Program-made: the position numbers and the translations under genes | Virus record (IMG/VR): IMGVR_UViG_3300032275_000001 | Span: 45,995 to 109,994 of that record | Direction: 5' to 3' (one strand) | Length of the DNA: 64,000 nucleotides | DNA from: a virus | Shown here: in pieces, positions 1-64,000 of the stretch | How positions within the stretch are numbered: the first letter of the stretch is position 1 | How the letters are laid out: every line of letters starts with the position of its first letter | The notes under the pieces: model-generated | What the model saw: the letters and a program-made list of their open reading frames with translations, nothing else | What the model was told of the DNA's origin: nothing | The model's database searches: none

Positions 1-930
1 TCTAGATATAATCTTGCTATGCAGATTAAACAAGAGTGTTGGGAACTTGTAGGTATGTCTAAACAACGTATGGGATCTGTTTCTGCTTCTGAATCAGCTA
101 CAGGTACAAACACTGCTATGCAACAGAGTTATTCTCAAACAGAGCCTCTATTCGTGGCTCATGAATATGTAATGGGTCAATTGTATCAGAGTATTATAGA
201 TGCTGCTTTATATGTAGAATCATCTAAACCACAATCCACTCTATCATATATTACATCTGAAGGAGAATCTGCATTTGTACAAGTGAATGGAACAGATCTT
301 AGATTTAGAGATTTGAAAGTGTTCCTTACTAACAGACCAGAAGATACACAAATGTTTAATGAGCTTAGACAATTGTCTCAAGCTATTATACAGAATGGTG
401 GCACACTTTATGATGTTGTTGAACTATACAGTTCTAAATCACAAAGAGATCTTAAGAAAACATTCAAAGATCTTAGAGATAGACAAATTGCACAGCAAGA
501 ACAAGCTCAGCAATTACAACAGCAACAACAACAAGCTCAAGAGCAACAAGCTCAAGCTCAACAACAGTTTGCTATACAACAACATCAAGAACAACTTGCT
601 CATGATGATTATCAAAAAGAACTTGATAGACTATCTAAAGAAAAGATTGCCATCATTGCTGCTACTGGATATGGTAATATTGAGAGTGAAGATGTTAATG
701 CTAATGCTATTCCTGATGTAATGGAGATGAGTAGATTAGCTCATGACCAAGAGAAAGCTTCTAAAGACTATGGATTAAAAATGGCTGATATTCAATCTAA
801 GAATAAACAAGCTAGTGATAAAATGTCTATAGAAAAAGAAAAATTAGCAGTGCAAAGAGAGAATATGGCAAATGATGAAAAAATAGCAAAGATAAATGCA
901 AGCAATAGAGCAAATAAAACAAAGAAATAA
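1..930 (+). CDS. Portal protein, C-terminal part (5' end outside window)
   Basis: The reading frame is open from base 1 with no stop upstream, so this is the 3' part of a gene that starts outside the window. The first ~130 residues carry a portal-like segment (QRMGSVSASESATGTN, then a run ending in SYSQTEPLF) that I recognise from crAss-like phage portals. The rest is a Gln-rich coiled coil (residues ~160-210 from the first in-frame Met at 19) followed by a charged, Lys-rich helix to the stop. The portal forms the dodecameric DNA channel at the capsid vertex. Its position directly before a scaffold-like gene and the major capsid gene fits. The 3' end overlaps the start of the next gene, an inserted homing endonuclease, by 35 bases. 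Portal identity rests on family memory and gene order. Confidence 0.8.
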   Translation, partial: SRYNLAMQIKQECWELVGMSKQRMGSVSASESATGTNTAMQQSYSQTEPLFVAHEYVMGQLYQSIIDAALYVESSKPQSTLSYITSEGESAFVQVNGTDLRFRDLKVFLTNRPEDTQMFNELRQLSQAIIQNGGTLYDVVELYSSKSQRDLKKTFKDLRDRQIAQQEQAQQLQQQQQQAQEQQAQAQQQFAIQQHQEQLAHDDYQKELDRLSKEKIAIIAATGYGNIESEDVNANAIPDVMEMSRLAHDQEKASKDYGLKMADIQSKNKQASDKMSIEKEKLAVQRENMANDEKIAKINASNRANKTKK

Positions 931-1633
931 AAAAGGTTTAATTTATAAAATAAACTTAAGTGATAAATTTATTATAGGAAGTACTATAAATTATAAAGAA
1001 AGAGTATATCACCATAAGTATTGTTTAATAAATAATAAACATTGTAATAAACCATTACAGTCATTATATAATAAATTAGATAATAAAAATATTAGCTTTG
1101 AAATATTACAAGAAGATATTCCAGAAATTATTTTACAATATGTAGAGGATATTTGGATAGGTGCAAGTTGTAGTAAAATACAAGATAAAAAACAAGGTTT
1201 AAATATAATAGACGGTTCTAGGATTTCTTATACAAAAGAAATGATAGAACATAAAAGAATTATACAAACTGAAAAAATGAAAAATCTTTCAGTAGAAGAT
1301 AAAAAACAAATATATATAAAAGGACAACTTACTAAAAAAGTAAAAATTATAGAAATAGGAGAAAATATATCAAAAGGTAGAAAAAATAATGCAAAGTTTA
1401 ACTGGGATAATAATCAAACAAAACCTGTTACTCAGTTAACAAAAGATGACATAGTTATCAATACATGGTCTTCTGCTTATCAAGTGCAAAAAGAATTAGG
1501 TTTTAGTTCTTCTAAAATCAGTGCTGTTTGTAGAAATAAATATAATTTAAAAACACATAATAACTATAAATGGAGATTCTCTACAATAGAAGAAATAGAA
1601 AATGCTAAAGGACGTAATAACAAAAAAGGTTAA
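896..1633 (+). CDS. GIY-YIG homing endonuclease with NUMOD1-type tail
   Basis: The 245-residue product begins with a GIY-YIG nuclease core: GLIYKI around residues 14-19 and FIIGST about ten residues later, followed by an Arg-containing helix (YKERVYHHK). A C-terminal segment (PVTQLTKDDIVINTWSSAYQ onward, ending GYKWRF-like as NNYKWRF) is a NUMOD1-like DNA-binding helix-turn-helix. Such free-standing endonucleases cut a phage target and spread by homing. The gene starts inside the portal reading frame in another frame and fills the portal/scaffold junction. It is more A-rich than its neighbours (long AAA and ATA codon runs), in line with separate origin. The first motif residue pair reads GLIY rather than GIY, a tolerated variation; activity is not provable by eye. 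Confidence 0.88.
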   Translation: MQAIEQIKQRNKKGLIYKINLSDKFIIGSTINYKERVYHHKYCLINNKHCNKPLQSLYNKLDNKNISFEILQEDIPEIILQYVEDIWIGASCSKIQDKKQGLNIIDGSRISYTKEMIEHKRIIQTEKMKNLSVEDKKQIYIKGQLTKKVKIIEIGENISKGRKNNAKFNWDNNQTKPVTQLTKDDIVINTWSSAYQVQKELGFSSSKISAVCRNKYNLKTHNNYKWRFSTIEEIENAKGRNNKKG

Positions 1634-1639
1634 AAAACT

Positions 1640-1657
1640 TCTCCTCTTCGGGGGAGA
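1640..1657 (+). terminator. UUCG-capped hairpin after endonuclease gene
   Basis: Seven base pairs close a C(TTCG)G tetraloop: TCTCCTC pairs with GGGGAGA. It lies eight bases after the endonuclease stop and before the next promoter. There is no T-run after the stem, so it may act as a weak terminator, an RNA-stabilising 3' end or a processing site. Confidence 0.55.
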
Positions 1658-1670
1658 TAAAAATATTAAT

Positions 1671-1680
1671 GCTATATTAT
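1671..1680 (+). promoter_or_regulatory. GCTATATTAT upstream motif, copy 1
   Basis: Exact 10-mer also found at 51887 and 58853, each time upstream of a Bacteroidota-type promoter. Here it begins 42 bases before the TTTG element of the promoter at 1713. Candidate activator-binding site. Confidence 0.5.
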
Positions 1681-1712
1681 CAACAAAATTGAATCACATT
1701 GGCTGATAATGC

Positions 1713-1743
1713 TTTGATATTCAAAACTCTTATTATACATTTA
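1713..1743 (+). promoter_or_regulatory. Bacteroidota-type promoter for scaffold and capsid genes
   Basis: TTTG at 1713-1716, a 19-base spacer and TACATTTA at 1736-1743, against the Bacteroidota consensus TTTG, 19-21 bases, TAnnTTTG (one mismatch at the last base). Transcription would start near 1750, giving a short A-rich leader before the ATG at 1777. It would drive the scaffold-like and major capsid genes independently of the portal operon. Confidence 0.7.
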
Positions 1744-1776
1744 CACTAAATAAACCAAACACAAATACAACTACAT

Positions 1777-3039
1777 ATGGCTGACAATTTAGAAACTATG
1801 GGAAACTTTAGTATCCAAGATACTATGGAAATGGGAATGGGTAACCAAGAACTATTAAATGACTTGTTTTCTCCTGAAACAGCATCCTCTAATCCAGAAG
1901 ATGTAACTCCTATTATCAATGAGGCTGATGCACCTGCTGCACCTGCTAAACCAGAAGTTCCAAAAGGTAAGGACATTGTTCCTCCAAAGAGCGTTGATGG
2001 TAAAACAGATGAAGAGAAACTAGAAGGTCAATCAATGATCTCTGATTTCTTAAGTGATAACCCTGATGATGAAGAGGAAGACGCTCCAGTATCAAAAGTT
2101 GCAAAATCTGCAACAGTTGATAATGATGATGAATCTGATGAACCAGAAACAACTCAGTTCACAGCTCTTGCTAATGATCTATATAAACTAGGAGTGTTCA
2201 CATCTGAAGATGATGATGATGATCAAGAACCAGTAACTACAGCAGAAGAGTTTTTAGAAAGATTCAATGCTGAGAAGAAAAAAGGTGCTAGTGAAATAGT
2301 ACAAAACTTCATAGGACAATTTGGAGAAGATTATCAAGAAGCGTTTGATGCCATATTTGTAAAAGGAGTTGATCCAAAAGATTACTTCACTACATATAAT
2401 ACTGTTGTTGGATTTGCTGAGATGGATCTTTCTGATGAGACCAATCAAGTTAGAATAATGAAACAAGCTCTAACTAATCAAGGGTTTGATCCAGAAGATA
2501 TAGAAACAGAAGTTGAAAGACTTAAAAACTACGGTGACTTAGAAAGCGTTGCAACTAAACATCACAAGGTGTTGGTTAAAAAAGAAGCAGCTAAGTTACA
2601 AGAATTAGAAGCTAAATCTGCAGCTGAGCTACAACAAAAAGCTCAAGTCAGAAATCAATATATAAGCAATGTGCAATCCATCTTAAATGATAAGGTGAAA
2701 GCAAAAGAGTTTGATGGTATTCCTATCAATCCAAAATTAGCAACAGAACTACAAGACTTCTTATTAGTAGATAAGTGGAAAACTCCATCAGGAGAAACTC
2801 TTACAGACTTTGATCGTGCTATTCTTGATATGAAAAGACCTGAGAACCACGCAATGAAAGTTAAGGTGGGACTTCTTTTAAAGATGTTAGAAAAAGATCC
2901 TACATTATCAACTATACAAAGAACAGGCGTTACAAAGAAATCTAACGAACTGTTTGGAGAAGTTGCAAGACAAGTTACCAAAGCTAAGAGCACTGGTACA
3001 GGAACAAGTAGTGTTAATACAAAATCGTGGTTTCAATAA
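1777..3039 (+). CDS. Acidic scaffold-like head assembly protein
   Basis: The 420-residue product lies between portal and major capsid protein, the usual place of a scaffolding protein. The first ~150 residues are acidic and low-complexity (SDNPDDEEEDAP, TSEDDDDDQEP), followed by a mostly helical, charged region with a coiled-coil stretch at ~265-300 (KKEAAKLQELEAKSAAELQQ). The tail ends in a Ser/Thr-rich segment and WFQ. An acidic disordered N-terminus plus helical body is typical of phage scaffolds, which template the procapsid and are then removed. I do not recognise a specific family by motif, so the role comes from position and composition. The start ATG has the A-rich leader ACAACTACAT typical of this phage. 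Confidence 0.62.
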   Translation: MADNLETMGNFSIQDTMEMGMGNQELLNDLFSPETASSNPEDVTPIINEADAPAAPAKPEVPKGKDIVPPKSVDGKTDEEKLEGQSMISDFLSDNPDDEEEDAPVSKVAKSATVDNDDESDEPETTQFTALANDLYKLGVFTSEDDDDDQEPVTTAEEFLERFNAEKKKGASEIVQNFIGQFGEDYQEAFDAIFVKGVDPKDYFTTYNTVVGFAEMDLSDETNQVRIMKQALTNQGFDPEDIETEVERLKNYGDLESVATKHHKVLVKKEAAKLQELEAKSAAELQQKAQVRNQYISNVQSILNDKVKAKEFDGIPINPKLATELQDFLLVDKWKTPSGETLTDFDRAILDMKRPENHAMKVKVGLLLKMLEKDPTLSTIQRTGVTKKSNELFGEVARQVTKAKSTGTGTSSVNTKSWFQ

Positions 3040-3068
3040 CAAATTAATAATTAATAAATTCAAATAAA

Positions 3069-4631
3069 ATGGCAGTTCAAACAATCCCTGGGTTAACTGG
3101 TTTTACTTATGCTCGTGTAGCGTCTATGGACAAGCGTGCAGTAGGTAAACTTACAGACTCGAATCACTTGGAAAGTTTTCACTCTACTGAGCCTGCGGAC
3201 TATGATAAAAAAATCATCAGTCTTTATACCCAGAGTTCATTGTACAGTAATGACTTTCTTGACATGATTAACAAAAGCACACCTTATTACATAGATAATA
3301 ATAGTGATGCCTGGAAATGGCAAGTATCAGTTCCTTACAAATTCCCAAAAATTATTGACATCCCTGCTTCTACGCAAGATTTAATTGCAACTGGAAAAAC
3401 AGGTATTGATGGTCAAGAATTCCAATTAGTATTAGATACTAATGAGTTCTCTAAAAACGCTATCATCTCTGTAGGTACACGTCAATATGGTCCACGTTTC
3501 TACGTGATCAAAGATCCTATGCCTTGGAATGCAGGATATTTGTATTCATTCACTCTTGTGACTGACAATCCTACTATCGATTTCGTTAATCCTTTATTCT
3601 TACAATATGGTATCGAACTTGAATTAGTTGATGCAGCTATTGGAGAATTTGATCAAGACTTATTAGGTCTTCCAAGATTAGGTGAGCAAATCACAATGTT
3701 CGAATCTTTAGGTTCTGGATATGGATATGAGCACAAAATTACAGAATGGGCTGATGATAAAATGATGGTTGATGCTTCAGGTAAACCTCTTGACATTTTA
3801 GTATATGCTCCCCAAAGACGTAACCAATTACCGCTTACACGTAATGATGTTAAATGGGAACCGTTCATTGAGTTCTGGATGCGTAAATCTATGTTGGAAT
3901 TGAAAGTTAAACGTATGATCTGGGCTAAACCAGGTACAGTTAAAACTAACGGTTCTAAACAAGAAGTTAAACGTACATCTGCAGGTGTTTACCACAGAAT
4001 GCGTAACAATGGTAACTTAGTACAATATAACAGAGGTGAATTCTCTGCTAACTTGATTCGTTCAGTATTTGGTGATCTTTTCTACAGAAGAGTGGATGTT
4101 AAAGACAGACGAGTTAAAATGTACACTAACGAAGCTGGATTCGATGTATTCCAACAAGCTTTGAAAACTGATGCATTAAATTCAGGTCTTACTTTTATGG
4201 CAGATTCTGGAAACAGATACATGCAAGGTGAAGGACAACATATCACTTACAACTTTGCATTTGATGCAATGGTTACACGTGAGACTGGTCGTGTTGAACT
4301 TATTCACTTGAAAGAATTAGATTTACCACAAACTAACCTAGAGTTTGGACAAAACAAAAAATCTACTCCAGTATTTATGGTGTTTGATGTTTCTCCAATG
4401 GGTGATGGTTCTATGGTAAATAACATTAGAGAAGTGAGAATGAAAGGTGCTCCTTCTATGACTTGGGGTTATATTGATGGTACTCGTCACCACTTAGGTT
4501 TTGCTAAGTCTCAAGGTATGAGTTCAGCTAACAAATTCCCAGGATACGAAATCTGGATGAAGGACAGATGTGATGTATTTATTGAAGATTTATCAAGAAC
4601 TGTGTTGATTGAGGAAATCCCACAATTCTAA
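3069..4631 (+). CDS. Major capsid protein (HK97-fold, crAss-like)
   Basis: The 520-residue product has the look of the crAss-like phage major capsid protein: an N-terminal segment of GLTGFTYARVASMDKRAVGK type, a central region with FYVIKDPMPWNAGYLYSFTL and EITMFESLGSGYGYEHKI-like sequence (actual GEQITMFESLGSGYGYEHK), and a C-terminal part ending EDLSRTVLIEEIPQF. Codon use is markedly more regular than in neighbours, with many CGT, GGT and AAC codons, as expected for the most abundant virion protein. It follows the scaffold-like gene by 29 bases and is followed by strong RNA hairpins and a tRNA gene. It would build the icosahedral shell through HK97-type subunits. Identity is by memory of the family; the fold is inferred. 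Confidence 0.85.
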   Translation: MAVQTIPGLTGFTYARVASMDKRAVGKLTDSNHLESFHSTEPADYDKKIISLYTQSSLYSNDFLDMINKSTPYYIDNNSDAWKWQVSVPYKFPKIIDIPASTQDLIATGKTGIDGQEFQLVLDTNEFSKNAIISVGTRQYGPRFYVIKDPMPWNAGYLYSFTLVTDNPTIDFVNPLFLQYGIELELVDAAIGEFDQDLLGLPRLGEQITMFESLGSGYGYEHKITEWADDKMMVDASGKPLDILVYAPQRRNQLPLTRNDVKWEPFIEFWMRKSMLELKVKRMIWAKPGTVKTNGSKQEVKRTSAGVYHRMRNNGNLVQYNRGEFSANLIRSVFGDLFYRRVDVKDRRVKMYTNEAGFDVFQQALKTDALNSGLTFMADSGNRYMQGEGQHITYNFAFDAMVTRETGRVELIHLKELDLPQTNLEFGQNKKSTPVFMVFDVSPMGDGSMVNNIREVRMKGAPSMTWGYIDGTRHHLGFAKSQGMSSANKFPGYEIWMKDRCDVFIEDLSRTVLIEEIPQF

Positions 4632-4687
4632 TAATAATAGTAGTTGTATTGCTTCCCATTATAGAACAGCATACATCTCTTTTTTCC

Positions 4688-4734
4688 GAGAAGAATCCCC
4701 TCACCTCCTCTCCCTCCTAGAGGGGAAGCTTCTC
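4688..4734 (+). terminator. Long hairpin downstream of major capsid gene
   Basis: GAGAAG (4688-4693) pairs with CTTCTC (4729-4734) and CCCCTC (4697-4702) with GAGGGG (4720-4725), with a small internal loop and a 17-base pyrimidine-rich apical loop. No T-run follows, so partial termination or 3'-end protection of the capsid message is more likely than strong termination. Two smaller hairpins (4752-4764 and 4771-4786) follow before the tRNA. Confidence 0.6.
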
Positions 4735-4796
4735 AAATTAGAGTGATGGATTGTGGTGTCCACAGTCGCATTCCATTCAATTGGAACACTCTGCAA

Positions 4797-4867
4797 GGCG
4801 GTTTAGTGTAATTGGTAGCATATCGGGCTCATAACCCAATGGCCAGGTTCGAGTCCTGAATCCGCAA
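4797..4867 (+). tRNA. tRNA-Met (CAU anticodon)
   Basis: A cloverleaf can be folded: acceptor GCGGT/ATCCGC, D-arm with GTGT-AATTGGTA-GCAT, anticodon stem TCGGG/CCCAA around loop CTCATAA (anticodon CAT at 4830-4832), T-arm CCAGG-TTCGAGT-CCTGA. U8-A9 and the GG of the D-loop are in place. The variable loop is only about three bases, and the acceptor and T stems each have a mismatch, so the molecule is slightly short (about 71 nt). CCA is not encoded. The CAU anticodon could be elongator Met, or Ile2 if the wobble C is modified to lysidine. It lies between the capsid gene and the next structural gene. Confidence 0.85.
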
Positions 4868-4902
4868 CTAAAATAAACCAAATAAATTAAATTAACTACA
4901 TT

Positions 4903-5871
4903 ATGGGTAAGACTGGAAAAATCTCTACGATCAAACGTGAGTATAATAGTTCGCAATTGCAAACAATGGACAGTGGGCTAGCACAAAAAGGAATGACAAG
5001 AATCCCTGGAACAGGAGTATTCAAATATCCTTACAAAGAATTAGATGGTAAGTACAGAACAGGATTAGATCCTACTGCTTCATATATCAGAAGAATTTCA
5101 GATCCTCTAGAAAAAGAGTTAGAAATTGAGAGAGTTACTAAACTTAAGGCTAAGCTTGAGTATGATTTAGGAGATATTGATTTAGGACCTCGTTCACAAT
5201 TCTGGAACTATGGGCTATCAACTTCTACAGATGACCAGACTCACGTACAATCTGTTAAATTAATGGATGGTGATAACTTCTTTGATCTATCAGTTCCTTT
5301 TCAAGAGATAGCCTTTTCATGGTTAAGAGTACATCCAACAATTGCATCAAGTCACCAAGCTTGGGAAAGAGGTGAGTATCCAGCAGAGACACAGTTCTAT
5401 GTTGTAGATGATGAGATTGAGAATGCAGTTATATACAAGAAAAAACAATTGATTAACAAAGCAATTGTTATGTTTGATTCAATGACTCCTGAAAAGAAAA
5501 AGAAAGTTGCAAGACTTTTAGGACTTCCAGTAACAGAAGAAACCAAAGAAGAAGTTGTTTACAATCAAGTAGATAACGTATTGAAACAAACAGAATTTAA
5601 GAATGGAAAATATTTAGGATTAAATCCAGTTGAAGTGTTCAATAGATTTGCTAATATGAAAGATGACTTACTCCATATTAAAGATTTAGTTAAACAAGCA
5701 ACAGCACATTCAGTATATAGAATCAAACCTAATGGTAAGATATATGAAGGTGAATATGAAGTGGCAAAAGATGAAGATGACTTAGTTAGATTCTTAGCTG
5801 ATGATGATAACCAAGATGAGTTGTTGATATTAGAAGGTAAATTAAAAACTAAAAAACTAGCTTCTGTTTAA
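4903..5871 (+). CDS. Conserved virion-region protein, unknown function
   Basis: The 322-residue product lies straight after the capsid gene and tRNA. It has a mostly polar N-terminus (TRIPGTGVFKYPYKELDGKY), a middle with several Trp/Tyr-rich short stretches (QFWNYGLSTSTDDQ, EIAFSWLRVHPTI), a helical Lys-rich region (MTPEKKKKVARLLGLP) and an acidic C-terminus (VRFLADDDNQDE). I know proteins of this kind from the same slot in crAss-like genomes but not their function. The MTPEKKKKVARLLGL helix looks like an AAA- or HeH-type small helical module found in phage head proteins. No membrane segment or signal peptide is visible. A head-associated, head-completion or cargo role is inferred from position only. 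Confidence 0.6.
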   Translation: MGKTGKISTIKREYNSSQLQTMDSGLAQKGMTRIPGTGVFKYPYKELDGKYRTGLDPTASYIRRISDPLEKELEIERVTKLKAKLEYDLGDIDLGPRSQFWNYGLSTSTDDQTHVQSVKLMDGDNFFDLSVPFQEIAFSWLRVHPTIASSHQAWERGEYPAETQFYVVDDEIENAVIYKKKQLINKAIVMFDSMTPEKKKKVARLLGLPVTEETKEEVVYNQVDNVLKQTEFKNGKYLGLNPVEVFNRFANMKDDLLHIKDLVKQATAHSVYRIKPNGKIYEGEYEVAKDEDDLVRFLADDDNQDELLILEGKLKTKKLASV

Positions 5872-5899
5872 GGGGCTAGTTTTAAAAATATAAAAGCAT

Positions 5900-6631
5900 A
5901 TGATCCCAGTAGATAGTTTATTATATAAAGTAGATCAAAGACTAAATAAACTATCAACTAATGAGCACCAACAGATTCAATTAGAAGATAAGATTTTAGC
6001 TTTGAACGAAGCTCAGATTAAGTTGATAAAACAAAAGATTGATGGTATAAGTGTTACTAGTGGATTAGGAATGGATTCTTTTAAAAAGCGTTACGAAGAT
6101 TTACAAAGCTTAGTAATGAATTATAATCACCAACCTTTAACATTAACATTAAAAGATCGTGATTTGAATCAATGGGCTGCTAACATTCATTTACTTGAAC
6201 CTAAGTATATGTTTTATGTTGACAGTTATGCATTAGCTGATAAAGGTAGATGTAAAGATAGAAAGATATGGATTAACCGAGATCTTGCTAAACATGGTGA
6301 TCTTCAATTCATATTAAACAATGAGCATTACAAACCTTCATTTGAGTACCAAGAAACATTTAACTTCTTAGCATCGGATGAAATCTCAATTTTTACTGAT
6401 GGTACCTTTACCCCTAAGAATCTACAAATAATGTATATGAGATATCCTCTTTATATTAATAAAACAGGATATATAATGTTAGATGGTAATCCATCATTTG
6501 ATCAAGACTGTGAGCTTGAAACATACTTAGAAGATGAACTTCTAGATCTTACAGTTCAGAATCTAGCAATGTATACTGAAAACTCTGCTGCAGTACAAAG
6601 TGCACAGTTCAGAATACAAACAAACGAATAA
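5900..6631 (+). CDS. Ring/connector-type structural protein
   Basis: The 243-residue product starts with a helical region containing a short coiled coil (residues ~10-45), then an alpha/beta segment with paired short motifs (GRCKDRKIWINRDLAKHGDL, FTDGTFTPKNLQIMYMRYPL) and a C-terminal helix LEDELLDLTVQNLAMYTENS that resembles the C-terminal helix of head-tail connector proteins. The downstream protein at 15553 has a comparable plan (N-terminal helices, beta middle, C-terminal ELTSKKLLSTYFSIP helix), suggesting the two are related ring proteins. It sits between the capsid-adjacent gene and a major beta-rich virion protein. Function is inferred from layout and secondary-structure pattern. Confidence 0.55.
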   Translation: MIPVDSLLYKVDQRLNKLSTNEHQQIQLEDKILALNEAQIKLIKQKIDGISVTSGLGMDSFKKRYEDLQSLVMNYNHQPLTLTLKDRDLNQWAANIHLLEPKYMFYVDSYALADKGRCKDRKIWINRDLAKHGDLQFILNNEHYKPSFEYQETFNFLASDEISIFTDGTFTPKNLQIMYMRYPLYINKTGYIMLDGNPSFDQDCELETYLEDELLDLTVQNLAMYTENSAAVQSAQFRIQTNE

Positions 6632-6655
6632 ACTATTAATTTAAATAAATAAACA

Positions 6656-7825
6656 ATGGCTGATTTTTCATTAACCACGTTATTCGTGGTTCCAGTAGGG
6701 CAAGCAACGATCCCTAGCTCTGGTACGAGTTCAACACAAGACCTTACTGCAGGTATTGTGGGCATTTTTAGCAACAACTATGTTCCTGTTAATTCAGGTA
6801 CAATTGCTGCTTCTCCTTATTTCTACATTGCACAAGGAAGAGAAAACACTTACCTTCAAGGTTCTAAAAGATCTGATAAGATATCAGGTAAAAACAATGC
6901 TGGTACAGGAAGTAATGTAACTGAATGGTACAAAGTAACAGGATGCCCAACTGCGGCAAACCAAATTACTGATGTAACTAACTTCTCTGCACAATGTGGT
7001 GATACAATCACACTTACACTTCGTGCTGACAGTTCTTACCTTAGAACTCTTTATTTCAACGGATTTACACGTTCAGTAACTATTCAAGCACCTTGTTGTG
7101 ATTGTGGTGATGATCCATGTGTTGATGTTGATGTAAATGATTTGATTAATCAATTCATTGCAAAATTAACTGCACAAGCTCCTGGTATCAATCCTGACAA
7201 CATTAGCTTGAACAACTTCTACACATTTGAAAATTTTGATGGAACTACTCTGCGTATTACAGGAAAACCTTTAACTCAATATGGACAACCATGTGATGTT
7301 GCTGCGTTCCCTTTTGAATATGACAGAATGACTTTTAGAACTTTTGTATATGCTGGCCCAGCTACTACTGCTGACTTCATTGTTGCAGATTCTTGTAACA
7401 TTGTTGCTAATGCTGTCATCACTCAACGTTCTTCTTATGCTTCAGGACAAGCTGCAGAATTTATCCAATTGGAGAAAAACTTCTATAGCTACCAAGCTGG
7501 TTACTTGAAACACCTTTACAGAATGAATGGTTACAATGAGAACTTTGAGTCTTATGTTTCTGCTGGTAAAACTTATAATTCATTCTATATCAAATTTAAT
7601 GAATATGATAAGTCTGCTTACCAATGGGGTGATTATATCCAAGAAGATTCTACAGTGATTATTGCTATCCCTCAAGGTGGTTATGATCTTACTAGTGACT
7701 TCCAAGATATTTTAGAAGCTGCTTTAGGAACTGTTACAGATGGTAATGATTGTGTAATCACAACCACTACTACATCAACTGCTGCTCCTAGTACAACAAC
7801 AACATCTTCTACTAACATTCCTTAA
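6656..7825 (+). CDS. Beta-rich virion protein with Thr-rich C-terminal tail
   Basis: The 389-residue product is Gly, Ser, Thr and Asn-rich with many short beta strands and no long helices. A Cys cluster (PCCDCGDDPCVDVDV) lies near residues 145-160. The C-terminus ends in a low-complexity Thr tract (TTTTTSTAAPSTTTTSSTN). Codon use is regular, as in the capsid gene, suggesting a high-copy structural protein such as an auxiliary capsid, head-fibre or decoration protein. A strong terminator follows at 7859, so it may be the last gene of a highly expressed unit with the capsid gene. The Thr tail resembles the linkers that join domains in neighbouring proteins, but here it ends the protein. Exact role unknown. 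Confidence 0.6.
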   Translation: MADFSLTTLFVVPVGQATIPSSGTSSTQDLTAGIVGIFSNNYVPVNSGTIAASPYFYIAQGRENTYLQGSKRSDKISGKNNAGTGSNVTEWYKVTGCPTAANQITDVTNFSAQCGDTITLTLRADSSYLRTLYFNGFTRSVTIQAPCCDCGDDPCVDVDVNDLINQFIAKLTAQAPGINPDNISLNNFYTFENFDGTTLRITGKPLTQYGQPCDVAAFPFEYDRMTFRTFVYAGPATTADFIVADSCNIVANAVITQRSSYASGQAAEFIQLEKNFYSYQAGYLKHLYRMNGYNENFESYVSAGKTYNSFYIKFNEYDKSAYQWGDYIQEDSTVIIAIPQGGYDLTSDFQDILEAALGTVTDGNDCVITTTTTSTAAPSTTTTSSTNIP

Positions 7826-7858
7826 GGATAAGTAGAAAATAATAAATTCCTAGTATCA

Positions 7859-7895
7859 AGGGGAGATGAGTTAACAAACGCTCTCTCCCCTTTTT
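7859..7895 (+). terminator. Rho-independent terminator
   Basis: AGGGGAGA (7859-7866) pairs with TCTCCCCT (7884-7891), followed by a T-run at 7891-7895. It closes the capsid-proximal transcription unit. No promoter of the TTTG/TAnnTTTG type is visible before the next gene at 7918, so downstream genes probably depend on read-through. Confidence 0.85.
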
Positions 7896-7917
7896 ATTAA
7901 CCTTCAAAAACAAAATC

Positions 7918-8481
7918 ATGGCAGATTTAAAATTAGATATAATTGTAGTACCTACATATAGTACATTGACACTTGGAGTGATGGACGCTTCAACCTATCC
8001 AACAGATCCACCAGATGTTGAGAGCCCATCTATAAAGATAACTGTTCCTGGATTTGGTGATACAACATTACCATTTGATATAAATTCATTTAATTTATAT
8101 ACCACTGCAAATCTTGGGATTACTGAAGTGGGTAGCGAACAACCTCTACCTGATGGAATATATAGATTACGTTATTCTATTGCACCAGCATATTTAAACT
8201 TTGTAGAAAGAACAATAATGCGTACAGAAAGAATACAAGAGAAGTTTGATAGAGCTTTTCTTCAATTGGATTTAATGGAATGTGATAGAGCAATTAAAAC
8301 ACAATCTACCGTTACATTAAACACAATCAACTTTTTTATACAAGGATCAATTGCTGCAGGTAATAACTGTGCTGAATATGAGGCAACTAGATTATATAAT
8401 CAAGCAGATAATATGTTAAATAGTTTTTTAAAATCTAACTGTGGTTGTTCAGGTAACAACTATCAAATTAATTTTAATTAA
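7918..8481 (+). CDS. Conserved tail/head protein, unknown function
   Basis: The 187-residue product has a beta-rich N-terminal half (LDIIVVPTYSTLTLGVMDAS, then ITVPGFGDTTLPF), in which GIYRLRYSIAP reads like an immunoglobulin-like strand pair, and a helical C-terminal half with paired cysteines (LMECDRAI, NNCAEYEATRLYNQADNML, SNCGCSGNN). Proteins of this type occur upstream of a small Cys-rich peptide and a fibre gene in crAss-like and other Bacteroidota phages. The gene is followed two bases later by the Cys-rich peptide gene at 8484. It may be a virion adaptor for the fibres that follow; this is inferred from neighbours only. Confidence 0.5.
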   Translation: MADLKLDIIVVPTYSTLTLGVMDASTYPTDPPDVESPSIKITVPGFGDTTLPFDINSFNLYTTANLGITEVGSEQPLPDGIYRLRYSIAPAYLNFVERTIMRTERIQEKFDRAFLQLDLMECDRAIKTQSTVTLNTINFFIQGSIAAGNNCAEYEATRLYNQADNMLNSFLKSNCGCSGNNYQINFN

Positions 8482-8483
8482 TC

Positions 8484-8573
8484 ATGGCACAATGTAATTC
8501 ATGTGGAGCTAATGTAGGATGTGGATGTCAATTAAAAAATGGACTATGCGCTACATGCGCAGCTAAAAAATAA
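8484..8573 (+). CDS. 29-residue Cys-rich zinc-ribbon-like microprotein
   Basis: ATG at 8484, two bases after the previous stop, stop at 8571. The peptide has six cysteines in 29 residues: CNSC at 4-7, CGC at 13-15 and CATC at 23-26, then AAKK. Two CxxC pairs separated by about 16 residues are the layout of a minimal zinc ribbon. Tight packing between two structural genes (5 bases to the next ATG) and intact frame support it as a real gene. Role unknown; a folded zinc peptide acting as assembly factor or minor virion component is possible. Confidence 0.7.
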   Translation: MAQCNSCGANVGCGCQLKNGLCATCAAKK

Positions 8574-8578
8574 TAAAT

Positions 8579-10114
8579 ATGTTAACACCGAGACTAACTA
8601 ATTGTCCTGAATGTGCAGACATTCCTAATTTATTAAAAAGAATAGATTGTAAGTTAGCAGAATATGCTAATGGTCTATACAACAATGTTGTATTTATGTT
8701 GAATCAAGTTGTTCCTGCAAGAGCAATGATTCAACTTTTGGCGTATAAAAGAATCCTTACATACAAACAATGTAATCCAGACTATTTAAGTGATTTCTGT
8801 ATGGATAAGATTGTAAGTAAAGTGATAAGATTAACATTAGGCTGTAATATCAGACCCATTTTTACTCCAACCCCTACAACATCTACAACATCAACATCTA
8901 CTACTTGTCCTCCATATACCACTACCACTACCACTACAACAATATTATATAATTATATTGTACTTAAATGTAATACATCAGAATATTATATTCTTACATA
9001 TGATGGATCTGAATTATTACCACAAGGACTTATAGTAAGTAGTGAAAGTAATGAATGTTGGCAAATAATACAAAGAACTAATGATGTTGGAAGTATGGCA
9101 ATAGTTACACAATTTGGTATGGATGATTGTACAGTTTGTATAGATTCTTTTACTACTACAACTACTACCACCACTTTACCAAATATTCCATGTAATACAA
9201 CTTATAGTTCAGGAGGAAGTGGTGTTACAGAATATAATATACCATTAGATCCTTTAGGAGGAGTAATATTATTTCAATTTAGTGCTAGAAATGTACCTGA
9301 TAAAATTGAAATAATACATGATAATATTAAAAAATCTACATCAGGAATGTTATCAGATGGTAATTCAGGCCCATTTGATGCTTATGGAGAGCCACCAACT
9401 AATTTACCAACTGTTCTTCAAACATATGATATAAATCAATTTATAGGAAAAACTAATTATAATGTAGACCCTCCTATTTTTTATAAAAATATTCAACCTA
9501 TACCAACTAGACAATTAGAACTTTTAGCTGAAACAGGTATTGATTTAACATTAACAGGTAGTTATGAACAATTTGTATGGTGGGTATACACTCCATCAGA
9601 TTATACAATAAACAATAATGTTATTATTAGAATAACAGGTCCTGCAGGCGGTACAACAGGTTGGGATTTACAAAGATTATGTCCTTCACCTACCACTACT
9701 ACAACTACTACTATATGTCAAAGACCAGAAGGTTTAACTAATGGTAATTTAATTTCCTCTTGTCATAATTCAGGAGACCCTGAATGGATTTTCTATAATG
9801 TATCCGTAGAAGATGCTTGTAATGCTTTTAATTATTATAGAGATAATCCTGAAACTGCTGGAACAGGAGTTAATTATTGGGACATGCAATATGATACTTT
9901 AAATATAGACACTTTAGTATATAGATACAATAATGGTACTGATTGTACTTTAATTAATAATGGATATTATTGGTTTCAACCAAACATTAGTGATATAACA
10001 ACATATTTCAAAACTATTAATCAAATAAGTATTGTCACAATAGTAGCTGGATATATTACAGCAATTGACATATGTAATTATATTCCAACAACAACCACAA
10101 CAACAACAATATAA
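8579..10114 (+). CDS. Multidomain fibre/decoration protein with poly-Thr linkers
   Basis: The 511-residue product is built of blocks. Residues 1-95 form a helical, Cys-containing base (NCPECADIPNLLKRIDCKLA) that is probably the virion anchor. Then come four Thr tracts at about 98-122, 190-200, 371-379 and 503-511, separating three small beta-rich domains. The last domain (about 380-502) starts CQRPEG and includes GTDCTLINNGYYW; it is clearly related to a domain in the 1,759-residue tail protein at 17927 (CQRPMN, GTDCTLIPDGWYY). Poly-Thr is coded by mixed ACN codons. Such exposed beta modules are likely host-surface or glycan-binding decorations. The specific ligand is unknown. Confidence 0.65.
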   Translation: MLTPRLTNCPECADIPNLLKRIDCKLAEYANGLYNNVVFMLNQVVPARAMIQLLAYKRILTYKQCNPDYLSDFCMDKIVSKVIRLTLGCNIRPIFTPTPTTSTTSTSTTCPPYTTTTTTTTILYNYIVLKCNTSEYYILTYDGSELLPQGLIVSSESNECWQIIQRTNDVGSMAIVTQFGMDDCTVCIDSFTTTTTTTTLPNIPCNTTYSSGGSGVTEYNIPLDPLGGVILFQFSARNVPDKIEIIHDNIKKSTSGMLSDGNSGPFDAYGEPPTNLPTVLQTYDINQFIGKTNYNVDPPIFYKNIQPIPTRQLELLAETGIDLTLTGSYEQFVWWVYTPSDYTINNNVIIRITGPAGGTTGWDLQRLCPSPTTTTTTTICQRPEGLTNGNLISSCHNSGDPEWIFYNVSVEDACNAFNYYRDNPETAGTGVNYWDMQYDTLNIDTLVYRYNNGTDCTLINNGYYWFQPNISDITTYFKTINQISIVTIVAGYITAIDICNYIPTTTTTTTI

Positions 10115-10126
10115 AATAAATATAAT

Positions 10127-11293
10127 ATGTCCAATTGTCAAAATTGTTTTAATGGATGCACCGAAACTATTTCAGATCAGTGTGTCAAATATACAGGAAT
10201 AAATGTTCCTGAATTAGGAATTAGCACTGGTGATCCTTTATCAGTAATTGAACAATCTCTAACAACATTCCTTGTTTCTGCATTAAATGGAACAGGAATA
10301 AAAATAGATCTAAGTGGTATAGATATATGTACATTAGTACAACAATATCTTCCTACATGTGGAGAAATGTCAATAGCAGATATATCAAAAGCTCTTGTGC
10401 AAGCTGTATGTAATATACAAGAACAAATAGATGCTATTGTAGCAGAACTTGCTATATTAAATGCTGATTATACAATTGACTGTTTGACAGAAGTTACAGC
10501 TTCTTCTGATACACATGCTATTGTACAAGCAGTTATAACAAAACTTTGTACTATTGATACTAACTTAACAGAATTAATTACAGAAGTAGATAATCAATAT
10601 GTTAAAAAAACTGAACTTTGCAGTTTAGTTACAGAGTGCATGAGTGGAGAAAGTGGCACAGATTTAGCTAGTGCAAAAATGCTTCCTTATAGTATCATTC
10701 CTTATTATGGACCAGCATCTGGATATCCAACAGTTAGTGATGGATTTAGTTCAACAGGTGCAGGATATGGATATTGGCTTAATGTATATTTATGTAATGG
10801 AGGAAATCCAGGTGTTCCAGATTTGAGAGGAAGAGTAGCTGTAGGTGCTACAGATATGGCAACAGCAACATGGCCTATGAGTGGACAAACACAACCAGGT
10901 GTTAATAATAATCCTACATATGAATACAAAGATCCAGCTACAGGAATACAAGGAAGTAATTTTACTACATTAACATTAGCACAGATACCAGCACATAATC
11001 ATACTACTTCTACAGCTAGTTCTACAGCTATTACCACTATTCCCCCACATACTCATTCTATATTAGGAATAACAGGTGGAGATAATAGTGATAATAATAA
11101 TACTGTAAGATTTGCTGGTGGAGATAAAAATCAAACAGAACCAGGTTTCTTTTTTACAAATATACAAGCTTGTCAATCTGCAACTTTATCTGCTACAACA
11201 ACATTAACAATATTACCACAAGGACAAGGTGAGAAACATTCAAATGTTCAACCAGGACTTGCAGTTTATTATCTTATCTATATCCCAGCATAA
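10127..11293 (+). CDS. Tail fibre with phage collar-type C-terminal domain
   Basis: The 388-residue product starts with a Cys-rich anchor (CQNCFNGCTETISDQCVKYT) containing the motif YTGINVPELGISTGDPLSVI, which recurs in the proteins at 11300 and 51968. A helical shaft region follows to ~190. The C-terminal ~200 residues match the phage tail collar / microcystin-dependent-protein fold: GVPDLRGRVAVG, then LTLAQIPAHNHT, PHTHS and the closing HSNVQPGLAVYYLIYIPA. His residues in such domains bind metal along the trimer axis (known for T4-like fibres). Likely a trimeric receptor-binding fibre. It is packed 12 bases after the previous gene and 6 before the next. Confidence 0.85.
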   Translation: MSNCQNCFNGCTETISDQCVKYTGINVPELGISTGDPLSVIEQSLTTFLVSALNGTGIKIDLSGIDICTLVQQYLPTCGEMSIADISKALVQAVCNIQEQIDAIVAELAILNADYTIDCLTEVTASSDTHAIVQAVITKLCTIDTNLTELITEVDNQYVKKTELCSLVTECMSGESGTDLASAKMLPYSIIPYYGPASGYPTVSDGFSSTGAGYGYWLNVYLCNGGNPGVPDLRGRVAVGATDMATATWPMSGQTQPGVNNNPTYEYKDPATGIQGSNFTTLTLAQIPAHNHTTSTASSTAITTIPPHTHSILGITGGDNSDNNNTVRFAGGDKNQTEPGFFFTNIQACQSATLSATTTLTILPQGQGEKHSNVQPGLAVYYLIYIPA

Positions 11294-11299
11294 TAATAT

Positions 11300-12304
11300 A
11301 TGTCTTACCCACCTACTCCACAAAGAAAAGCTTGCAACTGTAGTGATCCTTGTATCTCTACAGATGATGTTTACTATGCTGGTCCCAATCTTCCAAACTT
11401 AGGAGTTAATACAAATGACTTACTTACAGAAGTTATAGAGAAGCTAGATGCTATATATGCTGTTCCTACATTACAGAGAGTTACAGAGATGGATAATCTT
11501 ACCACTTTACCAATAATTGCAGATTCATTTGTAAAGATTGGCGGAGATGGAACTAATATTTTATTGGATGATGGTACAGTATTACCTATAGGTGATTTAC
11601 CTTCACCTACAACTCCTCTATCTTTACAACAAGTATTAGATGAAAATAATCAAGCCTTAAATCAAAATATATTATTAGAATATAATGATGGGGTTAATGT
11701 AGTTGCTAGTACTCAAGTATATCCTGGAAATATAAATATAATATCTAATGAATCAGGTTTATATTTAGGTACAGTAGGATACAGTAGTGGATTAAATAAT
11801 TATGAGTTAGGGGCTATACATTTTAGTTCATCTATTAATAGTCAATCTTATTCAAAAACAGTATTATATGAGAATCCAGAATCTGTTGCTAGTAATCCAA
11901 GTGAATCTTTATTATTAAGACTACCAAAACATATTGGTTCAGAAACAAAAACACTAGCTACACTAGATGATATACCTGCAAGATTATATAAAGTGTACAC
12001 AGCTTTGTTATCACAAACTGGACAAGAAGTTCCTGAACCTACAGTATTAGAAAATACATTAGGAGGAATAGTTGTTTGGACTAGAGACAGTGCTGGTAAT
12101 TATATAGGAACTTTAAATGGTGCGTTTCCTGCAGGTAAAACCGTATGCTTTTATACACATGATGGTTTAAATGGTTCTACAGGATATGGCGGTTTATTAA
12201 GAAAGGATTCTAACAGTGTATGGATGACTTTTAATAATGGCACTGGTATCTATATAGATTCAGAAGGGCAATCAGATTCAATAGAAATAAGAGTATATAA
12301 TTAA
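11300..12304 (+). CDS. Fibre protein sharing the N-terminal anchor motif
   Basis: The 334-residue product begins with CNCSDPCISTDDVYYAGPNL and LGVNTNDLLTEVIEKLDAI, the same anchor pattern as in the fibres at 10127 and 51968. The middle is beta-rich with repeats of short strands typical of a triple beta-helical shaft (GTNILLDDGTVLPIG, IHFSSSINSQSY). The C-terminal domain (about 245-334) is beta-rich with two GTG/NNGTGIYI turns and ends in RVYN. Probable trimeric tail or head fibre. No enzyme motif is visible. It is tightly linked to the collar fibre gene, so the two may attach at the same virion site or act as alternative fibres. Confidence 0.65.
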   Translation: MSYPPTPQRKACNCSDPCISTDDVYYAGPNLPNLGVNTNDLLTEVIEKLDAIYAVPTLQRVTEMDNLTTLPIIADSFVKIGGDGTNILLDDGTVLPIGDLPSPTTPLSLQQVLDENNQALNQNILLEYNDGVNVVASTQVYPGNINIISNESGLYLGTVGYSSGLNNYELGAIHFSSSINSQSYSKTVLYENPESVASNPSESLLLRLPKHIGSETKTLATLDDIPARLYKVYTALLSQTGQEVPEPTVLENTLGGIVVWTRDSAGNYIGTLNGAFPAGKTVCFYTHDGLNGSTGYGGLLRKDSNSVWMTFNNGTGIYIDSEGQSDSIEIRVYN

Positions 12305-12325
12305 TATAATAAAAACCAAATAATT

Positions 12326-12595
12326 ATGACAGTAATAATAACATTAACAACAGCAGGTGCAGATACAGGACCATTCAATCTATTTTCAGATGCAAATGAA
12401 TATACAATAGCATTTGCTATAGGAGTAACTAAAGCAGAATTAGAAGCAGGTTATCCATCTGATTTAGTTCCTGATGGTACAACAACAATTAAAGTACAAT
12501 CTGTTAATAGTTTATGTAATAATTTTGCAGATTTACCTACAGGTATAACTACAACAACCTCTACTACATTACCTCCAATTAACTCTGTAGAATAG
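12326..12595 (+). CDS. Small beta domain plus Thr linker, ended by in-frame TAG
   Basis: The 89-residue product consists of one domain (TVIITLTTAGADTGPFNLFS, then GVTKAELEAGYPS and VPDGTTTIKVQSVNSLC) and a Thr-rich linker (GITTTTSTTLPP). The same domain opens the next gene at 12958 and, more diverged, the gene at 23216. The TAG stop at 12593-12595 is followed in the same frame by 114 more codons before TAA at 12938. The stop sits exactly at the linker/domain border. Either the gene carries a nonsense mutation, or the stop is partly read through to give a two-domain protein of about 204 residues. Confidence 0.6.
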   Translation: MTVIITLTTAGADTGPFNLFSDANEYTIAFAIGVTKAELEAGYPSDLVPDGTTTIKVQSVNSLCNNFADLPTGITTTTSTTLPPINSVE

Positions 12596-12940
12596 CTTAC
12601 TGGTGATTATCCTCCTATTGCTTATGGTATTTCTCCTGGAGATATAATTAGCTTAAGTGGGACTGTTGAAATAATAGGGGACCCTGTTACTTTTAGAGCT
12701 TACGCATTTTTACCTACAGGACCTGGTGATGGTGCTGTAGATACTAGCATAAGTATAGGTAATATTGATGTGGAAATAACAAGTAGATATGTAGATGCTG
12801 TAACACCATATGATAATGGCATAAATCAATACTCTACTTCATTCACCCTTCCAGCAGGAATATATGATTGGAATGTACTTTGTACATTCTCTAATACAGC
12901 ATCTATAGGAGGAGAAGGTGGCATAGATTGGGTACAATAA
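12596..12940 (+). pseudogene. In-frame continuation after TAG: second beta domain
   Basis: This 345-base stretch would otherwise be non-coding. It continues the frame of the preceding gene without a stop, starting TGDYPPIAYGISPGDIISLS and ending GGEGGIDWVQ, with the alternating strand pattern of a beta-sandwich. It contains no in-frame ATG, so it cannot be translated alone in the normal way. It is either a decayed C-terminal domain or the read-through extension of the 89-residue protein. Sequence quality (no frameshift, no second stop) suggests the lesion is recent or the stop functional. Confidence 0.6.
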
Positions 12941-12957
12941 TATAAAAATAAAACCAA

Positions 12958-14157
12958 ATGACAGTACTATTAACATTAACAACTGCTGGATCTGATACAG
13001 GTTCATTTGATCTATATTCTAATTTAGATTATGCTATTCCTTTTGAAACAGGAGTTGGTAAAGCTACATTAGAAGCAGGGTATTCAACAGAGGTTCCAGA
13101 TGGTGCAACTATTGTTAGAATTACATCTACAGGAGATTGTATTAATTCTGTAGATATAACATTAAGATTAGCTGAATGTGATTTAGATGGATATGTAGAA
13201 CAATTAACCACTACAACAACAACAACTATATGTATTCCCCAAACAATATATGCTGGAGAAACATATTATAAATCAGGAAATACAGCACTAGAGTCTGGAT
13301 TAAGAGTAAATAATTATGCTTCTTTTTATCCTAATGGAACTAAAGTATTTTTTACACAACATAATAATGGTTTAGCAGGAGGAAATCCTACAGGTATATA
13401 TGATCCAATTATATCATATGATTTAGCAACTCCATGGGATGTATCCTCTATCATTAAAACTGGAGAGTTACAGTCTTCTAATTCGCCTAATCAATGGTTT
13501 AGTACTCCAGCAGTTACGTCAAACTTAACAACATCTTATGGATCACCACTTGAAAACTTTACAGCAGGGCATACCTTTTCAGAAGATGGTACTAAATTAT
13601 TTACAGCTGGAAAAGATAAAGGATTGCTACAAAAATATACTTTAGGTACTGCTTGGGATATTACTACAATGATTTTTGATTCTTCTACATTAGAATATGT
13701 AGTAATTACAGGAGATAGTTTAACAGCAGTTAAATTTAGTAGTGATGGTTTAATTATGATATTGCTTGGAAATAGTATTACAGCAAGATATGAATTAGTT
13801 TCTCCTTGGGACATAATTGGTGCAACATTGATATTTACTTCTACTGGTAATTCTAGTGATATTGATTTTCAAAATGGTGGTTTATATTTATTTACATTTA
13901 GTGGATCTAATTTAGTTAGAAAAACTTTAGGAAGTCCATATGATATAACAACTATAATTGAAACTCAAACACTAATTACTACAGTAATTCCTCAAGCAAT
14001 ATCTCCAAGAATAGTATTTAAAGATGGATTTAAAGGATACATAAGTACATTTAATAGTTTAGAACCTAGTATAATTTCTGCATTTGAGTTAACATGTGAG
14101 TTTGATATTAGTGGTACTATTCCAACAACAACTACTACTACAACATTACTACTATAA
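12958..14157 (+). CDS. Thr-linked virion protein with beta-propeller-like repeats
   Basis: The 399-residue product opens with the same domain as the gene before it (TVLLTLTTAGSDTGSFDLYS, VPDGATIVRITSTGDC), then a poly-Thr linker at about 84-91 (TTTTTTTIC). Residues ~95-385 contain repeated units of the type FSEDGTKLFTAGKDKG...YTLGTAWDITT, FSSDGLIMILLG...YELVSPWDI and FQNGGLYLFTFSG...LGSPYDITT, which I recognise as blades of a beta-propeller found in marine phage tail proteins (pattern: FSpDGtKlyv ... Y.LstpWDist). It ends in another Thr tract (TTTTTTTLLL). Probably a surface-exposed adhesin or decoration module. The strong terminator at 14189 ends this unit. Confidence 0.65.
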   Translation: MTVLLTLTTAGSDTGSFDLYSNLDYAIPFETGVGKATLEAGYSTEVPDGATIVRITSTGDCINSVDITLRLAECDLDGYVEQLTTTTTTTICIPQTIYAGETYYKSGNTALESGLRVNNYASFYPNGTKVFFTQHNNGLAGGNPTGIYDPIISYDLATPWDVSSIIKTGELQSSNSPNQWFSTPAVTSNLTTSYGSPLENFTAGHTFSEDGTKLFTAGKDKGLLQKYTLGTAWDITTMIFDSSTLEYVVITGDSLTAVKFSSDGLIMILLGNSITARYELVSPWDIIGATLIFTSTGNSSDIDFQNGGLYLFTFSGSNLVRKTLGSPYDITTIIETQTLITTVIPQAISPRIVFKDGFKGYISTFNSLEPSIISAFELTCEFDISGTIPTTTTTTTLLL

Positions 14158-14188
14158 AAAATCTGAGTTTGTTGGTTTTCTTAGATTT

Positions 14189-14216
14189 CCTCTCAATATA
14201 TTCTTGGGAGGTTTTT
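14189..14216 (+). terminator. Rho-independent terminator
   Basis: CCTCTCAA (14189-14196) pairs with TTGGGAGG (14204-14211) around a 7-base loop, followed by TTTTT. It separates the fibre block from the metallophosphoesterase operon, whose promoter follows at 14266. Confidence 0.88.
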
Positions 14217-14265
14217 GGTTTATAACCTTTTTGATTATAAAGAATAACATATTTGGTTAAATTTA

Positions 14266-14297
14266 TTTGGATAGTATGAAAAGTATTTTTATCTTTA
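14266..14297 (+). promoter_or_regulatory. Bacteroidota-type promoter for tail operon
   Basis: TTTG at 14266-14269, a 20-base spacer and TATCTTTA at 14290-14297 (one mismatch to TAnnTTTG). It lies directly after a terminator and 28 bases before the ATG at 14326, so it should drive the metallophosphoesterase and the following ring and tail genes. Confidence 0.7.
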
Positions 14298-14325
14298 CCC
14301 TAATTTTAAGTAAACTAAACTAAAT

Positions 14326-15549
14326 ATGATTGAGAATCAAGATTTATTATTCAAGTTAGAAGAGTTGTTAAAGCAAAAGAAAAGTAAAAAGTTCTATGCA
14401 GAGAGATTAGGGATAAGTGAAAATGAAGTGAATGAACTTTTAAAAGAACTTAGAGAGAAAGATGATTTACCAATTGAACTATCTCCTAGTTATAAAGAAG
14501 AATTACGTAAGGTGAATGTTGAGAAGGGTACAATAGAAAGCACTATCACTAGTGACTTTGATCCAAAGGATGATATTGAATTAGCAGCATTGCACAAAAT
14601 AAATTTAGACAAATACATCATTACCAACTACTGGTCTAAGATGTTACCAAGTGGAAACTTTACATCTTCCATCTTTAGTAAAAGAAAAGAAGCACAAGAC
14701 TACACCCCTGAAGACTTTGCTAAGTTTTTAGAAAACTACAAACCAAACAATATAACTGTTGTTAAACCAAAAACTAATCTCACTAAAGAACATGTAGATG
14801 TAGAGATATCTATTTCTGATTTCCATTTAGCTAAGAAACATGTAGATGGAGATAATGATCCTGGAAGTAGAGCACTCAGATATTTCAATGTAGCACAATC
14901 TTTGATACATAAGGTGAGAGCTAATTACAATATAGACACTGTTATCCTTCCTATATCGAATGATTTCTTCCACACCGATAACTACCAACATCAAACTACA
15001 AATGGTACCCCACAGGACACTATAATAGATTATGCAGATGAATATGAATTAGGCTTTGCAGTTCTTGTAGATACAATCAATATGTTGAGACAGAATGCAA
15101 ATGATGTAAAGGTGGTACTTGTACAAGGTAATCATGACAGAACTAAATCATTCTACTTAGCACATGCACTAGATGTGTATTTCAAAGACTACTTTGATGT
15201 AGATTTTGATAGAGCACACACTACAATAAAAGGACTTACTATTGGTAATACATTCATAGGATGGCACCATGGTAATTGCAAAATAGATGATCTTCCTTTA
15301 TTATTTGCAACACATCCTCAATATAGCCAAGCATTTGGTAATGCTAAATATAGAGAAGTTCATACAGGTGATAAACATCACTATATGGCTAAAGAACTTA
15401 AAGGAGTAAGAATACAACAAATGCCTAGCTTATCTGGAACAGATAGATGGCACCTAGATAATAATTTTGTCCACTCAGTTAGAGCTGCATTAGCTCTTGT
15501 ATATGACCCAATTGTAGGGAAGATCTGTGAGTTCGAAGAAAGAATATAA
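14326..15549 (+). CDS. Calcineurin-like metallophosphoesterase with N-terminal HTH
   Basis: The 407-residue product has a helix-turn-helix-like start (KKFYAERLGISENEVNELLK, residues ~20-40) and a metallophosphoesterase domain from ~155. Metal-ligand motifs run in order: SDFH (164-167), NDFFH (212-216), GNHDRT (268-273), GWHHG (312-316) and HTGDKHH (346-352), the D-x-H, N-D, GNHD, H-G and GxxHH pattern of the calcineurin superfamily. The family hydrolyses phosphomono- or phosphodiesters with two metal ions; substrate here is unknown. Similar genes occur among the structural genes of crAss-like phages, so a role in DNA processing or packaging during head-tail assembly is possible. It is followed 3 bases later by a ring-type protein gene. 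Confidence 0.85.
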   Translation: MIENQDLLFKLEELLKQKKSKKFYAERLGISENEVNELLKELREKDDLPIELSPSYKEELRKVNVEKGTIESTITSDFDPKDDIELAALHKINLDKYIITNYWSKMLPSGNFTSSIFSKRKEAQDYTPEDFAKFLENYKPNNITVVKPKTNLTKEHVDVEISISDFHLAKKHVDGDNDPGSRALRYFNVAQSLIHKVRANYNIDTVILPISNDFFHTDNYQHQTTNGTPQDTIIDYADEYELGFAVLVDTINMLRQNANDVKVVLVQGNHDRTKSFYLAHALDVYFKDYFDVDFDRAHTTIKGLTIGNTFIGWHHGNCKIDDLPLLFATHPQYSQAFGNAKYREVHTGDKHHYMAKELKGVRIQQMPSLSGTDRWHLDNNFVHSVRAALALVYDPIVGKICEFEERI

Positions 15550-15552
15550 ATT

Positions 15553-16281
15553 ATGGCAACATTAAGAAAATTAGTATCAGATGTTAGAAGTGTCCACAAG
15601 ATACTTTCTACAGATTCACTTATAACAGATCGTGCAATTGCATCTGAAATAAGAAACAACTCTTTATTATTAATCAAAAGAGAAACAAATCTTAGAAAGC
15701 TTTGGGCTACTGATACATTGTTTACTACTATTCCTTGTTTGGAGATGATAGAGGTATCTATTTCTGAATGTTGTAACTATGTAGATCCTTGTTCTATAGC
15801 TAGAACTAAATTTAAACTCCCACGTATATCTGAAGGAAACTATCAATATGTTATACAAGGAGTTTATTCTATTAATGCAATGAGTGGAAAAGGAAGAAAG
15901 CTAAAAGAAATTACAGTTAATAGATATATTAATCTATTAAAACTTCCTGTAATTAAAAAAGAAGAATACTTCTGGATATCTAATGGATATTTATATGTAA
16001 GTAATCCACTTCTTAAAGCAATTAGATTTGTAGCTTTCTTTGAAGAAGATGTAGATAATGAAATCATGTATCCAGAATGTGGATGTGGTGCTCCTGAATA
16101 CACAGTGGAACAATTATGTCAAAATCCTTTAGACAAAGAGTTTCCTCTTCCTGGATACTTAGAACAACAAGTCCTTGAGTTAACATCTAAAAAACTACTA
16201 TCTACTTATTTTAGCATACCTCAAGATTTGTCAGTAAATGGTATTGATGGACAAGATCCAAAATCTCCTAATATAAGATAG
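15553..16281 (+). CDS. Ring/connector-type structural protein
   Basis: The 242-residue product has N-terminal helices (ITDRAIASEIRNNSLLLIKR), a beta middle with Cys pairs (ECCNYVDPCS, PECGCGAPEY) and a C-terminal helix EQQVLELTSKKLLSTYFSIP. The plan resembles the connector-like protein at 5900 and ring proteins of crAss-like tails. The last residues, GIDGQDPKSPNIR, are echoed in the next small open frame (GIDGQAPNSKSTN, ending at 16501), suggesting that the original 3' end of this gene was displaced by an inserted element and replaced. It ends in TAG, which here is a true stop, because read-through would meet TAA three codons later. Confidence 0.6.
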   Translation: MATLRKLVSDVRSVHKILSTDSLITDRAIASEIRNNSLLLIKRETNLRKLWATDTLFTTIPCLEMIEVSISECCNYVDPCSIARTKFKLPRISEGNYQYVIQGVYSINAMSGKGRKLKEITVNRYINLLKLPVIKKEEYFWISNGYLYVSNPLLKAIRFVAFFEEDVDNEIMYPECGCGAPEYTVEQLCQNPLDKEFPLPGYLEQQVLELTSKKLLSTYFSIPQDLSVNGIDGQDPKSPNIR

Positions 16282-16282
16282 T

Positions 16283-16501
16283 ATGCAAAATAATCATTTT
16301 ATTAAAGAGTGGGAATCTCTTAGAGACATACATTCTACATTATATATAAATAAAAATTTTAAAAATTTTAAAAAATATATACTTAATGTAATATCTGGAA
16401 AAAGAAAATCTGCATTTTCTTTTAATTGGAAATATATTAAGACAGACATAAGTCAAGAAGGGATAGATGGACAAGCTCCAAATTCAAAATCAACTAATTA
16501 A
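16283..16501 (+). pseudogene. NUMOD1-like endonuclease remnant plus displaced gene end
   Basis: The 72-residue frame starts one base after the previous stop. Residues ~5-52 (HFIKEWESLRDIHSTLYINK, then VISGKRKSAFSFNWKY) match a NUMOD1 DNA-binding module, as in the endonuclease at 24082 (IFIKEWESGKSASISLN, GGFIWKYKD). No GIY-YIG or HNH catalytic part remains. The final 15 residues (QEGIDGQAPNSKSTN) repeat the C-terminal tail of the upstream structural protein. The likely history is a homing endonuclease that landed at the 3' end of that gene and then lost its nuclease. It may still be translated as a small DNA-binding peptide. Confidence 0.6.
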
Positions 16502-16977
16502 TGCGTGTAAAAGTAGACTGGCGATCTTCTAGTAAAGATAATTATAATTTATTTTGTAAAAATCATCCATCTATTAAACTTACATATGATGAATGGAGAA
16601 ACATTATATATACATATAATGAATTCTTCAAAGAATACATATTAGAGACTGGTGAAAAAGCAAGACTACCTTATGGTTTTGGAGAGTTCTCTATCAATAA
16701 GAAGAAAAGAAGAAAGATGAAAGGCATAGATGGAAAAGAGTTTATTAACTTACCTATCGACTGGCAAAAGACTAAAGAGAAAGGAAAGGTTATCTACAAT
16801 TTCAATTATCACACAGAAGGATATTTCTTTGGATGGATGTGGTTTAAACAAGCAGCACGCTTTAAGAATTCTGACCTTTGGTATTTCAAACCTTCAAGAC
16901 TCACATCAAGATTATTATCACATTACTTAAAGACCAACGATAAGTACCAACATATATACCAAGAGTGGAAAAAATAA
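16501..16977 (+). CDS. Conserved crAss-type 158-residue protein
   Basis: The product is basic and rich in aromatic residues, with a helical N-terminus (TYDEWRNIIYTYNEFFKEYI) and a middle segment GFGEFSINKKKRRKMKGIDG, followed by LPIDWQKTKEKGKVIYNFNY and HTEGYFFGWMWFK. I recognise this IDW..TKE.GK.IYNFN..TEGYFF pattern from small proteins next to tail genes in crAss-like genomes; the function has not been established as far as I know. The start codon overlaps the last base of the previous frame. A tail-assembly or nucleic-acid-binding role is possible from the KKKRRK patch. Confidence 0.65.
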   Translation: MRVKVDWRSSSKDNYNLFCKNHPSIKLTYDEWRNIIYTYNEFFKEYILETGEKARLPYGFGEFSINKKKRRKMKGIDGKEFINLPIDWQKTKEKGKVIYNFNYHTEGYFFGWMWFKQAARFKNSDLWYFKPSRLTSRLLSHYLKTNDKYQHIYQEWKK

Positions 16978-16983
16978 TAAATT

Positions 16984-17913
16984 ATGAGCTACTACTATAA
17001 ATATGCTTTCGTAAGTCCAGAACCTGTTTACTCAACTGTTAAAGAAGAGCTGAAAAGCTATTTTGATACCGCTGCTGTAGATGATCTTTTATTTCCTACC
17101 TATTTAGATAAAGCTCTAAAGAAGTTAGGAAGAACAACTTATGTAATCACTGATGAGATTCTTTTTGTTGAAGACTTTCAAGCTAGACTTCCTGATAACT
17201 TTTATGCTGTTAGAGAAGCATGGATGACTACAGAGGTAGCAAACTACCCATATCAATCAGCTAACTCATTCTATTCACAAGCAGCTTCTGAAACAACAAT
17301 ACAAATGTCTCCATTAACTATTGGTGGAACACAATGTAATAATGGAGGATGTCAAGATCCAGGATGTGAGGGAAACTGTATGCCTGTATTAATACAAGCT
17401 GTATATAAGACAAACAATAGTGTAGCTAGAGGATTTACTCATAACTACTTACTTAAGCCTGGAAACATATCTGCAAGAAAGAATTGTGATGTATTTTATA
17501 CAAATAACTTTACTCCTGGTTCTGCTAGTATTGATTCATTTGATATTAGAGATAATAAGTTTGTTACTAATTTTAGAAATGGTGTTGTACATTTAATATT
17601 CTATGCTACAGAGTATGATGAGACAGGGAACCAATTGATTCCAGATAATTATCGTATAAGAGAATATGTAGAAGCATTCCTTAAATTTAAAGTGTTTGAA
17701 ACTCTTACAAATCAAACTGTTGATGAAACATTTAATCAGTTACAACAGAAACTGATGTATCATAAACAAGCTTATGAAGAAGCTTTCATTATGGCAATGA
17801 TAGAAGTTAAGAAGGAAACTGCTTGGGAAAAACAAAGAAAAATCAAAAATGACTTAAATAGATTTAATATGTACGAACTTCCTACTAGTAGATATGGTAG
17901 AAGACGTAACTAA
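16984..17913 (+). CDS. Tail tubular / gp4-like adaptor protein
   Basis: The 309-residue product starts SYYYKYAFVSPEPVYSTVKE and has a helical region early (FPTYLDKALKKLGRTTYVIT), a Cys-rich insertion near 120-135 (CNNGGCQDPGCEGNCMP) and a C-terminal helical bundle (DNYRIREYVEAFLKFKVFET, then NQLQQKLMYHKQAYEEAF). These helices are the conserved part of the P22 gp4-like tail tubular protein of crAss-like phages, a ring that connects portal and tail barrel. The next gene encodes the muzzle/stabilisation protein, as expected. The Cys-rich insertion is unusual and may bind metal. Confidence 0.75.
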   Translation: MSYYYKYAFVSPEPVYSTVKEELKSYFDTAAVDDLLFPTYLDKALKKLGRTTYVITDEILFVEDFQARLPDNFYAVREAWMTTEVANYPYQSANSFYSQAASETTIQMSPLTIGGTQCNNGGCQDPGCEGNCMPVLIQAVYKTNNSVARGFTHNYLLKPGNISARKNCDVFYTNNFTPGSASIDSFDIRDNKFVTNFRNGVVHLIFYATEYDETGNQLIPDNYRIREYVEAFLKFKVFETLTNQTVDETFNQLQQKLMYHKQAYEEAFIMAMIEVKKETAWEKQRKIKNDLNRFNMYELPTSRYGRRRN

Positions 17914-17926
17914 TTAAAATATCATT

Positions 17927-20900
17927 ATGGCTGAAGAACAATCACAAGGAAATATAAAACAAGAACTTAACAGTGCTAATATAGGGTTAAACCTAGATAG
18001 CACATTAAATCAAATTAAACAGGGCACGCTCACGTATGCCCTGAATGCTGCTTTAGAAAACTTTGATTCTTCCTCTGTCAACTATCAGAATGAACAAGGA
18101 AATGAATTTTGTGTAAAATTTCCAGAAGAATATGTATTAATAGGAACACATTTTATTAATGAGCAAAGTAAACATATATTCTTTATCACCAATCCAAATA
18201 CAGGAGATAGTGAAATAGGATATATGGATAACAATGATTGTATCTATCGTAAATTAGTTAATGCACCATGCCTTAATTTTAATGTTGACCATCCTATACA
18301 CAAAGCTGTACATAAAATTACAAATTGTACAACAGAAATATATTGGACAGATGGATTCAATCCTAGAAGATATTTAGATTTAAATGATATTCCATATATA
18401 TTAAAAAGTGAGTCTCCTCTTTGTGATCCTAAATATACAGATGAATTAGATTGTAATCAATTAAAACTACAACCTAATTTTAACATTCCAAACCTTGCTA
18501 TTGCAGATATTACTACAGGAGGTTCTCTTCTTGCTGGTACATATCAGTTTGCAGCACAGTATTCTGATGCTGTAGGTAATCCTTTCACTTCTTATTATTC
18601 AATCACCAATCCTACACCAATTGCTGATCCACAGATTGCAACAGTTAACTTTAACTATGTTGTAGGAAAGTCTATTGTTGTTGATGTAAGTAACTTAGAT
18701 TCTTCTGGACAGTTTCAATATTTTAATTTAGCTGTTATTAAAACAGTGAATGCAATTACATCTGTAGAATTAATTGGAACATATTTTATAGATAATACAT
18801 CTTTAAATATAACTTACACAGGACAGATTAATGATAACATTCGTTTATCAATGAATGATGTATTTGAGAAGTTTCCATATTATGATGTAGCAGAAGATTT
18901 AACAGCTGTACAAGACGTTCTTGTATGGGATGGACTTACATCTATAGATAGAATTAATTATCAATCCATAGCCACGCAAATAGATTTGTTGTGGGAAACA
19001 TATCAGATTCCTTCAAATGAAAACTATGCAGATGAATTAAATGCTACAAACCTTAGAGGATATCTTCGTGATGAAGTGTATGCATTTGAAATTGTATTCT
19101 TATTAAAGAATGGAAAACAAACAGATGGTTTCCATATTCCTGGTAGAACATTAACTATACAAGAACAATCTCTTCCAAATATTCATATTACTAATAATGA
19201 TTTTATTGGTGAACCAGAACCAGATACAGATTATAGTCCTTATTGGAAAATATATAATACAGCTTCTGTTATTGGTAATGCTACTGGAGATAAAATTGGT
19301 AATGCCACTCCATATGAATATGGTAATTTTGCATATTGGGAATCAACAGAAAAATATCCATGTAACATAGATCTTTGGGGAGCTCTAGCTGATCAACCAA
19401 TTAGACATCATAAGTTTCCAGATGTATTAGTTAGTCCTATTACACGACCAGCTGTGATATATGATCCTGCAAAGGGTCTTGCTCGTCAAAATAACTATGT
19501 ATATCCAATAGGAGTTAAAATAGATACAGCACAAGTCTATGATTTAATAGATACATCAAATTTAACATCAGATCAAAAAGCTGATATAGTAGGATATAAA
19601 ATAGTAAGAGGAGATAGAGGTACAAATAAATCTATTGTAGCAAAAGGTATTCTTCGTAATGTTGGAGAATATACAAGAGAAGAACAACCTTTTTATTTTC
19701 CTAACTATCCGTATAATGATATTACTGAAGATCCATTTCTTAATGCAAACAATAATGCTTGGTCAGATTTATGTGAAAGATTTATAATAAATGTATTAAA
19801 GCTACCTTCAAAAACAACACTTGGTGTACCTTGTTTAACAATAAGATATGTAAGTTGCAATAGTAATAAAGAATCAACTGAGGAATTTACAACAACAGGT
19901 ATTCATTATATTTGCTCTATAGGTAAACCAACTATAACAAGTCCTGGTGTAACTAATACAATTGATTATAGTCGTGGATGTAATCCAGTACCAAATATAT
20001 CTGATTCAAATTGTATAGGTACAGTTAGTTATGCTGATTATGATGTGTATAAAATAAGATCAGGAAATCATTGTGAATGGCCTGGTTTACAATGTTCTGG
20101 TTGGGGAGCAGAATGGGATGATCCAATTTCTGGACCAGGTGCATATGTATGGATGAAACCAGGTAATAGTTATTGTATACGTGTTAAAAAAGATCAAAAA
20201 CCTTATAGAGTAAGTGGTTCTAGTAAGTGCGGTTGTAATGACATTTCTTTACAATCTACAGTGAGAGATACATCTTGTGGAGCTGTTGCACCACTCACTC
20301 CTATATCAAACAATCCTTCTAGTACGTATAGACAAATATTTAATTCTCCAGAAACTTCTTTTGGTCAACCATTCTTAGGAGATATTCTTAAACTTGAGAA
20401 TGTAATGTTTGGTGCTGGTAAAGCACATTTTGTACCAGTTAAAAGTAATGCCAAGTATAGACTTCTTTCTAAAGAGGCACAAGAAGATGCTCTTGCTAGT
20501 TCCAATAGATTAGCTGCTTATACAAGTCCATTTAATTCCACTGCTATGTGGACAGCATACCAAGCATATTTACAAATATATATAAATGGTATAACTAGAA
20601 GAAACTATGCTTATTCATTTAACTCTACAGCTAGCTATGATTACAATGCAATAATTACTAATAGTGGAGATAAACAGAGAACATTAGATATTAAAAGATA
20701 TTTAATTCCAGGAGTACAAAATGTAGGTGATGATCGCAATGTGAATAACTATCAAAGAGAATCTTCTGTTTATTTAAAAACAGATGAATATAGAGAAGAT
20801 GGTACTACTTCAGTTGCACCATTACCATTTCCTAGTAATAGTACAGAGATGGCTAGTATAGGAATCAAAGATAGATCCAGACTCACTATAGGTGGTAGTG

Positions 20901-23206
20901 GTAGATGTGCTACTCCTGCAAGAGAACAAGATATAACTGTTGTTTCTTATTATGCTTCATTAAAAAATACATTTGTAAATCAATATGGACAGATGTATTC
21001 TTATGATACAATTGATACAGGATTCCAAAGAAGTGTAACAGCTAATACTTCTGCTACAATATTTGGAGGAGATACATTTATATCTAGGTTTGCATTTAAA
21101 ACTAAGCTTCCTTTCTTTATAGACAATAGAGTTAATGCTCCTGATGATAGTGATATATTCTATGATGAGATTGGTAACATAGCTTATCCAAAATATTGGC
21201 ACTCAGCTAGATCTATTCTATCAGATTATACAGCTAAATCAGGCACACTATCTAATGTAATTTCATACAAAGCTCATGAGTTTGATTGTCCTAATGATCA
21301 ACGTCTAGTACCATCAACAGCTAAATCAGATACTAATCCTAATAGAACATTCTATGATGGATATTTTTATTTGTTTGCATATGGTATTCCTAACTTCTAT
21401 TGTGAGAGTTCTTATAACACAGACCTAAGACAAGCATTCAATAACAAAGAAGGGGACTTCTGGCCACATGTATCAACAGGTATTCCTGATGATTGGATGC
21501 AAGAAGATTTTGTATCAATAGCAAATGATAATACATATACATATAATGTAACATTCTCTAAACAAAATAAAGAAAATACATTTACGCATTTACCAGCAGA
21601 TTATAATGGAAATCCATGTTATACATACTACCCATTTAGAGCTGTATACTCAGATGCACAAAACACTGATGCTGACAATAGAGTGAATAGTTGGTTAACA
21701 TACAGAGCTATTTCTTATTATGACTTTCCTCAGAACTATGGTAAACTTATATCATTAGATGGTATTCAAAACAAAGCTGTATTAGCTAGGTTTGAAAACA
21801 AAACATTAATGTATAACAACCTCCTTACAATTGATACAAGTAATCCACAAGCTGCATATGTAGGTAATCCTAATATGTTCAAAGGAGCACCTCCTATTGA
21901 CTTTGCAGAAACAGATCTTGGATACGTAGGTAGTCAAAACAAAATGTTATTAAAGATTCCTCAAGGGCAAATTACAGTTGATGCAAAAAGAGGACAAGTG
22001 TTTCTTATACAAGGAACACAAGTAGAAGACTTATCTGCATTTGGTTCTGGAATGAATAGATTCTTTACAGACCATTTAGCTTTTGAAATACTTAGATATT
22101 TTCCAAAAGTAGATACAGATAACAATTTTAATGGTATAGGATTACATGGTGTATATGATAGTAAGTTTGATAGAGTTATACTTACTAAATTAGATTATAT
22201 TCCATTGAGTAATAATATTAAATATGATCCTACAACAAGAGATTTCTACATAGAAGAATCTTTAGGAAATAATATTTTATTTAAAACAATAGTAAGTTTA
22301 AAAGATTCAGATTATTTCTGTAATAAATCTTGGACTCTTTCATTTAATGTAAATACTAAAAGTTGGGTAAGCTTTCATAGTTATATTCCTAATTGGTATA
22401 TAGCAGAAAACAATTTCTTTTATTCTGGTATAAATGGGTGTTGTGATGAGTTTGATTTTGTTGCAGGAGAATTAGTTCCTACACCAAGTACCACTACTAC
22501 TAGTAGCAGCACATCTACAACCACTACTACATCAACAACACAAGTACCATTAGATTGTACATTAGAAGGAGAAGTAACATTAACTAATTGTGAATTAGAA
22601 GGAACAGGTGTAATCACTATACCTCCTATACCACCACCATGTCAAAGACCTATGAATTTACCAGTATTTGAATTTATAACAGGATATAATATAATATATC
22701 CTCCTTCAACAGTTGTATCTACAGGAAGTCAAGCAGATGCTTGTGACTCTATGAACTACTACAATGAAATTTTTGGACTAGATCCAAATGTAGAATTTAA
22801 TGATATTTTAGCAGAAGTTGTAAATATTGAAATTAATCAAACTGTATATGATGGTACAACAGGTACAGATTGTACATTGATACCTGATGGTTGGTATTAT
22901 ACAGATGAGACAGCAGGTAGTAGTAATGTATTCAGTGTAGTTAATGGTATAATAACTGAAATAGTTAATTGTCCTTCAGATACAACAACAACAACTACTA
23001 CATCACCAAATTGTTTCTCATTTACAGTGCGTAAATCAACACCAGGTACTGTAGCAGTAACTTATATTGATTGTTCAGGAGAACCAGCAAGTGTGAATAT
23101 TGGTAACCCATCACCAGGTGGACCTACTGAAACAACATTCTGTGCACGTAATGGAAGTATAGTTGTACCTGCTGAGGTAACATTAAGTAATAATGGATCT
23201 TGTTAA
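17927..23206 (+). CDS. Tail muzzle/stabilisation protein with added C-terminal modules
   Basis: The 1,759-residue product starts NIKQELNSANIGLNLDSTLN and LTYALNAALENFD, the opening I associate with the crAss-like stabilisation (muzzle) protein that forms the distal tail. The body to ~1,515 is beta-rich with many Tyr/Asn residues and scattered Cys. A Ser/Thr linker at ~1,522-1,540 (TTTSSSTSTTTTTSTTQ) then leads to extra modules: a small domain, a CQRP...GTDCTLIPDGWYY domain (~1,571-1,683) related to one in the protein at 8579, a second Thr tract (~1,686-1,692) and a final beta domain (CFSFTVRKSTPGTVAVTY). The body is probably ancestral and the Thr-joined part added later to expose binding domains at the tail tip. 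Confidence 0.75.
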   Translation: MAEEQSQGNIKQELNSANIGLNLDSTLNQIKQGTLTYALNAALENFDSSSVNYQNEQGNEFCVKFPEEYVLIGTHFINEQSKHIFFITNPNTGDSEIGYMDNNDCIYRKLVNAPCLNFNVDHPIHKAVHKITNCTTEIYWTDGFNPRRYLDLNDIPYILKSESPLCDPKYTDELDCNQLKLQPNFNIPNLAIADITTGGSLLAGTYQFAAQYSDAVGNPFTSYYSITNPTPIADPQIATVNFNYVVGKSIVVDVSNLDSSGQFQYFNLAVIKTVNAITSVELIGTYFIDNTSLNITYTGQINDNIRLSMNDVFEKFPYYDVAEDLTAVQDVLVWDGLTSIDRINYQSIATQIDLLWETYQIPSNENYADELNATNLRGYLRDEVYAFEIVFLLKNGKQTDGFHIPGRTLTIQEQSLPNIHITNNDFIGEPEPDTDYSPYWKIYNTASVIGNATGDKIGNATPYEYGNFAYWESTEKYPCNIDLWGALADQPIRHHKFPDVLVSPITRPAVIYDPAKGLARQNNYVYPIGVKIDTAQVYDLIDTSNLTSDQKADIVGYKIVRGDRGTNKSIVAKGILRNVGEYTREEQPFYFPNYPYNDITEDPFLNANNNAWSDLCERFIINVLKLPSKTTLGVPCLTIRYVSCNSNKESTEEFTTTGIHYICSIGKPTITSPGVTNTIDYSRGCNPVPNISDSNCIGTVSYADYDVYKIRSGNHCEWPGLQCSGWGAEWDDPISGPGAYVWMKPGNSYCIRVKKDQKPYRVSGSSKCGCNDISLQSTVRDTSCGAVAPLTPISNNPSSTYRQIFNSPETSFGQPFLGDILKLENVMFGAGKAHFVPVKSNAKYRLLSKEAQEDALASSNRLAAYTSPFNSTAMWTAYQAYLQIYINGITRRNYAYSFNSTASYDYNAIITNSGDKQRTLDIKRYLIPGVQNVGDDRNVNNYQRESSVYLKTDEYREDGTTSVAPLPFPSNSTEMASIGIKDRSRLTIGGSGRCATPAREQDITVVSYYASLKNTFVNQYGQMYSYDTIDTGFQRSVTANTSATIFGGDTFISRFAFKTKLPFFIDNRVNAPDDSDIFYDEIGNIAYPKYWHSARSILSDYTAKSGTLSNVISYKAHEFDCPNDQRLVPSTAKSDTNPNRTFYDGYFYLFAYGIPNFYCESSYNTDLRQAFNNKEGDFWPHVSTGIPDDWMQEDFVSIANDNTYTYNVTFSKQNKENTFTHLPADYNGNPCYTYYPFRAVYSDAQNTDADNRVNSWLTYRAISYYDFPQNYGKLISLDGIQNKAVLARFENKTLMYNNLLTIDTSNPQAAYVGNPNMFKGAPPIDFAETDLGYVGSQNKMLLKIPQGQITVDAKRGQVFLIQGTQVEDLSAFGSGMNRFFTDHLAFEILRYFPKVDTDNNFNGIGLHGVYDSKFDRVILTKLDYIPLSNNIKYDPTTRDFYIEESLGNNILFKTIVSLKDSDYFCNKSWTLSFNVNTKSWVSFHSYIPNWYIAENNFFYSGINGCCDEFDFVAGELVPTPSTTTTSSSTSTTTTTSTTQVPLDCTLEGEVTLTNCELEGTGVITIPPIPPPCQRPMNLPVFEFITGYNIIYPPSTVVSTGSQADACDSMNYYNEIFGLDPNVEFNDILAEVVNIEINQTVYDGTTGTDCTLIPDGWYYTDETAGSSNVFSVVNGIITEIVNCPSDTTTTTTTSPNCFSFTVRKSTPGTVAVTYIDCSGEPASVNIGNPSPGGPTETTFCARNGSIVVPAEVTLSNNGSC

Positions 23207-23215
23207 TAAATTAAT

Positions 23216-24082
23216 ATGTCAAAAACAATAACAATAAAGTTAACACAAGTGGCACCATCTTCTGGACCATTCTCAATCTATGATCAGTTTGGGAATGTAA
23301 TAGCAGAAGATGTGCCTAAGAAAACTCTTATGCGTGGTATGAGTTATATTGTGAATGATGATGTAAGATTAATTACCCTTAAGTCTATAGGTGATTGTAC
23401 ATCAGAAAAAACAATATACCTAAAAGATATTACAGAAGCAGAGTATATTAATATTAAGGTAAAACAGATTGTTACAGGATGTATATGGAGACACTTAACT
23501 AATATACAATTATACAATTCTTATTATGGTGTAACACATCCGTACATAATTGAATATCCATTTGCTTATAGGTTCCAAGATGAAATCTTACAGAATGTAA
23601 AAGACTATACAAAAGCATATGAATATATATCTATACCAGATGGTGTATTTAATGATAACACAAGAATAGAAACAAACAACAAGTGGTTTAACAAAGCTAT
23701 TCTATACAATGGACAACAGAGTTCAGGAGTGTTGAATCTTGTCGCTAAACCTCTTAATGATATGCGTGCGTACATGCAATATCCAATATTCAATACAGAT
23801 AGTAAAACAATCACATACACTAAGAGTGATAACTTCTATCAATACAATACATTCTGGGCACTTCAGAAAAGTTCTCAAGTTCCATTGTTTAATACAGGCT
23901 GTGAAAGTCTTTCTATTGATAAGGTGATTAACCAAAGCAATATGGATTATGGATCAAGAAGTTTCAAGAAAGCTACACTAAGAGCTAAGGAGCTCAAGAT
24001 ACGTCATATATTAGATGACAATTGTACAACGCATTTAGTGAGTCAATTCATAATTGCTCCTGCACAAATCTCTTACAAGTAA
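23216..24082 (+). CDS. Tail-tip associated protein with shared beta domain
   Basis: The 288-residue product opens with a domain (ITIKLTQVAPSSGPFSIYDQ, then LITLKSIGDC) that is a diverged copy of the domain opening the genes at 12326 and 12958. The rest contains aromatic-rich strands (PYIIEYPFAYRFQDEILQNV, NKWFNKAILYNGQQSSGVLN) and ends HLVSQFIIAPAQISYK. It follows the muzzle gene by 9 bases, so a tail-tip partner is likely. Its stop TAA overlaps the ATG of the next gene, an inserted endonuclease (TAATG). Confidence 0.55.
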   Translation: MSKTITIKLTQVAPSSGPFSIYDQFGNVIAEDVPKKTLMRGMSYIVNDDVRLITLKSIGDCTSEKTIYLKDITEAEYINIKVKQIVTGCIWRHLTNIQLYNSYYGVTHPYIIEYPFAYRFQDEILQNVKDYTKAYEYISIPDGVFNDNTRIETNNKWFNKAILYNGQQSSGVLNLVAKPLNDMRAYMQYPIFNTDSKTITYTKSDNFYQYNTFWALQKSSQVPLFNTGCESLSIDKVINQSNMDYGSRSFKKATLRAKELKIRHILDDNCTTHLVSQFIIAPAQISYK

Positions 24083-24714
24083 TGAGTGGTACAGGTATAT
24101 ATACAATAACTAATATTATTACTGGACATATATATGTAGGTTGTACTAAAAGAACTTTTAATATCAGATGGGGACTTCATAAACGACAGTTAGAAGCAGG
24201 AATACATAATAATACATATTTACAAAGAGCTTGGAATATATATGGTAAAGAAAACTTTATATTTGAAATTTTAGTAGAATGTGATAAAGATATAATATAT
24301 AGTGAAGAACATTACTGGGCTACATTATTAAATGTCCATAATAGAAAGTATGGATATAATTTAAAACCAACACATCCTAATAATGTATCGTTAACATCGC
24401 TAGAGACTAGAGATAAAATTAGAACCAAAGCAACTGGTAGAAAATGGTCAGAAGAATATAAACAACTATTTAAACAAAGCAAACTAGGTAAAAAACATTC
24501 TGAAGAGCATAAACATAAAGCTGCAAAAGGAAAATATAAATCTATTTTACAATATAGTTTAGATGGTATATTTATAAAAGAGTGGGAGTCAGGTAAATCT
24601 GCTTCTATTAGTTTAAATTTAAGTACTAGTAATATAACTTTTGCATTAAAGAAAATTACAAAAACATGTGGAGGATTTATATGGAAATATAAAGATATAA
24701 ATTATGAAAAATAA
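24082..24714 (+). CDS. GIY-YIG homing endonuclease with NUMOD3 and NUMOD1
   Basis: Start chosen at ATG 24082, which overlaps the preceding stop (TAATG) and puts GTGIYTITNIITGHIYVGCT at the N-terminus; an upstream ATG at 24022 would add 20 residues read from the other gene. The GIY (GIY) and YIG-equivalent (IYVG) motifs, the RW..H helix (FNIRWGLHKRQL) and the Glu of SEEHYW are present. A NUMOD3-type pair (GRKWSEEYKQLFKQSKLGKK) and a NUMOD1 helix-turn-helix (IKEWESGKSASISLNLSTSN) follow. The 3' end overlaps the next start by 11 bases, so the element fills the tail/cargo gene junction exactly. Confidence 0.9.
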   Translation: MSGTGIYTITNIITGHIYVGCTKRTFNIRWGLHKRQLEAGIHNNTYLQRAWNIYGKENFIFEILVECDKDIIYSEEHYWATLLNVHNRKYGYNLKPTHPNNVSLTSLETRDKIRTKATGRKWSEEYKQLFKQSKLGKKHSEEHKHKAAKGKYKSILQYSLDGIFIKEWESGKSASISLNLSTSNITFALKKITKTCGGFIWKYKDINYEK

Positions 24715-26743
24715 GTGGTTAGATAATTATAATGATTCTTCTGTATCATTACCAGAAGGATATGTAGGAGAAGGAATATTCAATGGTCCTATATTTGAAA
24801 ACCCTGCTGTTAAAGGACAGTTTCAAATGGGTGGTAATATACCAGGAGCTGTAGGACATATGTATGCTAGAACAGGATCTCCTAGTAAAGGACCACGTAG
24901 AAACCAAACTGATGTTACAGATGCTTCTGCACAGAATGGCAAAGAGATGCAATACTACCAACAAGGATTAGATTGGAAACCAAAAAGTATTAGTAGAGAT
25001 GGTGCATGGTTAGATCAATATGATGTAGCACAGAATGGTAAAAAGAAATTTAAATTAAAGGATGAAAGAGAAGATGCATATACTGTACGAGATAATATAC
25101 AACCATTGTCTTTAAAACAAAAAAGAGGAAATGAACTTTTAATTAAGGAAACAGAAAATGCAAAAAAAGACAAACAAGAATTAACTAATACAGGACAAAT
25201 TAAAAATCCTAGATCTATTCATTATAAAAAACTTGCACCTAAACAAGCAGATTTAAAAACACAAACTAAATCAAATGAAGAACTAGAAGGGCAACTAGGA
25301 TTAGAAAGACCTTTAGTATATTTAGCTAGTCCTGAAAAATTATTAGGAGATTTAGGTGTACCAGGAATGGAAACTTCTGAATTAGACAGACAAGCAGTAA
25401 TGGCTAATAGATTTAATCCTAATCAATCAAGAGAAGAAAGATTTATAAATAATGCTAATATAGGACTAGGGTATGTACCAGAAGCAACAGTAAATACAGC
25501 AATGGCTGCAGCATTTATGCCTGAAGGAAGTGGTGCATTAGGATTAGTTAATGAAGCTTTAAATCCTTTTGCTGGTATGGATAATGGTTTATTTAAAAAT
25601 ATACCAACAAGTATAGCTCCTGAGTTAAGACAAGGATTACAGACAGCAGGAATATCAGATTTATATAAAATTAATCCATTGGCAACTAAAATTGATGATG
25701 CAGCAACTAAAATAGTTGGTGAAGGAAAAAATTCTTTTATATATGATCCTGCTAAAACTATGTACAATAGAACATATGAATCAACTCCAAACTTTCTTAC
25801 AGGGTATAAAAAAATTAAAAAACCTAATAAATTAGATTTTAGTCCTATAATAGATTTACGTACTGAAGAGTTTAAAAATAAAGCACTTCAAAATTTTAAA
25901 ACTCTTACAGGAGGAAAAGCAGATGATATAGATTTAGAACAATTTGTAGACTATTTTAAAAAAGAACAAGAAAGATTATTTACAAAATTGGAATATCAAG
26001 ATTTTTTATCTAATATAAACAGAGAAAAATATTATGATACTCCTGAGTGGAAAAATGTATGGGATGATTCTAGAGATCAAGCAGAAGATATTTTTGGAAA
26101 AATAGAACAAACATTACAACAAAAATCTTCTCCACTAGGAAAAAGATTAGGTTCTGGTGCAGAAGGAAGTGTTTATGAATTAGCAGATGATCCTGATAAG
26201 GTTATTAAAATAGGAAACACTTTTAAAACAAGTAGTGCAGATGATTTAGTAAAATCTTTTGAAGGTATTACAGATGATAATATAGCAAGAGTTTTAAGAG
26301 CACATCAAGATAATAAACATCTTATTGAAATAATGCCTAATTTAAATGCAAATGCAAAATTTAGTAATTTTACAAAAGAACAAGTTTTAGGCAAATTAGA
26401 AAAAGATGCGAAAGGTCTTATGGATAGAGGGTTTCAATTAGACGTTGATAATATTAATGGTAATTTTAGATATAACCCTGATAAAAATAAAGTTGATATT
26501 TATGATATTTCAAAACCTGCTGCTGGACAAACAAGTCAAAACCCAGAAGCAGTTCTCAGAATACTAAGAGATCATTTTAATAATGATTATAGAATATCAG
26601 GAACACATCCTTCATATGATCCTAATATGCCTACTCCTGAATTTAAACAAGGTGGAATCATTAAAGATGATAGAGGACAATGGGCAAAAAATAAAAAAAA
26701 TTTATTACCTTTACAATCTAACTGGTTAAATAAATTTGAATAA
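24704..26743 (+). CDS. Virion cargo protein with protein-kinase-like domain
   Basis: The 679-residue product heads the cargo block. Its N-terminus has short repeated motifs (KWLDNY, FQMGGNI, SAQNGKEM, VAQNGKKK) also seen in the next cargo gene, and its end has FKQGGIIKDDRGQW. Residues ~475-605 look like a protein kinase: Gly-rich loop LGSGAEGSVYEL (G483, G485, G488), VIK lysine K502, catalytic D580 followed by N585 at the canonical +5 spacing (LDVDNINGN), and a metal-binding-type D601 (IYDIS). The rest is helical. If packaged and ejected like other crAss cargo, it could phosphorylate a host target at the start of infection. Kinase activity is inferred; HRD is changed to QLD. Confidence 0.65.
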   Translation: MKNKWLDNYNDSSVSLPEGYVGEGIFNGPIFENPAVKGQFQMGGNIPGAVGHMYARTGSPSKGPRRNQTDVTDASAQNGKEMQYYQQGLDWKPKSISRDGAWLDQYDVAQNGKKKFKLKDEREDAYTVRDNIQPLSLKQKRGNELLIKETENAKKDKQELTNTGQIKNPRSIHYKKLAPKQADLKTQTKSNEELEGQLGLERPLVYLASPEKLLGDLGVPGMETSELDRQAVMANRFNPNQSREERFINNANIGLGYVPEATVNTAMAAAFMPEGSGALGLVNEALNPFAGMDNGLFKNIPTSIAPELRQGLQTAGISDLYKINPLATKIDDAATKIVGEGKNSFIYDPAKTMYNRTYESTPNFLTGYKKIKKPNKLDFSPIIDLRTEEFKNKALQNFKTLTGGKADDIDLEQFVDYFKKEQERLFTKLEYQDFLSNINREKYYDTPEWKNVWDDSRDQAEDIFGKIEQTLQQKSSPLGKRLGSGAEGSVYELADDPDKVIKIGNTFKTSSADDLVKSFEGITDDNIARVLRAHQDNKHLIEIMPNLNANAKFSNFTKEQVLGKLEKDAKGLMDRGFQLDVDNINGNFRYNPDKNKVDIYDISKPAAGQTSQNPEAVLRILRDHFNNDYRISGTHPSYDPNMPTPEFKQGGIIKDDRGQWAKNKKNLLPLQSNWLNKFE

Positions 26744-26744
26744 A

Positions 26745-27431
26745 ATGGTAACACAAGATTATAAATATCAAACTATAGAAGGTGTAGTAAACAAAAGATG
26801 TTCAAGATGTAGAGTTTTTAAACCTGTTACTTTTGAGTATTATGCTAAAGGACAAGATAGTAAACATGGAATTAAATCACATTGTTTAGAATGTAATAAT
26901 AAGCCTAAATTTAACTTTCCTAATTTTAATGAGAAGGGGTTATTGTTTTGTAGAAAATGTGAAATATATAAAACTGAAGAAGAGTTTCATACACAAAAAG
27001 AAAACAAGCATAGAAATGGTAAAACTAGTAATTGTAAACAATGTAATAATGATTATAAAACTAATTTTAGAAAGTCTACAAAAGGTGAAAACTTAGAGAG
27101 GCATTTAAGTAAAATACTTTCTACATGTAAACTTAGGAGTAAAAAATTAAAATTATCAAGTTTTGAATTTGAGTTAGATGTAAATTTTTTAAAACACTTA
27201 TTTGAAACACAAAATAAAAAGTGTAAATTGTCTGGATTAGAAATGACTTATATTATTAACAATGGTAAATCTATATATAACATTTCTGTAGATAGAATTA
27301 AAAGTAATAAAGGTTATACAAAAGATAATGTACAGTTAGTTTGTAATCAAATTAATACAATGAAAAATTCTTTAGAAGAGGAGAATTTTTTATTTTTTTG
27401 CAAAACAATAGTTAATAATTATGAAAGGTAA
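26745..27431 (+). CDS. HNH homing endonuclease with zinc-ribbon N-terminus
   Basis: ATG 26745 lies one base after the previous stop; another ATG at 26736 overlaps that gene and seems less likely. Two Cys4-type motifs (CSRCRVFKPV...CLECNN and CRKCEIYKTE...CKQCNN) form treble-clef-like ribbons, followed by an HNH core: ETQNKKCKLSGLEMTY, then ISVDRIKSNKGYTKDNVQLV and CNQINTMK. The D-R-I-x-S..GY..DNVQ-V-x-xxN pattern is typical of phage HNH enzymes. The stop lies inside the start region of the next cargo gene (11-base overlap), mirroring the GIY-YIG gene upstream. It is A-rich compared with the cargo genes. Confidence 0.88.
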   Translation: MVTQDYKYQTIEGVVNKRCSRCRVFKPVTFEYYAKGQDSKHGIKSHCLECNNKPKFNFPNFNEKGLLFCRKCEIYKTEEEFHTQKENKHRNGKTSNCKQCNNDYKTNFRKSTKGENLERHLSKILSTCKLRSKKLKLSSFEFELDVNFLKHLFETQNKKCKLSGLEMTYIINNGKSIYNISVDRIKSNKGYTKDNVQLVCNQINTMKNSLEEENFLFFCKTIVNNYER

Positions 27432-30400
27432 AGTTAGTAATACAGGGTATAAAAAAAATTCTAAAGATAAGAATAATGATTACAACATTATTCCTACTAA
27501 CAGAATTACTATGAAAGATGTTGATTTTCCAGTTTTAGGAATATCTGATAAGAATGATGTAAGAGTAATGTATCCAGGAGAAGAACATTTATTTGATGGA
27601 ACTTCTGTTTTAGAATATCGTATGGCAAAAAATGGAATTAATCAACAAGATCAAAAAGTTGATGAACAATTAAAACAATTAACTGATTTTTCTAACAATA
27701 GTTTAAAGGTTGGTGGAAATATTAAAAAATCAAATAACATGAAATCACAGATCCTTAAAATTGCTGGTGTTAAATCTGAAAAAGAATTTTATTCTAAATA
27801 TCCTTCAGAGAAAGCATTTATGAAAATACATGGTAAAGAGTTTAAGAAAGCTCAAACTGGTGCTGCAATTAATGCATCACAAGTACATCAACCAGCTTTT
27901 AAACCTTTAAGTTATCAAGATCAATTTGATGATGTTGACAAAATGTTAACAGGTTCAACAGCTGCACAAAGACAAGAGCTTGCACTTAAACAACAAGCTG
28001 CTTCAAAAGATAGTGGTGGTGGTGGATTTGACATTGCTGGTCTTATGAAGTTAGCTGGTGGTGCTATGCAAGGTGGTGGAATGGGTGATATGGGTGGTGC
28101 TGGAGCTGCTGCTGGAGCAAGTTCAGTGGCAGCAGCAGCAAGATATGGGAGAGATATTCCTAAAGCTCAAAATGGAACAGCTGCTTGGTATTCACAAAAT
28201 CCTCCAGGAGGAGCAACTAATTATGGACAAGTACAACCTGCAAATCAATTAAAATCTGTAGGTTCTACAAATCCTTTAGCTACTGGTGGCATAGGAGGAT
28301 TTGATATTTCTAAATTAGGTCCTCAAGGAGTTGGTTCAATGGGTGGTGATACTTTATCTAAAATTGGAGGACAAGTAAGTCAATTTGCAGGACCAGTTGG
28401 AGATGTTATTAGTGGTATTGGAGAATTGAAAAAAGAAAAAGAAGCAAGAAAAGCTGCTGAAGCAGCAAGAGATGTAAGTAAAGTATCTCTTAAAGCAGCA
28501 ACAAGTGTTGATGTAGATGCAAGAAGACAACAATCTGAAAACATAGCTAAGCAAAGAGAAGCACAGATGCCAGTTAATACAGGAGAAGAATTCTTTCCTA
28601 TATATGGTGTAGGTACAAATGTTCTTGCTAGAAATGGTATGATGTTACAAGGTGGTGGAGAAATACAAAATACATTTGCTCCAAATGATATATACATGGA
28701 TAGTGGATATGAACCATTGAATGATAGTAATGTGAAACAATATTATCAAGGTGGAAGATTACATCAAATGCAAGATGGTGGAGCTGCAAATTCTCAAAAT
28801 TATTACAATCAAATAATAGGTGCAGGTAAATCTACAGGTATAATTTCAGGAGGAGATGCTGCTGGTGCTGCTGGTGGAGGAACTCCATGGGGAGCTATAT
28901 CAAGCAAAGCTACAGGTATAGGACAAGAGTTGATGGGTGGTCAAAATGCTGGTGGTAAACTTGGTGGTACAATAGGAGGAGGAATTGGTACAGCTATTGG
29001 AGGACCTATAGGTGGAGCTATTGGTAACTTTGTTGGAGGATTAGCTGGTAATGCTTTAGATACTAATGCTAAAAAAATGAAGAAAGCACAAGATGCTACA
29101 CAAAGAAACATGCAAGGAATGGCTAATGCTAATATGGCTAAAGGTATTCAAGCACAGAACCAATCTTTTATGAAAGATGGTGGATGGGTTTCTAATGATT
29201 GGACTCCACAAGTTATAGCTTCATTTGGTGGTCTTGATGAACAAGAAGTTTATGACTATGCACATGAAGGAATGGATACACTAAGAGCTGGTGGACATCT
29301 AAGAGATTACACACCTCCTAGTGATAGAGCTATGGAAACTTATGAAGATGGTGGTGAGATTCAATCTTATGGACTAGGTGGAGAGTTACAAACACATTGG
29401 GGTGGAGGAGCTGAAACTATTTCACGTAATCCTTACTTACCTGGTACAGGAGAAACAATTATGTTTAGAGGAAAGAGTCATGAAGAATATTCTCCTAATG
29501 GAGAAACAGGAATTGGTGTAACATATGGTGGTAACCCAGTAGAAGTAGAAAGAGGAGAACCTATGGTAGAGTTAGAAGAGGGTGGTACAATAGATCCTGA
29601 AACAGGAGAAGTTCAAAAATCAGGAGTGGTGTTCGGTAACTTACAAATACCTAATCAATATATAGATATGCTAGGAGATAAAAATGCTAAAGGTAAAAAG
29701 TTTAAAAACTATGTAGCTGATCTATCTAAGATAGAAGAGAAACAAAACAGTATTATAGATAAATCATCTAAAGAACTTAATGCTCTTGATCCTATAAACT
29801 CTTTTGATAAGTTAAAGCTTACAGCATTGCAAGCTAACATACAAGGAGCTAATATGAAACTTAAAGATGTAGCTGATAAAAAGATAAACGCAGCTTCTCT
29901 TCAGAATGCTATCAATGATACAGCAGAAGAACGTGGATTAGTTGCTGATGATCTTGCTAGAGGTAAAGCTAAGGTGGACAAAGAAGCTCAAAAACAATCT
30001 GCTAAGTTTGGTGGTAAGTTTGCACAAGCACAAGATGGAGATTGGTATGCTAATAATTCTCCAGCAGGTTCAATGGATTATGGGGAACAATTATCAGATT
30101 GGGATCAAGGAGAACTTCCTGAATTAGTAATTCCTGCAAAAAGAAAACCATTTGGAATACCTAGTGGTATATTTGATGTAAAAGGTAAAATAGATAGTCC
30201 AACACCTGATGAATTAATTCAAGATATAAAATTAGCTAAGAAATTTAAAAAAGATAAACATCGTGCTTCTGATGAAGAATCTGAAGATAAGTTTGATTGG
30301 ATGAATATGGTTAATGCAATACTTCCTACCATTAGACCAAGTGATGCAGAAGATTTAGATACAGCTCAGTTATATCCAGAAATGTTTGCTATGGCTACTA

Positions 30401-31053
30401 ACCAAGTGGCTCCTGTACAAGCACAAACATATCAACCTGATTTAGGAACTCCTTATGATATATCATATCAAGATCAATTGAATGCTAACCAAGCAGATTA
30501 TAGAGCAGCACAAAGAATGATGGGTTACAATCCAGCAGCTCAAGCTAATCTAAATGCACAGAAGTATCAAGCTAATCAATCTGTATTAGCTGATCAGTTC
30601 AGAGCTAATCAAGCAATGAAAGATAAAGTGTATGGTGAGAATAGAAATATGCTTAATCAAGCTAAGCTTACTAACCTAGGTATATTTGATAAGCAATACG
30701 AAAGACAAACAGAAGCATTAGCTAATACAAAAGCTACAACACAAGCTGCTTTGAATTCTATATCTGACAAGTATGCTAAGAATAAATTAGAGAACAGAGA
30801 GTTGAAAACATATGAGAATATGTACAACTATAGATTTGGTCCTAACTTCAGAGCACAGAATATGAATCCTTTAGCACAGTTTGATACAGATTATAAAGGA
30901 GCTTCTGCTGAAGAACTTGATGCTATGTCAGCTTATAAAAAAGCATTAGCTAAGAGAGAAGCTGCTGAAGAAAAGAAAAAGAAACCTTCATTAGCTGGAG
31001 AAAGCATTGCTAAAAGAAATGGTTCTATCGTAAAATCTTACAAGAATATATAA
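27421..31053 (+). CDS. Large cargo protein with Gly-zipper segment and AQ-G repeats
   Basis: The 1,210-residue product carries many short repeats of (A/M)(Q/K)(N/D/T)G or QGG type (KKAQTGAAI, PKAQNGTAAWYSQ, LARNGMMLQGGG, YYQGGRLHQMQDGG, FMKDGGWVS, YEDGGEIQ, QAQDGDWYANNSP). Residues ~515-545 form a Gly-zipper (GGTIGGGIGTAIGGPIGGAI) of the kind that inserts into membranes. A segment NPVEVERGEPMVELEEGG (~705-720) is a motif I know from Bacteroidota phage cargo. The C-terminal half is helical, with Gln/Ala-rich stretches. Likely packaged ejection protein that helps DNA and polymerase cross the envelope. The ATG sits inside the 3' end of the HNH gene. Confidence 0.65.
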   Translation: MKGKVSNTGYKKNSKDKNNDYNIIPTNRITMKDVDFPVLGISDKNDVRVMYPGEEHLFDGTSVLEYRMAKNGINQQDQKVDEQLKQLTDFSNNSLKVGGNIKKSNNMKSQILKIAGVKSEKEFYSKYPSEKAFMKIHGKEFKKAQTGAAINASQVHQPAFKPLSYQDQFDDVDKMLTGSTAAQRQELALKQQAASKDSGGGGFDIAGLMKLAGGAMQGGGMGDMGGAGAAAGASSVAAAARYGRDIPKAQNGTAAWYSQNPPGGATNYGQVQPANQLKSVGSTNPLATGGIGGFDISKLGPQGVGSMGGDTLSKIGGQVSQFAGPVGDVISGIGELKKEKEARKAAEAARDVSKVSLKAATSVDVDARRQQSENIAKQREAQMPVNTGEEFFPIYGVGTNVLARNGMMLQGGGEIQNTFAPNDIYMDSGYEPLNDSNVKQYYQGGRLHQMQDGGAANSQNYYNQIIGAGKSTGIISGGDAAGAAGGGTPWGAISSKATGIGQELMGGQNAGGKLGGTIGGGIGTAIGGPIGGAIGNFVGGLAGNALDTNAKKMKKAQDATQRNMQGMANANMAKGIQAQNQSFMKDGGWVSNDWTPQVIASFGGLDEQEVYDYAHEGMDTLRAGGHLRDYTPPSDRAMETYEDGGEIQSYGLGGELQTHWGGGAETISRNPYLPGTGETIMFRGKSHEEYSPNGETGIGVTYGGNPVEVERGEPMVELEEGGTIDPETGEVQKSGVVFGNLQIPNQYIDMLGDKNAKGKKFKNYVADLSKIEEKQNSIIDKSSKELNALDPINSFDKLKLTALQANIQGANMKLKDVADKKINAASLQNAINDTAEERGLVADDLARGKAKVDKEAQKQSAKFGGKFAQAQDGDWYANNSPAGSMDYGEQLSDWDQGELPELVIPAKRKPFGIPSGIFDVKGKIDSPTPDELIQDIKLAKKFKKDKHRASDEESEDKFDWMNMVNAILPTIRPSDAEDLDTAQLYPEMFAMATNQVAPVQAQTYQPDLGTPYDISYQDQLNANQADYRAAQRMMGYNPAAQANLNAQKYQANQSVLADQFRANQAMKDKVYGENRNMLNQAKLTNLGIFDKQYERQTEALANTKATTQAALNSISDKYAKNKLENRELKTYENMYNYRFGPNFRAQNMNPLAQFDTDYKGASAEELDAMSAYKKALAKREAAEEKKKKPSLAGESIAKRNGSIVKSYKNI

Positions 31054-31094
31054 CTAAACTCATTATAAAAAATTACTACAAAATGTTATTAAAT

Positions 31095-31125
31095 TTTGAT
31101 AGTATAATAATTTAAATTAAATTTG
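31095..31125 (+). promoter_or_regulatory. Bacteroidota-type promoter, perfect consensus
   Basis: TTTG at 31095-31098, exactly 19 bases, then TAAATTTG at 31118-31125: full match to TTTG/TAnnTTTG. Located in the 109-base gap before the 905-residue cargo gene, about 38 bases from its ATG. It would drive the cargo gene and the 18 kb polymerase/nuclease pair. Confidence 0.82.
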
Positions 31126-31162
31126 CTAATCTACATATTTATATGTATTAAAATAACAGACT

Positions 31163-33880
31163 ATGGCTTCATGGGCAGATAAAATACCAACTTTCAATCC
31201 TTATGTTCAACAGTTACCAGTGGAAGCAATGGTAAAGGTTGGTATGGCTAAACAGCAACAGTATGAAGAGGGAGTACAAAAGATACAGACAAGTATTGAT
31301 AATGTTGCAGGACTTGATGTTGTTTCAGAGGTAGATAAAAAATACTTACAATCTAAACTTAACTCATTAGGTAATAACTTAAAATTAGTGGCTGCTGGGG
31401 ATTTTTCTAATTTCCAGTTGGTCAACTCTGTTTCTGGTATGGCTAAGCAAATTACTAAAGATGAGAATGTAATCAATGCTGTAAGTTCTACATCAAGAAT
31501 AAGAAAAGAACAAAAGATATTAGAAGAAGCTGAAGCAGCAGGTAAATCATCTATACAGAACAGAGCTAAGTTTGAAGATGGTGTAAATCAATACATCAAT
31601 AAGAAAGACATAAAGCAATCTTATAATGATAGATACACTCAGTATACTAACATAGATAAAAAACTTAGAGACGTAGCTGATAAAATACATGAATCAGATA
31701 CATCATATGATAATCCATTTCAAAGAGATACCTCTGGCAACACTCTTTATTTTTATAAAGATGCAAGTGGTAAAGAAGTGGCTACTACTGATTCTTCAAA
31801 AGGTTCACCTAAACAAGATGCAGCAATGTTAAGTGTTGGATCAAAAGCAAAATCTGCACAGAAGATATTAAATACTTTCTATGACACACTCACTCCTGAT
31901 GATATAGAACAATTAAAGATTGATGGATGGTATCATTATAAAGGTAAAGATGTAGATACATTTAAACAAGATGTGGTATCAAACTATAATAAAACTAAAT
32001 CAATTGTAACTAATGGAGTTACTGAAATGGCTCTAGAACTACAGACCAACAACAAACTTACTCCTGCTCAAAGAGCTCAATATCAAGCTGACATAGATGA
32101 TGCTAATGCAAAACTTGCTGATGGTAGTTTAGAAAAAGCTAGAGACAAAGAGATTTTAGATTTAGAAAGCATTACAGATTTTGAAGGGTATAAAGAAAAA
32201 TTATATACACAGAAGACATTAACTAATCTTGCAGCTGACTTAGCTTATGATGATAAGAAGCTTGAGTTAAAAACTAATCCGTACGAACAAGCTAATGATA
32301 GAAGATTACAACTAAACTTAGCATATAGTAATGCTGCTAGAGGACAAAGTAATTGGGAAAGAGATTTTGCTAGAGACAATGCTCATTGGCAATATGAACA
32401 AGATGCAAAAGCTAAGGAAGAAACAGCAAAAAAACAAAGAGATACTTTTGGAGCAATTGATCCAGGAGCAATATCTACAAATGTAGATGTGCCATCACTA
32501 TCAAAATTAGGAGGGGAAATAAATCTACTAATAGGAAAAAGAGATTCTTCTGGTAGAATTATTATTGAAGGAGAATTAGACAGATTAAATCTAAGTGCAT
32601 TTTCTACTATACCAGGAGGTGATAAAATGTCAAATAAACAAAAGGAAGATTACTTAACAAAGTTAACTGATAAATATTTAAAGAATCCTGGTTCAATTTC
32701 TGATGTTACTAATAATCCTGGATTAAGAAAGTATTTAGAATCTAGGAGAGAACTACAAATAAAAGTTGCGTTAAAACAAAAACTATATAATACTACAAAC
32801 AAATTAACACAAGGACTTGATGCAGATCTTCAAGGTTTAATAAAGTCTCAAAAAGGTATTGTTGATAAGAATGGAAGAGAATTATATTCTGCAAAAGAAT
32901 TATTTGATGTAAATAATGCATTGCAAAAATTTCATAAACTTGTACCACAATCTGGTGGTGGAAAACCAGTTATAAGTTTTGACAAACAAGCAGCAATGAA
33001 TAATTTCAAAGGAACTAAATATCAGAATATTGCAAATGCATATATTAAACAACAAGAACTTATACAAAAAGGTTCTTTACATTCTGAACCTTTATCATAT
33101 TCAGACAGAATAATACTTGACCAGACTAATAAAATAAAATCAAGAGTGACACCTGTTGCTTCTGAAATAAATAATAAAAAACTAACAATTCAATCTGACT
33201 TCCTAGCTAAAAATGATCCTGAGAGACAAACACAAGTTGGTACTTTTAATACAGGAGTTAAAGGAACACGAGATAGAATTGCAGGATTTATTGGAAATGA
33301 ATTAGTTAATCAAAAATTATTAGGAGAGTTTGATTCTGATAAATTAGAGGATGCTTCAGTAGAAACTATTAAAAAAATGTTAAAGACTTCTGGAACTTTA
33401 TATTCAATGGTTAAGAAGTTTGATGGCTCTGCAGATATGATTATTGAAGGTGCTGAGGGTAGACAAGTTTTACATGTTAGTGCTAGTAAGGTGAATAGAC
33501 ATTTTCCAGAAATAGCAAAAGTTAATCCTTTGAATGCTGCAAAATATGCAATTCAAAGTTCTCCTAATCGTACTACAAATTTATTTACTGGTAGTGGAGA
33601 AGGTGGTGCAGTTAACTCTATGTTTAGTGGTTTTGACTTACCATTATTAAGTAATTCTCAGGTAGCACCAAGAGTTAGATTTGATATAGAAGGTAGCCCT
33701 GATAATGATGGTAGTAATCTAGATGAGTTTACATTAAAAATGTATGTACAACCAAAAGGTAGCAATACGTGGGTTAAAGGATATATGAATCAAAACTATG
33801 TATCATTAGCAGGAATACAAGAGACTATAAATAATATAGGGGATACTACTATTGATTCTTTTTTAACAAAAAATAAATAA
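31163..33880 (+). CDS. Helical cargo protein upstream of virion polymerase
   Basis: The 905-residue product starts ASWADKIPTFNPYVQQLPVE, an opening I recognise from crAss-like proteins encoded directly before the virion RNA polymerase. Most of it is polar and helical with Gln/Lys/Asn-rich coiled coils (MAKQQQYEEGVQKIQTSIDN); the last ~200 residues are more mixed (beta strands around RVRFDIEGSPDND). No membrane segment or catalytic motif is visible. It lies 5 bases before the polymerase gene and shares its promoter, so co-packaging with the polymerase is the simplest idea. Confidence 0.68.
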   Translation: MASWADKIPTFNPYVQQLPVEAMVKVGMAKQQQYEEGVQKIQTSIDNVAGLDVVSEVDKKYLQSKLNSLGNNLKLVAAGDFSNFQLVNSVSGMAKQITKDENVINAVSSTSRIRKEQKILEEAEAAGKSSIQNRAKFEDGVNQYINKKDIKQSYNDRYTQYTNIDKKLRDVADKIHESDTSYDNPFQRDTSGNTLYFYKDASGKEVATTDSSKGSPKQDAAMLSVGSKAKSAQKILNTFYDTLTPDDIEQLKIDGWYHYKGKDVDTFKQDVVSNYNKTKSIVTNGVTEMALELQTNNKLTPAQRAQYQADIDDANAKLADGSLEKARDKEILDLESITDFEGYKEKLYTQKTLTNLAADLAYDDKKLELKTNPYEQANDRRLQLNLAYSNAARGQSNWERDFARDNAHWQYEQDAKAKEETAKKQRDTFGAIDPGAISTNVDVPSLSKLGGEINLLIGKRDSSGRIIIEGELDRLNLSAFSTIPGGDKMSNKQKEDYLTKLTDKYLKNPGSISDVTNNPGLRKYLESRRELQIKVALKQKLYNTTNKLTQGLDADLQGLIKSQKGIVDKNGRELYSAKELFDVNNALQKFHKLVPQSGGGKPVISFDKQAAMNNFKGTKYQNIANAYIKQQELIQKGSLHSEPLSYSDRIILDQTNKIKSRVTPVASEINNKKLTIQSDFLAKNDPERQTQVGTFNTGVKGTRDRIAGFIGNELVNQKLLGEFDSDKLEDASVETIKKMLKTSGTLYSMVKKFDGSADMIIEGAEGRQVLHVSASKVNRHFPEIAKVNPLNAAKYAIQSSPNRTTNLFTGSGEGGAVNSMFSGFDLPLLSNSQVAPRVRFDIEGSPDNDGSNLDEFTLKMYVQPKGSNTWVKGYMNQNYVSLAGIQETINNIGDTTIDSFLTKNK

Positions 33881-33885
33881 AAATT

Positions 33886-36800
33886 ATGCCAATTTTTGAT
33901 AATGAACTTATAGATAATACTTCTAATAGAAACTATGAGAAACCTAAGGTGGATCTTAGGTCAATTGTTTTACCAGAAGTTGATACTAATCCTAACATGG
34001 GTGGATTTGAAAGTTATAATCAAGTTCCAGCTAAAAGAGGACTCACTGTAGATGAGATATCAGAAATGAGTAGAGGTGTAAGAGGCTCTACTGGTTGGGA
34101 TTCTCCTATTGAGTTAGTTTCTAAAGGTGAATTATTATCAAATAAACGTTATCCAATGTTTCAAAGAGATGTAGATCTTGAGAACATATATGGATTACAA
34201 CAATCTTGGTACAGTAAACTTGGACGCAGTCTTGTTAAAACAGGAATAACTGCAGCAGGTACATTTGCACAATCTCTTACTGATATTCCTAACACAGTGT
34301 CTGCTATAAAAAGTGGTAATATCTCTAAACTTTCTGGAGATCCAAATGGATACGAAGGTAGTATAGATAGTTGGATGAAGAATATGGAAGATGCCATTCC
34401 TAATTATATGACAAGGGAAGAAAAAGCTCATCCATATTTAGCAATGATTCCATTTGCTCCAGGATCTGCAAACTTCTGGGGAGAATCAGTTCTTAAAAAC
34501 TTAGGATTTACAGCTGGTGCAATTGCTGGAGCAGCTTTACAAGATGTTGCAATAGGTGCAATTACAGGAGGAATAGGAGAAGTTCCATTAGTAGCTAATC
34601 AAATTGGTAAAGCTGCTCTATGGCTTAATAAACTTGCAGGAGGAACTAATAAAATTGACACTGTTTTAGACTTAGCAAAAGGCTTAGGTAAAACAGAACA
34701 ACAACTTTTAAAAATTGAAAAGTTAGGAAACTTAGCACAGTCTACTAAAGTTTTGAATGGTGCAAGATATGGTGTTATTACTTGGGGAGCTGCACAAACA
34801 GAAGCAGGTGTTGAATCTAGAGATGGATACAGACATGTCAAAGAAGAGCTTATAAAAGAATATAAAATACAAAATTATAATGAAGAACCTAGCGGTGATG
34901 CTTTAGCTGAAATAGAAAACTATGCTACTAATGCAATGAATACTAGATTTGGTATTAACATGGCATTACTAACTGTATCAAATGCTGTGCAGTTTGGAAA
35001 TTTATTTAAATCATTCACTACAGCACAAAAAGGTATTACAGGAACTCTTGCAAAAGAACTTGGAACTGCTGGTAAAATAGGTCTTAAAGAAGGAAGCATT
35101 GATGTATTTGAAAAGAAAGCTGCAACTGGTCTTGGTGGTAGAATATGGGACTCTGTTAAACCTAAGCTAGCTAATGTATTATCTGAAGGTGTATATGAAG
35201 AAGGTGGACAGTTTGCTGCTGAAAGAGGAACATATGATTACTATACAAGAAAATATAAAAACCTTAGCAATCCAAATAATAAAAAGAACTGGGATGACTT
35301 AAATGAGATTACTAGTTCTACTACTTATGGATTATCTGAACAGTTCAATACTACTGAAGGTGTTAACAATATGATTGTTGGAGGTATCACTGCAATGTTA
35401 ACAGGTAGTGCTCAACAATTCTATGATTATAAAAAAGGAAATGGTGCAGACAAACGTTTAGACTCTTCTATTAATGCACTTAATAGATATGGATTAACTG
35501 GTATTCTTTCTGATAAATATGATAATACATTAAGCTCTATGGCTATTGCAAAAGAAATGCAAGCTGCAGCTGATAGTGGAAATATATTTAAATATAAAAA
35601 CTTAAAGCATGATATGTTTTTCAATTATGTACAATCTCGTATTCCATCAGGAATGCATGATGTAACAATTGAACAATTAAATATGTTGAAAGATCTTAAC
35701 AAAGAAGATTTTGAAAAGTCTTTTGGTATGGACTTCAATGCATCTAATCAAAATACAGTTGCTGGATATGTAGATTCTTTGATTGAAAAAGCTAATTATA
35801 TTAAATCAACTACAGAAGCTATTGATGGTACATTCAAAAATCCATTTGCATACAATGTAGATCCAAAGAATGAAGAAGAAGCTACTGAATCTTTTAATCA
35901 TGCTACATTTGAAAATTGGAAAAAAGATCTTACATACTATGGAACAGTTAAAGATGATGTAAATGATAGACTTGAATCTATAGAAGAAAAAGTGATTGCA
36001 TCCAATCCACTTGTTAATAATGACATACTAGCTAAAGTTACAGATAAGGATTCATTAACTGAACTATCTAGATCTTATGAAGAACAAGCTAATATATTAA
36101 ATGGAACTATTAATGAGAATACTACCACTGCTGATAGAAAAGCTATAAGAGAGCAAGTAAAAGCTTTACGTACAAGTTCTGAAAAGATTAACCTAGCTTT
36201 AAACAATGGTAATCTAGATTTAAAAACATTCAATTCAATATTGAACTTTGAATTGAACAATCAAGATGGTAAGAAAGATGATGTTGTAGGTTTTGAAAAT
36301 GCAACAGAATTATTTAACTATGGTGCAGATATCAATAGGTTAAACAATCTTAAAAAGAATTCTTCAGAAATATTTGATAACCTAGCTACAGAAAAAGGGT
36401 TTAATAAATATTTCAAACAAGCAGAAGATATTGCTAAAGAAGAAGTTCCTTTAGAAGATTTAGAAAAAGCAGAAACTTCTTTTACATTTGTGAACAAAGA
36501 GAAAGTAAAAGAACCATTACAAGTTGATAGAGAGTATGAAATAAAAGCTACAAAGAAAGCATCCATCAAGAAACTTGCTGATGATAGATATCAAGTAACA
36601 AGTCCTGATGGCACTGTATCATTTCATAAAACTAAAGAAGAAGCTGCTGAAGAGGCAAAAGATCTAACTGATGAGAGCACTAACCTATCTAAAGTGAAGG
36701 TGTTAGCTTTGAACGAAGATGGTACAGTTAAGGTGGAAGATGTGAATGGTGATATATTGAATATTGATTCTAAAAGATTAAGTGGTTATAAGAAACTTGA

Positions 36801-39800
36801 AACAGATCAAGAGAAACTATTAAAGAATAAAGAACAGTTAACTAAAGAACAGGCTGATATAGAAAACAATTCTGGTACAGTGGTTATTACTACAGATACT
36901 TCTTTCACTCCTATGGATGAAGCAGGTGCTATTGTTGATGCTAATATATTTTTTCAATCAGGTACAACTGAATCAGAAGATTATAATGATCCTACATTAT
37001 CTGCACAACATGTAAAAAACTCAAGAGAGTTCTTGAATAACATAGACTTATTACCTAACAAAGGTAGCATGAGAGCTATTCTTGTGACTCCAGGTCAAGA
37101 AAAATTAGTAGGACTAGAAGGACTTGCTAAGTTATCATATGGTAGTTATGATATGTCTAACATATTAGATGTTGAGAATGGATTCATAGGTCAAGTGTTT
37201 ATTGTACAAGAGGGTGGTAAATCTTATTTTATTGATAAGACTGGTACACAACTAGGAGAAGTTGGTAAGCAATTGAGTGAGGAAGATATGAAGAAAGTTA
37301 TCTTCCAAACAATGCGTACTACCAAGACTACTGATAGTAAAGGTAACCCACGTTTCAGAGGAAAGCAACAAGAATTATTTGAAGCATATAAAAAAGAATA
37401 TATTAAGTTCAGAGAAGACTTAATTGCTAATCAGGATCAAATGCCTGCACCTTTTGAATTCACTGTATCTAGAGGTATTCCAAAAGAGAACACTAATCCA
37501 GATGGTACTAAAGAAAGAAATCATGTAGGAGGTATTCTTATTGGTAAAGATAAGATAGGCTCCCAAGAGAATCTAATTGTTATACCAACAACAGGAAGTA
37601 TATTCCATAATGGACAAAGTATAAAGTTTCCTGATGGTACACCTGTGTTACAATATGGTTCTACATTACAATTCTTAAACAACAAGAAGTTTAATACTAA
37701 AGAAGCATCCACTATATTTCAAGTGGTAAAAGCTTTTGCTGCAGATACTCTTGCTCAATCTGAATCAGGAGCTCCTATCAGACTTAACAGAGACTACAGT
37801 GATTACTTACAGAATGTTTTATATTGGAGAGTTGGTCAAACAAAGACTAACAATCAAATAAACATTAATACAACCGCAATGACTATTCAGATAGGAGGAA
37901 AAGAATACTCTATGTCTGAAATAGCAAATAATGAAAAAGAGATAGTTGATAACTTGAAAGAGGCTTTCAATGCAATTAATAATACTACACTTACTAAAAA
38001 GTTTGATGAGGAGTTCTTGGAATATACATTAGATAAGAATGGAGACTTAAACAAAGAACCAATTGAATGGAAGAACTATCAAACATATTTACTATCAGAT
38101 AAGAATCCTGATGGATCTGCAAGATCAATAGATAGTACACCATTAACAACATCTGTAGCTGCACCAACTGCAGACATTCCTTATTCATTCAAACAAAGAT
38201 ATGCTACAATAGAGAGTATGGGATTGTTTATTTCTACTCCTACAGTTGAAGCTAAAGCTGCTGAACCATCAGCACCTGGTGTTGAGAAGATAGGAGAATA
38301 TACTATTGGTAACGATACACCAAATACATATAAATTATCTGGAGATCGTCCTGTAATCTTTACAGCAGAAATAGATGAGAATGGTAAAGTGTCTGTGCAA
38401 ATAGAAAGTAATGAGACAACAAAAGCTATAGCAACAAACAAAACTGCTGATGGTAAAAAAGTTGTTGATGAAGTTATTATTCCTGCACTTAAAACTATTG
38501 CATTAGAGAATGAGCAAGAGTTCGATCTTTTAAAAACTGATGAGGAATATGTATTTGATTATTTAGGAAACACTATTGCTAGTGATTTACAGAATAAAAA
38601 AGATGCAGCTGTGGCTCCTGAAGAGGCTCCTGTAGTAGAAGAAACAGTTGTTGAAGAAGCTCCTGTTGTTGAAGAAGAGAAAAAAGAAATACCTACAGGT
38701 GCAGATAGATTTAGTGGAGGACCTGCTAATCTTCCTGGATACAGAGCTGTTGGTGCGGATGGTAATGAAAGAATGACTGATGCTGAGCTTCAATTATTCA
38801 AAGCATGGCATGCAGAAAATGTTCCAACTATTCCTTATGAAGTGGTGGATACTCTTATCACTATGCATAATGGTGAGAAAGCTTGGGGTGCATTTGAAGA
38901 TGGTGTAGCTAAATTTGTAAGAGGTGGATTAAGAGGTACAGAGTATCACGAGATCTTTGAAGGTATATATAAAGGAATGTTATCTCCTGAAGAACAACAA
39001 GAATTGCTTGATGAGTTTAAATCTAATCAAGGTGTATTTACAGATAGACAATCTGGTAAAAAGATAAACTATGCAGATGCTACAGATCTTCAAGCTAAAG
39101 AAAGAATAGCAGATGACTTTGCTGATTTTAGAAAAGGAAAGCTTCCAGCTAGATCATTAGGAGAAGCTATACGTAATTTATTTTCTAGAATACTAAACTT
39201 CTTTAAATCATTTGTAACCAATCCTTCATTGAAAGAAGATTTGTTCAGAGCAATTGATACAGGTAAGTTTAAAGAAAGAACATTATCACCCACTGTATTT
39301 AATGAAGCTGCTGAATATAGAGCTGTAGAAGGATTAACTGAACAACAAACAAGAGAGTTTGTTCAAGATATGACAGCTAGAGCTGCAGGTATATTATATA
39401 GTGAAGGAGAGAAAGGTTTATTGTTTTCTCCTGATGGAATCACTAGTGGTTCTATGTATAGTAAAATAAAAGCACAATACAGTAATGAGTATTACGCTAA
39501 TGGTTTCAGTAAAATGGAATTGTTAGGAGATGTTGCATGGGATGAACTTAAAGAAAAAACAACACTTTCATTACGTACATTAGGTATAAGTTTTAATGAA
39601 GAAGATAAAGTTAGCATTAATGATGAAGAAGCAAATAAAAATGATTATGCTCCAGAACCTTTCTCAACAGATTGGAAAAAGAATTCTACAGGAGCTATTA
39701 AGTTCTCATTAGCTACATTATTAGAAGTACAAGCAACTAATCAAGAGAATTCTCTTTCATTTAAACTACCTGCTCCTAAAGTATCTAGTGTAGTAGGATT

Positions 39801-42800
39801 TAAACTTTTAAACTTCACTAGAGCATTTGCTACAGTGTTGGATAAACTTTCAAACACTACATCTGTTACAAAGATGGTAGATAAACTTAGTGACTTGGCT
39901 AAAGATGATCCTAACTATGTTAGATTGTTTCAACGTGTAGGTGGTAAGTTATCTAATAGAAGTGTTCCATTCAGTGACTTTGATGCAACTGACTGGAGAT
40001 ACTTTATTCAGTTTACACAAACATTTACTAAACAAAAACCTGATGCATTAATTCAATATAAAGAAGGGACAGAAACTTATGTAGCTCCTGCTAATTTATA
40101 TACAGCAATTAAACAAACTCAAAATGGTTGGATGGAGAACATTAAACTGTTATCATCATCAGATGCATCATTAATTAGTTATGATAAAGTTAATAAAACA
40201 TATCAAGTTGATACAGAAAGAATACAAAATCTACCAACTAATTTTCCACAAGATAGAGTTAAGTTCTTAGAAGAGATAGGTATTGACTTTCCATTGGAAG
40301 TTTATAATAAATTAAAAGATCTTGAACAAGTTTCATTTGAAAAAGCAGTAAGTGCTATTAAAAAATATCTAGGTGCTGAGAAAAATATAATGACTGTATC
40401 AGGAAAGACTCTTGGTAATATTGGTGGTCAGTTTACTAAGTTAGCAGAACTATACAACAAAGTAACCAATCCTAATCAAGAGAGTACATACTCAGGAGTG
40501 GAAGGACAAAAGATAGGTGCCTTTGCTGAGAACAATGTTCCTTCATTATTTGAAAATGAATTCAATGAAGCTAACACACTTGATGAGTTATTAGAGAAAA
40601 GACCTGAACTAAGAGATGTTTATTCTAAAGGAAGTCAAGTCTTGAAGAAAGGTGGATTATTCTTTGATGCAGAAGGTAAGAGAATCAAAGAGATGAAAGT
40701 TTCTTACATACAAGGAACTAAACTTATTGATGATAACAAAGGTATAGCTACAACTAAATTAACTTTAGGAGAAAGGTTTACACAAGAAATAAATCAAAAC
40801 CTTGATGGTAACTATTATGTATTAATTCCTGCAGATGGTTCTACTGAGTGGATGATGAATCTTGGTAACACTATAAAACTAAAAGAGATTGAGGGTGGAA
40901 GAGCTTGGAGTAAAATCAATAAGATATTCAAAGGATATTTAATGGATGACATTAACTTAGCTTTAGATGCTGATAATAGAAAACAATTACGAAATATTAC
41001 AGATAAAGCTAAGGAGTTAAGATTCTTCAAAGATATACTTTCTGAAAAAGCACTAGCTGATATAAATGAACTTATATCTGATAATGCTACTATGGAATCA
41101 TTTGAAACTTACATTAGTGAGAATGCAGAAGATATTAATAATTCTATAAAAGAATACATAGATTCAACTGTTGTTGAAACAAGAGCAATACTTGAAGAAA
41201 GTAAACAAATTAGATTACTTAAAGAGGGTGTATACGCTTATAGTGGGTTAATTGATGCATTTGCAAAAGATGAATCATTTAATAAGTTAGCTCTTTCTGA
41301 TCAAACAGTAAATGATATATTGACATTTGCTAATGTTAATTACATTATCAATAATATTGAATACCACAAAGTTTTATTTGGAGATCCTTATCAGTTTGCT
41401 ATTAAGAAAGATGGATCTTTAGATGAAACCAAACGTATCAAATCTTTCTTATCTCCTAGAAGAACTACATTTGATACTCCTGAATTTAATACATTCTTGA
41501 ATCAAAACTTAAATAAGATTGGTGAGATCAATTTAAAACCTACAGATCCTGGATACCAACAATTCAAAGCTTATACTAACACTGTAACATTTAAAGATAT
41601 AACTACTGCAGGAAGTCTTAGTAATGCTATTTCTGCTTATAGTAAAACAAATGAAGCTGATGCAATGTCTTGGTTAATGGATGGTACATATAGAGAGATT
41701 AAACTTAAGAATGGTCAATGGAGTGAAGAAGCTGAAGCTTGGCACCAATGGCAAATGGCTTATACAAGACAAAACTATCCAGGATATACATACACTAGTG
41801 ATAACCTTAAAAGACATGATGCTGCTTTAGTTAAAACTAAAGAGCCTAAACATGTAATAGAAGTATTAAAACCTATTGTGTCTGGTAATAAATATGGTAA
41901 AAACAATTTAGATCTTGTGCTAGATAAGTTTTCACAAATGCCTGTATACTACAGTATGGTAAAAGGTACTACACTGGAGAAACTTTACACTAATATGTTT
42001 GAAGCTGGTATAGGATATGCTATTGTTGAATCTGGTAGAAAGGTTGGAGCTGAAGAGCTACATTCATTATACAATCAAGATGGTTCATTTAATGATAATG
42101 CATTTAATAATAATATTCAAGTACCTTGGAAAGCTTATGGTATCCAAGTAGAAACTGCAACAGAAGGAACTAAAGAACAAACAAGAGGATCCCAGCTTAC
42201 TAAGTTATCAAGTATGGATTTATTTGATAATGGAAACACTATTGGAGCTACACCTGAAAGACAAGAAGCTATTAGAAATGAATACAATCGTAATGTAAGA
42301 ATCTTAAATGATTTACATCAACATGGATATAACACTCTATTAACTAGACTTGGTGTTGTAGATAATGGGAACGGATTTACACTTAAAAATGGTAAAGCTG
42401 TATCTGAAACTCTTATGCGTGAATTGTTAAGAAGAGAAGCTTCTGATAATACAATAGATACATTACAGCTTGATAAAGAGACTAATCAATTCTTAATTCC
42501 ATTTGAAGCATCTCCTTCTTATATTGAGATAAGAAATGTTCTTTACTCATTAATTGATAAATCTATCATTTCTCCTAAGATGAATGGTGGTGCTCATGTG
42601 CAGGTTCCTGCAACAATGTTTGAGCAAGCAACTAAAGGAAGAAGTCTTGCTATTAAAACAGCAGAAGGTTGGAAGAAAATATCTAAACAAGCTTATAATA
42701 CTCTTTCTGATGCAGATAAGAAAAACGTAATGTTAACTGATGATACACTTAAGTTTTACACTAAAACAGATCCTTATTGTGAAATATTACTTCCTCATTG

Positions 42801-45675
42801 GTTAAAAGGTAAACTTGGTCAGCATGCTAATAAAACAGATGAAGAACTAATAGAATACCTAAACAATACACCTGATGGTAAAGCTTTGTTACAAGGTATT
42901 GGTTTCCGTATTCCTACACAAGCTCTATCCTCTGTAGAAGCAGTTAGAGTGAAAGGTTTCCTTCCACAATACATGGGATCAACTGTTGTTGTTCCTTCAG
43001 AAATCACTACTAAAGCAGGATCGGATTTTGATATAGATAAGTTAAACATGTACCTTAAATCTACTTACTTAGATAAGAATGGAGATGTTAGACTAATCAA
43101 ATACATGGGATCAGAAGAAGCTACTAAAGAGTACTATGGTGAACTATTTGATAAAGGATTACTTCTTACTAAACAACAACAACGTGAACTTGAAAGATTT
43201 TTAGAATCTTCAAAGACCACTCCAGAATTAAATGCTTTATTATATTCTTATACAGAAGGTTCAGTATTTGATAAAGATGATATAACATCAGAATTTCTTT
43301 CAGATTTAGCTAAGCAAGGTATTAAAGAAACTGTTATTGGTGAAATGTATAAAAAATCTTTAGAAAATGAGTACTATGATTCTCTTGAGAAACTTGTTAC
43401 ACTTCCTGAAAACTTTGATAGACTTATATCACCTATTGATGATGCTGGACTTAAATCATTGTCAACTAAACTGGATGAGTTAAGAGGGTATGATGAGACA
43501 ACTATTAAGAATAGAATACTTAATAGAAACTATATGACTACACTTAGAAACTCATTTGTTACTGCTAAGAGGTGGGTAGGTATTGCTGCTGTTAATATTA
43601 CAAATCTTTCATTAAAACAAAAGAGTGAAGTGTATATTGATACTAATAAGTTCTATGACTTATCTGAACAAGATAGAAAATTCTTAGGAGATGGAACTAT
43701 TGCATTAAAACATAATACAGTGTTAATTGGTGGAATAGAAAAAGTTTCTTTATCCGTAACCACTGTAAAAGATTCTAATGAACTTATATCTAATAGACTA
43801 TCTGGGTATGCAACATCTTTTGTGGATGTAGCTAAAGATGATTATATAACAAAGATTATACAATCAGATCTTGTGATTCGTACATTTATGTTCCTTGAGA
43901 ATATTGGAACTGGTGAACAAGCAGCCATGTTTTTAAATCAACCTATTATTTCTGAGTATTTAAAATATCTAAACAGCATAAGTGCTAAGAGTTTGTTTAG
44001 TCAAAAAAATATTGTAGTTATGAAAGATAAATTCATCACTACAGGAGACATGTTTAAGAATACAGAATTAGATGTAACTAACCTAGAAGGTAACATAAAA
44101 GATTATTACACAGGAACTATTTTTAATGCAAAACAAAATGCTAATCAATTACGTATACTTGACGAGTTCTTGAAATATGCTAAGATGGCTGAGTTTAATT
44201 TTAAATTCACACAAGCTACAAACTATGATACCACTAAGCTAAGAAGTGCTGAAACACTTTCTAAGAAACAATGGAGAACACAAACTGCATTAGATACAAA
44301 TATAATAAGTTCTGTTGATAATATATTGAACTCTACATTCATTGGCCCACAATCTAAATTCTTAGATAAATCTACTGAAGCAATGGGAGCTGTTCTTAAA
44401 CTTGATCAACTTGAGTTTAAAGAAATAACTAACACTGTTCTTAAAAGTTTTGGTGATAATGAGTATTTAGCTAATGATAAGTTTGAAAAGATAGCAGTAG
44501 AAATTAAAGCTGCATTTATTGACTATGTTGTACAGAATGATACTAAATATAGTGATAGAATAAAAGAATTGCTTATAGATGACAACACTTCTGTAGCAGT
44601 TAGAATGGAGATAGCTAAAAAGACTAATCCAAGTTTACAAATTCTTAAAGAATTACAGGCTGATACAGGAGAAAGACCTGATGGTGTAAAAACTATTAGA
44701 TTAAAAACGAGACCTGAGAATGCTATGGATAAGAATATGTATACAGGAATGATGAGAGAACTTAGAGATACTCCTGCAACAAATCAATTATATAAAGATA
44801 TTGTAGAACTATCTATATTACAAGGAACTTATGCTTCTCCATTATCTATTAGAGAGATTATTCCTATAGAAGATTATAGTGCTATAGTTGAACCAATTAT
44901 TTCTGGACTTGTAGCTAATCAAAATCTTGACAAGTTTACTGAAGGATGGTATCAAAGAAACAATTTTAGAAATTCTGATGTTTTTCCTGTTATAGAAAAT
45001 ATTAAATTCTTTCAATCATTTACAGAAGAACCTATACATACACCAGAAGGAGATTTATATAAATACTTTTCTTATTCATTTCCAGCAGCAGAAGGTCTTG
45101 GTATAAAATCTGAGGATAGAAAAATTCTTTTTCTTAGTGAGAAATATAACTTTATGGATTTAAAACATGATTATGTTAAAATTCCAAGAGTTGTAGGTGG
45201 TATAGATATGGTTAATGGTAGAGAAGTTAACTCAGCTGATTATGCTAGACGAAAAGCCAAAGGTGATTATTCATTAAAAGATTATTTTGGATATGCAAAA
45301 GTTAAAAATGATTTTGGTCAACCATTGATTGTATACAATAAAATTAAAAATAAAATAATAGGTCATCATGTATATAAACTTATCAATCTATATGGAGATG
45401 GTGATAGAGCTACAGAGAACTATGAATATTTCAAACCATCAGCAATTGACAATGGTTCAATGAAAATTAGTTTAGAGATCCCTAATGCTGATATTATTAA
45501 TTATTATGGTGCTGGATTAACAAAAGAAGATGTATCTTTACAGACAGAAGATGATAATACAATAACATTGAAAGATGGTAAAGAATATAACAAGTCTGAT
45601 ATCAATAGTAATATGCTAGAAGCATTAGGATATAATCCAAAAGAAATAGGTAAAATTTTAAAATCAATATGTTAA
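33886..45675 (+). CDS. Giant virion-packaged RNA polymerase (crAss-like, DFDID)
   Basis: At 3,929 residues this is far larger than the ~2,180-residue gp66 of Cellulophaga phage phi14:2, the characterised member. The catalytic motif DFDID lies at 3047-3051 (GSDFDIDKLNMYLKSTYL), preceded by VVVPSEITTKAG; NGGAHVQVPATM near 2900 probably belongs to the other double-psi beta-barrel. The family polymerises RNA with a single chain related to eukaryotic QDE-1-like polymerases and enters the cell with the DNA to read early genes. The N-terminal half holds a hydrophobic Gly/Ala-rich stretch (~205-235) and a zincin-like motif EYHEIFE (1686-1692) with a downstream ERIADDF (1739-1745), in which the second His of HExxH is Glu. 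Long acidic linker regions lie at 890-1000 and 1560-1590. Confidence 0.88.
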   Translation: MPIFDNELIDNTSNRNYEKPKVDLRSIVLPEVDTNPNMGGFESYNQVPAKRGLTVDEISEMSRGVRGSTGWDSPIELVSKGELLSNKRYPMFQRDVDLENIYGLQQSWYSKLGRSLVKTGITAAGTFAQSLTDIPNTVSAIKSGNISKLSGDPNGYEGSIDSWMKNMEDAIPNYMTREEKAHPYLAMIPFAPGSANFWGESVLKNLGFTAGAIAGAALQDVAIGAITGGIGEVPLVANQIGKAALWLNKLAGGTNKIDTVLDLAKGLGKTEQQLLKIEKLGNLAQSTKVLNGARYGVITWGAAQTEAGVESRDGYRHVKEELIKEYKIQNYNEEPSGDALAEIENYATNAMNTRFGINMALLTVSNAVQFGNLFKSFTTAQKGITGTLAKELGTAGKIGLKEGSIDVFEKKAATGLGGRIWDSVKPKLANVLSEGVYEEGGQFAAERGTYDYYTRKYKNLSNPNNKKNWDDLNEITSSTTYGLSEQFNTTEGVNNMIVGGITAMLTGSAQQFYDYKKGNGADKRLDSSINALNRYGLTGILSDKYDNTLSSMAIAKEMQAAADSGNIFKYKNLKHDMFFNYVQSRIPSGMHDVTIEQLNMLKDLNKEDFEKSFGMDFNASNQNTVAGYVDSLIEKANYIKSTTEAIDGTFKNPFAYNVDPKNEEEATESFNHATFENWKKDLTYYGTVKDDVNDRLESIEEKVIASNPLVNNDILAKVTDKDSLTELSRSYEEQANILNGTINENTTTADRKAIREQVKALRTSSEKINLALNNGNLDLKTFNSILNFELNNQDGKKDDVVGFENATELFNYGADINRLNNLKKNSSEIFDNLATEKGFNKYFKQAEDIAKEEVPLEDLEKAETSFTFVNKEKVKEPLQVDREYEIKATKKASIKKLADDRYQVTSPDGTVSFHKTKEEAAEEAKDLTDESTNLSKVKVLALNEDGTVKVEDVNGDILNIDSKRLSGYKKLETDQEKLLKNKEQLTKEQADIENNSGTVVITTDTSFTPMDEAGAIVDANIFFQSGTTESEDYNDPTLSAQHVKNSREFLNNIDLLPNKGSMRAILVTPGQEKLVGLEGLAKLSYGSYDMSNILDVENGFIGQVFIVQEGGKSYFIDKTGTQLGEVGKQLSEEDMKKVIFQTMRTTKTTDSKGNPRFRGKQQELFEAYKKEYIKFREDLIANQDQMPAPFEFTVSRGIPKENTNPDGTKERNHVGGILIGKDKIGSQENLIVIPTTGSIFHNGQSIKFPDGTPVLQYGSTLQFLNNKKFNTKEASTIFQVVKAFAADTLAQSESGAPIRLNRDYSDYLQNVLYWRVGQTKTNNQININTTAMTIQIGGKEYSMSEIANNEKEIVDNLKEAFNAINNTTLTKKFDEEFLEYTLDKNGDLNKEPIEWKNYQTYLLSDKNPDGSARSIDSTPLTTSVAAPTADIPYSFKQRYATIESMGLFISTPTVEAKAAEPSAPGVEKIGEYTIGNDTPNTYKLSGDRPVIFTAEIDENGKVSVQIESNETTKAIATNKTADGKKVVDEVIIPALKTIALENEQEFDLLKTDEEYVFDYLGNTIASDLQNKKDAAVAPEEAPVVEETVVEEAPVVEEEKKEIPTGADRFSGGPANLPGYRAVGADGNERMTDAELQLFKAWHAENVPTIPYEVVDTLITMHNGEKAWGAFEDGVAKFVRGGLRGTEYHEIFEGIYKGMLSPEEQQELLDEFKSNQGVFTDRQSGKKINYADATDLQAKERIADDFADFRKGKLPARSLGEAIRNLFSRILNFFKSFVTNPSLKEDLFRAIDTGKFKERTLSPTVFNEAAEYRAVEGLTEQQTREFVQDMTARAAGILYSEGEKGLLFSPDGITSGSMYSKIKAQYSNEYYANGFSKMELLGDVAWDELKEKTTLSLRTLGISFNEEDKVSINDEEANKNDYAPEPFSTDWKKNSTGAIKFSLATLLEVQATNQENSLSFKLPAPKVSSVVGFKLLNFTRAFATVLDKLSNTTSVTKMVDKLSDLAKDDPNYVRLFQRVGGKLSNRSVPFSDFDATDWRYFIQFTQTFTKQKPDALIQYKEGTETYVAPANLYTAIKQTQNGWMENIKLLSSSDASLISYDKVNKTYQVDTERIQNLPTNFPQDRVKFLEEIGIDFPLEVYNKLKDLEQVSFEKAVSAIKKYLGAEKNIMTVSGKTLGNIGGQFTKLAELYNKVTNPNQESTYSGVEGQKIGAFAENNVPSLFENEFNEANTLDELLEKRPELRDVYSKGSQVLKKGGLFFDAEGKRIKEMKVSYIQGTKLIDDNKGIATTKLTLGERFTQEINQNLDGNYYVLIPADGSTEWMMNLGNTIKLKEIEGGRAWSKINKIFKGYLMDDINLALDADNRKQLRNITDKAKELRFFKDILSEKALADINELISDNATMESFETYISENAEDINNSIKEYIDSTVVETRAILEESKQIRLLKEGVYAYSGLIDAFAKDESFNKLALSDQTVNDILTFANVNYIINNIEYHKVLFGDPYQFAIKKDGSLDETKRIKSFLSPRRTTFDTPEFNTFLNQNLNKIGEINLKPTDPGYQQFKAYTNTVTFKDITTAGSLSNAISAYSKTNEADAMSWLMDGTYREIKLKNGQWSEEAEAWHQWQMAYTRQNYPGYTYTSDNLKRHDAALVKTKEPKHVIEVLKPIVSGNKYGKNNLDLVLDKFSQMPVYYSMVKGTTLEKLYTNMFEAGIGYAIVESGRKVGAEELHSLYNQDGSFNDNAFNNNIQVPWKAYGIQVETATEGTKEQTRGSQLTKLSSMDLFDNGNTIGATPERQEAIRNEYNRNVRILNDLHQHGYNTLLTRLGVVDNGNGFTLKNGKAVSETLMRELLRREASDNTIDTLQLDKETNQFLIPFEASPSYIEIRNVLYSLIDKSIISPKMNGGAHVQVPATMFEQATKGRSLAIKTAEGWKKISKQAYNTLSDADKKNVMLTDDTLKFYTKTDPYCEILLPHWLKGKLGQHANKTDEELIEYLNNTPDGKALLQGIGFRIPTQALSSVEAVRVKGFLPQYMGSTVVVPSEITTKAGSDFDIDKLNMYLKSTYLDKNGDVRLIKYMGSEEATKEYYGELFDKGLLLTKQQQRELERFLESSKTTPELNALLYSYTEGSVFDKDDITSEFLSDLAKQGIKETVIGEMYKKSLENEYYDSLEKLVTLPENFDRLISPIDDAGLKSLSTKLDELRGYDETTIKNRILNRNYMTTLRNSFVTAKRWVGIAAVNITNLSLKQKSEVYIDTNKFYDLSEQDRKFLGDGTIALKHNTVLIGGIEKVSLSVTTVKDSNELISNRLSGYATSFVDVAKDDYITKIIQSDLVIRTFMFLENIGTGEQAAMFLNQPIISEYLKYLNSISAKSLFSQKNIVVMKDKFITTGDMFKNTELDVTNLEGNIKDYYTGTIFNAKQNANQLRILDEFLKYAKMAEFNFKFTQATNYDTTKLRSAETLSKKQWRTQTALDTNIISSVDNILNSTFIGPQSKFLDKSTEAMGAVLKLDQLEFKEITNTVLKSFGDNEYLANDKFEKIAVEIKAAFIDYVVQNDTKYSDRIKELLIDDNTSVAVRMEIAKKTNPSLQILKELQADTGERPDGVKTIRLKTRPENAMDKNMYTGMMRELRDTPATNQLYKDIVELSILQGTYASPLSIREIIPIEDYSAIVEPIISGLVANQNLDKFTEGWYQRNNFRNSDVFPVIENIKFFQSFTEEPIHTPEGDLYKYFSYSFPAAEGLGIKSEDRKILFLSEKYNFMDLKHDYVKIPRVVGGIDMVNGREVNSADYARRKAKGDYSLKDYFGYAKVKNDFGQPLIVYNKIKNKIIGHHVYKLINLYGDGDRATENYEYFKPSAIDNGSMKISLEIPNADIINYYGAGLTKEDVSLQTEDDNTITLKDGKEYNKSDINSNMLEALGYNPKEIGKILKSIC

Positions 45676-45678
45676 GTT

Positions 45679-48600
45679 ATGGCAAATTGTCCAAATAAGA
45701 ATTTAGAAGAATGGAAATTACTAGTAGCATCTAGAGGAGAAGATGTAGCTTATTACCTATGGGATAAATATAACACTCGTGTTCCTGAATCAGAAAGTAA
45801 AATAGAAATTGTAAAGACTGGTTTAAAAGCTACAAATATTTTACAATCTCCTAAAGCTGATCAGTTCTTTGGTGCTGTAGCTAAAAACAAAATCTCTGGT
45901 GATTTCTTCTGGAAGAAAATGCAAGCTGATCTTGGTGTTCCTAAAGATCAGTTAGAAATTCTCAAGTCATTTAATACACAAGATAGAGGAGAACTTATTT
46001 CTTCTCTTCTTGCTAATTATAGTTTTGCTATTGAGATTAACACTGCTAAAACTAAAGACACATTAACTTCTTATGAAGAAAGTGGAGGAGTTAGTGCTTT
46101 TAAAAGAGATGGAAAATATTATATGTCTGATCCTGATGTTGGAGAAAGTAATGAAATTACTAAAGAAGCTTATGATCAATGGATAAAAGATAGTAAAACT
46201 TTTTTAGATAAAAATGCTGATTATTATTCTAACCTAACAGTTCCAGGAGGAACTAATTATACAGAGAATGAAATAGCTACACCAGCTATTACACCAAGTA
46301 TAAAAGGACATGCTCAGTTTGCTACAGACCAAGGTATAGGTTGGTTTAGAAGTGATGAACAAGCAGTAGTAACTTCTCCTGAAAATGTTGAAGATGATAT
46401 AGATTTATGGACAGCTAAAAAAGTTAATGGTAAAATAATAGTACCTACAAATAAAGCAACTAAAACTCGTAGAATACTAGAAGTACAATCTGATCTTTTT
46501 CAGAAAGGTAGAGATAGAAAAAATTTAACTGGTATTCCTACTAATAGTGTTATTACAGCAGCTCTGTTTGAAAATGAAGAATATAGTTTTGAACTAAATG
46601 ATTATGCGTATGATGCAGTTGTAGAAGATATATATTATGAAGAAGAAAATCAAACCGAACCAACTACTGTGTATTATAAAAATGGCATGAGAATTTCTAA
46701 TAAAGAAATGGAAATTGCTAAAAAAGAATATGAAAAACAAAATATTCCTCAATCAAAAAATCAATTCTTACAACTATTAAACCAAGGATCTAACTGGGTA
46801 ACATTCTTTGTTAAATCTATTATACAAGACAGTGCTAAGAAAGGATATGAGAAAGTGTTATTTCCTTCTGGAGAAACTGCTGCTAAAGTAGAAGGTCATG
46901 AAACATTAGCTAATCAATTACAAACAATGAATCAAGATTTAGAAAATTTTAAATCTGATTTAGAAATAGAAAAAACAGCCCTTGCTAAATTAGAGTCTTT
47001 TAGAAAATTAAAAGAAGAAGAACTTTATGAATATAATCTTACAAAAGATTCTTTAGAAAGAGAAATTACAAATGTAGAAGGAAGTATAGTTTCAACTGAT
47101 ACAAAAATAAATCAAGTAGAAGCTAAAATTAAAAATTATAAAGATAATGGTATAGGAAAACTTAAACCTATTGAAAACTTCTATGAAAACACTGTAAAGA
47201 ATGTTCTTAACAAACAATATGGTAAAGAGAATGTAAAACAAGTTACTGATGAGTATGGTAATACATGGAATGAAATAAACATTGTTCCTGAGAGAGAACA
47301 ACAACCTATAATGTTACAAAAGAAAGAAGGACCTATACCAACATCTGCTTCTTCAAAAACTATTGCTGCATTAAAAGATTTCATTAAACGTATTGGTGTA
47401 GATATAAAGAATGTAAAAGACATTGTTATTGATGGTGTAAGACAAGATGCTAATGGTGCTGCATTTATGATGCAAAAGCTTATACAAGTGGTAGAGGGTA
47501 AAGAAGCACAAGCTCTTCCTGAAGAAGCTATGCACTTTGCTATTGAGATAATTGAACAGAAAAATCCTAAACTATTTAATCAATTTCTTAAAGAAATTAC
47601 TGATTACACTATTTATAATGAAGTGTTGAGAGATTACTCAGATGATCCTAAATATCAAACTCCAGAAGGCAAACCAGACATCCGTAAGTTAAAGAAAGAA
47701 GCTATTGGTAAAGTGTTAGCTGAAGTGATAATTAATCAATCTGAGGGCATCAGTGAGCATCCAGAGAAAATAGCTAAAGTTGAAACTTGGTGGTCTAAAA
47801 TAGTTGACTACTTGACAAACTTATTCACTACAAGTGGATTTGATAAAGCTTCTATGGATATACTTTCTGGCAAGAGTATTGGTACAGCTGAAGATATAGT
47901 AGATGGAGGTGTATACTTACAAAAGACAGAACAAACTAAACAAGAACAAATTTATAATTCAATAAAAGAAATAGCTAGTAAGATAAAGAAAGAAGATGAT
48001 GGTTATTCTATAGATGGTAAAAAGATTGGTGAGAGAGTGTCTGATATTGTAGCTAAGTGGTATAAAAGAAGACTTGGAGAAGGATCGTTAACTAATGATG
48101 AGTTCACTAATACAGTAAATGATCTTAAAGCAACTAAAGGTACAGCAGGACATGCTGATCTTGAACATGCGTTTGAAATATTTGTTGATGAGAATGGAAA
48201 ATTAAGAGATGAAATATTAAATGATGATGGATATGTTTCTCAATTAAATCCTAATGATAGGACTATGTATGATATATTGAAGAAGAATCTTCAAGATAGA
48301 CTTGCTACATTCCCTAAAGGAACTATATTCATGTCTGAAGCTACATTGTATGATGCTAAAAGAGATCTTGCTGGTACTGTGGATTTCTTAGCTATTACAC
48401 CAGAAGGAAAGGTGAACATTCTTGACTGGAAGTTCATGGATCTTAATACAAATAAGTATGAAGACATCCCTTGGTATAAAATCAATGCATGGAACATTCA
48501 GATGGAACAATATAAATACATGATTAGTCGTGTATACAATGTTAAGAATGAAAACTTTGAACAAACAAGGATGATTCCTATCAAAGCTGTTTACTCAGAG

Positions 48601-51600
48601 GCTAATAGAAAAACAGGAGCAATGCCTCAATTGCTAAGTATTAAGATTGGTGATGTAAATGTTAAAAATATACAAGAGGATTATTTAATTCCTGTAGGTC
48701 TTGAAGCTGAAAAAACTGGAAACAAAAAGATTGATGGCTTATTAGAAAAACTAAATGGTATCTATAAAAAACTTTCTGCAGAGAAAGCTCTTCCTTCAGA
48801 AAAAATAAATAAAGCTGAGCAATTGAATGCTTTGTTTTCTGCTATTAGACAATTGCAAATGAAACAAAACATTGCTCCATTGTTATATCAAGCAAAAATA
48901 TTAAACAAACAAATTGAAGCTACTATAGATATATATAATACTAAATTCAAGGGTCAGGATAAATCTAAATTTACTGAGCCTGAAATTAGTGAATTCTCAA
49001 ATACATTAGAAGTTATACAGCAAGCTTTAGATTCTTATATAAATCTAGATACAGAATTAAAATTCTTATTTCAAGGTGAATTATCTGAAGAAGATAAGAA
49101 GTTAAAAGAAGAACTTAGAGATACAGTTGATAATGCTAGAGAGTACAAGGATCAATTAAAAGATGTTGATATAGAATATATTGAAAATATAGTTGGTGGA
49201 TCTGCTACAGCTGAGAAGATAGTAAAAGGACTAACTAAATGGTTTGGCAACACTGCTACAATTCAATTGAAAGCATTAGATGTGCTATTTAAAAAATCTA
49301 ATAAAGCATATGCTTTAGCTGGAATGGATGTTCAAACAGAAGTTAAAAGACTAACTGATATAAAGAGTTCTTTTGAAAAGTGGGCATCAGCCAAAGGACT
49401 TAGTGTTAAAAATCAATTTGATTTACTTAAGAAGAAAGAGTCTAATGAATTAATCGATGAGTTCGATCCTAAGTTCTATTCTACATTAAAAGAAAAGATT
49501 AAAGATAAAGACATTAGTTGGATCAAAGATAATGTAGATGTAGAAGCATATAGAAAATATCTTGAAGAAAAAAGAGAGGAAGAGTATCAAAGAATTGATG
49601 ATAAGGCTGCGTACAGAGTAGGTAGCGAAGAACAAATTAATAAAGATATAGCTAGAGAGAAATCTAAAGTGAGTGATCTTTATAATATTCTATCAGATAA
49701 ATCTGTAGGATGGTTACTTGAAAATGATATAAAGAAGTTTCCTAAAAGAGAAACTTGGGAATCTGCTAACTGGAAAGAATTAAATAAACCAGAGAATGCT
49801 CCAGCTAAAGAGTTCTATGATTATATTAAAGAAAGAAATCAATATTACCAAAGTATAGGATATATAAATGCAGCTGATGCTAGAACGTTTCTTCCATGGG
49901 TTAGAAAAAGTTTTACAGAAAAACTTATATTTGGTGGGAATGTTACAATAGGAGAACAGTTCTTAAGAAACATATCTGTTGATGAAGGAGACACAGGATA
50001 TGGAGCGATTGACCCTAATACAGGTAAACCAATTGACACTATACCTAGATACTTAACAGGTAAGATAAATGGAGAAGTATCTACAGATTTATTTAAAACT
50101 ATGGCAATGTACAATGAGTTTGCTATTAAGTTTAAATATTTAACAGATATAGAAGCACAGGGTAGAGCTCTTGTTAGATTGGAAAGAAATAAAAAAGCTA
50201 TTGCAACATCTTATTTTGGTAAAACTGAATATAAAGATGGTGTACTACAATATAATCCAGATAACACAGAGAACACTAAACTAGTTGAGGATATGGTAAA
50301 AGCTATTATCTATCAACAACAATATATACAAAGTGATACATTTGATCAAGTGCTAGGAACATTTGGTAAGTTAGGTGAAAGAGTTAATAAAAAGTTAGGG
50401 ATGAAAATACTTCCTGAAAACTTAGAAGGAAGACAAGTTTCTGTAAACAAAGTAGTTACACAATTAAATAATTCATTCCAAGTGATGACATTAGGATTGA
50501 ACCCTCTATCTTCTTTGTCAAATTTATTTGGTGGTAAGACACAATCATTTATAAACTCAGGTAAGTATTTTACTAAGACAGATTTTGTAACTACAGAGAT
50601 GTGGTTATTAGGAAATAAAATGGGTGGACAAGATAAACAAAAAGCATTAGCTGCTTTAGATTATTTCATTCCATTCACTGATAATTATAATAGACAGGCT
50701 GCTACAAAACTTTCTCTAAATAAGTTAAATGATGAGGCTGTTCAAGATTTTCTTATGGTTATGATGAGAAGTGGTGAGGAGTCTGTACAGACTACTAACT
50801 TCTTTAGCTTTATAAAGAATTCAATTGTATTAGATGCTCAAGTGATTAATACTAGAGAGTATTTAAAATCAACTGATGAATATAGAGACTTCTATGCAGG
50901 AACACAAAGTGAAAGAGATGCTAGAGCTACAAAGTTTGAAGAAGATGTAAAAGCTCTTAATGAAGAGAAAGGTGTTTTACAATTAGGAAAAGTTGTTGAG
51001 GGTGAGTTTGTAATTCCTGGTGTAGAAAGAAAGTCTGATTCTGTAATAGAACTTAGAAGAAAGGTGCAACAGTTCACTAGTGATGCATTAGGAAACTTAA
51101 CAGAAGAGAACAAACGTTTAATCAACTTAAATGTATATGGTAAATCATTCATGGTGTTCAAGAACTGGATTCCTAGACTTGTAGATGTACGTATGGGTAA
51201 TGTTAAATATAATTCTGCTTCTGATGCATATGAATGGGGAAGAACTAGAATGTTTGTTAGAATGATATCTGAAGATCTAATGGGATCTGTAGGAAACATC
51301 ATTAATACATTACAAGGAAATGATAAGGGGATGGCATTTGTTAGAGAACTCTATGAAAAAAAGAAAGCTGATTATGAAACTGATACTAATAAAGAGTTTC
51401 AAATGACAGAGGCTGAGTTCACTGATCTTGTTAAACAGAATTTAAAAAATCAAATTGTAGATTTCTTATTCTATGCAGGATTGTTTGCATTATATCTAGG
51501 AGTGAAAGCACTTGCACCTGATGATGATGAGGACCCAGCAGTAAGAAATCAACACAAGTTTGCATTAAAAGCAATTGATAAACTTAGAGATGAGATTGGA

Positions 51601-51882
51601 TATTTCTATGATCCAACTAGTATTGGTACATTAGTATCAGGAGGAGTATTTCCATCAGTACAATTGTTAACTAATTATAGAAAGGCATTAAGTAGTTTCT
51701 TAGTTGAAAATTATGCAATTGCAACAGGAGATGAAAAACTAGAAGAAAAGAATAAAGTGATTAAATACTGGATGAAATCTTTCAAGGTGACTAATCAAAT
51801 GTCAGCTCTGCTACCTTTATTTTCACCAGAGCTTGCAAAAGATCTTGACATCAGAATGCAATCAAAATTTGGTATTAGGTAG
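45679..51882 (+). CDS. 2,067-residue virion protein with PD-(D/E)XK nuclease domain
   Basis: Three recognisable parts. Residues ~610-690 hold PEEAMHFAIEI (E615, E616, H619) and a downstream KKEAIGKVLAEVI, a pattern I associate with zincin-like domains in Bacteroidota phages and plasmids. Residues ~815-950 form a RecB/Cas4-type PD-(D/E)XK nuclease: GTAGHADLEH (H825), GTVDFLAI (D902), ILDWKFM (D916, K918) and QMEQY (941-945). Residues ~1,926-1,945 (FLFYAGLFALYLGVKAL) are a membrane segment. It follows the polymerase by 3 bases and is probably co-packaged; a nuclease could degrade host DNA or trim phage ends on entry. It ends in TAG. Confidence 0.72.
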   Translation: MANCPNKNLEEWKLLVASRGEDVAYYLWDKYNTRVPESESKIEIVKTGLKATNILQSPKADQFFGAVAKNKISGDFFWKKMQADLGVPKDQLEILKSFNTQDRGELISSLLANYSFAIEINTAKTKDTLTSYEESGGVSAFKRDGKYYMSDPDVGESNEITKEAYDQWIKDSKTFLDKNADYYSNLTVPGGTNYTENEIATPAITPSIKGHAQFATDQGIGWFRSDEQAVVTSPENVEDDIDLWTAKKVNGKIIVPTNKATKTRRILEVQSDLFQKGRDRKNLTGIPTNSVITAALFENEEYSFELNDYAYDAVVEDIYYEEENQTEPTTVYYKNGMRISNKEMEIAKKEYEKQNIPQSKNQFLQLLNQGSNWVTFFVKSIIQDSAKKGYEKVLFPSGETAAKVEGHETLANQLQTMNQDLENFKSDLEIEKTALAKLESFRKLKEEELYEYNLTKDSLEREITNVEGSIVSTDTKINQVEAKIKNYKDNGIGKLKPIENFYENTVKNVLNKQYGKENVKQVTDEYGNTWNEINIVPEREQQPIMLQKKEGPIPTSASSKTIAALKDFIKRIGVDIKNVKDIVIDGVRQDANGAAFMMQKLIQVVEGKEAQALPEEAMHFAIEIIEQKNPKLFNQFLKEITDYTIYNEVLRDYSDDPKYQTPEGKPDIRKLKKEAIGKVLAEVIINQSEGISEHPEKIAKVETWWSKIVDYLTNLFTTSGFDKASMDILSGKSIGTAEDIVDGGVYLQKTEQTKQEQIYNSIKEIASKIKKEDDGYSIDGKKIGERVSDIVAKWYKRRLGEGSLTNDEFTNTVNDLKATKGTAGHADLEHAFEIFVDENGKLRDEILNDDGYVSQLNPNDRTMYDILKKNLQDRLATFPKGTIFMSEATLYDAKRDLAGTVDFLAITPEGKVNILDWKFMDLNTNKYEDIPWYKINAWNIQMEQYKYMISRVYNVKNENFEQTRMIPIKAVYSEANRKTGAMPQLLSIKIGDVNVKNIQEDYLIPVGLEAEKTGNKKIDGLLEKLNGIYKKLSAEKALPSEKINKAEQLNALFSAIRQLQMKQNIAPLLYQAKILNKQIEATIDIYNTKFKGQDKSKFTEPEISEFSNTLEVIQQALDSYINLDTELKFLFQGELSEEDKKLKEELRDTVDNAREYKDQLKDVDIEYIENIVGGSATAEKIVKGLTKWFGNTATIQLKALDVLFKKSNKAYALAGMDVQTEVKRLTDIKSSFEKWASAKGLSVKNQFDLLKKKESNELIDEFDPKFYSTLKEKIKDKDISWIKDNVDVEAYRKYLEEKREEEYQRIDDKAAYRVGSEEQINKDIAREKSKVSDLYNILSDKSVGWLLENDIKKFPKRETWESANWKELNKPENAPAKEFYDYIKERNQYYQSIGYINAADARTFLPWVRKSFTEKLIFGGNVTIGEQFLRNISVDEGDTGYGAIDPNTGKPIDTIPRYLTGKINGEVSTDLFKTMAMYNEFAIKFKYLTDIEAQGRALVRLERNKKAIATSYFGKTEYKDGVLQYNPDNTENTKLVEDMVKAIIYQQQYIQSDTFDQVLGTFGKLGERVNKKLGMKILPENLEGRQVSVNKVVTQLNNSFQVMTLGLNPLSSLSNLFGGKTQSFINSGKYFTKTDFVTTEMWLLGNKMGGQDKQKALAALDYFIPFTDNYNRQAATKLSLNKLNDEAVQDFLMVMMRSGEESVQTTNFFSFIKNSIVLDAQVINTREYLKSTDEYRDFYAGTQSERDARATKFEEDVKALNEEKGVLQLGKVVEGEFVIPGVERKSDSVIELRRKVQQFTSDALGNLTEENKRLINLNVYGKSFMVFKNWIPRLVDVRMGNVKYNSASDAYEWGRTRMFVRMISEDLMGSVGNIINTLQGNDKGMAFVRELYEKKKADYETDTNKEFQMTEAEFTDLVKQNLKNQIVDFLFYAGLFALYLGVKALAPDDDEDPAVRNQHKFALKAIDKLRDEIGYFYDPTSIGTLVSGGVFPSVQLLTNYRKALSSFLVENYAIATGDEKLEEKNKVIKYWMKSFKVTNQMSALLPLFSPELAKDLDIRMQSKFGIR

Positions 51883-51886
51883 GAAC

Positions 51887-51896
51887 GCTATATTAT
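51887..51896 (+). promoter_or_regulatory. GCTATATTAT upstream motif, copy 2
   Basis: Exact copy of the 10-mer at 1671 and 58853. It begins four bases after the preceding stop codon and 31 bases before the TTTG element at 51918. Confidence 0.5.
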
Positions 51897-51917
51897 ACCA
51901 TCTATTTTCTATAACAC

Positions 51918-51948
51918 TTTGACGTTAAGTTTATAAACATTATTTTTA
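51918..51948 (+). promoter_or_regulatory. Bacteroidota-type promoter for collagen-like fibre operon
   Basis: TTTG at 51918-51921, 19-base spacer, TATTTTTA at 51941-51948 (one mismatch to TAnnTTTG). ATG of the fibre gene follows at 51968. Confidence 0.7.
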
Positions 51949-51967
51949 CACATTATACAACATACCT

Positions 51968-53653
51968 ATGAATCAATTTTGTGAAGCTATACCATGTCCT
52001 GTTATACTAAATTCTACCTGCGTATTCTACGAAGGAGCTAGTTTAGTATGTTCAGGAATCAATACTAATGATACCCTTGAGACTGTCATAGTTAAGTTAA
52101 ATCAAAAACTATGTAATGTTAGTGGAACATCTGGTACAAGTGGCACTAGTGGGACCAGTGGTACAGCAGGTACAAGTGGTCAAAATGGAGATAGATATAG
52201 AACAACTAGTACTGATGAATTTACATTAGGACAAGGAGGATCATTAAATGTTGATACATTCTTATCATACACTCCTGGACAATCTATTGTTATATCACAC
52301 AATGCATATAACTATCAAGAATGTATTGTTATTAATTATGATCCTTTAACAGGCATATTAAACTTTGAGTCTCCTACACAAGTTATTGGATCAGGAACAT
52401 TTGACTATTGGGATATAAACCTTGATGGTTCAACAGGTGGTGATGGATCTTCAGGAAGCTCTGGATCTTCTGGCACAACAGGTACCTCAGGAACATCAGG
52501 AACAAGAGGAACTTCTGGAAGCAGTGGTTCATCAGGTGTTAACGGAACTAGTGGAACTAGTGGTAGTAGTGGAAGTAGTAGTACGTCTGGTACTGCTGGT
52601 ACAAGTGGTACATCAGGAAATAATGGATTGGGTGGTAGCAGTGGTACATCTGGGACTAGTGGAACAAATGGAGCCAATGGTATAAATGGAACAAGTGGTA
52701 CTACAGGTACATCAGGTACTAGCGGAACAAGTGGTAACACTGGTTTAAATGGTAGTAATGGAACTTCTGGTACATCAGGCACAACAGGAACTAGTGGTAG
52801 TGATGGAAGTTCAGGCACATCGGGCACTACAGGAACTTCTGGTACTAGTGGTAGTTCAGGAACAAGCGGTACTTCAGGCAATGATGGTTCTTCTGGAACT
52901 AGTGGAACGTCAGGAACTAGTGCTACGTCTGGAACAAGTGGTACTAGTGGTGTAAATGGTATATCATCAGGACAGGTTTATTATTTTAATGAATCTATCA
53001 ATCAAACACCATATAAAGAATTTTCACCTATACCAACAAGTGAAATTCAACAAACTATAACTGCTACTATTGCAAATGGTGTAACATCAACTATTCAATC
53101 ATATTTAACACCTTCAACTTATCCGAATGTTTCAGTAATACCATTAGGTGTATGGTCATTCTACTTACACGCATATAAACAAAATAATAATGCAAGTTTT
53201 GATATATTCTGTGAAGTTTATAAAAGAACAACAGGAGGAGTTGAAACTTTATTATTTTCAACTGACCCATCACCTGTAACATCAAATTCACCAAATCCAT
53301 CAATGATATTATCTGATGGATTTCAGGCAGGATTTTCAATAAATACAACAGATAGAATATTAGTTAAAGTTAGAGCAACTAATACATCAAACCAATCACA
53401 TACAATTACCTTTGTTACTGAAGGAACAACTTATTATTCTTTTGCTCAAACAACATTAGGTGTAGTTAATAGTTCATCTGGTACTAGTGGATCTTCAGGA
53501 ACTTCTGGTAGTAATGGTTCAAGTGGAAGTAATGGTAGTTCTGGAACAAATGGAAGTAATGGATCTTCAGGTACTAGTGGAACAGCAGGAAACAATGATG
53601 GAAACTCAGATTATTTACTTATGGTAAGTTTTAGAACATTATATAATTATTAA
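51968..53653 (+). CDS. Collagen-like fibre protein (Gly-Thr-Ser repeats)
   Basis: The 561-residue product opens with the shared fibre anchor (CEAIPCPVILNSTCVFYEGA, then GINTNDTLETVIVKLNQKL). Gly-X-Y repeats follow: a short run at ~52-70, a long run at ~154-333 dominated by GTS, GSS and GTT triplets, and another at ~502-545. Between the last two is a beta-rich domain (about 340-500, EFSPIPTSEIQQTITATIAN). The repeats should form a trimeric collagen-like triple helix; phages use such rods in fibres. Almost every X or Y position is Thr or Ser, leaving many possible O-glycosylation sites. Frame-shifted long open frames on both strands over the repeats are by-products of the low complexity. Confidence 0.82.
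   Translation: MNQFCEAIPCPVILNSTCVFYEGASLVCSGINTNDTLETVIVKLNQKLCNVSGTSGTSGTSGTSGTAGTSGQNGDRYRTTSTDEFTLGQGGSLNVDTFLSYTPGQSIVISHNAYNYQECIVINYDPLTGILNFESPTQVIGSGTFDYWDINLDGSTGGDGSSGSSGSSGTTGTSGTSGTRGTSGSSGSSGVNGTSGTSGSSGSSSTSGTAGTSGTSGNNGLGGSSGTSGTSGTNGANGINGTSGTTGTSGTSGTSGNTGLNGSNGTSGTSGTTGTSGSDGSSGTSGTTGTSGTSGSSGTSGTSGNDGSSGTSGTSGTSATSGTSGTSGVNGISSGQVYYFNESINQTPYKEFSPIPTSEIQQTITATIANGVTSTIQSYLTPSTYPNVSVIPLGVWSFYLHAYKQNNNASFDIFCEVYKRTTGGVETLLFSTDPSPVTSNSPNPSMILSDGFQAGFSINTTDRILVKVRATNTSNQSHTITFVTEGTTYYSFAQTTLGVVNSSSGTSGSSGTSGSNGSSGSNGSSGTNGSNGSSGTSGTAGNNDGNSDYLLMVSFRTLYNY
52428..52966 (+). repeat. Collagen-like Gly-X-Y coding repeat
   Basis: About 180 codons of GGN-ACN-AGT/TCN triplet repeats, without an exact DNA unit longer than a few codons. 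Shorter runs of the same type lie near 52121-52183 and 53471-53600 in the same gene. Recombination between runs could change rod length. Confidence 0.85.
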
Positions 53654-53666
53654 AAATAAATAAATT

Positions 53667-54116
53667 ATGGCATTGACGAATGGACAAATACCAGTATTAG
53701 CAAACGTACCAAATAGTGGTGTTGCGGTAATAACTGGAACAACAATTGGAACTTTAGGTTCTGATACAAATGGTGTAGTAGTATATACTGCAGGTAGTTT
53801 AGGTGGTAGAATATATTCACTTACAGCAGTTACAAGCTCAACAGTAATTGTAAATACATATGTATATATATTAAGAGGATCAACAGTTATTCCATTGGGA
53901 TTAGTTAGTATTCCTTTATCATCAGGTAATACATTGGCAGTAAAATTTAATGTTGATTATCTTGATGGTGTAAATATATTAGGATTACCATTAGATAATA
54001 CTGGTAAAAGATATATTCCTCTTCAAGGTGGTGATAAATTAAAACTAACTACTATTATCAATATAGCAGCAGGATCTGCTTGGGTTACTGCTCATGGTGC
54101 TGATTATCAAGCATAA
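53667..54116 (+). CDS. Small beta-rich structural protein
   Basis: The 149-residue product (LTNGQIPVLANVPNSGVAVI, then GSDTNGVVVYTAGSLGGRIY and YIPLQGGDKLKLTT) is a chain of short strands with Gly/Thr/Val turns and no helices, typical of a small beta-barrel or fibre-tip domain. Similar proteins accompany fibre genes in Bacteroidota phages. It lies 13 bases after the collagen-like gene. It may be a fibre tip, a decoration protein or a chaperone; nothing in the sequence decides. Confidence 0.5.
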   Translation: MALTNGQIPVLANVPNSGVAVITGTTIGTLGSDTNGVVVYTAGSLGGRIYSLTAVTSSTVIVNTYVYILRGSTVIPLGLVSIPLSSGNTLAVKFNVDYLDGVNILGLPLDNTGKRYIPLQGGDKLKLTTIINIAAGSAWVTAHGADYQA

Positions 54117-54130
54117 AATAATAACTATAT

Positions 54131-55204
54131 ATGACTGGTATTGAAAATGGTTTAGTAAATGGTGTATATGATAATTCATTAAATGGGTTATGTGGAGGAC
54201 TTATGGGACAACATCAACAAATAAGTGAAGTAAATACATTTATCTTTACTATTAAAACAACTTCAACAAAAACTATTGTTCTTCCACTTATGTCAACTGG
54301 AACTTATAATTTCTGGGTTGATTGGGGTGATGGTATTAAAGATTTTGTAAGAACCTACGGTCAAATATACTCAGGCGAAACTGTTGCAAGAACACATACT
54401 TACCCGACTGCGTTAAGAAACTATACCATAAAAATAACTGGAGTATGCCGTGGATGGTCGTATTTCGGATTAACGCTTGAACAAACTAAAATATTGACAA
54501 TAGAAAGATTTGGGTGTTTGGAATTAATTAGCGATGCCAATGGGCAACAATTTGCGGGTTGTAGTATTTTAGATTTATCAAATGTTAAAGATACACCAAG
54601 ATTAAATTATATAACTCAACTTGTCCAAACATTTCAATATTGTAGTAAATTAAAAATTAATTTACTTAATAATTGGGATGTTAGTAAAATATTTAGTCTT
54701 TCAACAACATTCAATGGGTGTTCCGTGCTTAATGAAGATATTGGTAATTGGAACGTGAGTACTGTATCGAATATGGGAGGATTATTTGCAGATGCAGTAT
54801 TATTTAACAGAGATATTAGTAATTGGAACGTGAGTAACGTGACATTTATGCAAGCAACATTCTCAAACGCTGCGTCCTTTAACCAATCTATCGGGTCGTG
54901 GGATGTTAGTAAAGTAACGAGTATGAATGGTATGTTTAGTAACGCCGCTGCTTTCGACCAAAACATAGGAAATTGGAACGTAAGTATATGTACTAATTTT
55001 GGAAGTTTTATGTCAACAAAAACACCTGCAACATTTTCAGCAGCTAATTTAGATGCTATTTATAATGGTTGGAGTAGTAGACCATCAAATTCAAATTTAA
55101 GTATTTCTTTTGGTACTGCAAATTATACAATAGCAGGTGGTAGTGCAGGCAGATCGATTTTAGTAAGTCGTGGATGGACAATAGTTGACGGAGGAGGAAT
55201 TTAA
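54131..55204 (+). CDS. DUF285/BspA-type repeat surface protein
   Basis: The 357-residue product has a short N-terminus, a PKD-like strand region (YNFWVDWGDGIKDFV) and then at least four ~25-residue repeats: NNWDVSKIFSLSTTF, IGNWNVSTVSNMGGLF, ISNWNVSNVTFMQATF, IGSWDVSKVTSMNGMF and IGNWNVSICTNFGSF. This (F)N.(D/S)I..W(N/D)VS.VT.M..MF unit is the DUF285 (BspA-like) leucine-rich-type repeat of bacterial surface proteins and some phages. A C-terminal strand region ends VDGGGI. The repeat block uses more G and C (AACGTGAGTAACGTGAC, ATCGGGTCGTGG) than the rest of the window, a sign of recent transfer. Likely receptor-binding or adhesion protein. Confidence 0.78.
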   Translation: MTGIENGLVNGVYDNSLNGLCGGLMGQHQQISEVNTFIFTIKTTSTKTIVLPLMSTGTYNFWVDWGDGIKDFVRTYGQIYSGETVARTHTYPTALRNYTIKITGVCRGWSYFGLTLEQTKILTIERFGCLELISDANGQQFAGCSILDLSNVKDTPRLNYITQLVQTFQYCSKLKINLLNNWDVSKIFSLSTTFNGCSVLNEDIGNWNVSTVSNMGGLFADAVLFNRDISNWNVSNVTFMQATFSNAASFNQSIGSWDVSKVTSMNGMFSNAAAFDQNIGNWNVSICTNFGSFMSTKTPATFSAANLDAIYNGWSSRPSNSNLSISFGTANYTIAGGSAGRSILVSRGWTIVDGGGI

Positions 55205-55215
55205 AAACAAATAAT

Positions 55216-55410
55216 ATGAACAATTTTTATTTAGCACATAACGAGATAGATGTATTTCATTATGGTAGTATTCAAGAAGGTCAAACTGTAACAACAGGAC
55301 AACCGTTCCTTGAATATTTTGAAACAGAACAAGGTTTAATTGACAGAGTGCTTGAGTTAGATCAAGAATATATAAGTACATCACCAATTATTAATCAATC
55401 ACAAATATGA
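55216..55410 (+). CDS. Small acidic protein of unknown function
   Basis: The 64-residue product (NNFYLAHNEIDVFHYGSIQE, then TTGQPFLEYFETEQGLIDRV) is acidic and has no membrane segment. I know similar small proteins placed after tail-fibre genes in phages of Bacteroidota, but no function. Its stop overlaps the start of the holin-like gene (ATGA), so the two are probably co-translated. Confidence 0.55.
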   Translation: MNNFYLAHNEIDVFHYGSIQEGQTVTTGQPFLEYFETEQGLIDRVLELDQEYISTSPIINQSQI

Positions 55411-55670
55411 ATAAATTTATAGAAGAAAGATGGTACATGCATCTAATAGGTGGGGCTATTACAGTAACACCAATTATTTGGTTGTTGATTAAATTTGATC
55501 CTTCCTTTGATATAGGTAAAATTGCTCAAGTATTTATTGCTGGGTTATTTGCTTATTTTATAGGATTTACATGGGAATGGTACAATGGAAAATACCACGA
55601 AGCACCTTTTGATTGGAATGATATAGCATTTACAATGCTAGGAGCAATTATAGGAACAATATTATTATAA
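55407..55670 (+). CDS. Three-helix membrane protein, holin-like
   Basis: The 87-residue product has three likely membrane segments: about 11-28 (HLIGGAITVTPIIWLLI), 40-58 (AQVFIAGLFAYFIGFTWEW) and 70-87 (IAFTMLGAIIGTILL), with a charged N-terminus (NKFIEERW). The size and helix count fit class I holins. It lies 5 kb from the endolysin, on the other side of the minus-strand gene, so a different membrane role is possible. A terminator overlaps its stop codon. Confidence 0.5.
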   Translation: MNKFIEERWYMHLIGGAITVTPIIWLLIKFDPSFDIGKIAQVFIAGLFAYFIGFTWEWYNGKYHEAPFDWNDIAFTMLGAIIGTILL

Positions 55671-55719
55671 AGGCAGCTGCTATGGGAATTAGCTGGTTGG
55701 AGAGAACAAAGCTGCCTTT
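55669..55719 (+). terminator. Terminator hairpin after holin-like gene
   Basis: AAAGGCAGCT (55669-55678) pairs with AGCTGCCTTT (55710-55719), ten base pairs with a 31-base loop, overlapping the preceding stop codon. The following bases are A/T-rich (AAATTTTAAAT). Confidence 0.7.
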
Positions 55720-55731
55720 AAATTTTAAATT

Positions 55732-55812
55732 ATGACAAATCAAGATAAAAATTGGATATTATTTTGGATATATGTTATTGTAACAACAATATTTATTCTT
55801 TCATTTAAGTAA
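55732..55812 (+). CDS. 26-residue single-helix membrane peptide
   Basis: ATG at 55732, TAA at 55810. The peptide has a polar start (TNQDKN) and one hydrophobic helix (WILFWIYVIVTTIFILSF), ending in K. Its leader (TTTTAAATT) is typical of starts in this phage. It lies between two terminators, so it would be made only from read-through. Possible small holin or antiholin partner. A chance open frame cannot be excluded. Confidence 0.4.
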   Translation: MTNQDKNWILFWIYVIVTTIFILSFK

Positions 55813-55820
55813 TCAAATAT

Positions 55821-55844
55821 AAACCCTCTATACGAGGGTTTTTA
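55821..55844. terminator. Bidirectional terminator between convergent genes
   Basis: AAACCCTC (55821-55828) pairs with GAGGGTTT (55834-55841) around a 5-base loop; T-rich bases follow on the plus strand (TTTATTATTT) and T/A-rich bases on the minus strand. It overlaps the stop codon of the minus-strand glycosyltransferase gene and should stop transcription from both sides. Confidence 0.82.
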
Positions 55845-58806
55845 TTATTTCTATTACCATGTTTGGTGTCACACTATTCTGACATTCAAACTGTCTCTCT
55901 GTGCCTTCATGCAATGGACACCAGTTCCAATTTGATTTATCAAACTTATATTCTGGTTTATTCCAACATCCATGGCATACATTTGTATTGATTGGTCTAT
56001 GACATGTAAACTCATGATCTTTATCAGTGAAATTACTGATCATTATCACTGGTACATCTAATCCCCAGGCCAACCAACTGAGACCTGAACTTAAACCTAT
56101 AAAGAATTCACTTTGTGCTATCCATTTTATCGTACTCTCAACTGATTTATCAAGTAATGGATCACAGTTGTCAAATGGATTGTTTTCTAGTGATACATTC
56201 TTCACTGTATACTCTTGATCATGTAGATAGTTAATTACTTCTTGCCAAGCTTCTCTGGGCCAGAACTTACAGCCTGATGTACTATTTGTAGCTATTGTAA
56301 CTAGTTTATGATTTACTTTAAGTCCTGAGTTATGTACACTAGGTTTGATTTCTATATAATCAAGACCTAGAATGTTTGTAGCTGTCTTTTGTAAAGGAAT
56401 TGTATTAGGAAGAACAGGTTCTTTATTATCATTATAGAACCAACCTAACTTATACATTGCATACAGATTGTTAAATACATATCCTGGTTCCACAAACTCA
56501 AGCTCTGTATAAGTGTCAAGTATATTGTTCCAAAAACTTGACACAATCACATGGCAATTGTGTTTCTTTTTAAACTCAAGAGCGTACGGTATCCAAGCTA
56601 ATGTATCTCCTAATGAAAAACTATCAAAAGCAATGTACACTCTCTTGTCTGTCAAATCTATTATCTTATTGTACACTTCCACACCATCCTTGTACACTAT
56701 AGTTTGCCATGTAGTAAAGTATTCTCTGTTAAGTTTTATCCAATGATTGCACTTTATTGTATCATAATGAACTAACTTTTGTGTTTCTACATCATGAAAC
56801 TCTACATCAAATGTACTATCACTGGTTCCTGTTATTTCAAGGAATGGTTGTCCAACAAAATTTTGTATGATATTATAATCATTTACAGGCTTTTTGTTTG
56901 GAATAACGGACATTGCTTTCTCATATAATGACATGTGATCTTTAGCAAAATCATCAGTTGTATTATTAGTTAGTATATGATAATTTGTATGATCTGTTAA
57001 CATATCTTCTACTTGACGTTTTAGTTTTTTAGGATCTAGAGTTGTAATATATCTAGTAAACATATTTTTATATTGAGGAAGATCTCTAGCAATAATTTTT
57101 TTACCAAAACTAATAGCTTCTCTTAATACTAATGGATTACATTCCCATGTAGAGTTAAACATAACTATATCAGCAGCCATTATAAAATATTTAGCATCAT
57201 CTCGTTCTCCCCATATCTTTACATTATCTGGAACATCATTCATAAGTGGTTCCCAATAGTCTTGAAAGTTACCAGCTTGATTACCTATAAAATGAAATCC
57301 TACATCTGGCATTTGTTTAGCTAATTCAAGCATCTCACCTTGGTTCTTTCCAGGAGTCCATAAACCAACATTTACAACATGTTTCATTTTAAGATTCATA
57401 CCAAGAGCTATCTTAGCTTCATAACAATCATCTTCTGAAACTCTATAGTTATCAATAGGAAACTCAATCACTTCTTTATAATATCCTTCTACATTAGCAA
57501 ATGTATCTAAGTGATAAGGAGTGCAGAAAGCGTATGCATCAGGTGTAAATATCTTATTAGCAGGATTAAAAGAAACATCATGGCAAGTCTCAACTATCCT
57601 ATATTTCCTATCAGGAGAGTAAAGTCTTCTTACCATTTTAGGATCTAGTCTTTCAGACATCTCATCTATGTGTATAATGTCTGGTTTAAACTCATCTACA
57701 GCCTTGAAGATTCTCATCTTATCTTCATTTAATGTATATAAGCCTGTAAGCTTTATAATTTCATCTCTCTGTACAACATAATCTTTGCTGTAACATTGAT
57801 ATTCTACCACTTGAATTGATACATTTGGCAGAGTTTGCAACGCTTGTATTCTCTTAAGAAGGAATGCTGGCATACCACCTGTAGATAGGTGAGGAGCAAG
57901 GAATAGGATTTTTAGTTTAGACATTGGTTTAAATATTTTAGACATTATTTTAGACATTTGAACTGGATCTTTCTCTCCATGTAGGAATAGTAATTGTTCT
58001 TTACACTCTGGTAACCTGAACCAACTCTCAACATGTTTGCCCCAGTTATCTTCATTGTATATCCTATCTAGCTTATCAAGACCAGTGTTAGTGTATATAT
58101 AAGGAAGACCTTGATGTATATTATATTTCCACAATAGCACATTTACTATTGTTTCTTCGTGATAGGGAGCATAGATTTGTGGATTATTAAGAACAATAGG
58201 ATGCGTGCACATCCAATACCACTCATCTAGAAATGATATAGTGTTCTTACCAGCTACAAAGTAACCAGTTTGTCTATATCTTTCTCTTACATATTGATTT
58301 ACATTGAATAAGTCACATGCTGGATGTTCTAGTGTTGTAGAGAGATCATCTTTGCTATCAGCTCCTCCTCTTCCATTAATATGTAGATAGTCATATATAC
58401 CTTCTACAAAATATGGATGTCCACATTCAGTGTTATACATATCAAATATACTATCTATGTATTGTGTAGCAATTGAATCAGAATCTACATAACATATTGT
58501 ATCAGCAAAGTTCTCAAGAGCATGCTTAACTACAAGAGGTCTTTGAATTAATAACTTGTATACATTAGGATTGTTTCTGTCTATATAATCAGCTTTGACT
58601 GAATAGTCAACATCACATTCCCAATAGACAGTGTTAGCTCCAGGAACCTCTCTGTGATCATCTAGCATATACACTGTGATTGGTATATTGCTAAACTGTT
58701 GAATGCTCTCTACAGCCATACATACAGTGCTGTAATAAGATGCGTTTGCATATAAAACATACATTTTATCTGCTTTTATATGTTCATACGTATAACTATC
58801 GGACAT
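55828..58806 (-). CDS. Three-module glycosyltransferase (GT-A, GT4-like, O-heptosyltransferase-like)
   Basis: Start chosen at the ATG at 58806 (SDSYTYEHIKADKMYVLYAN); the frame extends to a TTG at 58827 that overlaps a -7 promoter element. The 992-residue chain holds three transferases. Residues ~15-290: GT-A type with DSD at 108-110 (CYVDSDSIATQYID). Residues ~296-640: GT-B, GT4-like (LAPHLSTGGMPAFLLKR, NVGLWTPGKNQGE, and the ECNPLVLREA donor-site loop). Residues ~645-992: closely resembles autotransporter strand-loop-strand O-heptosyltransferases of the TibC/BAHT family (AFDSFSLGDTLAWIPYALEF) including a Cys metal finger (CHGCW, NWNWC, FEC) near the end. These enzymes glycosylate Ser/Thr of surface proteins. 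It is the only minus-strand gene in the window. Confidence 0.82.
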   Translation of the reverse strand: MSDSYTYEHIKADKMYVLYANASYYSTVCMAVESIQQFSNIPITVYMLDDHREVPGANTVYWECDVDYSVKADYIDRNNPNVYKLLIQRPLVVKHALENFADTICYVDSDSIATQYIDSIFDMYNTECGHPYFVEGIYDYLHINGRGGADSKDDLSTTLEHPACDLFNVNQYVRERYRQTGYFVAGKNTISFLDEWYWMCTHPIVLNNPQIYAPYHEETIVNVLLWKYNIHQGLPYIYTNTGLDKLDRIYNEDNWGKHVESWFRLPECKEQLLFLHGEKDPVQMSKIMSKIFKPMSKLKILFLAPHLSTGGMPAFLLKRIQALQTLPNVSIQVVEYQCYSKDYVVQRDEIIKLTGLYTLNEDKMRIFKAVDEFKPDIIHIDEMSERLDPKMVRRLYSPDRKYRIVETCHDVSFNPANKIFTPDAYAFCTPYHLDTFANVEGYYKEVIEFPIDNYRVSEDDCYEAKIALGMNLKMKHVVNVGLWTPGKNQGEMLELAKQMPDVGFHFIGNQAGNFQDYWEPLMNDVPDNVKIWGERDDAKYFIMAADIVMFNSTWECNPLVLREAISFGKKIIARDLPQYKNMFTRYITTLDPKKLKRQVEDMLTDHTNYHILTNNTTDDFAKDHMSLYEKAMSVIPNKKPVNDYNIIQNFVGQPFLEITGTSDSTFDVEFHDVETQKLVHYDTIKCNHWIKLNREYFTTWQTIVYKDGVEVYNKIIDLTDKRVYIAFDSFSLGDTLAWIPYALEFKKKHNCHVIVSSFWNNILDTYTELEFVEPGYVFNNLYAMYKLGWFYNDNKEPVLPNTIPLQKTATNILGLDYIEIKPSVHNSGLKVNHKLVTIATNSTSGCKFWPREAWQEVINYLHDQEYTVKNVSLENNPFDNCDPLLDKSVESTIKWIAQSEFFIGLSSGLSWLAWGLDVPVIMISNFTDKDHEFTCHRPINTNVCHGCWNKPEYKFDKSNWNWCPLHEGTERQFECQNSVTPNMVIEIIKTLV

Positions 58807-58824
58807 AGGTTTGATTTTTAAAAA

Positions 58825-58832
58825 CAAAGATA
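58825..58832 (-). promoter_or_regulatory. Possible -7 element of glycosyltransferase gene
   Basis: Minus strand reads TATCTTTG, a match to TAnnTTTG, 18 bases before the ATG at 58806. No TTTG is found 19-21 bases upstream, so only half of the promoter is convincing. Confidence 0.4.
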
Positions 58833-58852
58833 TAAAAATATATTTAGCTTAT

Positions 58853-58862
58853 GCTATATTAT
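58853..58862 (+). promoter_or_regulatory. GCTATATTAT upstream motif, copy 3
   Basis: Exact copy of the 10-mer at 1671 and 51887; with copy 1 it shares ATGCTATATTAT. It begins 32 bases before the -33-like element at 58885 in the divergent region between the glycosyltransferase and the lysis genes. Confidence 0.5.
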
Positions 58863-58884
58863 GAAGGAAATCTCATCAGACCAT

Positions 58885-58915
58885 TTTATTATATGGAATA
58901 TATGATTTATATTTG
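58885..58915 (+). promoter_or_regulatory. Bacteroidota-type promoter for lysis module
   Basis: TTTA at 58885-58888 (one mismatch to TTTG), 19-base spacer, TATATTTG at 58908-58915 (full match). The ATG of the first lysis gene follows at 58997 after an ~75-base leader. Confidence 0.6.
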
Positions 58916-58996
58916 TTATAAAATATCATAATTATTATTTGCATACAATTAACTTTTCAAATTGTATATATGTTATAACAATCCCACCTTACCATT

Positions 58997-59320
58997 ATGG
59001 AAAAATTAATTGAAAAACAAATAGAAAAAGAATTAAAAAGCATGGACCAACGCCTATATGATCTAGAGGAGAAAATGACTTCAATAGATACGAAATTGAC
59101 ACAAGTTGTGGACGCTATATTAGGAAACGCATTAACTAAAGCAGGAGGATTTGTTGCTGATATAACAGAGCTTAAAGCTAAAATAAAAACACTAGAAGCT
59201 AAACTGGAAAAACAAGAAACTTTTAAAAACAAGGTGTTATGGACAGTAGGTGTAATGGTAGCCATGGGTGTTGTGTTACAATATGTAGCAAGTATTTATT
59301 ACAATATAACAAGAATATGA
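58997..59320 (+). CDS. Coiled-coil membrane-anchored lysis-module protein
   Basis: The 107-residue product is a long charged coiled coil (IEKQIEKELKSMDQRLYDLE, then ELKAKIKTLEAKLEKQE) with one membrane helix near the C-terminus (VLWTVGVMVAMGVVLQYVAS). Proteins of this shape occur in phage lysis cassettes as holin or spanin-like parts. The next gene starts inside its stop (ATGATG around 59317-59322), so translation is coupled. Confidence 0.6.
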   Translation: MEKLIEKQIEKELKSMDQRLYDLEEKMTSIDTKLTQVVDAILGNALTKAGGFVADITELKAKIKTLEAKLEKQETFKNKVLWTVGVMVAMGVVLQYVASIYYNITRI

Positions 59321-59928
59321 TGTTTATAAAAAAGAACTACTTATACTTAATCATAGGTGTCTTACTTCTTGTAATACTGTTACAGAGATGTACATCTGGT
59401 GAACCCATTAAGCCTGTACCACCAACTGTCAAAATAGACACTGTATGGGTGAAACATGATAGTATTATATATTCTAAACCTAAGATAATTACAGTTATTA
59501 AAGGAGTTCCTGAGATACAATATGTACCAGATACATCTTATTCAAAACTTGTTATACAATACAAAAGCTTAGTTGATCTGTGTACAGCAAAGAATGTATA
59601 CTCAGATACATTGAAAATAGATTCTATTGGATATGTAAATGTTTTAGATACGATTTCAAAAAACAGGATACAAGGAAGAAGATTTAAGTATGACTTAAAG
59701 TATCCTGTAATTACTAAGACAATCACTCTTCAAGCACCTCCTAAAACACAAGTATATATAGGTGGAGGATTGCAAGGAAATCAATACAACATAGTTAATC
59801 AGTTTAGTGCAGGCCTACTGCTCAAGACTAAGAAAGATCAAATCTATGGAGTGTATACAGGAATGAATACAGATGGAAAAGTACAATATGGCTTACAAAG
59901 CTATTGGAAAATAAAATTAGGTAAGTGA
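59317..59928 (+). CDS. Spanin-like protein with N-terminal membrane anchor
   Basis: Start chosen at ATG 59317, overlapping the previous stop; a longer frame from 59239 reads an out-of-frame part of the earlier gene. The 203-residue product has a membrane anchor (KNYLYLIIGVLLLVILLQRC) followed by a Pro-rich segment (EPIKPVPPTVKIDTVWVK) and a long beta-rich periplasmic region ending in Gly/Tyr strands (GGGLQGNQYNIVNQFSAGLL, GKVQYGLQSYWKIKLGK). The Cys directly after the hydrophobic stretch could be a lipid site, though the preceding residues (LQR) are not a good lipobox. Position in the lysis block suggests an envelope-spanning role; the C-terminal strands resemble outer-membrane-facing segments. 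Confidence 0.5.
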   Translation: MMFIKKNYLYLIIGVLLLVILLQRCTSGEPIKPVPPTVKIDTVWVKHDSIIYSKPKIITVIKGVPEIQYVPDTSYSKLVIQYKSLVDLCTAKNVYSDTLKIDSIGYVNVLDTISKNRIQGRRFKYDLKYPVITKTITLQAPPKTQVYIGGGLQGNQYNIVNQFSAGLLLKTKKDQIYGVYTGMNTDGKVQYGLQSYWKIKLGK

Positions 59929-60188
59929 TAAGACTATTTAAATACATAGAACCATTATGGTTAGGGACCAACAGTAAGATATCTATACGCAAAATCTTAT
60001 CGTTGGCTTTTTCTATTGATTTAATACGCAACATATCATATACAATACATAACTGGGAAATAGGTAAATCATATTCTGATGTAGCTATGTTACTAGGACT
60101 AGAGGCTGCTCTTATAGCTGCTCTACTATCACTCACCACATATTCAACTATGGTGGCAAATAAAAAATCAAATACAGAAATAGACTAA
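59925..60188 (+). CDS. Small membrane protein, holin candidate
   Basis: The start is GTG at 59925, overlapping the previous TGA (GTGA). The 87-residue product has an amphipathic start, one clear helix (VAMLLGLEAALIAALLSLTT, ~52-72) and a weaker one (~25-42). It ends in a charged tail, and its TAA stop (60186-60188) touches the endolysin ATG (60188). Immediate linkage to the endolysin makes it the best holin candidate in the window. Confidence 0.6.
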   Translation: MIRLFKYIEPLWLGTNSKISIRKILSLAFSIDLIRNISYTIHNWEIGKSYSDVAMLLGLEAALIAALLSLTTYSTMVANKKSNTEID

Positions 60189-60604
60189 TGGTAACAAGTG
60201 CACAAGCTTTAAAGAAATACGGAGACCCAACTAAAGAATCTGGTATGACATTATGGGATGTACCAAAAGAATTAGAAATAGGCGTTCTACCTAAGAGATT
60301 ATATTGTAACAAAGATATGATCCTACCACTAACCAAAGCTTTTAAAAATCTCATATCTACAGGATGTGTTAAGGAATTAAAAACTTGGGATGGGTGTTTC
60401 AACATTCGTAAGAAAAGAGGACTTGCATCAATGTCTTTACATTCATGGGGAATAGCCATTGATGTAAACGCTGCATGGAATGGTTTAAACAAAGAACCAC
60501 AACTAAGTAAAGAGTTTGTTAATTGTTTTACATTAGCAGGATTTGATTGGGGAGGAATCTGGACAAGAAAAGATGGAATGCACTTCCAATTAAAAACTAT
60601 ATAA
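60188..60604 (+). CDS. M15-family peptidase endolysin
   Basis: The 138-residue product has the zinc site of M15 (VanY/D,D-carboxypeptidase-like) enzymes: SLHSWGIAIDVN with H85 and D92, and WTRKDGMHFQ with D129 and H132, which matches the usual HxxxxxxD...ExxH arrangement with Asp in the general-base place. The compact size with no signal peptide or wall-binding domain fits a phage endolysin that cuts peptidoglycan stem or cross-link peptides and leaves the cell through a holin. It sits directly after the holin candidate. Confidence 0.9.
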   Translation: MVTSAQALKKYGDPTKESGMTLWDVPKELEIGVLPKRLYCNKDMILPLTKAFKNLISTGCVKELKTWDGCFNIRKKRGLASMSLHSWGIAIDVNAAWNGLNKEPQLSKEFVNCFTLAGFDWGGIWTRKDGMHFQLKTI

Positions 60605-60607
60605 ACC

Positions 60608-60745
60608 ATGGCAAAACAAACCAATACAGTACAGAAGAGAGTGAAGGTTAAAGTGAGTAGACCAGGCATTCATTCTAAAAACAAAACATCAAAACTTAAA
60701 TCTTCCAAGAATTACAAAAAAAGTTATTCTGGGCAAGGTAGATAA
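60608..60745 (+). CDS. 45-residue basic conserved small protein
   Basis: ATG at 60608 three bases after the endolysin stop, TAA at 60743. The peptide is very basic (AKQTNTVQKRVKVKVSRPGI, then SKLKSSKNYKKSYSGQGR). I recognise the ending KTSKLKSSKNYKK..GQGR from small genes next to lysis or tail genes in Bacteroidota phages; function unknown. The charge suggests nucleic-acid binding. Confidence 0.65.
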   Translation: MAKQTNTVQKRVKVKVSRPGIHSKNKTSKLKSSKNYKKSYSGQGR

Positions 60746-60800
60746 CTTTTTTGATTATTTTAATTCATTAACAATTATGTATGTTTACATAAATTATTTA

Positions 60801-60808
60801 TATTTTTG
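60801..60808 (+). promoter_or_regulatory. Possible -7 element
   Basis: TATTTTTG matches TAnnTTTG, 25 bases before the ATG at 60833, but no TTTG lies 19-21 bases upstream. Weak promoter candidate for the small Thr-tailed gene and second glycosyltransferase. Confidence 0.35.
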
Positions 60809-60832
60809 TAACTACCAAACAAACAATCAATT

Positions 60833-60973
60833 ATGGCAATACCAGCTAAACAAGTCGGCCAATCAGCAGAAGCAAATCTTTTGTGGCAAATATCTAAGCA
60901 GTTGGAACTTTTAATTAAAGTGACAGCAGCTAACAATCCTACTACCACTACCACTACCACTCCTGCCCCTTAA
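60833..60973 (+). CDS. 46-residue protein with poly-Thr tail
   Basis: ATG at 60833, TAA at 60971. A short amphipathic helix (AEANLLWQISKQLELLIKVT) is followed by AANNPTTTTTTTPAP. The Thr tail is coded by ACT/ACC repeats like the linkers in the virion proteins. It lies 33 bases before the second glycosyltransferase gene. It could be a small virion component or a substrate of that enzyme; only the sequence similarity of the tail is seen. Confidence 0.6.
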   Translation: MAIPAKQVGQSAEANLLWQISKQLELLIKVTAANNPTTTTTTTPAP

Positions 60974-61006
60974 TTGCAAAATTAAAACATAATAAACCAA
61001 CTACAT

Positions 61007-62023
61007 ATGAAAGATTTAAAATTTGTGCAAGCTTGCCCAAGTGATGTATATTATACATGGCAAGTTCATTTATGGCTTGAAAGCTTAAGAAACATTGGAC
61101 ATAGTGATAAAGCTATATCAGTGATATTCACACCTAAGGGAAGAGAGAATAGAGACAAATGGAAACAGATAGAAGACCTCTATCCAGAATCAGAGTTTCA
61201 TTATTACAATGATGAAGACAATTTAAATCAACTACTAGGGATATATATCCCTGTACTAAGACCATATGTACTTTGGAAACATTTCAAAGCTAATCCAGAA
61301 CTAAGTGAGAAAGCAATATTCTATTGTGATTCAGATATTCTGTTCACTAAAGATTTCAATGTAGATGAGTTCTTAGATGATGATGTTAACTACCTATCAG
61401 ATACAAACAGCTACATCAATGCTACATATTTTGATAGTAAAATAAGAGATGTTCTCTCAGAGAAGCTAGAAGCATACAAAACAAGAGATGTTCTTGGAGA
61501 AATAGCTAGTGTTATTGGTATAGATAGAGCAACATGTGAAGCTAACAACCTACACTCAGGAGGAGCACAATATCTACTAAAGAATGTAGATGGTGAGTTC
61601 TGGAGTAAGGTGATGAATGATTGCATTCTTATTAGAACCTATTTACAAACAGTGAATAGAGAATATTTTAAAGATGAGAATACAGGATATCAATCATGGT
61701 GTGCAGATATGTGGGCTGTTCTTTGGAACTTATGGTTTAGAGAACAAGAAACAAAAGTGGTTCCTGAACTAGCATTCACCTGGGCAACAGATCCTATATC
61801 TAAACTAGACAGTCATACAATCTTTCATAATGCAGGAATAACAGGAGTATCAATGAATGGATATCCTTGTTTCTACAAAGGAAAATATCATCAAGGAACT
61901 GACCCTACAAAAGATCCACACTTAGATGATGTATTAAATAACACAGAATCACAGAAGTATTGCACATGGTTCTATGCAAATGAACTAAATAACATAAAAA
62001 ATAAATATAACCTTAATTATTAA
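61007..62023 (+). CDS. GT-A type glycosyltransferase
   Basis: The 338-residue product carries a nucleotide-sugar binding DSD motif (FYCDSDILFTKDF, D108-D110) after an alpha/beta N-terminus (KFVQACPSDVYYTWQVHLWL) and later NLHSGGAQYLLKNVDGEFW and FHNAGITGVS elements that fit a GT8- or GT-A-like fold. The donor and acceptor are unknown. It shows the same general plan as the first module of the minus-strand glycosyltransferase. Neighbouring genes encode Thr-tailed small proteins, so modification of phage proteins is one possibility; modification of host surface glycans or phage DNA are others. Confidence 0.75.
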   Translation: MKDLKFVQACPSDVYYTWQVHLWLESLRNIGHSDKAISVIFTPKGRENRDKWKQIEDLYPESEFHYYNDEDNLNQLLGIYIPVLRPYVLWKHFKANPELSEKAIFYCDSDILFTKDFNVDEFLDDDVNYLSDTNSYINATYFDSKIRDVLSEKLEAYKTRDVLGEIASVIGIDRATCEANNLHSGGAQYLLKNVDGEFWSKVMNDCILIRTYLQTVNREYFKDENTGYQSWCADMWAVLWNLWFREQETKVVPELAFTWATDPISKLDSHTIFHNAGITGVSMNGYPCFYKGKYHQGTDPTKDPHLDDVLNNTESQKYCTWFYANELNNIKNKYNLNY

Positions 62024-62028
62024 ATATC

Positions 62029-62433
62029 ATGAACAAACGTGACTTAAAAGCGTATTCACGCTTCGATGGAACTGGTAGAATTGTACCAGGAAGTACTGTA
62101 CTTAGACGTCAAAAACCTAAAGTGGGAAATTGGAAAGAAGTTCCAGCATATGAATGCTGTAATGATGTAACATTAACATTTACACCTTCTTCTCCAATAA
62201 TTAGCGATGTAACATTAAGACTTTTTTGTAATGGTACACAGATAAATTATTTGTATACACCAAGTGATTCTACTACTATTGAATCATTAGTTAATATATT
62301 AAATAATACATTTAATGTATTAGGAACATTTACAAATCCTAGTGGAAACATTATCCAACTAGTAATGAGTGGTGCACAAAAAACTGCACTATGTCCTGTA
62401 GGAACATTAACATTTGATGTTATTGCTGACTAA
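62029..62433 (+). CDS. Small protein with basic head and beta domain
   Basis: The 134-residue product starts NKRDLKAYSRFDGTGRIVPG, then RRQKPKVGNWKEVPAYECCN, followed by a beta domain (VTLTFTPSSPIISDVTLRLF to TLTFDVIAD). Its first 45 residues are closely copied in the next gene (62447). The head resembles short virion or capsid-associated proteins in Bacteroidota phages. Role unknown. Confidence 0.6.
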   Translation: MNKRDLKAYSRFDGTGRIVPGSTVLRRQKPKVGNWKEVPAYECCNDVTLTFTPSSPIISDVTLRLFCNGTQINYLYTPSDSTTIESLVNILNNTFNVLGTFTNPSGNIIQLVMSGAQKTALCPVGTLTFDVIAD

Positions 62434-62446
62434 TTAAAAAAATAGG

Positions 62447-62620
62447 ATGAACAGTAGACCTTTAAAAGCTTATGTAAGATTTGATGGATCTGGACGTGTA
62501 GTCTCAGGTAGTCTTATATTGCGCAAAAACAAACCAAAGGTGGGTAAGTGGCAAGAGATTACAGCATATCAGTGTTGTAATCCAACCACTAGTACAACTA
62601 CAACATCACCAACACCTTAA
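62447..62620 (+). CDS. 57-residue paralogue with poly-Thr tail
   Basis: ATG at 62447, TAA at 62618. The product NSRPLKAYVRFDGSGRVVSG, then RKNKPKVGKWQEITAYQCCN matches the head of the upstream 134-residue protein over ~45 residues, but the beta domain is replaced by PTTSTTTTSPTP. Tandem duplication followed by domain exchange at the CCN border is the simplest reading. Intact frame and normal spacing support a real gene. Confidence 0.7.
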   Translation: MNSRPLKAYVRFDGSGRVVSGSLILRKNKPKVGKWQEITAYQCCNPTTSTTTTSPTP

Positions 62621-62630
62621 CATTTAAACT

Positions 62631-63044
62631 ATGGCACTAAAATCACTATTCCCAGAAGAAATGATGGGAGATAAAGGTTCTAGTCTTACATTAGAGACTA
62701 TTGCAGGAAAGCTTACTCATATACAAGAACAATTGCATTTATTGCATTGGCAAACAACTAGTTATGCAGAGCATAAAGCTCTTGGAAAGTTGTATGAATA
62801 TGTACAGGATTTCAAAGATGGTGTGGTTGAGAAACTTATGGGATATACAGGTAAAAGACCTGGAGCTTATAAAATAGAACCTCTTGGTGGAGCAAATGCT
62901 ACATCTGTTGTTTCTGAACTTATGAGCTTTGCATCATCATTAAAAGCATATGGTGAAAAGAATTCCTATCACGATGTATGTAATCTTGCAGATAGTTTAT
63001 CTGGAGAAGCAGCTAAAACTAAATTCTTATTAACATTGTCATAA
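62631..63044 (+). CDS. Dps/ferritin-like small helical protein
   Basis: The 137-residue product is all-helical with the motif ITEQLHLLHWQT-like sequence (actual IQEQLHLLHWQTTSYAEHKA) followed by LYEYVQDFKDGVVEKLMGY, which resembles the LHW...H...D...E pattern of the Dps/ferritin fold and the DUF5856-type phage proteins. Candidate metal residues are H in HLLHW, H in AEHKA, and D/E in QDFKDGVVEK. A protective or iron-handling role during infection is possible; its stop overlaps the next start (ATAATG). Confidence 0.7.
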   Translation: MALKSLFPEEMMGDKGSSLTLETIAGKLTHIQEQLHLLHWQTTSYAEHKALGKLYEYVQDFKDGVVEKLMGYTGKRPGAYKIEPLGGANATSVVSELMSFASSLKAYGEKNSYHDVCNLADSLSGEAAKTKFLLTLS

Positions 63045-63226
63045 TGAATGTAATTAGAAAAACTCCTACTAAAGCTAAAAAAGTAATAGATACAGAGACA
63101 AATATAATATTTGATACAATCAAAGATGCTGCATTAGCAAATAATATGACTAATTTTAATTTAAGAAATAGACTTATAGGTAAAGTTAAAAATAATACAA
63201 ATTTAAGATTATTAACTAATGAGTGA
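63044..63226 (+). CDS. Stand-alone NUMOD1-like DNA-binding peptide
   Basis: The 60-residue product (KKVIDTETNIIFDTIKDAAL, then NMTNFNLRNRLIGKVKNNTN) is a NUMOD1-type module: helix, turn, helix and the closing G-x-x-x-N-x-T-x-L. It has no nuclease domain. Such orphans either derive from homing endonucleases or act as small DNA-binding regulators. It overlaps its neighbours by a few bases on both sides. Confidence 0.65.
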   Translation: MNVIRKTPTKAKKVIDTETNIIFDTIKDAALANNMTNFNLRNRLIGKVKNNTNLRLLTNE

Positions 63227-63509
63227 GTTAATTAAAAAAGGATTCAATAAAATTGTTTCAGACAATGATGAAGTATTTTTAAGTCACTTAAAAGGATGTA
63301 TTGAAGGTATAGATGAGTTATGCAGTATTCAAATAACTAAACTTTCTAATAAAATAATTTTCAGAATAGCAGCAAGTCTTCCTAAGTATAACAATATGCT
63401 TATAGAAGAGATATTAAAGTTTTGTAACATGTTTAACATTAGAGTGGATATGAGCAAGAGCATCAAAACTAGTTCAGTAATAACATTTGAAATAAATTTG
63501 GAAGTGTAA
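63219..63509 (+). CDS. Unknown 96-residue protein
   Basis: The product (SELIKKGFNKIVSDNDEVFL, then GIDELCSIQITKLSNKIIFR and FCNMFNIRVDMSKSI) is an alternating alpha/beta chain with no motif I recognise. It overlaps the NUMOD1-like gene by 8 bases, and the -33 element of the next promoter lies within its 3' end. Confidence 0.55.
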   Translation: MSELIKKGFNKIVSDNDEVFLSHLKGCIEGIDELCSIQITKLSNKIIFRIAASLPKYNNMLIEEILKFCNMFNIRVDMSKSIKTSSVITFEINLEV

Positions 63510-63528
63510 CAAATTCTTTCTACATTTG
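63497..63528 (+). promoter_or_regulatory. Bacteroidota-type promoter, full consensus
   Basis: TTTG at 63497-63500, 20-base spacer, TACATTTG at 63521-63528: full match. It lies 35 bases before the ATG at 63563. Confidence 0.8.
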
Positions 63529-63562
63529 TTACAATTATAAACCAATTAAATATTTTTACATT

Positions 63563-63817
63563 ATGGCAGAGTATAATCCTAATGCACGTTACACATGGAC
63601 TCCTGAAGACAAATTTGAATTATCAGGACAAGAATTTGGTCTATTCCTTAATATGGTAAGATCTTATTTAGCATCAGAAGATGGCGCACGTTTTCAATTA
63701 ATGTCTCAAGCTAATGAAACAATTGAGAAGATTATGAAAGCTGGTGTTGAAGCTGATGTTATTAAGGAAGTGTCAGACACTCCTATAGAAGCTCTAGAAG
63801 CTGAAGTTATGGAATAA
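63563..63817 (+). CDS. Small acidic conserved protein, unknown function
   Basis: The 84-residue product (AEYNPNARYTWTPEDKFELS, then GQEFGLFLNMVRSYLASEDG) is acidic and helical and ends EALEAEVME. Its own consensus promoter and terminator make it a monocistronic unit, which points to high or separately timed expression. Similar proteins are, from memory, common in Bacteroidota phages with no known role. Confidence 0.65.
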   Translation: MAEYNPNARYTWTPEDKFELSGQEFGLFLNMVRSYLASEDGARFQLMSQANETIEKIMKAGVEADVIKEVSDTPIEALEAEVME

Positions 63818-63825
63818 CACAATAT

Positions 63826-63857
63826 AGCTGCTGGGTGACGAATAGCAGCTCTTTTCT
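63826..63857 (+). terminator. Rho-independent terminator
   Basis: AGCTGCT (63826-63832) pairs with AGCAGCT (63844-63850) around an 11-base loop, followed by CTTTTCT. It ends the single-gene unit at 63563. Confidence 0.8.
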
Positions 63858-63874
63858 AAAAAAAGCACTTCTCT

Positions 63875-64000
63875 ATGAGAATATACGAACCAAAGAATAG
63901 AATAGATGTTACAACACCCAAGGGAGAGGGAGTAATATTTCTTGTTACAGATTATGGAACGGAAACAGATACTATCTATACAATTATAATAAACACTACA
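63875..64000 (+). CDS. Partial gene at window edge
   Basis: ATG at 63875 opens a frame without stop for 42 codons to the window end (RIYEPKNRIDVTTPKGEGVI, then FLVTDYGTETDTIYTI). It looks like a small beta-rich phage protein of unknown role. The start is supported by its position after a terminator and by a leader of the type used elsewhere (CTTCTCT, A-rich before it). Confidence 0.55.
   Translation, partial: MRIYEPKNRIDVTTPKGEGVIFLVTDYGTETDTIYTIIINTT

What the first reader, a model, noticed from the sequence alone, without database searches (positions are those of the whole stretch)
55828..62620. Glycosyltransferases beside Thr-rich virion proteins: a possible mucin-like glycosylated phage surface
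At least seven proteins carry runs of Thr (7758-7812, 8870-8941, 9150-9180, 9690-9712, 10086-10112, 12546-12570, 13208-13230, 14125-14150, 22489-22545, 22980-23003, 60937-60965, 62583-62615), and a fibre has ~200 Gly-Thr/Ser triplets. The window also encodes a three-module glycosyltransferase whose last module resembles TibC/BAHT O-heptosyltransferases, known to modify Ser/Thr of autotransporter surface proteins, plus a second GT-A enzyme. Seen: tracts and motifs. Inferred: that these enzymes glycosylate the tracts, giving a heavily sugared linker layer that could stiffen linkers, hide from host proteases or bind mucus or host glycans.
Basis: partly seen in the sequence, partly recalled or inferred. 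Interest (0 to 1): 0.85.

Follow-up and report, generated by a model that had tools for sequence, protein, structure and literature searches.

The report
Phage fibre paired with sugar-adding enzyme

Summary
Seven proteins carry poly-Thr tracts, and the 999-aa minus-strand gene (55828-58827) is GT-A + GT4 + a TibC-type O-glycosyltransferase (TIGR04414, 254 bits, cut-off 200; predicted fold TM 0.8 to TibC). The proposed acceptor does not hold. Poly-Thr tracts occur in 28/28 related phages with or without the TibC module, and 0/50 viral contigs chosen for long poly-Thr encode it. The module instead tracks the nearby (Gly-Thr-Ser)n collagen-like fibre (51968-53653): all 16 TibC+ genomes of the group have it; all 9 TibC- genomes whose slot could be read lack it. 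In TibC loci with full flanks 19/20 have a convergent GTS gene within 10 kb; 18/50 contigs chosen for GTS carry the module. The nearest bacterial relatives also sit beside GTS-repeat proteins (8/11); autotransporter-type relatives do not (0/66). The GTS branch mostly lacks TibC's beta-hairpin thumb, and most viral members lack the adenine-contacting Arg286, but catalytic base and iron finger are kept. Best reading: a fibre-plus-glycosylase cassette that O-glycosylates Ser (perhaps Thr) of a proline-free collagen-like shaft. Glycosylation itself is inferred; the donor sugar is unknown.

The parts
55828..58827 (-). Three-module glycosyltransferase, 999 aa from TTG (or 991 aa from ATG at 58803): GT-A, GT4, TibC-like
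57928..58779 (-). GT-A-like module, residues 17-300; the swappable N-terminal part (present in 30 of 36 relatives; others lack it, and some add a methyltransferase in front)
   Evidence: Predicted structure; module presence; methyltransferase fusions
56878..57927 (-). GT4 (GT-B) module, residues 301-650
   Evidence: PF00534 5e-9; present in 36 of 36 relatives
55831..56877 (-). TibC/BAHT-like module with N-terminal beta-barrel, residues 651-999
   Evidence: TIGR04414 254 bits, cut-off 200; 4rap E 7e-43; Foldseek TMt 0.80-0.82
56605..56607 (-). Codon of Asp741, equivalent of TibC catalytic base Asp110; invariant in 105 of 105 viral rows
55882..55977 (-). Iron-finger Cys951, 954, 970, 982 (TibC Cys339/342/358/370)
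51968..53653 (+). Collagen-like fibre, 561 aa, proposed acceptor; Pfam Collagen 104 bits; no Pro in about 77 Gly-X-Y triplets
52124..52195 (+). First Gly-X-Y block of the fibre (aa 53-76)
52445..52966 (+). Main Gly-X-Y blocks of the fibre (aa 160-333)
53480..53596 (+). C-terminal Gly-X-Y block of the fibre (aa 505-543)
53667..55670 (+). Turnover genes between fibre and enzyme (53667, 54131 PARCEL-repeat, 55216, 55407); found in only 1-3 of 36 related cassettes
61007..62023 (+). Second GT-A enzyme, PHROG 4417 (unknown function), DxD motif, glycogenin/GT8-like predicted fold; core gene of the group, not tied to the GTS fibre
60833..60973 (+). 46-aa protein ending in a poly-Thr tail; its N-terminal part is shared by larger proteins in relatives
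62447..62620 (+). 57-aa protein ending in a Thr-rich tail; paralogue of 62029-62433
8579..10114 (+). Virion-region protein with five Thr-rich tracts between small domains
12958..14157 (+). Protein with two T7 tracts
17927..23206 (+). Large virion structural protein (PHROG 37948) with two Thr-rich tracts
6656..7825 (+). Protein with a C-terminal Thr-rich tail

Best explanation
The gene at 55828-58827 and the fibre gene at 51968-53653 form a mobile fibre-plus-glycosylase cassette. The TibC-like C-terminal module, acting in the infected cell's cytoplasm, transfers a sugar from a nucleotide-sugar to hydroxyl groups in the fibre's proline-free Gly-Thr-Ser repeats; Ser at the Y position is most likely, Thr possible. 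The fused GT4 and GT-A modules then extend that sugar; in relatives a fused methyltransferase would cap it. The result would be a densely O-glycosylated collagen-like shaft on the virion. Shown: enzyme family, kept catalytic residues, predicted fold, and association with GTS proteins in several distant genomic settings. Inferred: that the fibre is the acceptor, Ser as the site, the order of sugar addition, and that glycosylation stabilises or shields the shaft. Unknown: the donor sugar.
For: Family: TIGR04414 above cut-off; TibC E 7e-43; Foldseek TMt about 0.8, rmsd 2.8 A; D110, T226, K230, W305 and four iron-finger Cys kept. Association: 16/16 TibC+ genomes of the group have the GTS fibre and 0/9 TibC- genomes with a readable slot do (Fisher p 5e-7, not corrected for kinship). 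TibC-selected viral loci with full flanks: 19/20 have a GTS gene within 10 kb, in all 19 downstream and convergent. Capsid-centred control loci: 2/80. GTS-selected contigs: module over cut-off in 18/50; poly-Thr-selected: 0/50. Other cassette genes turn over (1-3 of 36) while fibre (30/36) and GT4+TibC (36/36) stay. Nearest bacterial relatives: 8/11 have GTS-repeat proteins nearby, several lipoprotein-like, against 0/66 of the autotransporter-type. Cyanophage Mel-JY01 has the module and GTS ORFs on both sides. Repeats have Ser at Y in 67-88% of triplets and mostly about 1% Pro, up to 4% in Mel-JY01; TibC sites mapped were Ser.
Against: No glycan has been observed. Adjacent genes can co-transfer without working together, and independent changes on the capsid tree are few (3 supported pairs, nearly always in concert, sign test p 0.25). 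GTS proteins also occur without a detected module (32/50 contigs; at least 5 of 18 of 60 kb or more), so the enzyme is not needed for every such protein, or another enzyme replaces it. Arg286, which contacts adenine in TibC, is Thr here and in most viral rows, and the thumb needed for the TibC dodecamer is missing, so donor and assembly may differ. Some module-bearing loci have other fibres nearby (L417, L430).
Confidence: 0.7

Rival explanations
1. One reading: the TibC-like enzyme, the second GT-A enzyme (61007-62023), or both, glycosylate the poly-Thr tracts, giving mucin-like linkers.
For: Poly-Thr tracts are real, strand-specific and universal in the group. The second GT-A gene is core and lies within 3 kb of a T6+ tract in 53/54 loci, with a GT8-like predicted fold.
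Against: TibC module and poly-Thr do not co-vary and 0/50 poly-Thr-selected contigs have the module over cut-off. Only 5/50 of them have a relative of the second GT-A. Mapped TibC sites were Ser, not Thr. About half of TibC loci have no T7 tract nearby.
Confidence: 0.15
2. The enzyme modifies the host surface (for example lipopolysaccharide core), to change a receptor or block superinfection, and lies beside the fibre because both belong to a host-interaction slot.
For: Phage glycosyltransferases that change host serotype are known (also noted in PMC12619734). GT4 and GT9 families include lipopolysaccharide enzymes. Some relatives carry HldE/HldD-like sugar genes.
Against: The family matched is protein O-glycosyltransferases with the iron finger, not WaaC-type (TibC 150 bits against 11 for WaaC). 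The partner is one repeat type across different phages and bacterial contigs.
Confidence: 0.1
3. Hitch-hiking: fibre and enzyme are swapped together as a diversity cassette with no enzyme-substrate relation.
For: The slot is hypervariable: empty, GTS + TibC, or a YadA-head-like fibre with sulfotransferase and GT9-like gene.
Against: Intervening genes turn over while fibre and enzyme stay. The pairing recurs with a different gene order in Gammaproteobacterial contigs and in Microcystis phage Mel-JY01. The repeat composition is similar in all.
Confidence: 0.1
4. The enzyme glycosylates phage DNA bases.
For: Many phage glycosyltransferases do so (established knowledge; noted in PMC12619734).
Against: The module belongs to a protein O-glycosyltransferase family and is tied to a structural repeat protein. 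Genes for modified bases were not specifically searched for.
Confidence: 0.03

Closest known systems
TibC / AAH bacterial autotransporter heptosyltransferases (BAHT, TIGR04414)
   Same: Fold, N-terminal beta-barrel, catalytic Asp110, Thr226, Lys230, Trp305, four-Cys iron finger
   Different: Fused to GT4 and GT-A; no beta-hairpin thumb; Arg286 replaced by Thr; partner is a Gly-Thr-Ser collagen-like protein, not a strand-loop-strand autotransporter
Mycobacteriophage virion glycosylation (Che8, Corndog, Myrna; Freeman et al. 2023, as cited in PMC12363180 and PMC12619734)
   Same: Phage-encoded glycosyltransferases that modify the phage's own virion proteins
   Different: Targets there are C-termini of capsid and tail tube proteins; here a collagen-like fibre is proposed, without chemical proof. 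No sequence comparison with those enzymes was made
Glycosylated bacterial collagen-like proteins (BclA of Bacillus) and mimivirus collagen
   Same: Gly-X-Y repeat protein with O-glycosylation; sugars thought to aid triple-helix hydration (PMC8968730)
   Different: Bacterial collagen-like repeats average 19-31% Pro at X (PMC8968730); here Pro is absent, and about 1% in relatives. The enzyme family is not known to be shared (not compared)
TibC module in Microcystis phage Mel-JY01 (WWT39291.1, annotated methyltransferase FkbM)
   Same: Same module at 37% identity, GTS ORFs nearby
   Different: Different phage and host; the GTS gene appears to be annotated on the wrong strand (WWT39287.1)

Membership tests
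BAHT (TIGR04414 hepto_Aah_TibC) | Score over curated family cut-off | tested here: met
   254.4 bits, cut-off 200, residues 670-997
BAHT (TIGR04414 hepto_Aah_TibC) | Catalytic base Asp110 and Thr226, Lys230, Trp305 | tested here: met
   D741, T850, K854, W918; Asp invariant in 105 viral rows
BAHT (TIGR04414 hepto_Aah_TibC) | Arg286, contact to adenine of ADP-heptose | tested here: not met
   Thr899 here; Thr in 89/105 viral rows, Arg in 65/66 autotransporter-type rows
BAHT (TIGR04414 hepto_Aah_TibC) | Four-Cys iron finger | tested here: met
   C951, C954, C970, C982
BAHT (TIGR04414 hepto_Aah_TibC) | Beta-hairpin thumb needed for the dodecamer | tested here: not met
   Segment of 17 aa against 27 in TibC; 17-18 aa in 94/105 viral rows, 27 in 63/66 autotransporter-type rows
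BAHT (TIGR04414 hepto_Aah_TibC) | N-terminal beta-barrel and GT-B fold | tested here: met
   Predicted model, strands 651-722; Foldseek TMt 0.80-0.82 over about 370 columns
BAHT (TIGR04414 hepto_Aah_TibC) | Acceptor is a strand-loop-strand autotransporter | tested here: not met
   No such gene seen near the enzyme in the window; partners of this branch are GTS proteins
BAHT (TIGR04414 hepto_Aah_TibC) | Donor ADP-heptose and Ser/Thr transferase activity | not testable with these tools
   Needs enzyme assay; heptose-like kinase and epimerase genes occur in a few relatives, no kinase in this record
Collagen-like proteins (PF01391) | Gly-X-Y repeat above Pfam cut-off | tested here: met
   104 bits, cut-off 27.2
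Collagen-like proteins (PF01391) | Proline in X/Y positions as in most known collagens | tested here: not met
   0 Pro in about 77 triplets; about 1% in relatives
Collagen-like proteins (PF01391) | Forms a triple helix | not testable with these tools
   Needs circular dichroism or a structure

The most novel reading that the evidence does not exclude
A widespread phage system in which a fused enzyme builds and caps an O-glycan on a proline-free (Gly-Thr-Ser)n collagen-like fibre, the sugars replacing proline/hydroxyproline as the stabiliser of the triple helix; fibre type and its modifying enzymes are exchanged together as a cassette, and a related two-gene version decorates lipoproteins in some Gammaproteobacteria.
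Probability: 0.35. Interest if true: 0.85.

Novelty: new variant of a known kind. Interest (0 to 1): 0.66.

Why it matters
It gives a specific, testable enzyme-substrate pair for O-glycosylation of phage fibres, in an abundant group of uncultured aquatic phages and in one cultured cyanophage. It would extend the TibC family from autotransporters to collagen-like shafts, suggest how Gly-Thr-Ser repeats without proline could form stable fibres, and supply a two-gene protein glycosylation tool. It also moves attention from the poly-Thr linkers to a better supported acceptor.

Tried and rejected
Poly-Thr as TibC acceptor: not supported by co-occurrence tests. PF00535 search of the record: no GT2. 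Full ADP-heptose pathway in the phage: no HldE-kinase-like gene in this record, and no GmhA in any of 50 records; kinase and epimerase hits in relatives are below family cut-offs. Paper searches for crAss-like threonine-rich proteins, for phage virion O-glycosylation in those words, and for a collagen/heptosyltransferase/phage link gave nothing on this pairing; the library is partial. An earlier count said 9/11 for bacterial GTS neighbours; the correct count is 8/11. The first run of the capsid-centred control used wrong ids and was repeated.
Full report
1. Observation. The window is the last 64 kb of a 109,994-base viral record. All twelve listed stretches encode Thr-rich runs in the gene's frame, in seven proteins. 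The (ACN)7 pattern is almost wholly on the coding strand in 28 related genomes (about 350 against 1; reversed control about 22), with mixed codons, so it is selected as protein. The fibre at 51968-53653 is real but has about 77 Gly-X-Y triplets, not 200, with no Pro.

2. The enzyme. The minus-strand gene 55828-58827 has a GT-A-like module, a GT4 module and a C-terminal GT9-type module. The last scores 254 bits against TIGR04414 (cut-off 200), matches solved TibC at E 7e-43, and the predicted model matches TibC with TMt 0.8 and rmsd 2.8 A. Using the residues named in PMC4358343, the catalytic base, Thr226, Lys230, Trp305 and the four iron-finger Cys are kept. Arg286 (adenine contact) is Thr, and the beta-hairpin thumb that joins the TibC dodecamer is missing. 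This is a property of the branch: the thumb segment is 17-18 aa in 94 of 105 viral rows and 27 aa in 63 of 66 autotransporter-type rows.

3. Which protein is the partner? In 28 records of the same group, poly-Thr is in all and the TibC module in 16. The Gly-Thr-Ser pattern is in all 16 module-bearing records and in 1 of 12 others. That one (G018) ends inside the fibre gene. Two others (G012, G015) appear to stop before the slot, judged from the position of the capsid gene. In the nine where the slot was read there is no GTS fibre. Fisher p is 5e-7 but ignores kinship. On the capsid-gene tree the label changes about five times; three independent supported pairs change together in nearly all pairings, too few for significance.

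4. Wider tests. I searched the viral collection with the module alone, with GTS alone, and with long poly-Thr alone. Module-selected loci with at least 9 kb on both sides have a GTS gene within 10 kb in 19 of 20 cases, in all 19 beyond the enzyme's 3' end and convergent with it. Capsid-centred loci of the group have one in 2 of 80. GTS-selected contigs carry the module over cut-off in 18 of 50, poly-Thr-selected in 0 of 50. For contigs of 60 kb or more: 12 of 18 over cut-off against 0 of 11, p 4e-4. Genes lying between fibre and enzyme in the window are found in only 1-3 of 36 related cassettes, while fibre (30) and GT4+TibC (36) stay.

5. Outside this phage group. The closest bacterial relatives (37-43% identity) have GTS-repeat proteins nearby in 8 of 11 loci, against 0 of 66 more distant ones, most of which lie by autotransporter-like genes. 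One of the 8 (L481) looks like a phage contig. In Gammaproteobacterial MAG contigs the partners are small proteins with a lipoprotein-like start and GSSGTSG repeats beside a stand-alone TibC-like gene. On the tree the autotransporter-type rows form one strongly supported group apart from the GTS-linked rows. Microcystis phage Mel-JY01 carries the module in a protein annotated as FkbM methyltransferase, with GTS ORFs on both sides. Two huge-phage records with the module have no GTS within 12 kb.

6. Mechanism. Repeats in all settings are mainly Gly-[Thr/Ser]-Ser with little Pro. Mapped TibC sites were Ser, not Thr, so Ser at Y is my best guess. The module would start the glycan, and GT4 and GT-A extend it. 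In relatives a methyltransferase (PF13489/PF08241 or FkbM) is fused in front, as expected for a cap. Donor: unknown. A few relatives carry genes whose best matches are heptose kinase and ADP-heptose epimerase, below cut-off; this record has no such kinase, and no GmhA was found. Sugars on collagen-like proteins are thought to aid hydration of the triple helix (PMC8968730); that they do so here is a hypothesis.

7. The slot. Between 45679-51882 and 58997-59320 the group shows three states: empty, GTS + TibC, or a YadA-head-like fibre with a sulfotransferase and a GT9-like gene. This suggests that fibre and modifying enzymes travel together, but it also leaves hitch-hiking open.

8. The second GT-A (61007-62023) is a core gene (about 80% identity in most relatives whichever slot state) with a glycogenin-like predicted fold (TM about 0.4-0.46, so class level only). 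It lies by poly-Thr genes in 53 of 54 loci. It remains a possible modifier of those tails.

9. Verdict. The enzyme is securely of TibC type; the GTS fibre is a well-supported but unproven acceptor; the poly-Thr idea is not supported for this enzyme. New variant of a known kind.

Noticed in passing
window 61007-62023: Core GT-A gene of unknown function (PHROG 4417) with a glycogenin-like predicted fold, beside poly-Thr genes in 53 of 54 related loci.
   Followed up: partly
L110 9060-12452, L120 8978-12731, L124 11615-15474, L417 10851-16943, L430 11504-13268: Alternative cassette in the same slot: sulfotransferase and GT9-like gene, in most cases beside a fibre of GGG-N-ASG repeats resembling YadA heads.
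   Followed up: partly
L417 7817-9787, L430 8150-10695: Phage genes whose best matches are ADP-heptose epimerase and heptose-7-phosphate kinase, with a nucleotidylyltransferase-like gene, beside a TibC module.
   Followed up: partly
L672 2-3049 (PP395634.1): GenBank CDS WWT39287.1 (739-2298, minus) lies antisense to a 1016-codon GTS-repeat ORF on the plus strand: probably a wrong-strand annotation.
   Followed up: yes
window poly-Thr tracts: ACC makes up 17 of 104 Thr codons in the tracts but 4 of 274 elsewhere in the same genes; cause unknown.
   Followed up: no
window 8579-10114 and 17927-23206: A similar CQRP...DAC...GTDCTLI domain occurs in two structural proteins, each copy bounded by Thr tracts: possible domain shuffling at linkers (by eye).
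   Followed up: no
window 54131-55204: PARCEL-repeat protein in the cassette (TIGR02167), rare in relatives.
   Followed up: no
window 3069-4631 and 17927-23206: Closest named relative is Leptolyngbya phage Lbo-JY46, a cyanobacterial phage, then Cellulophaga phages.
   Followed up: no
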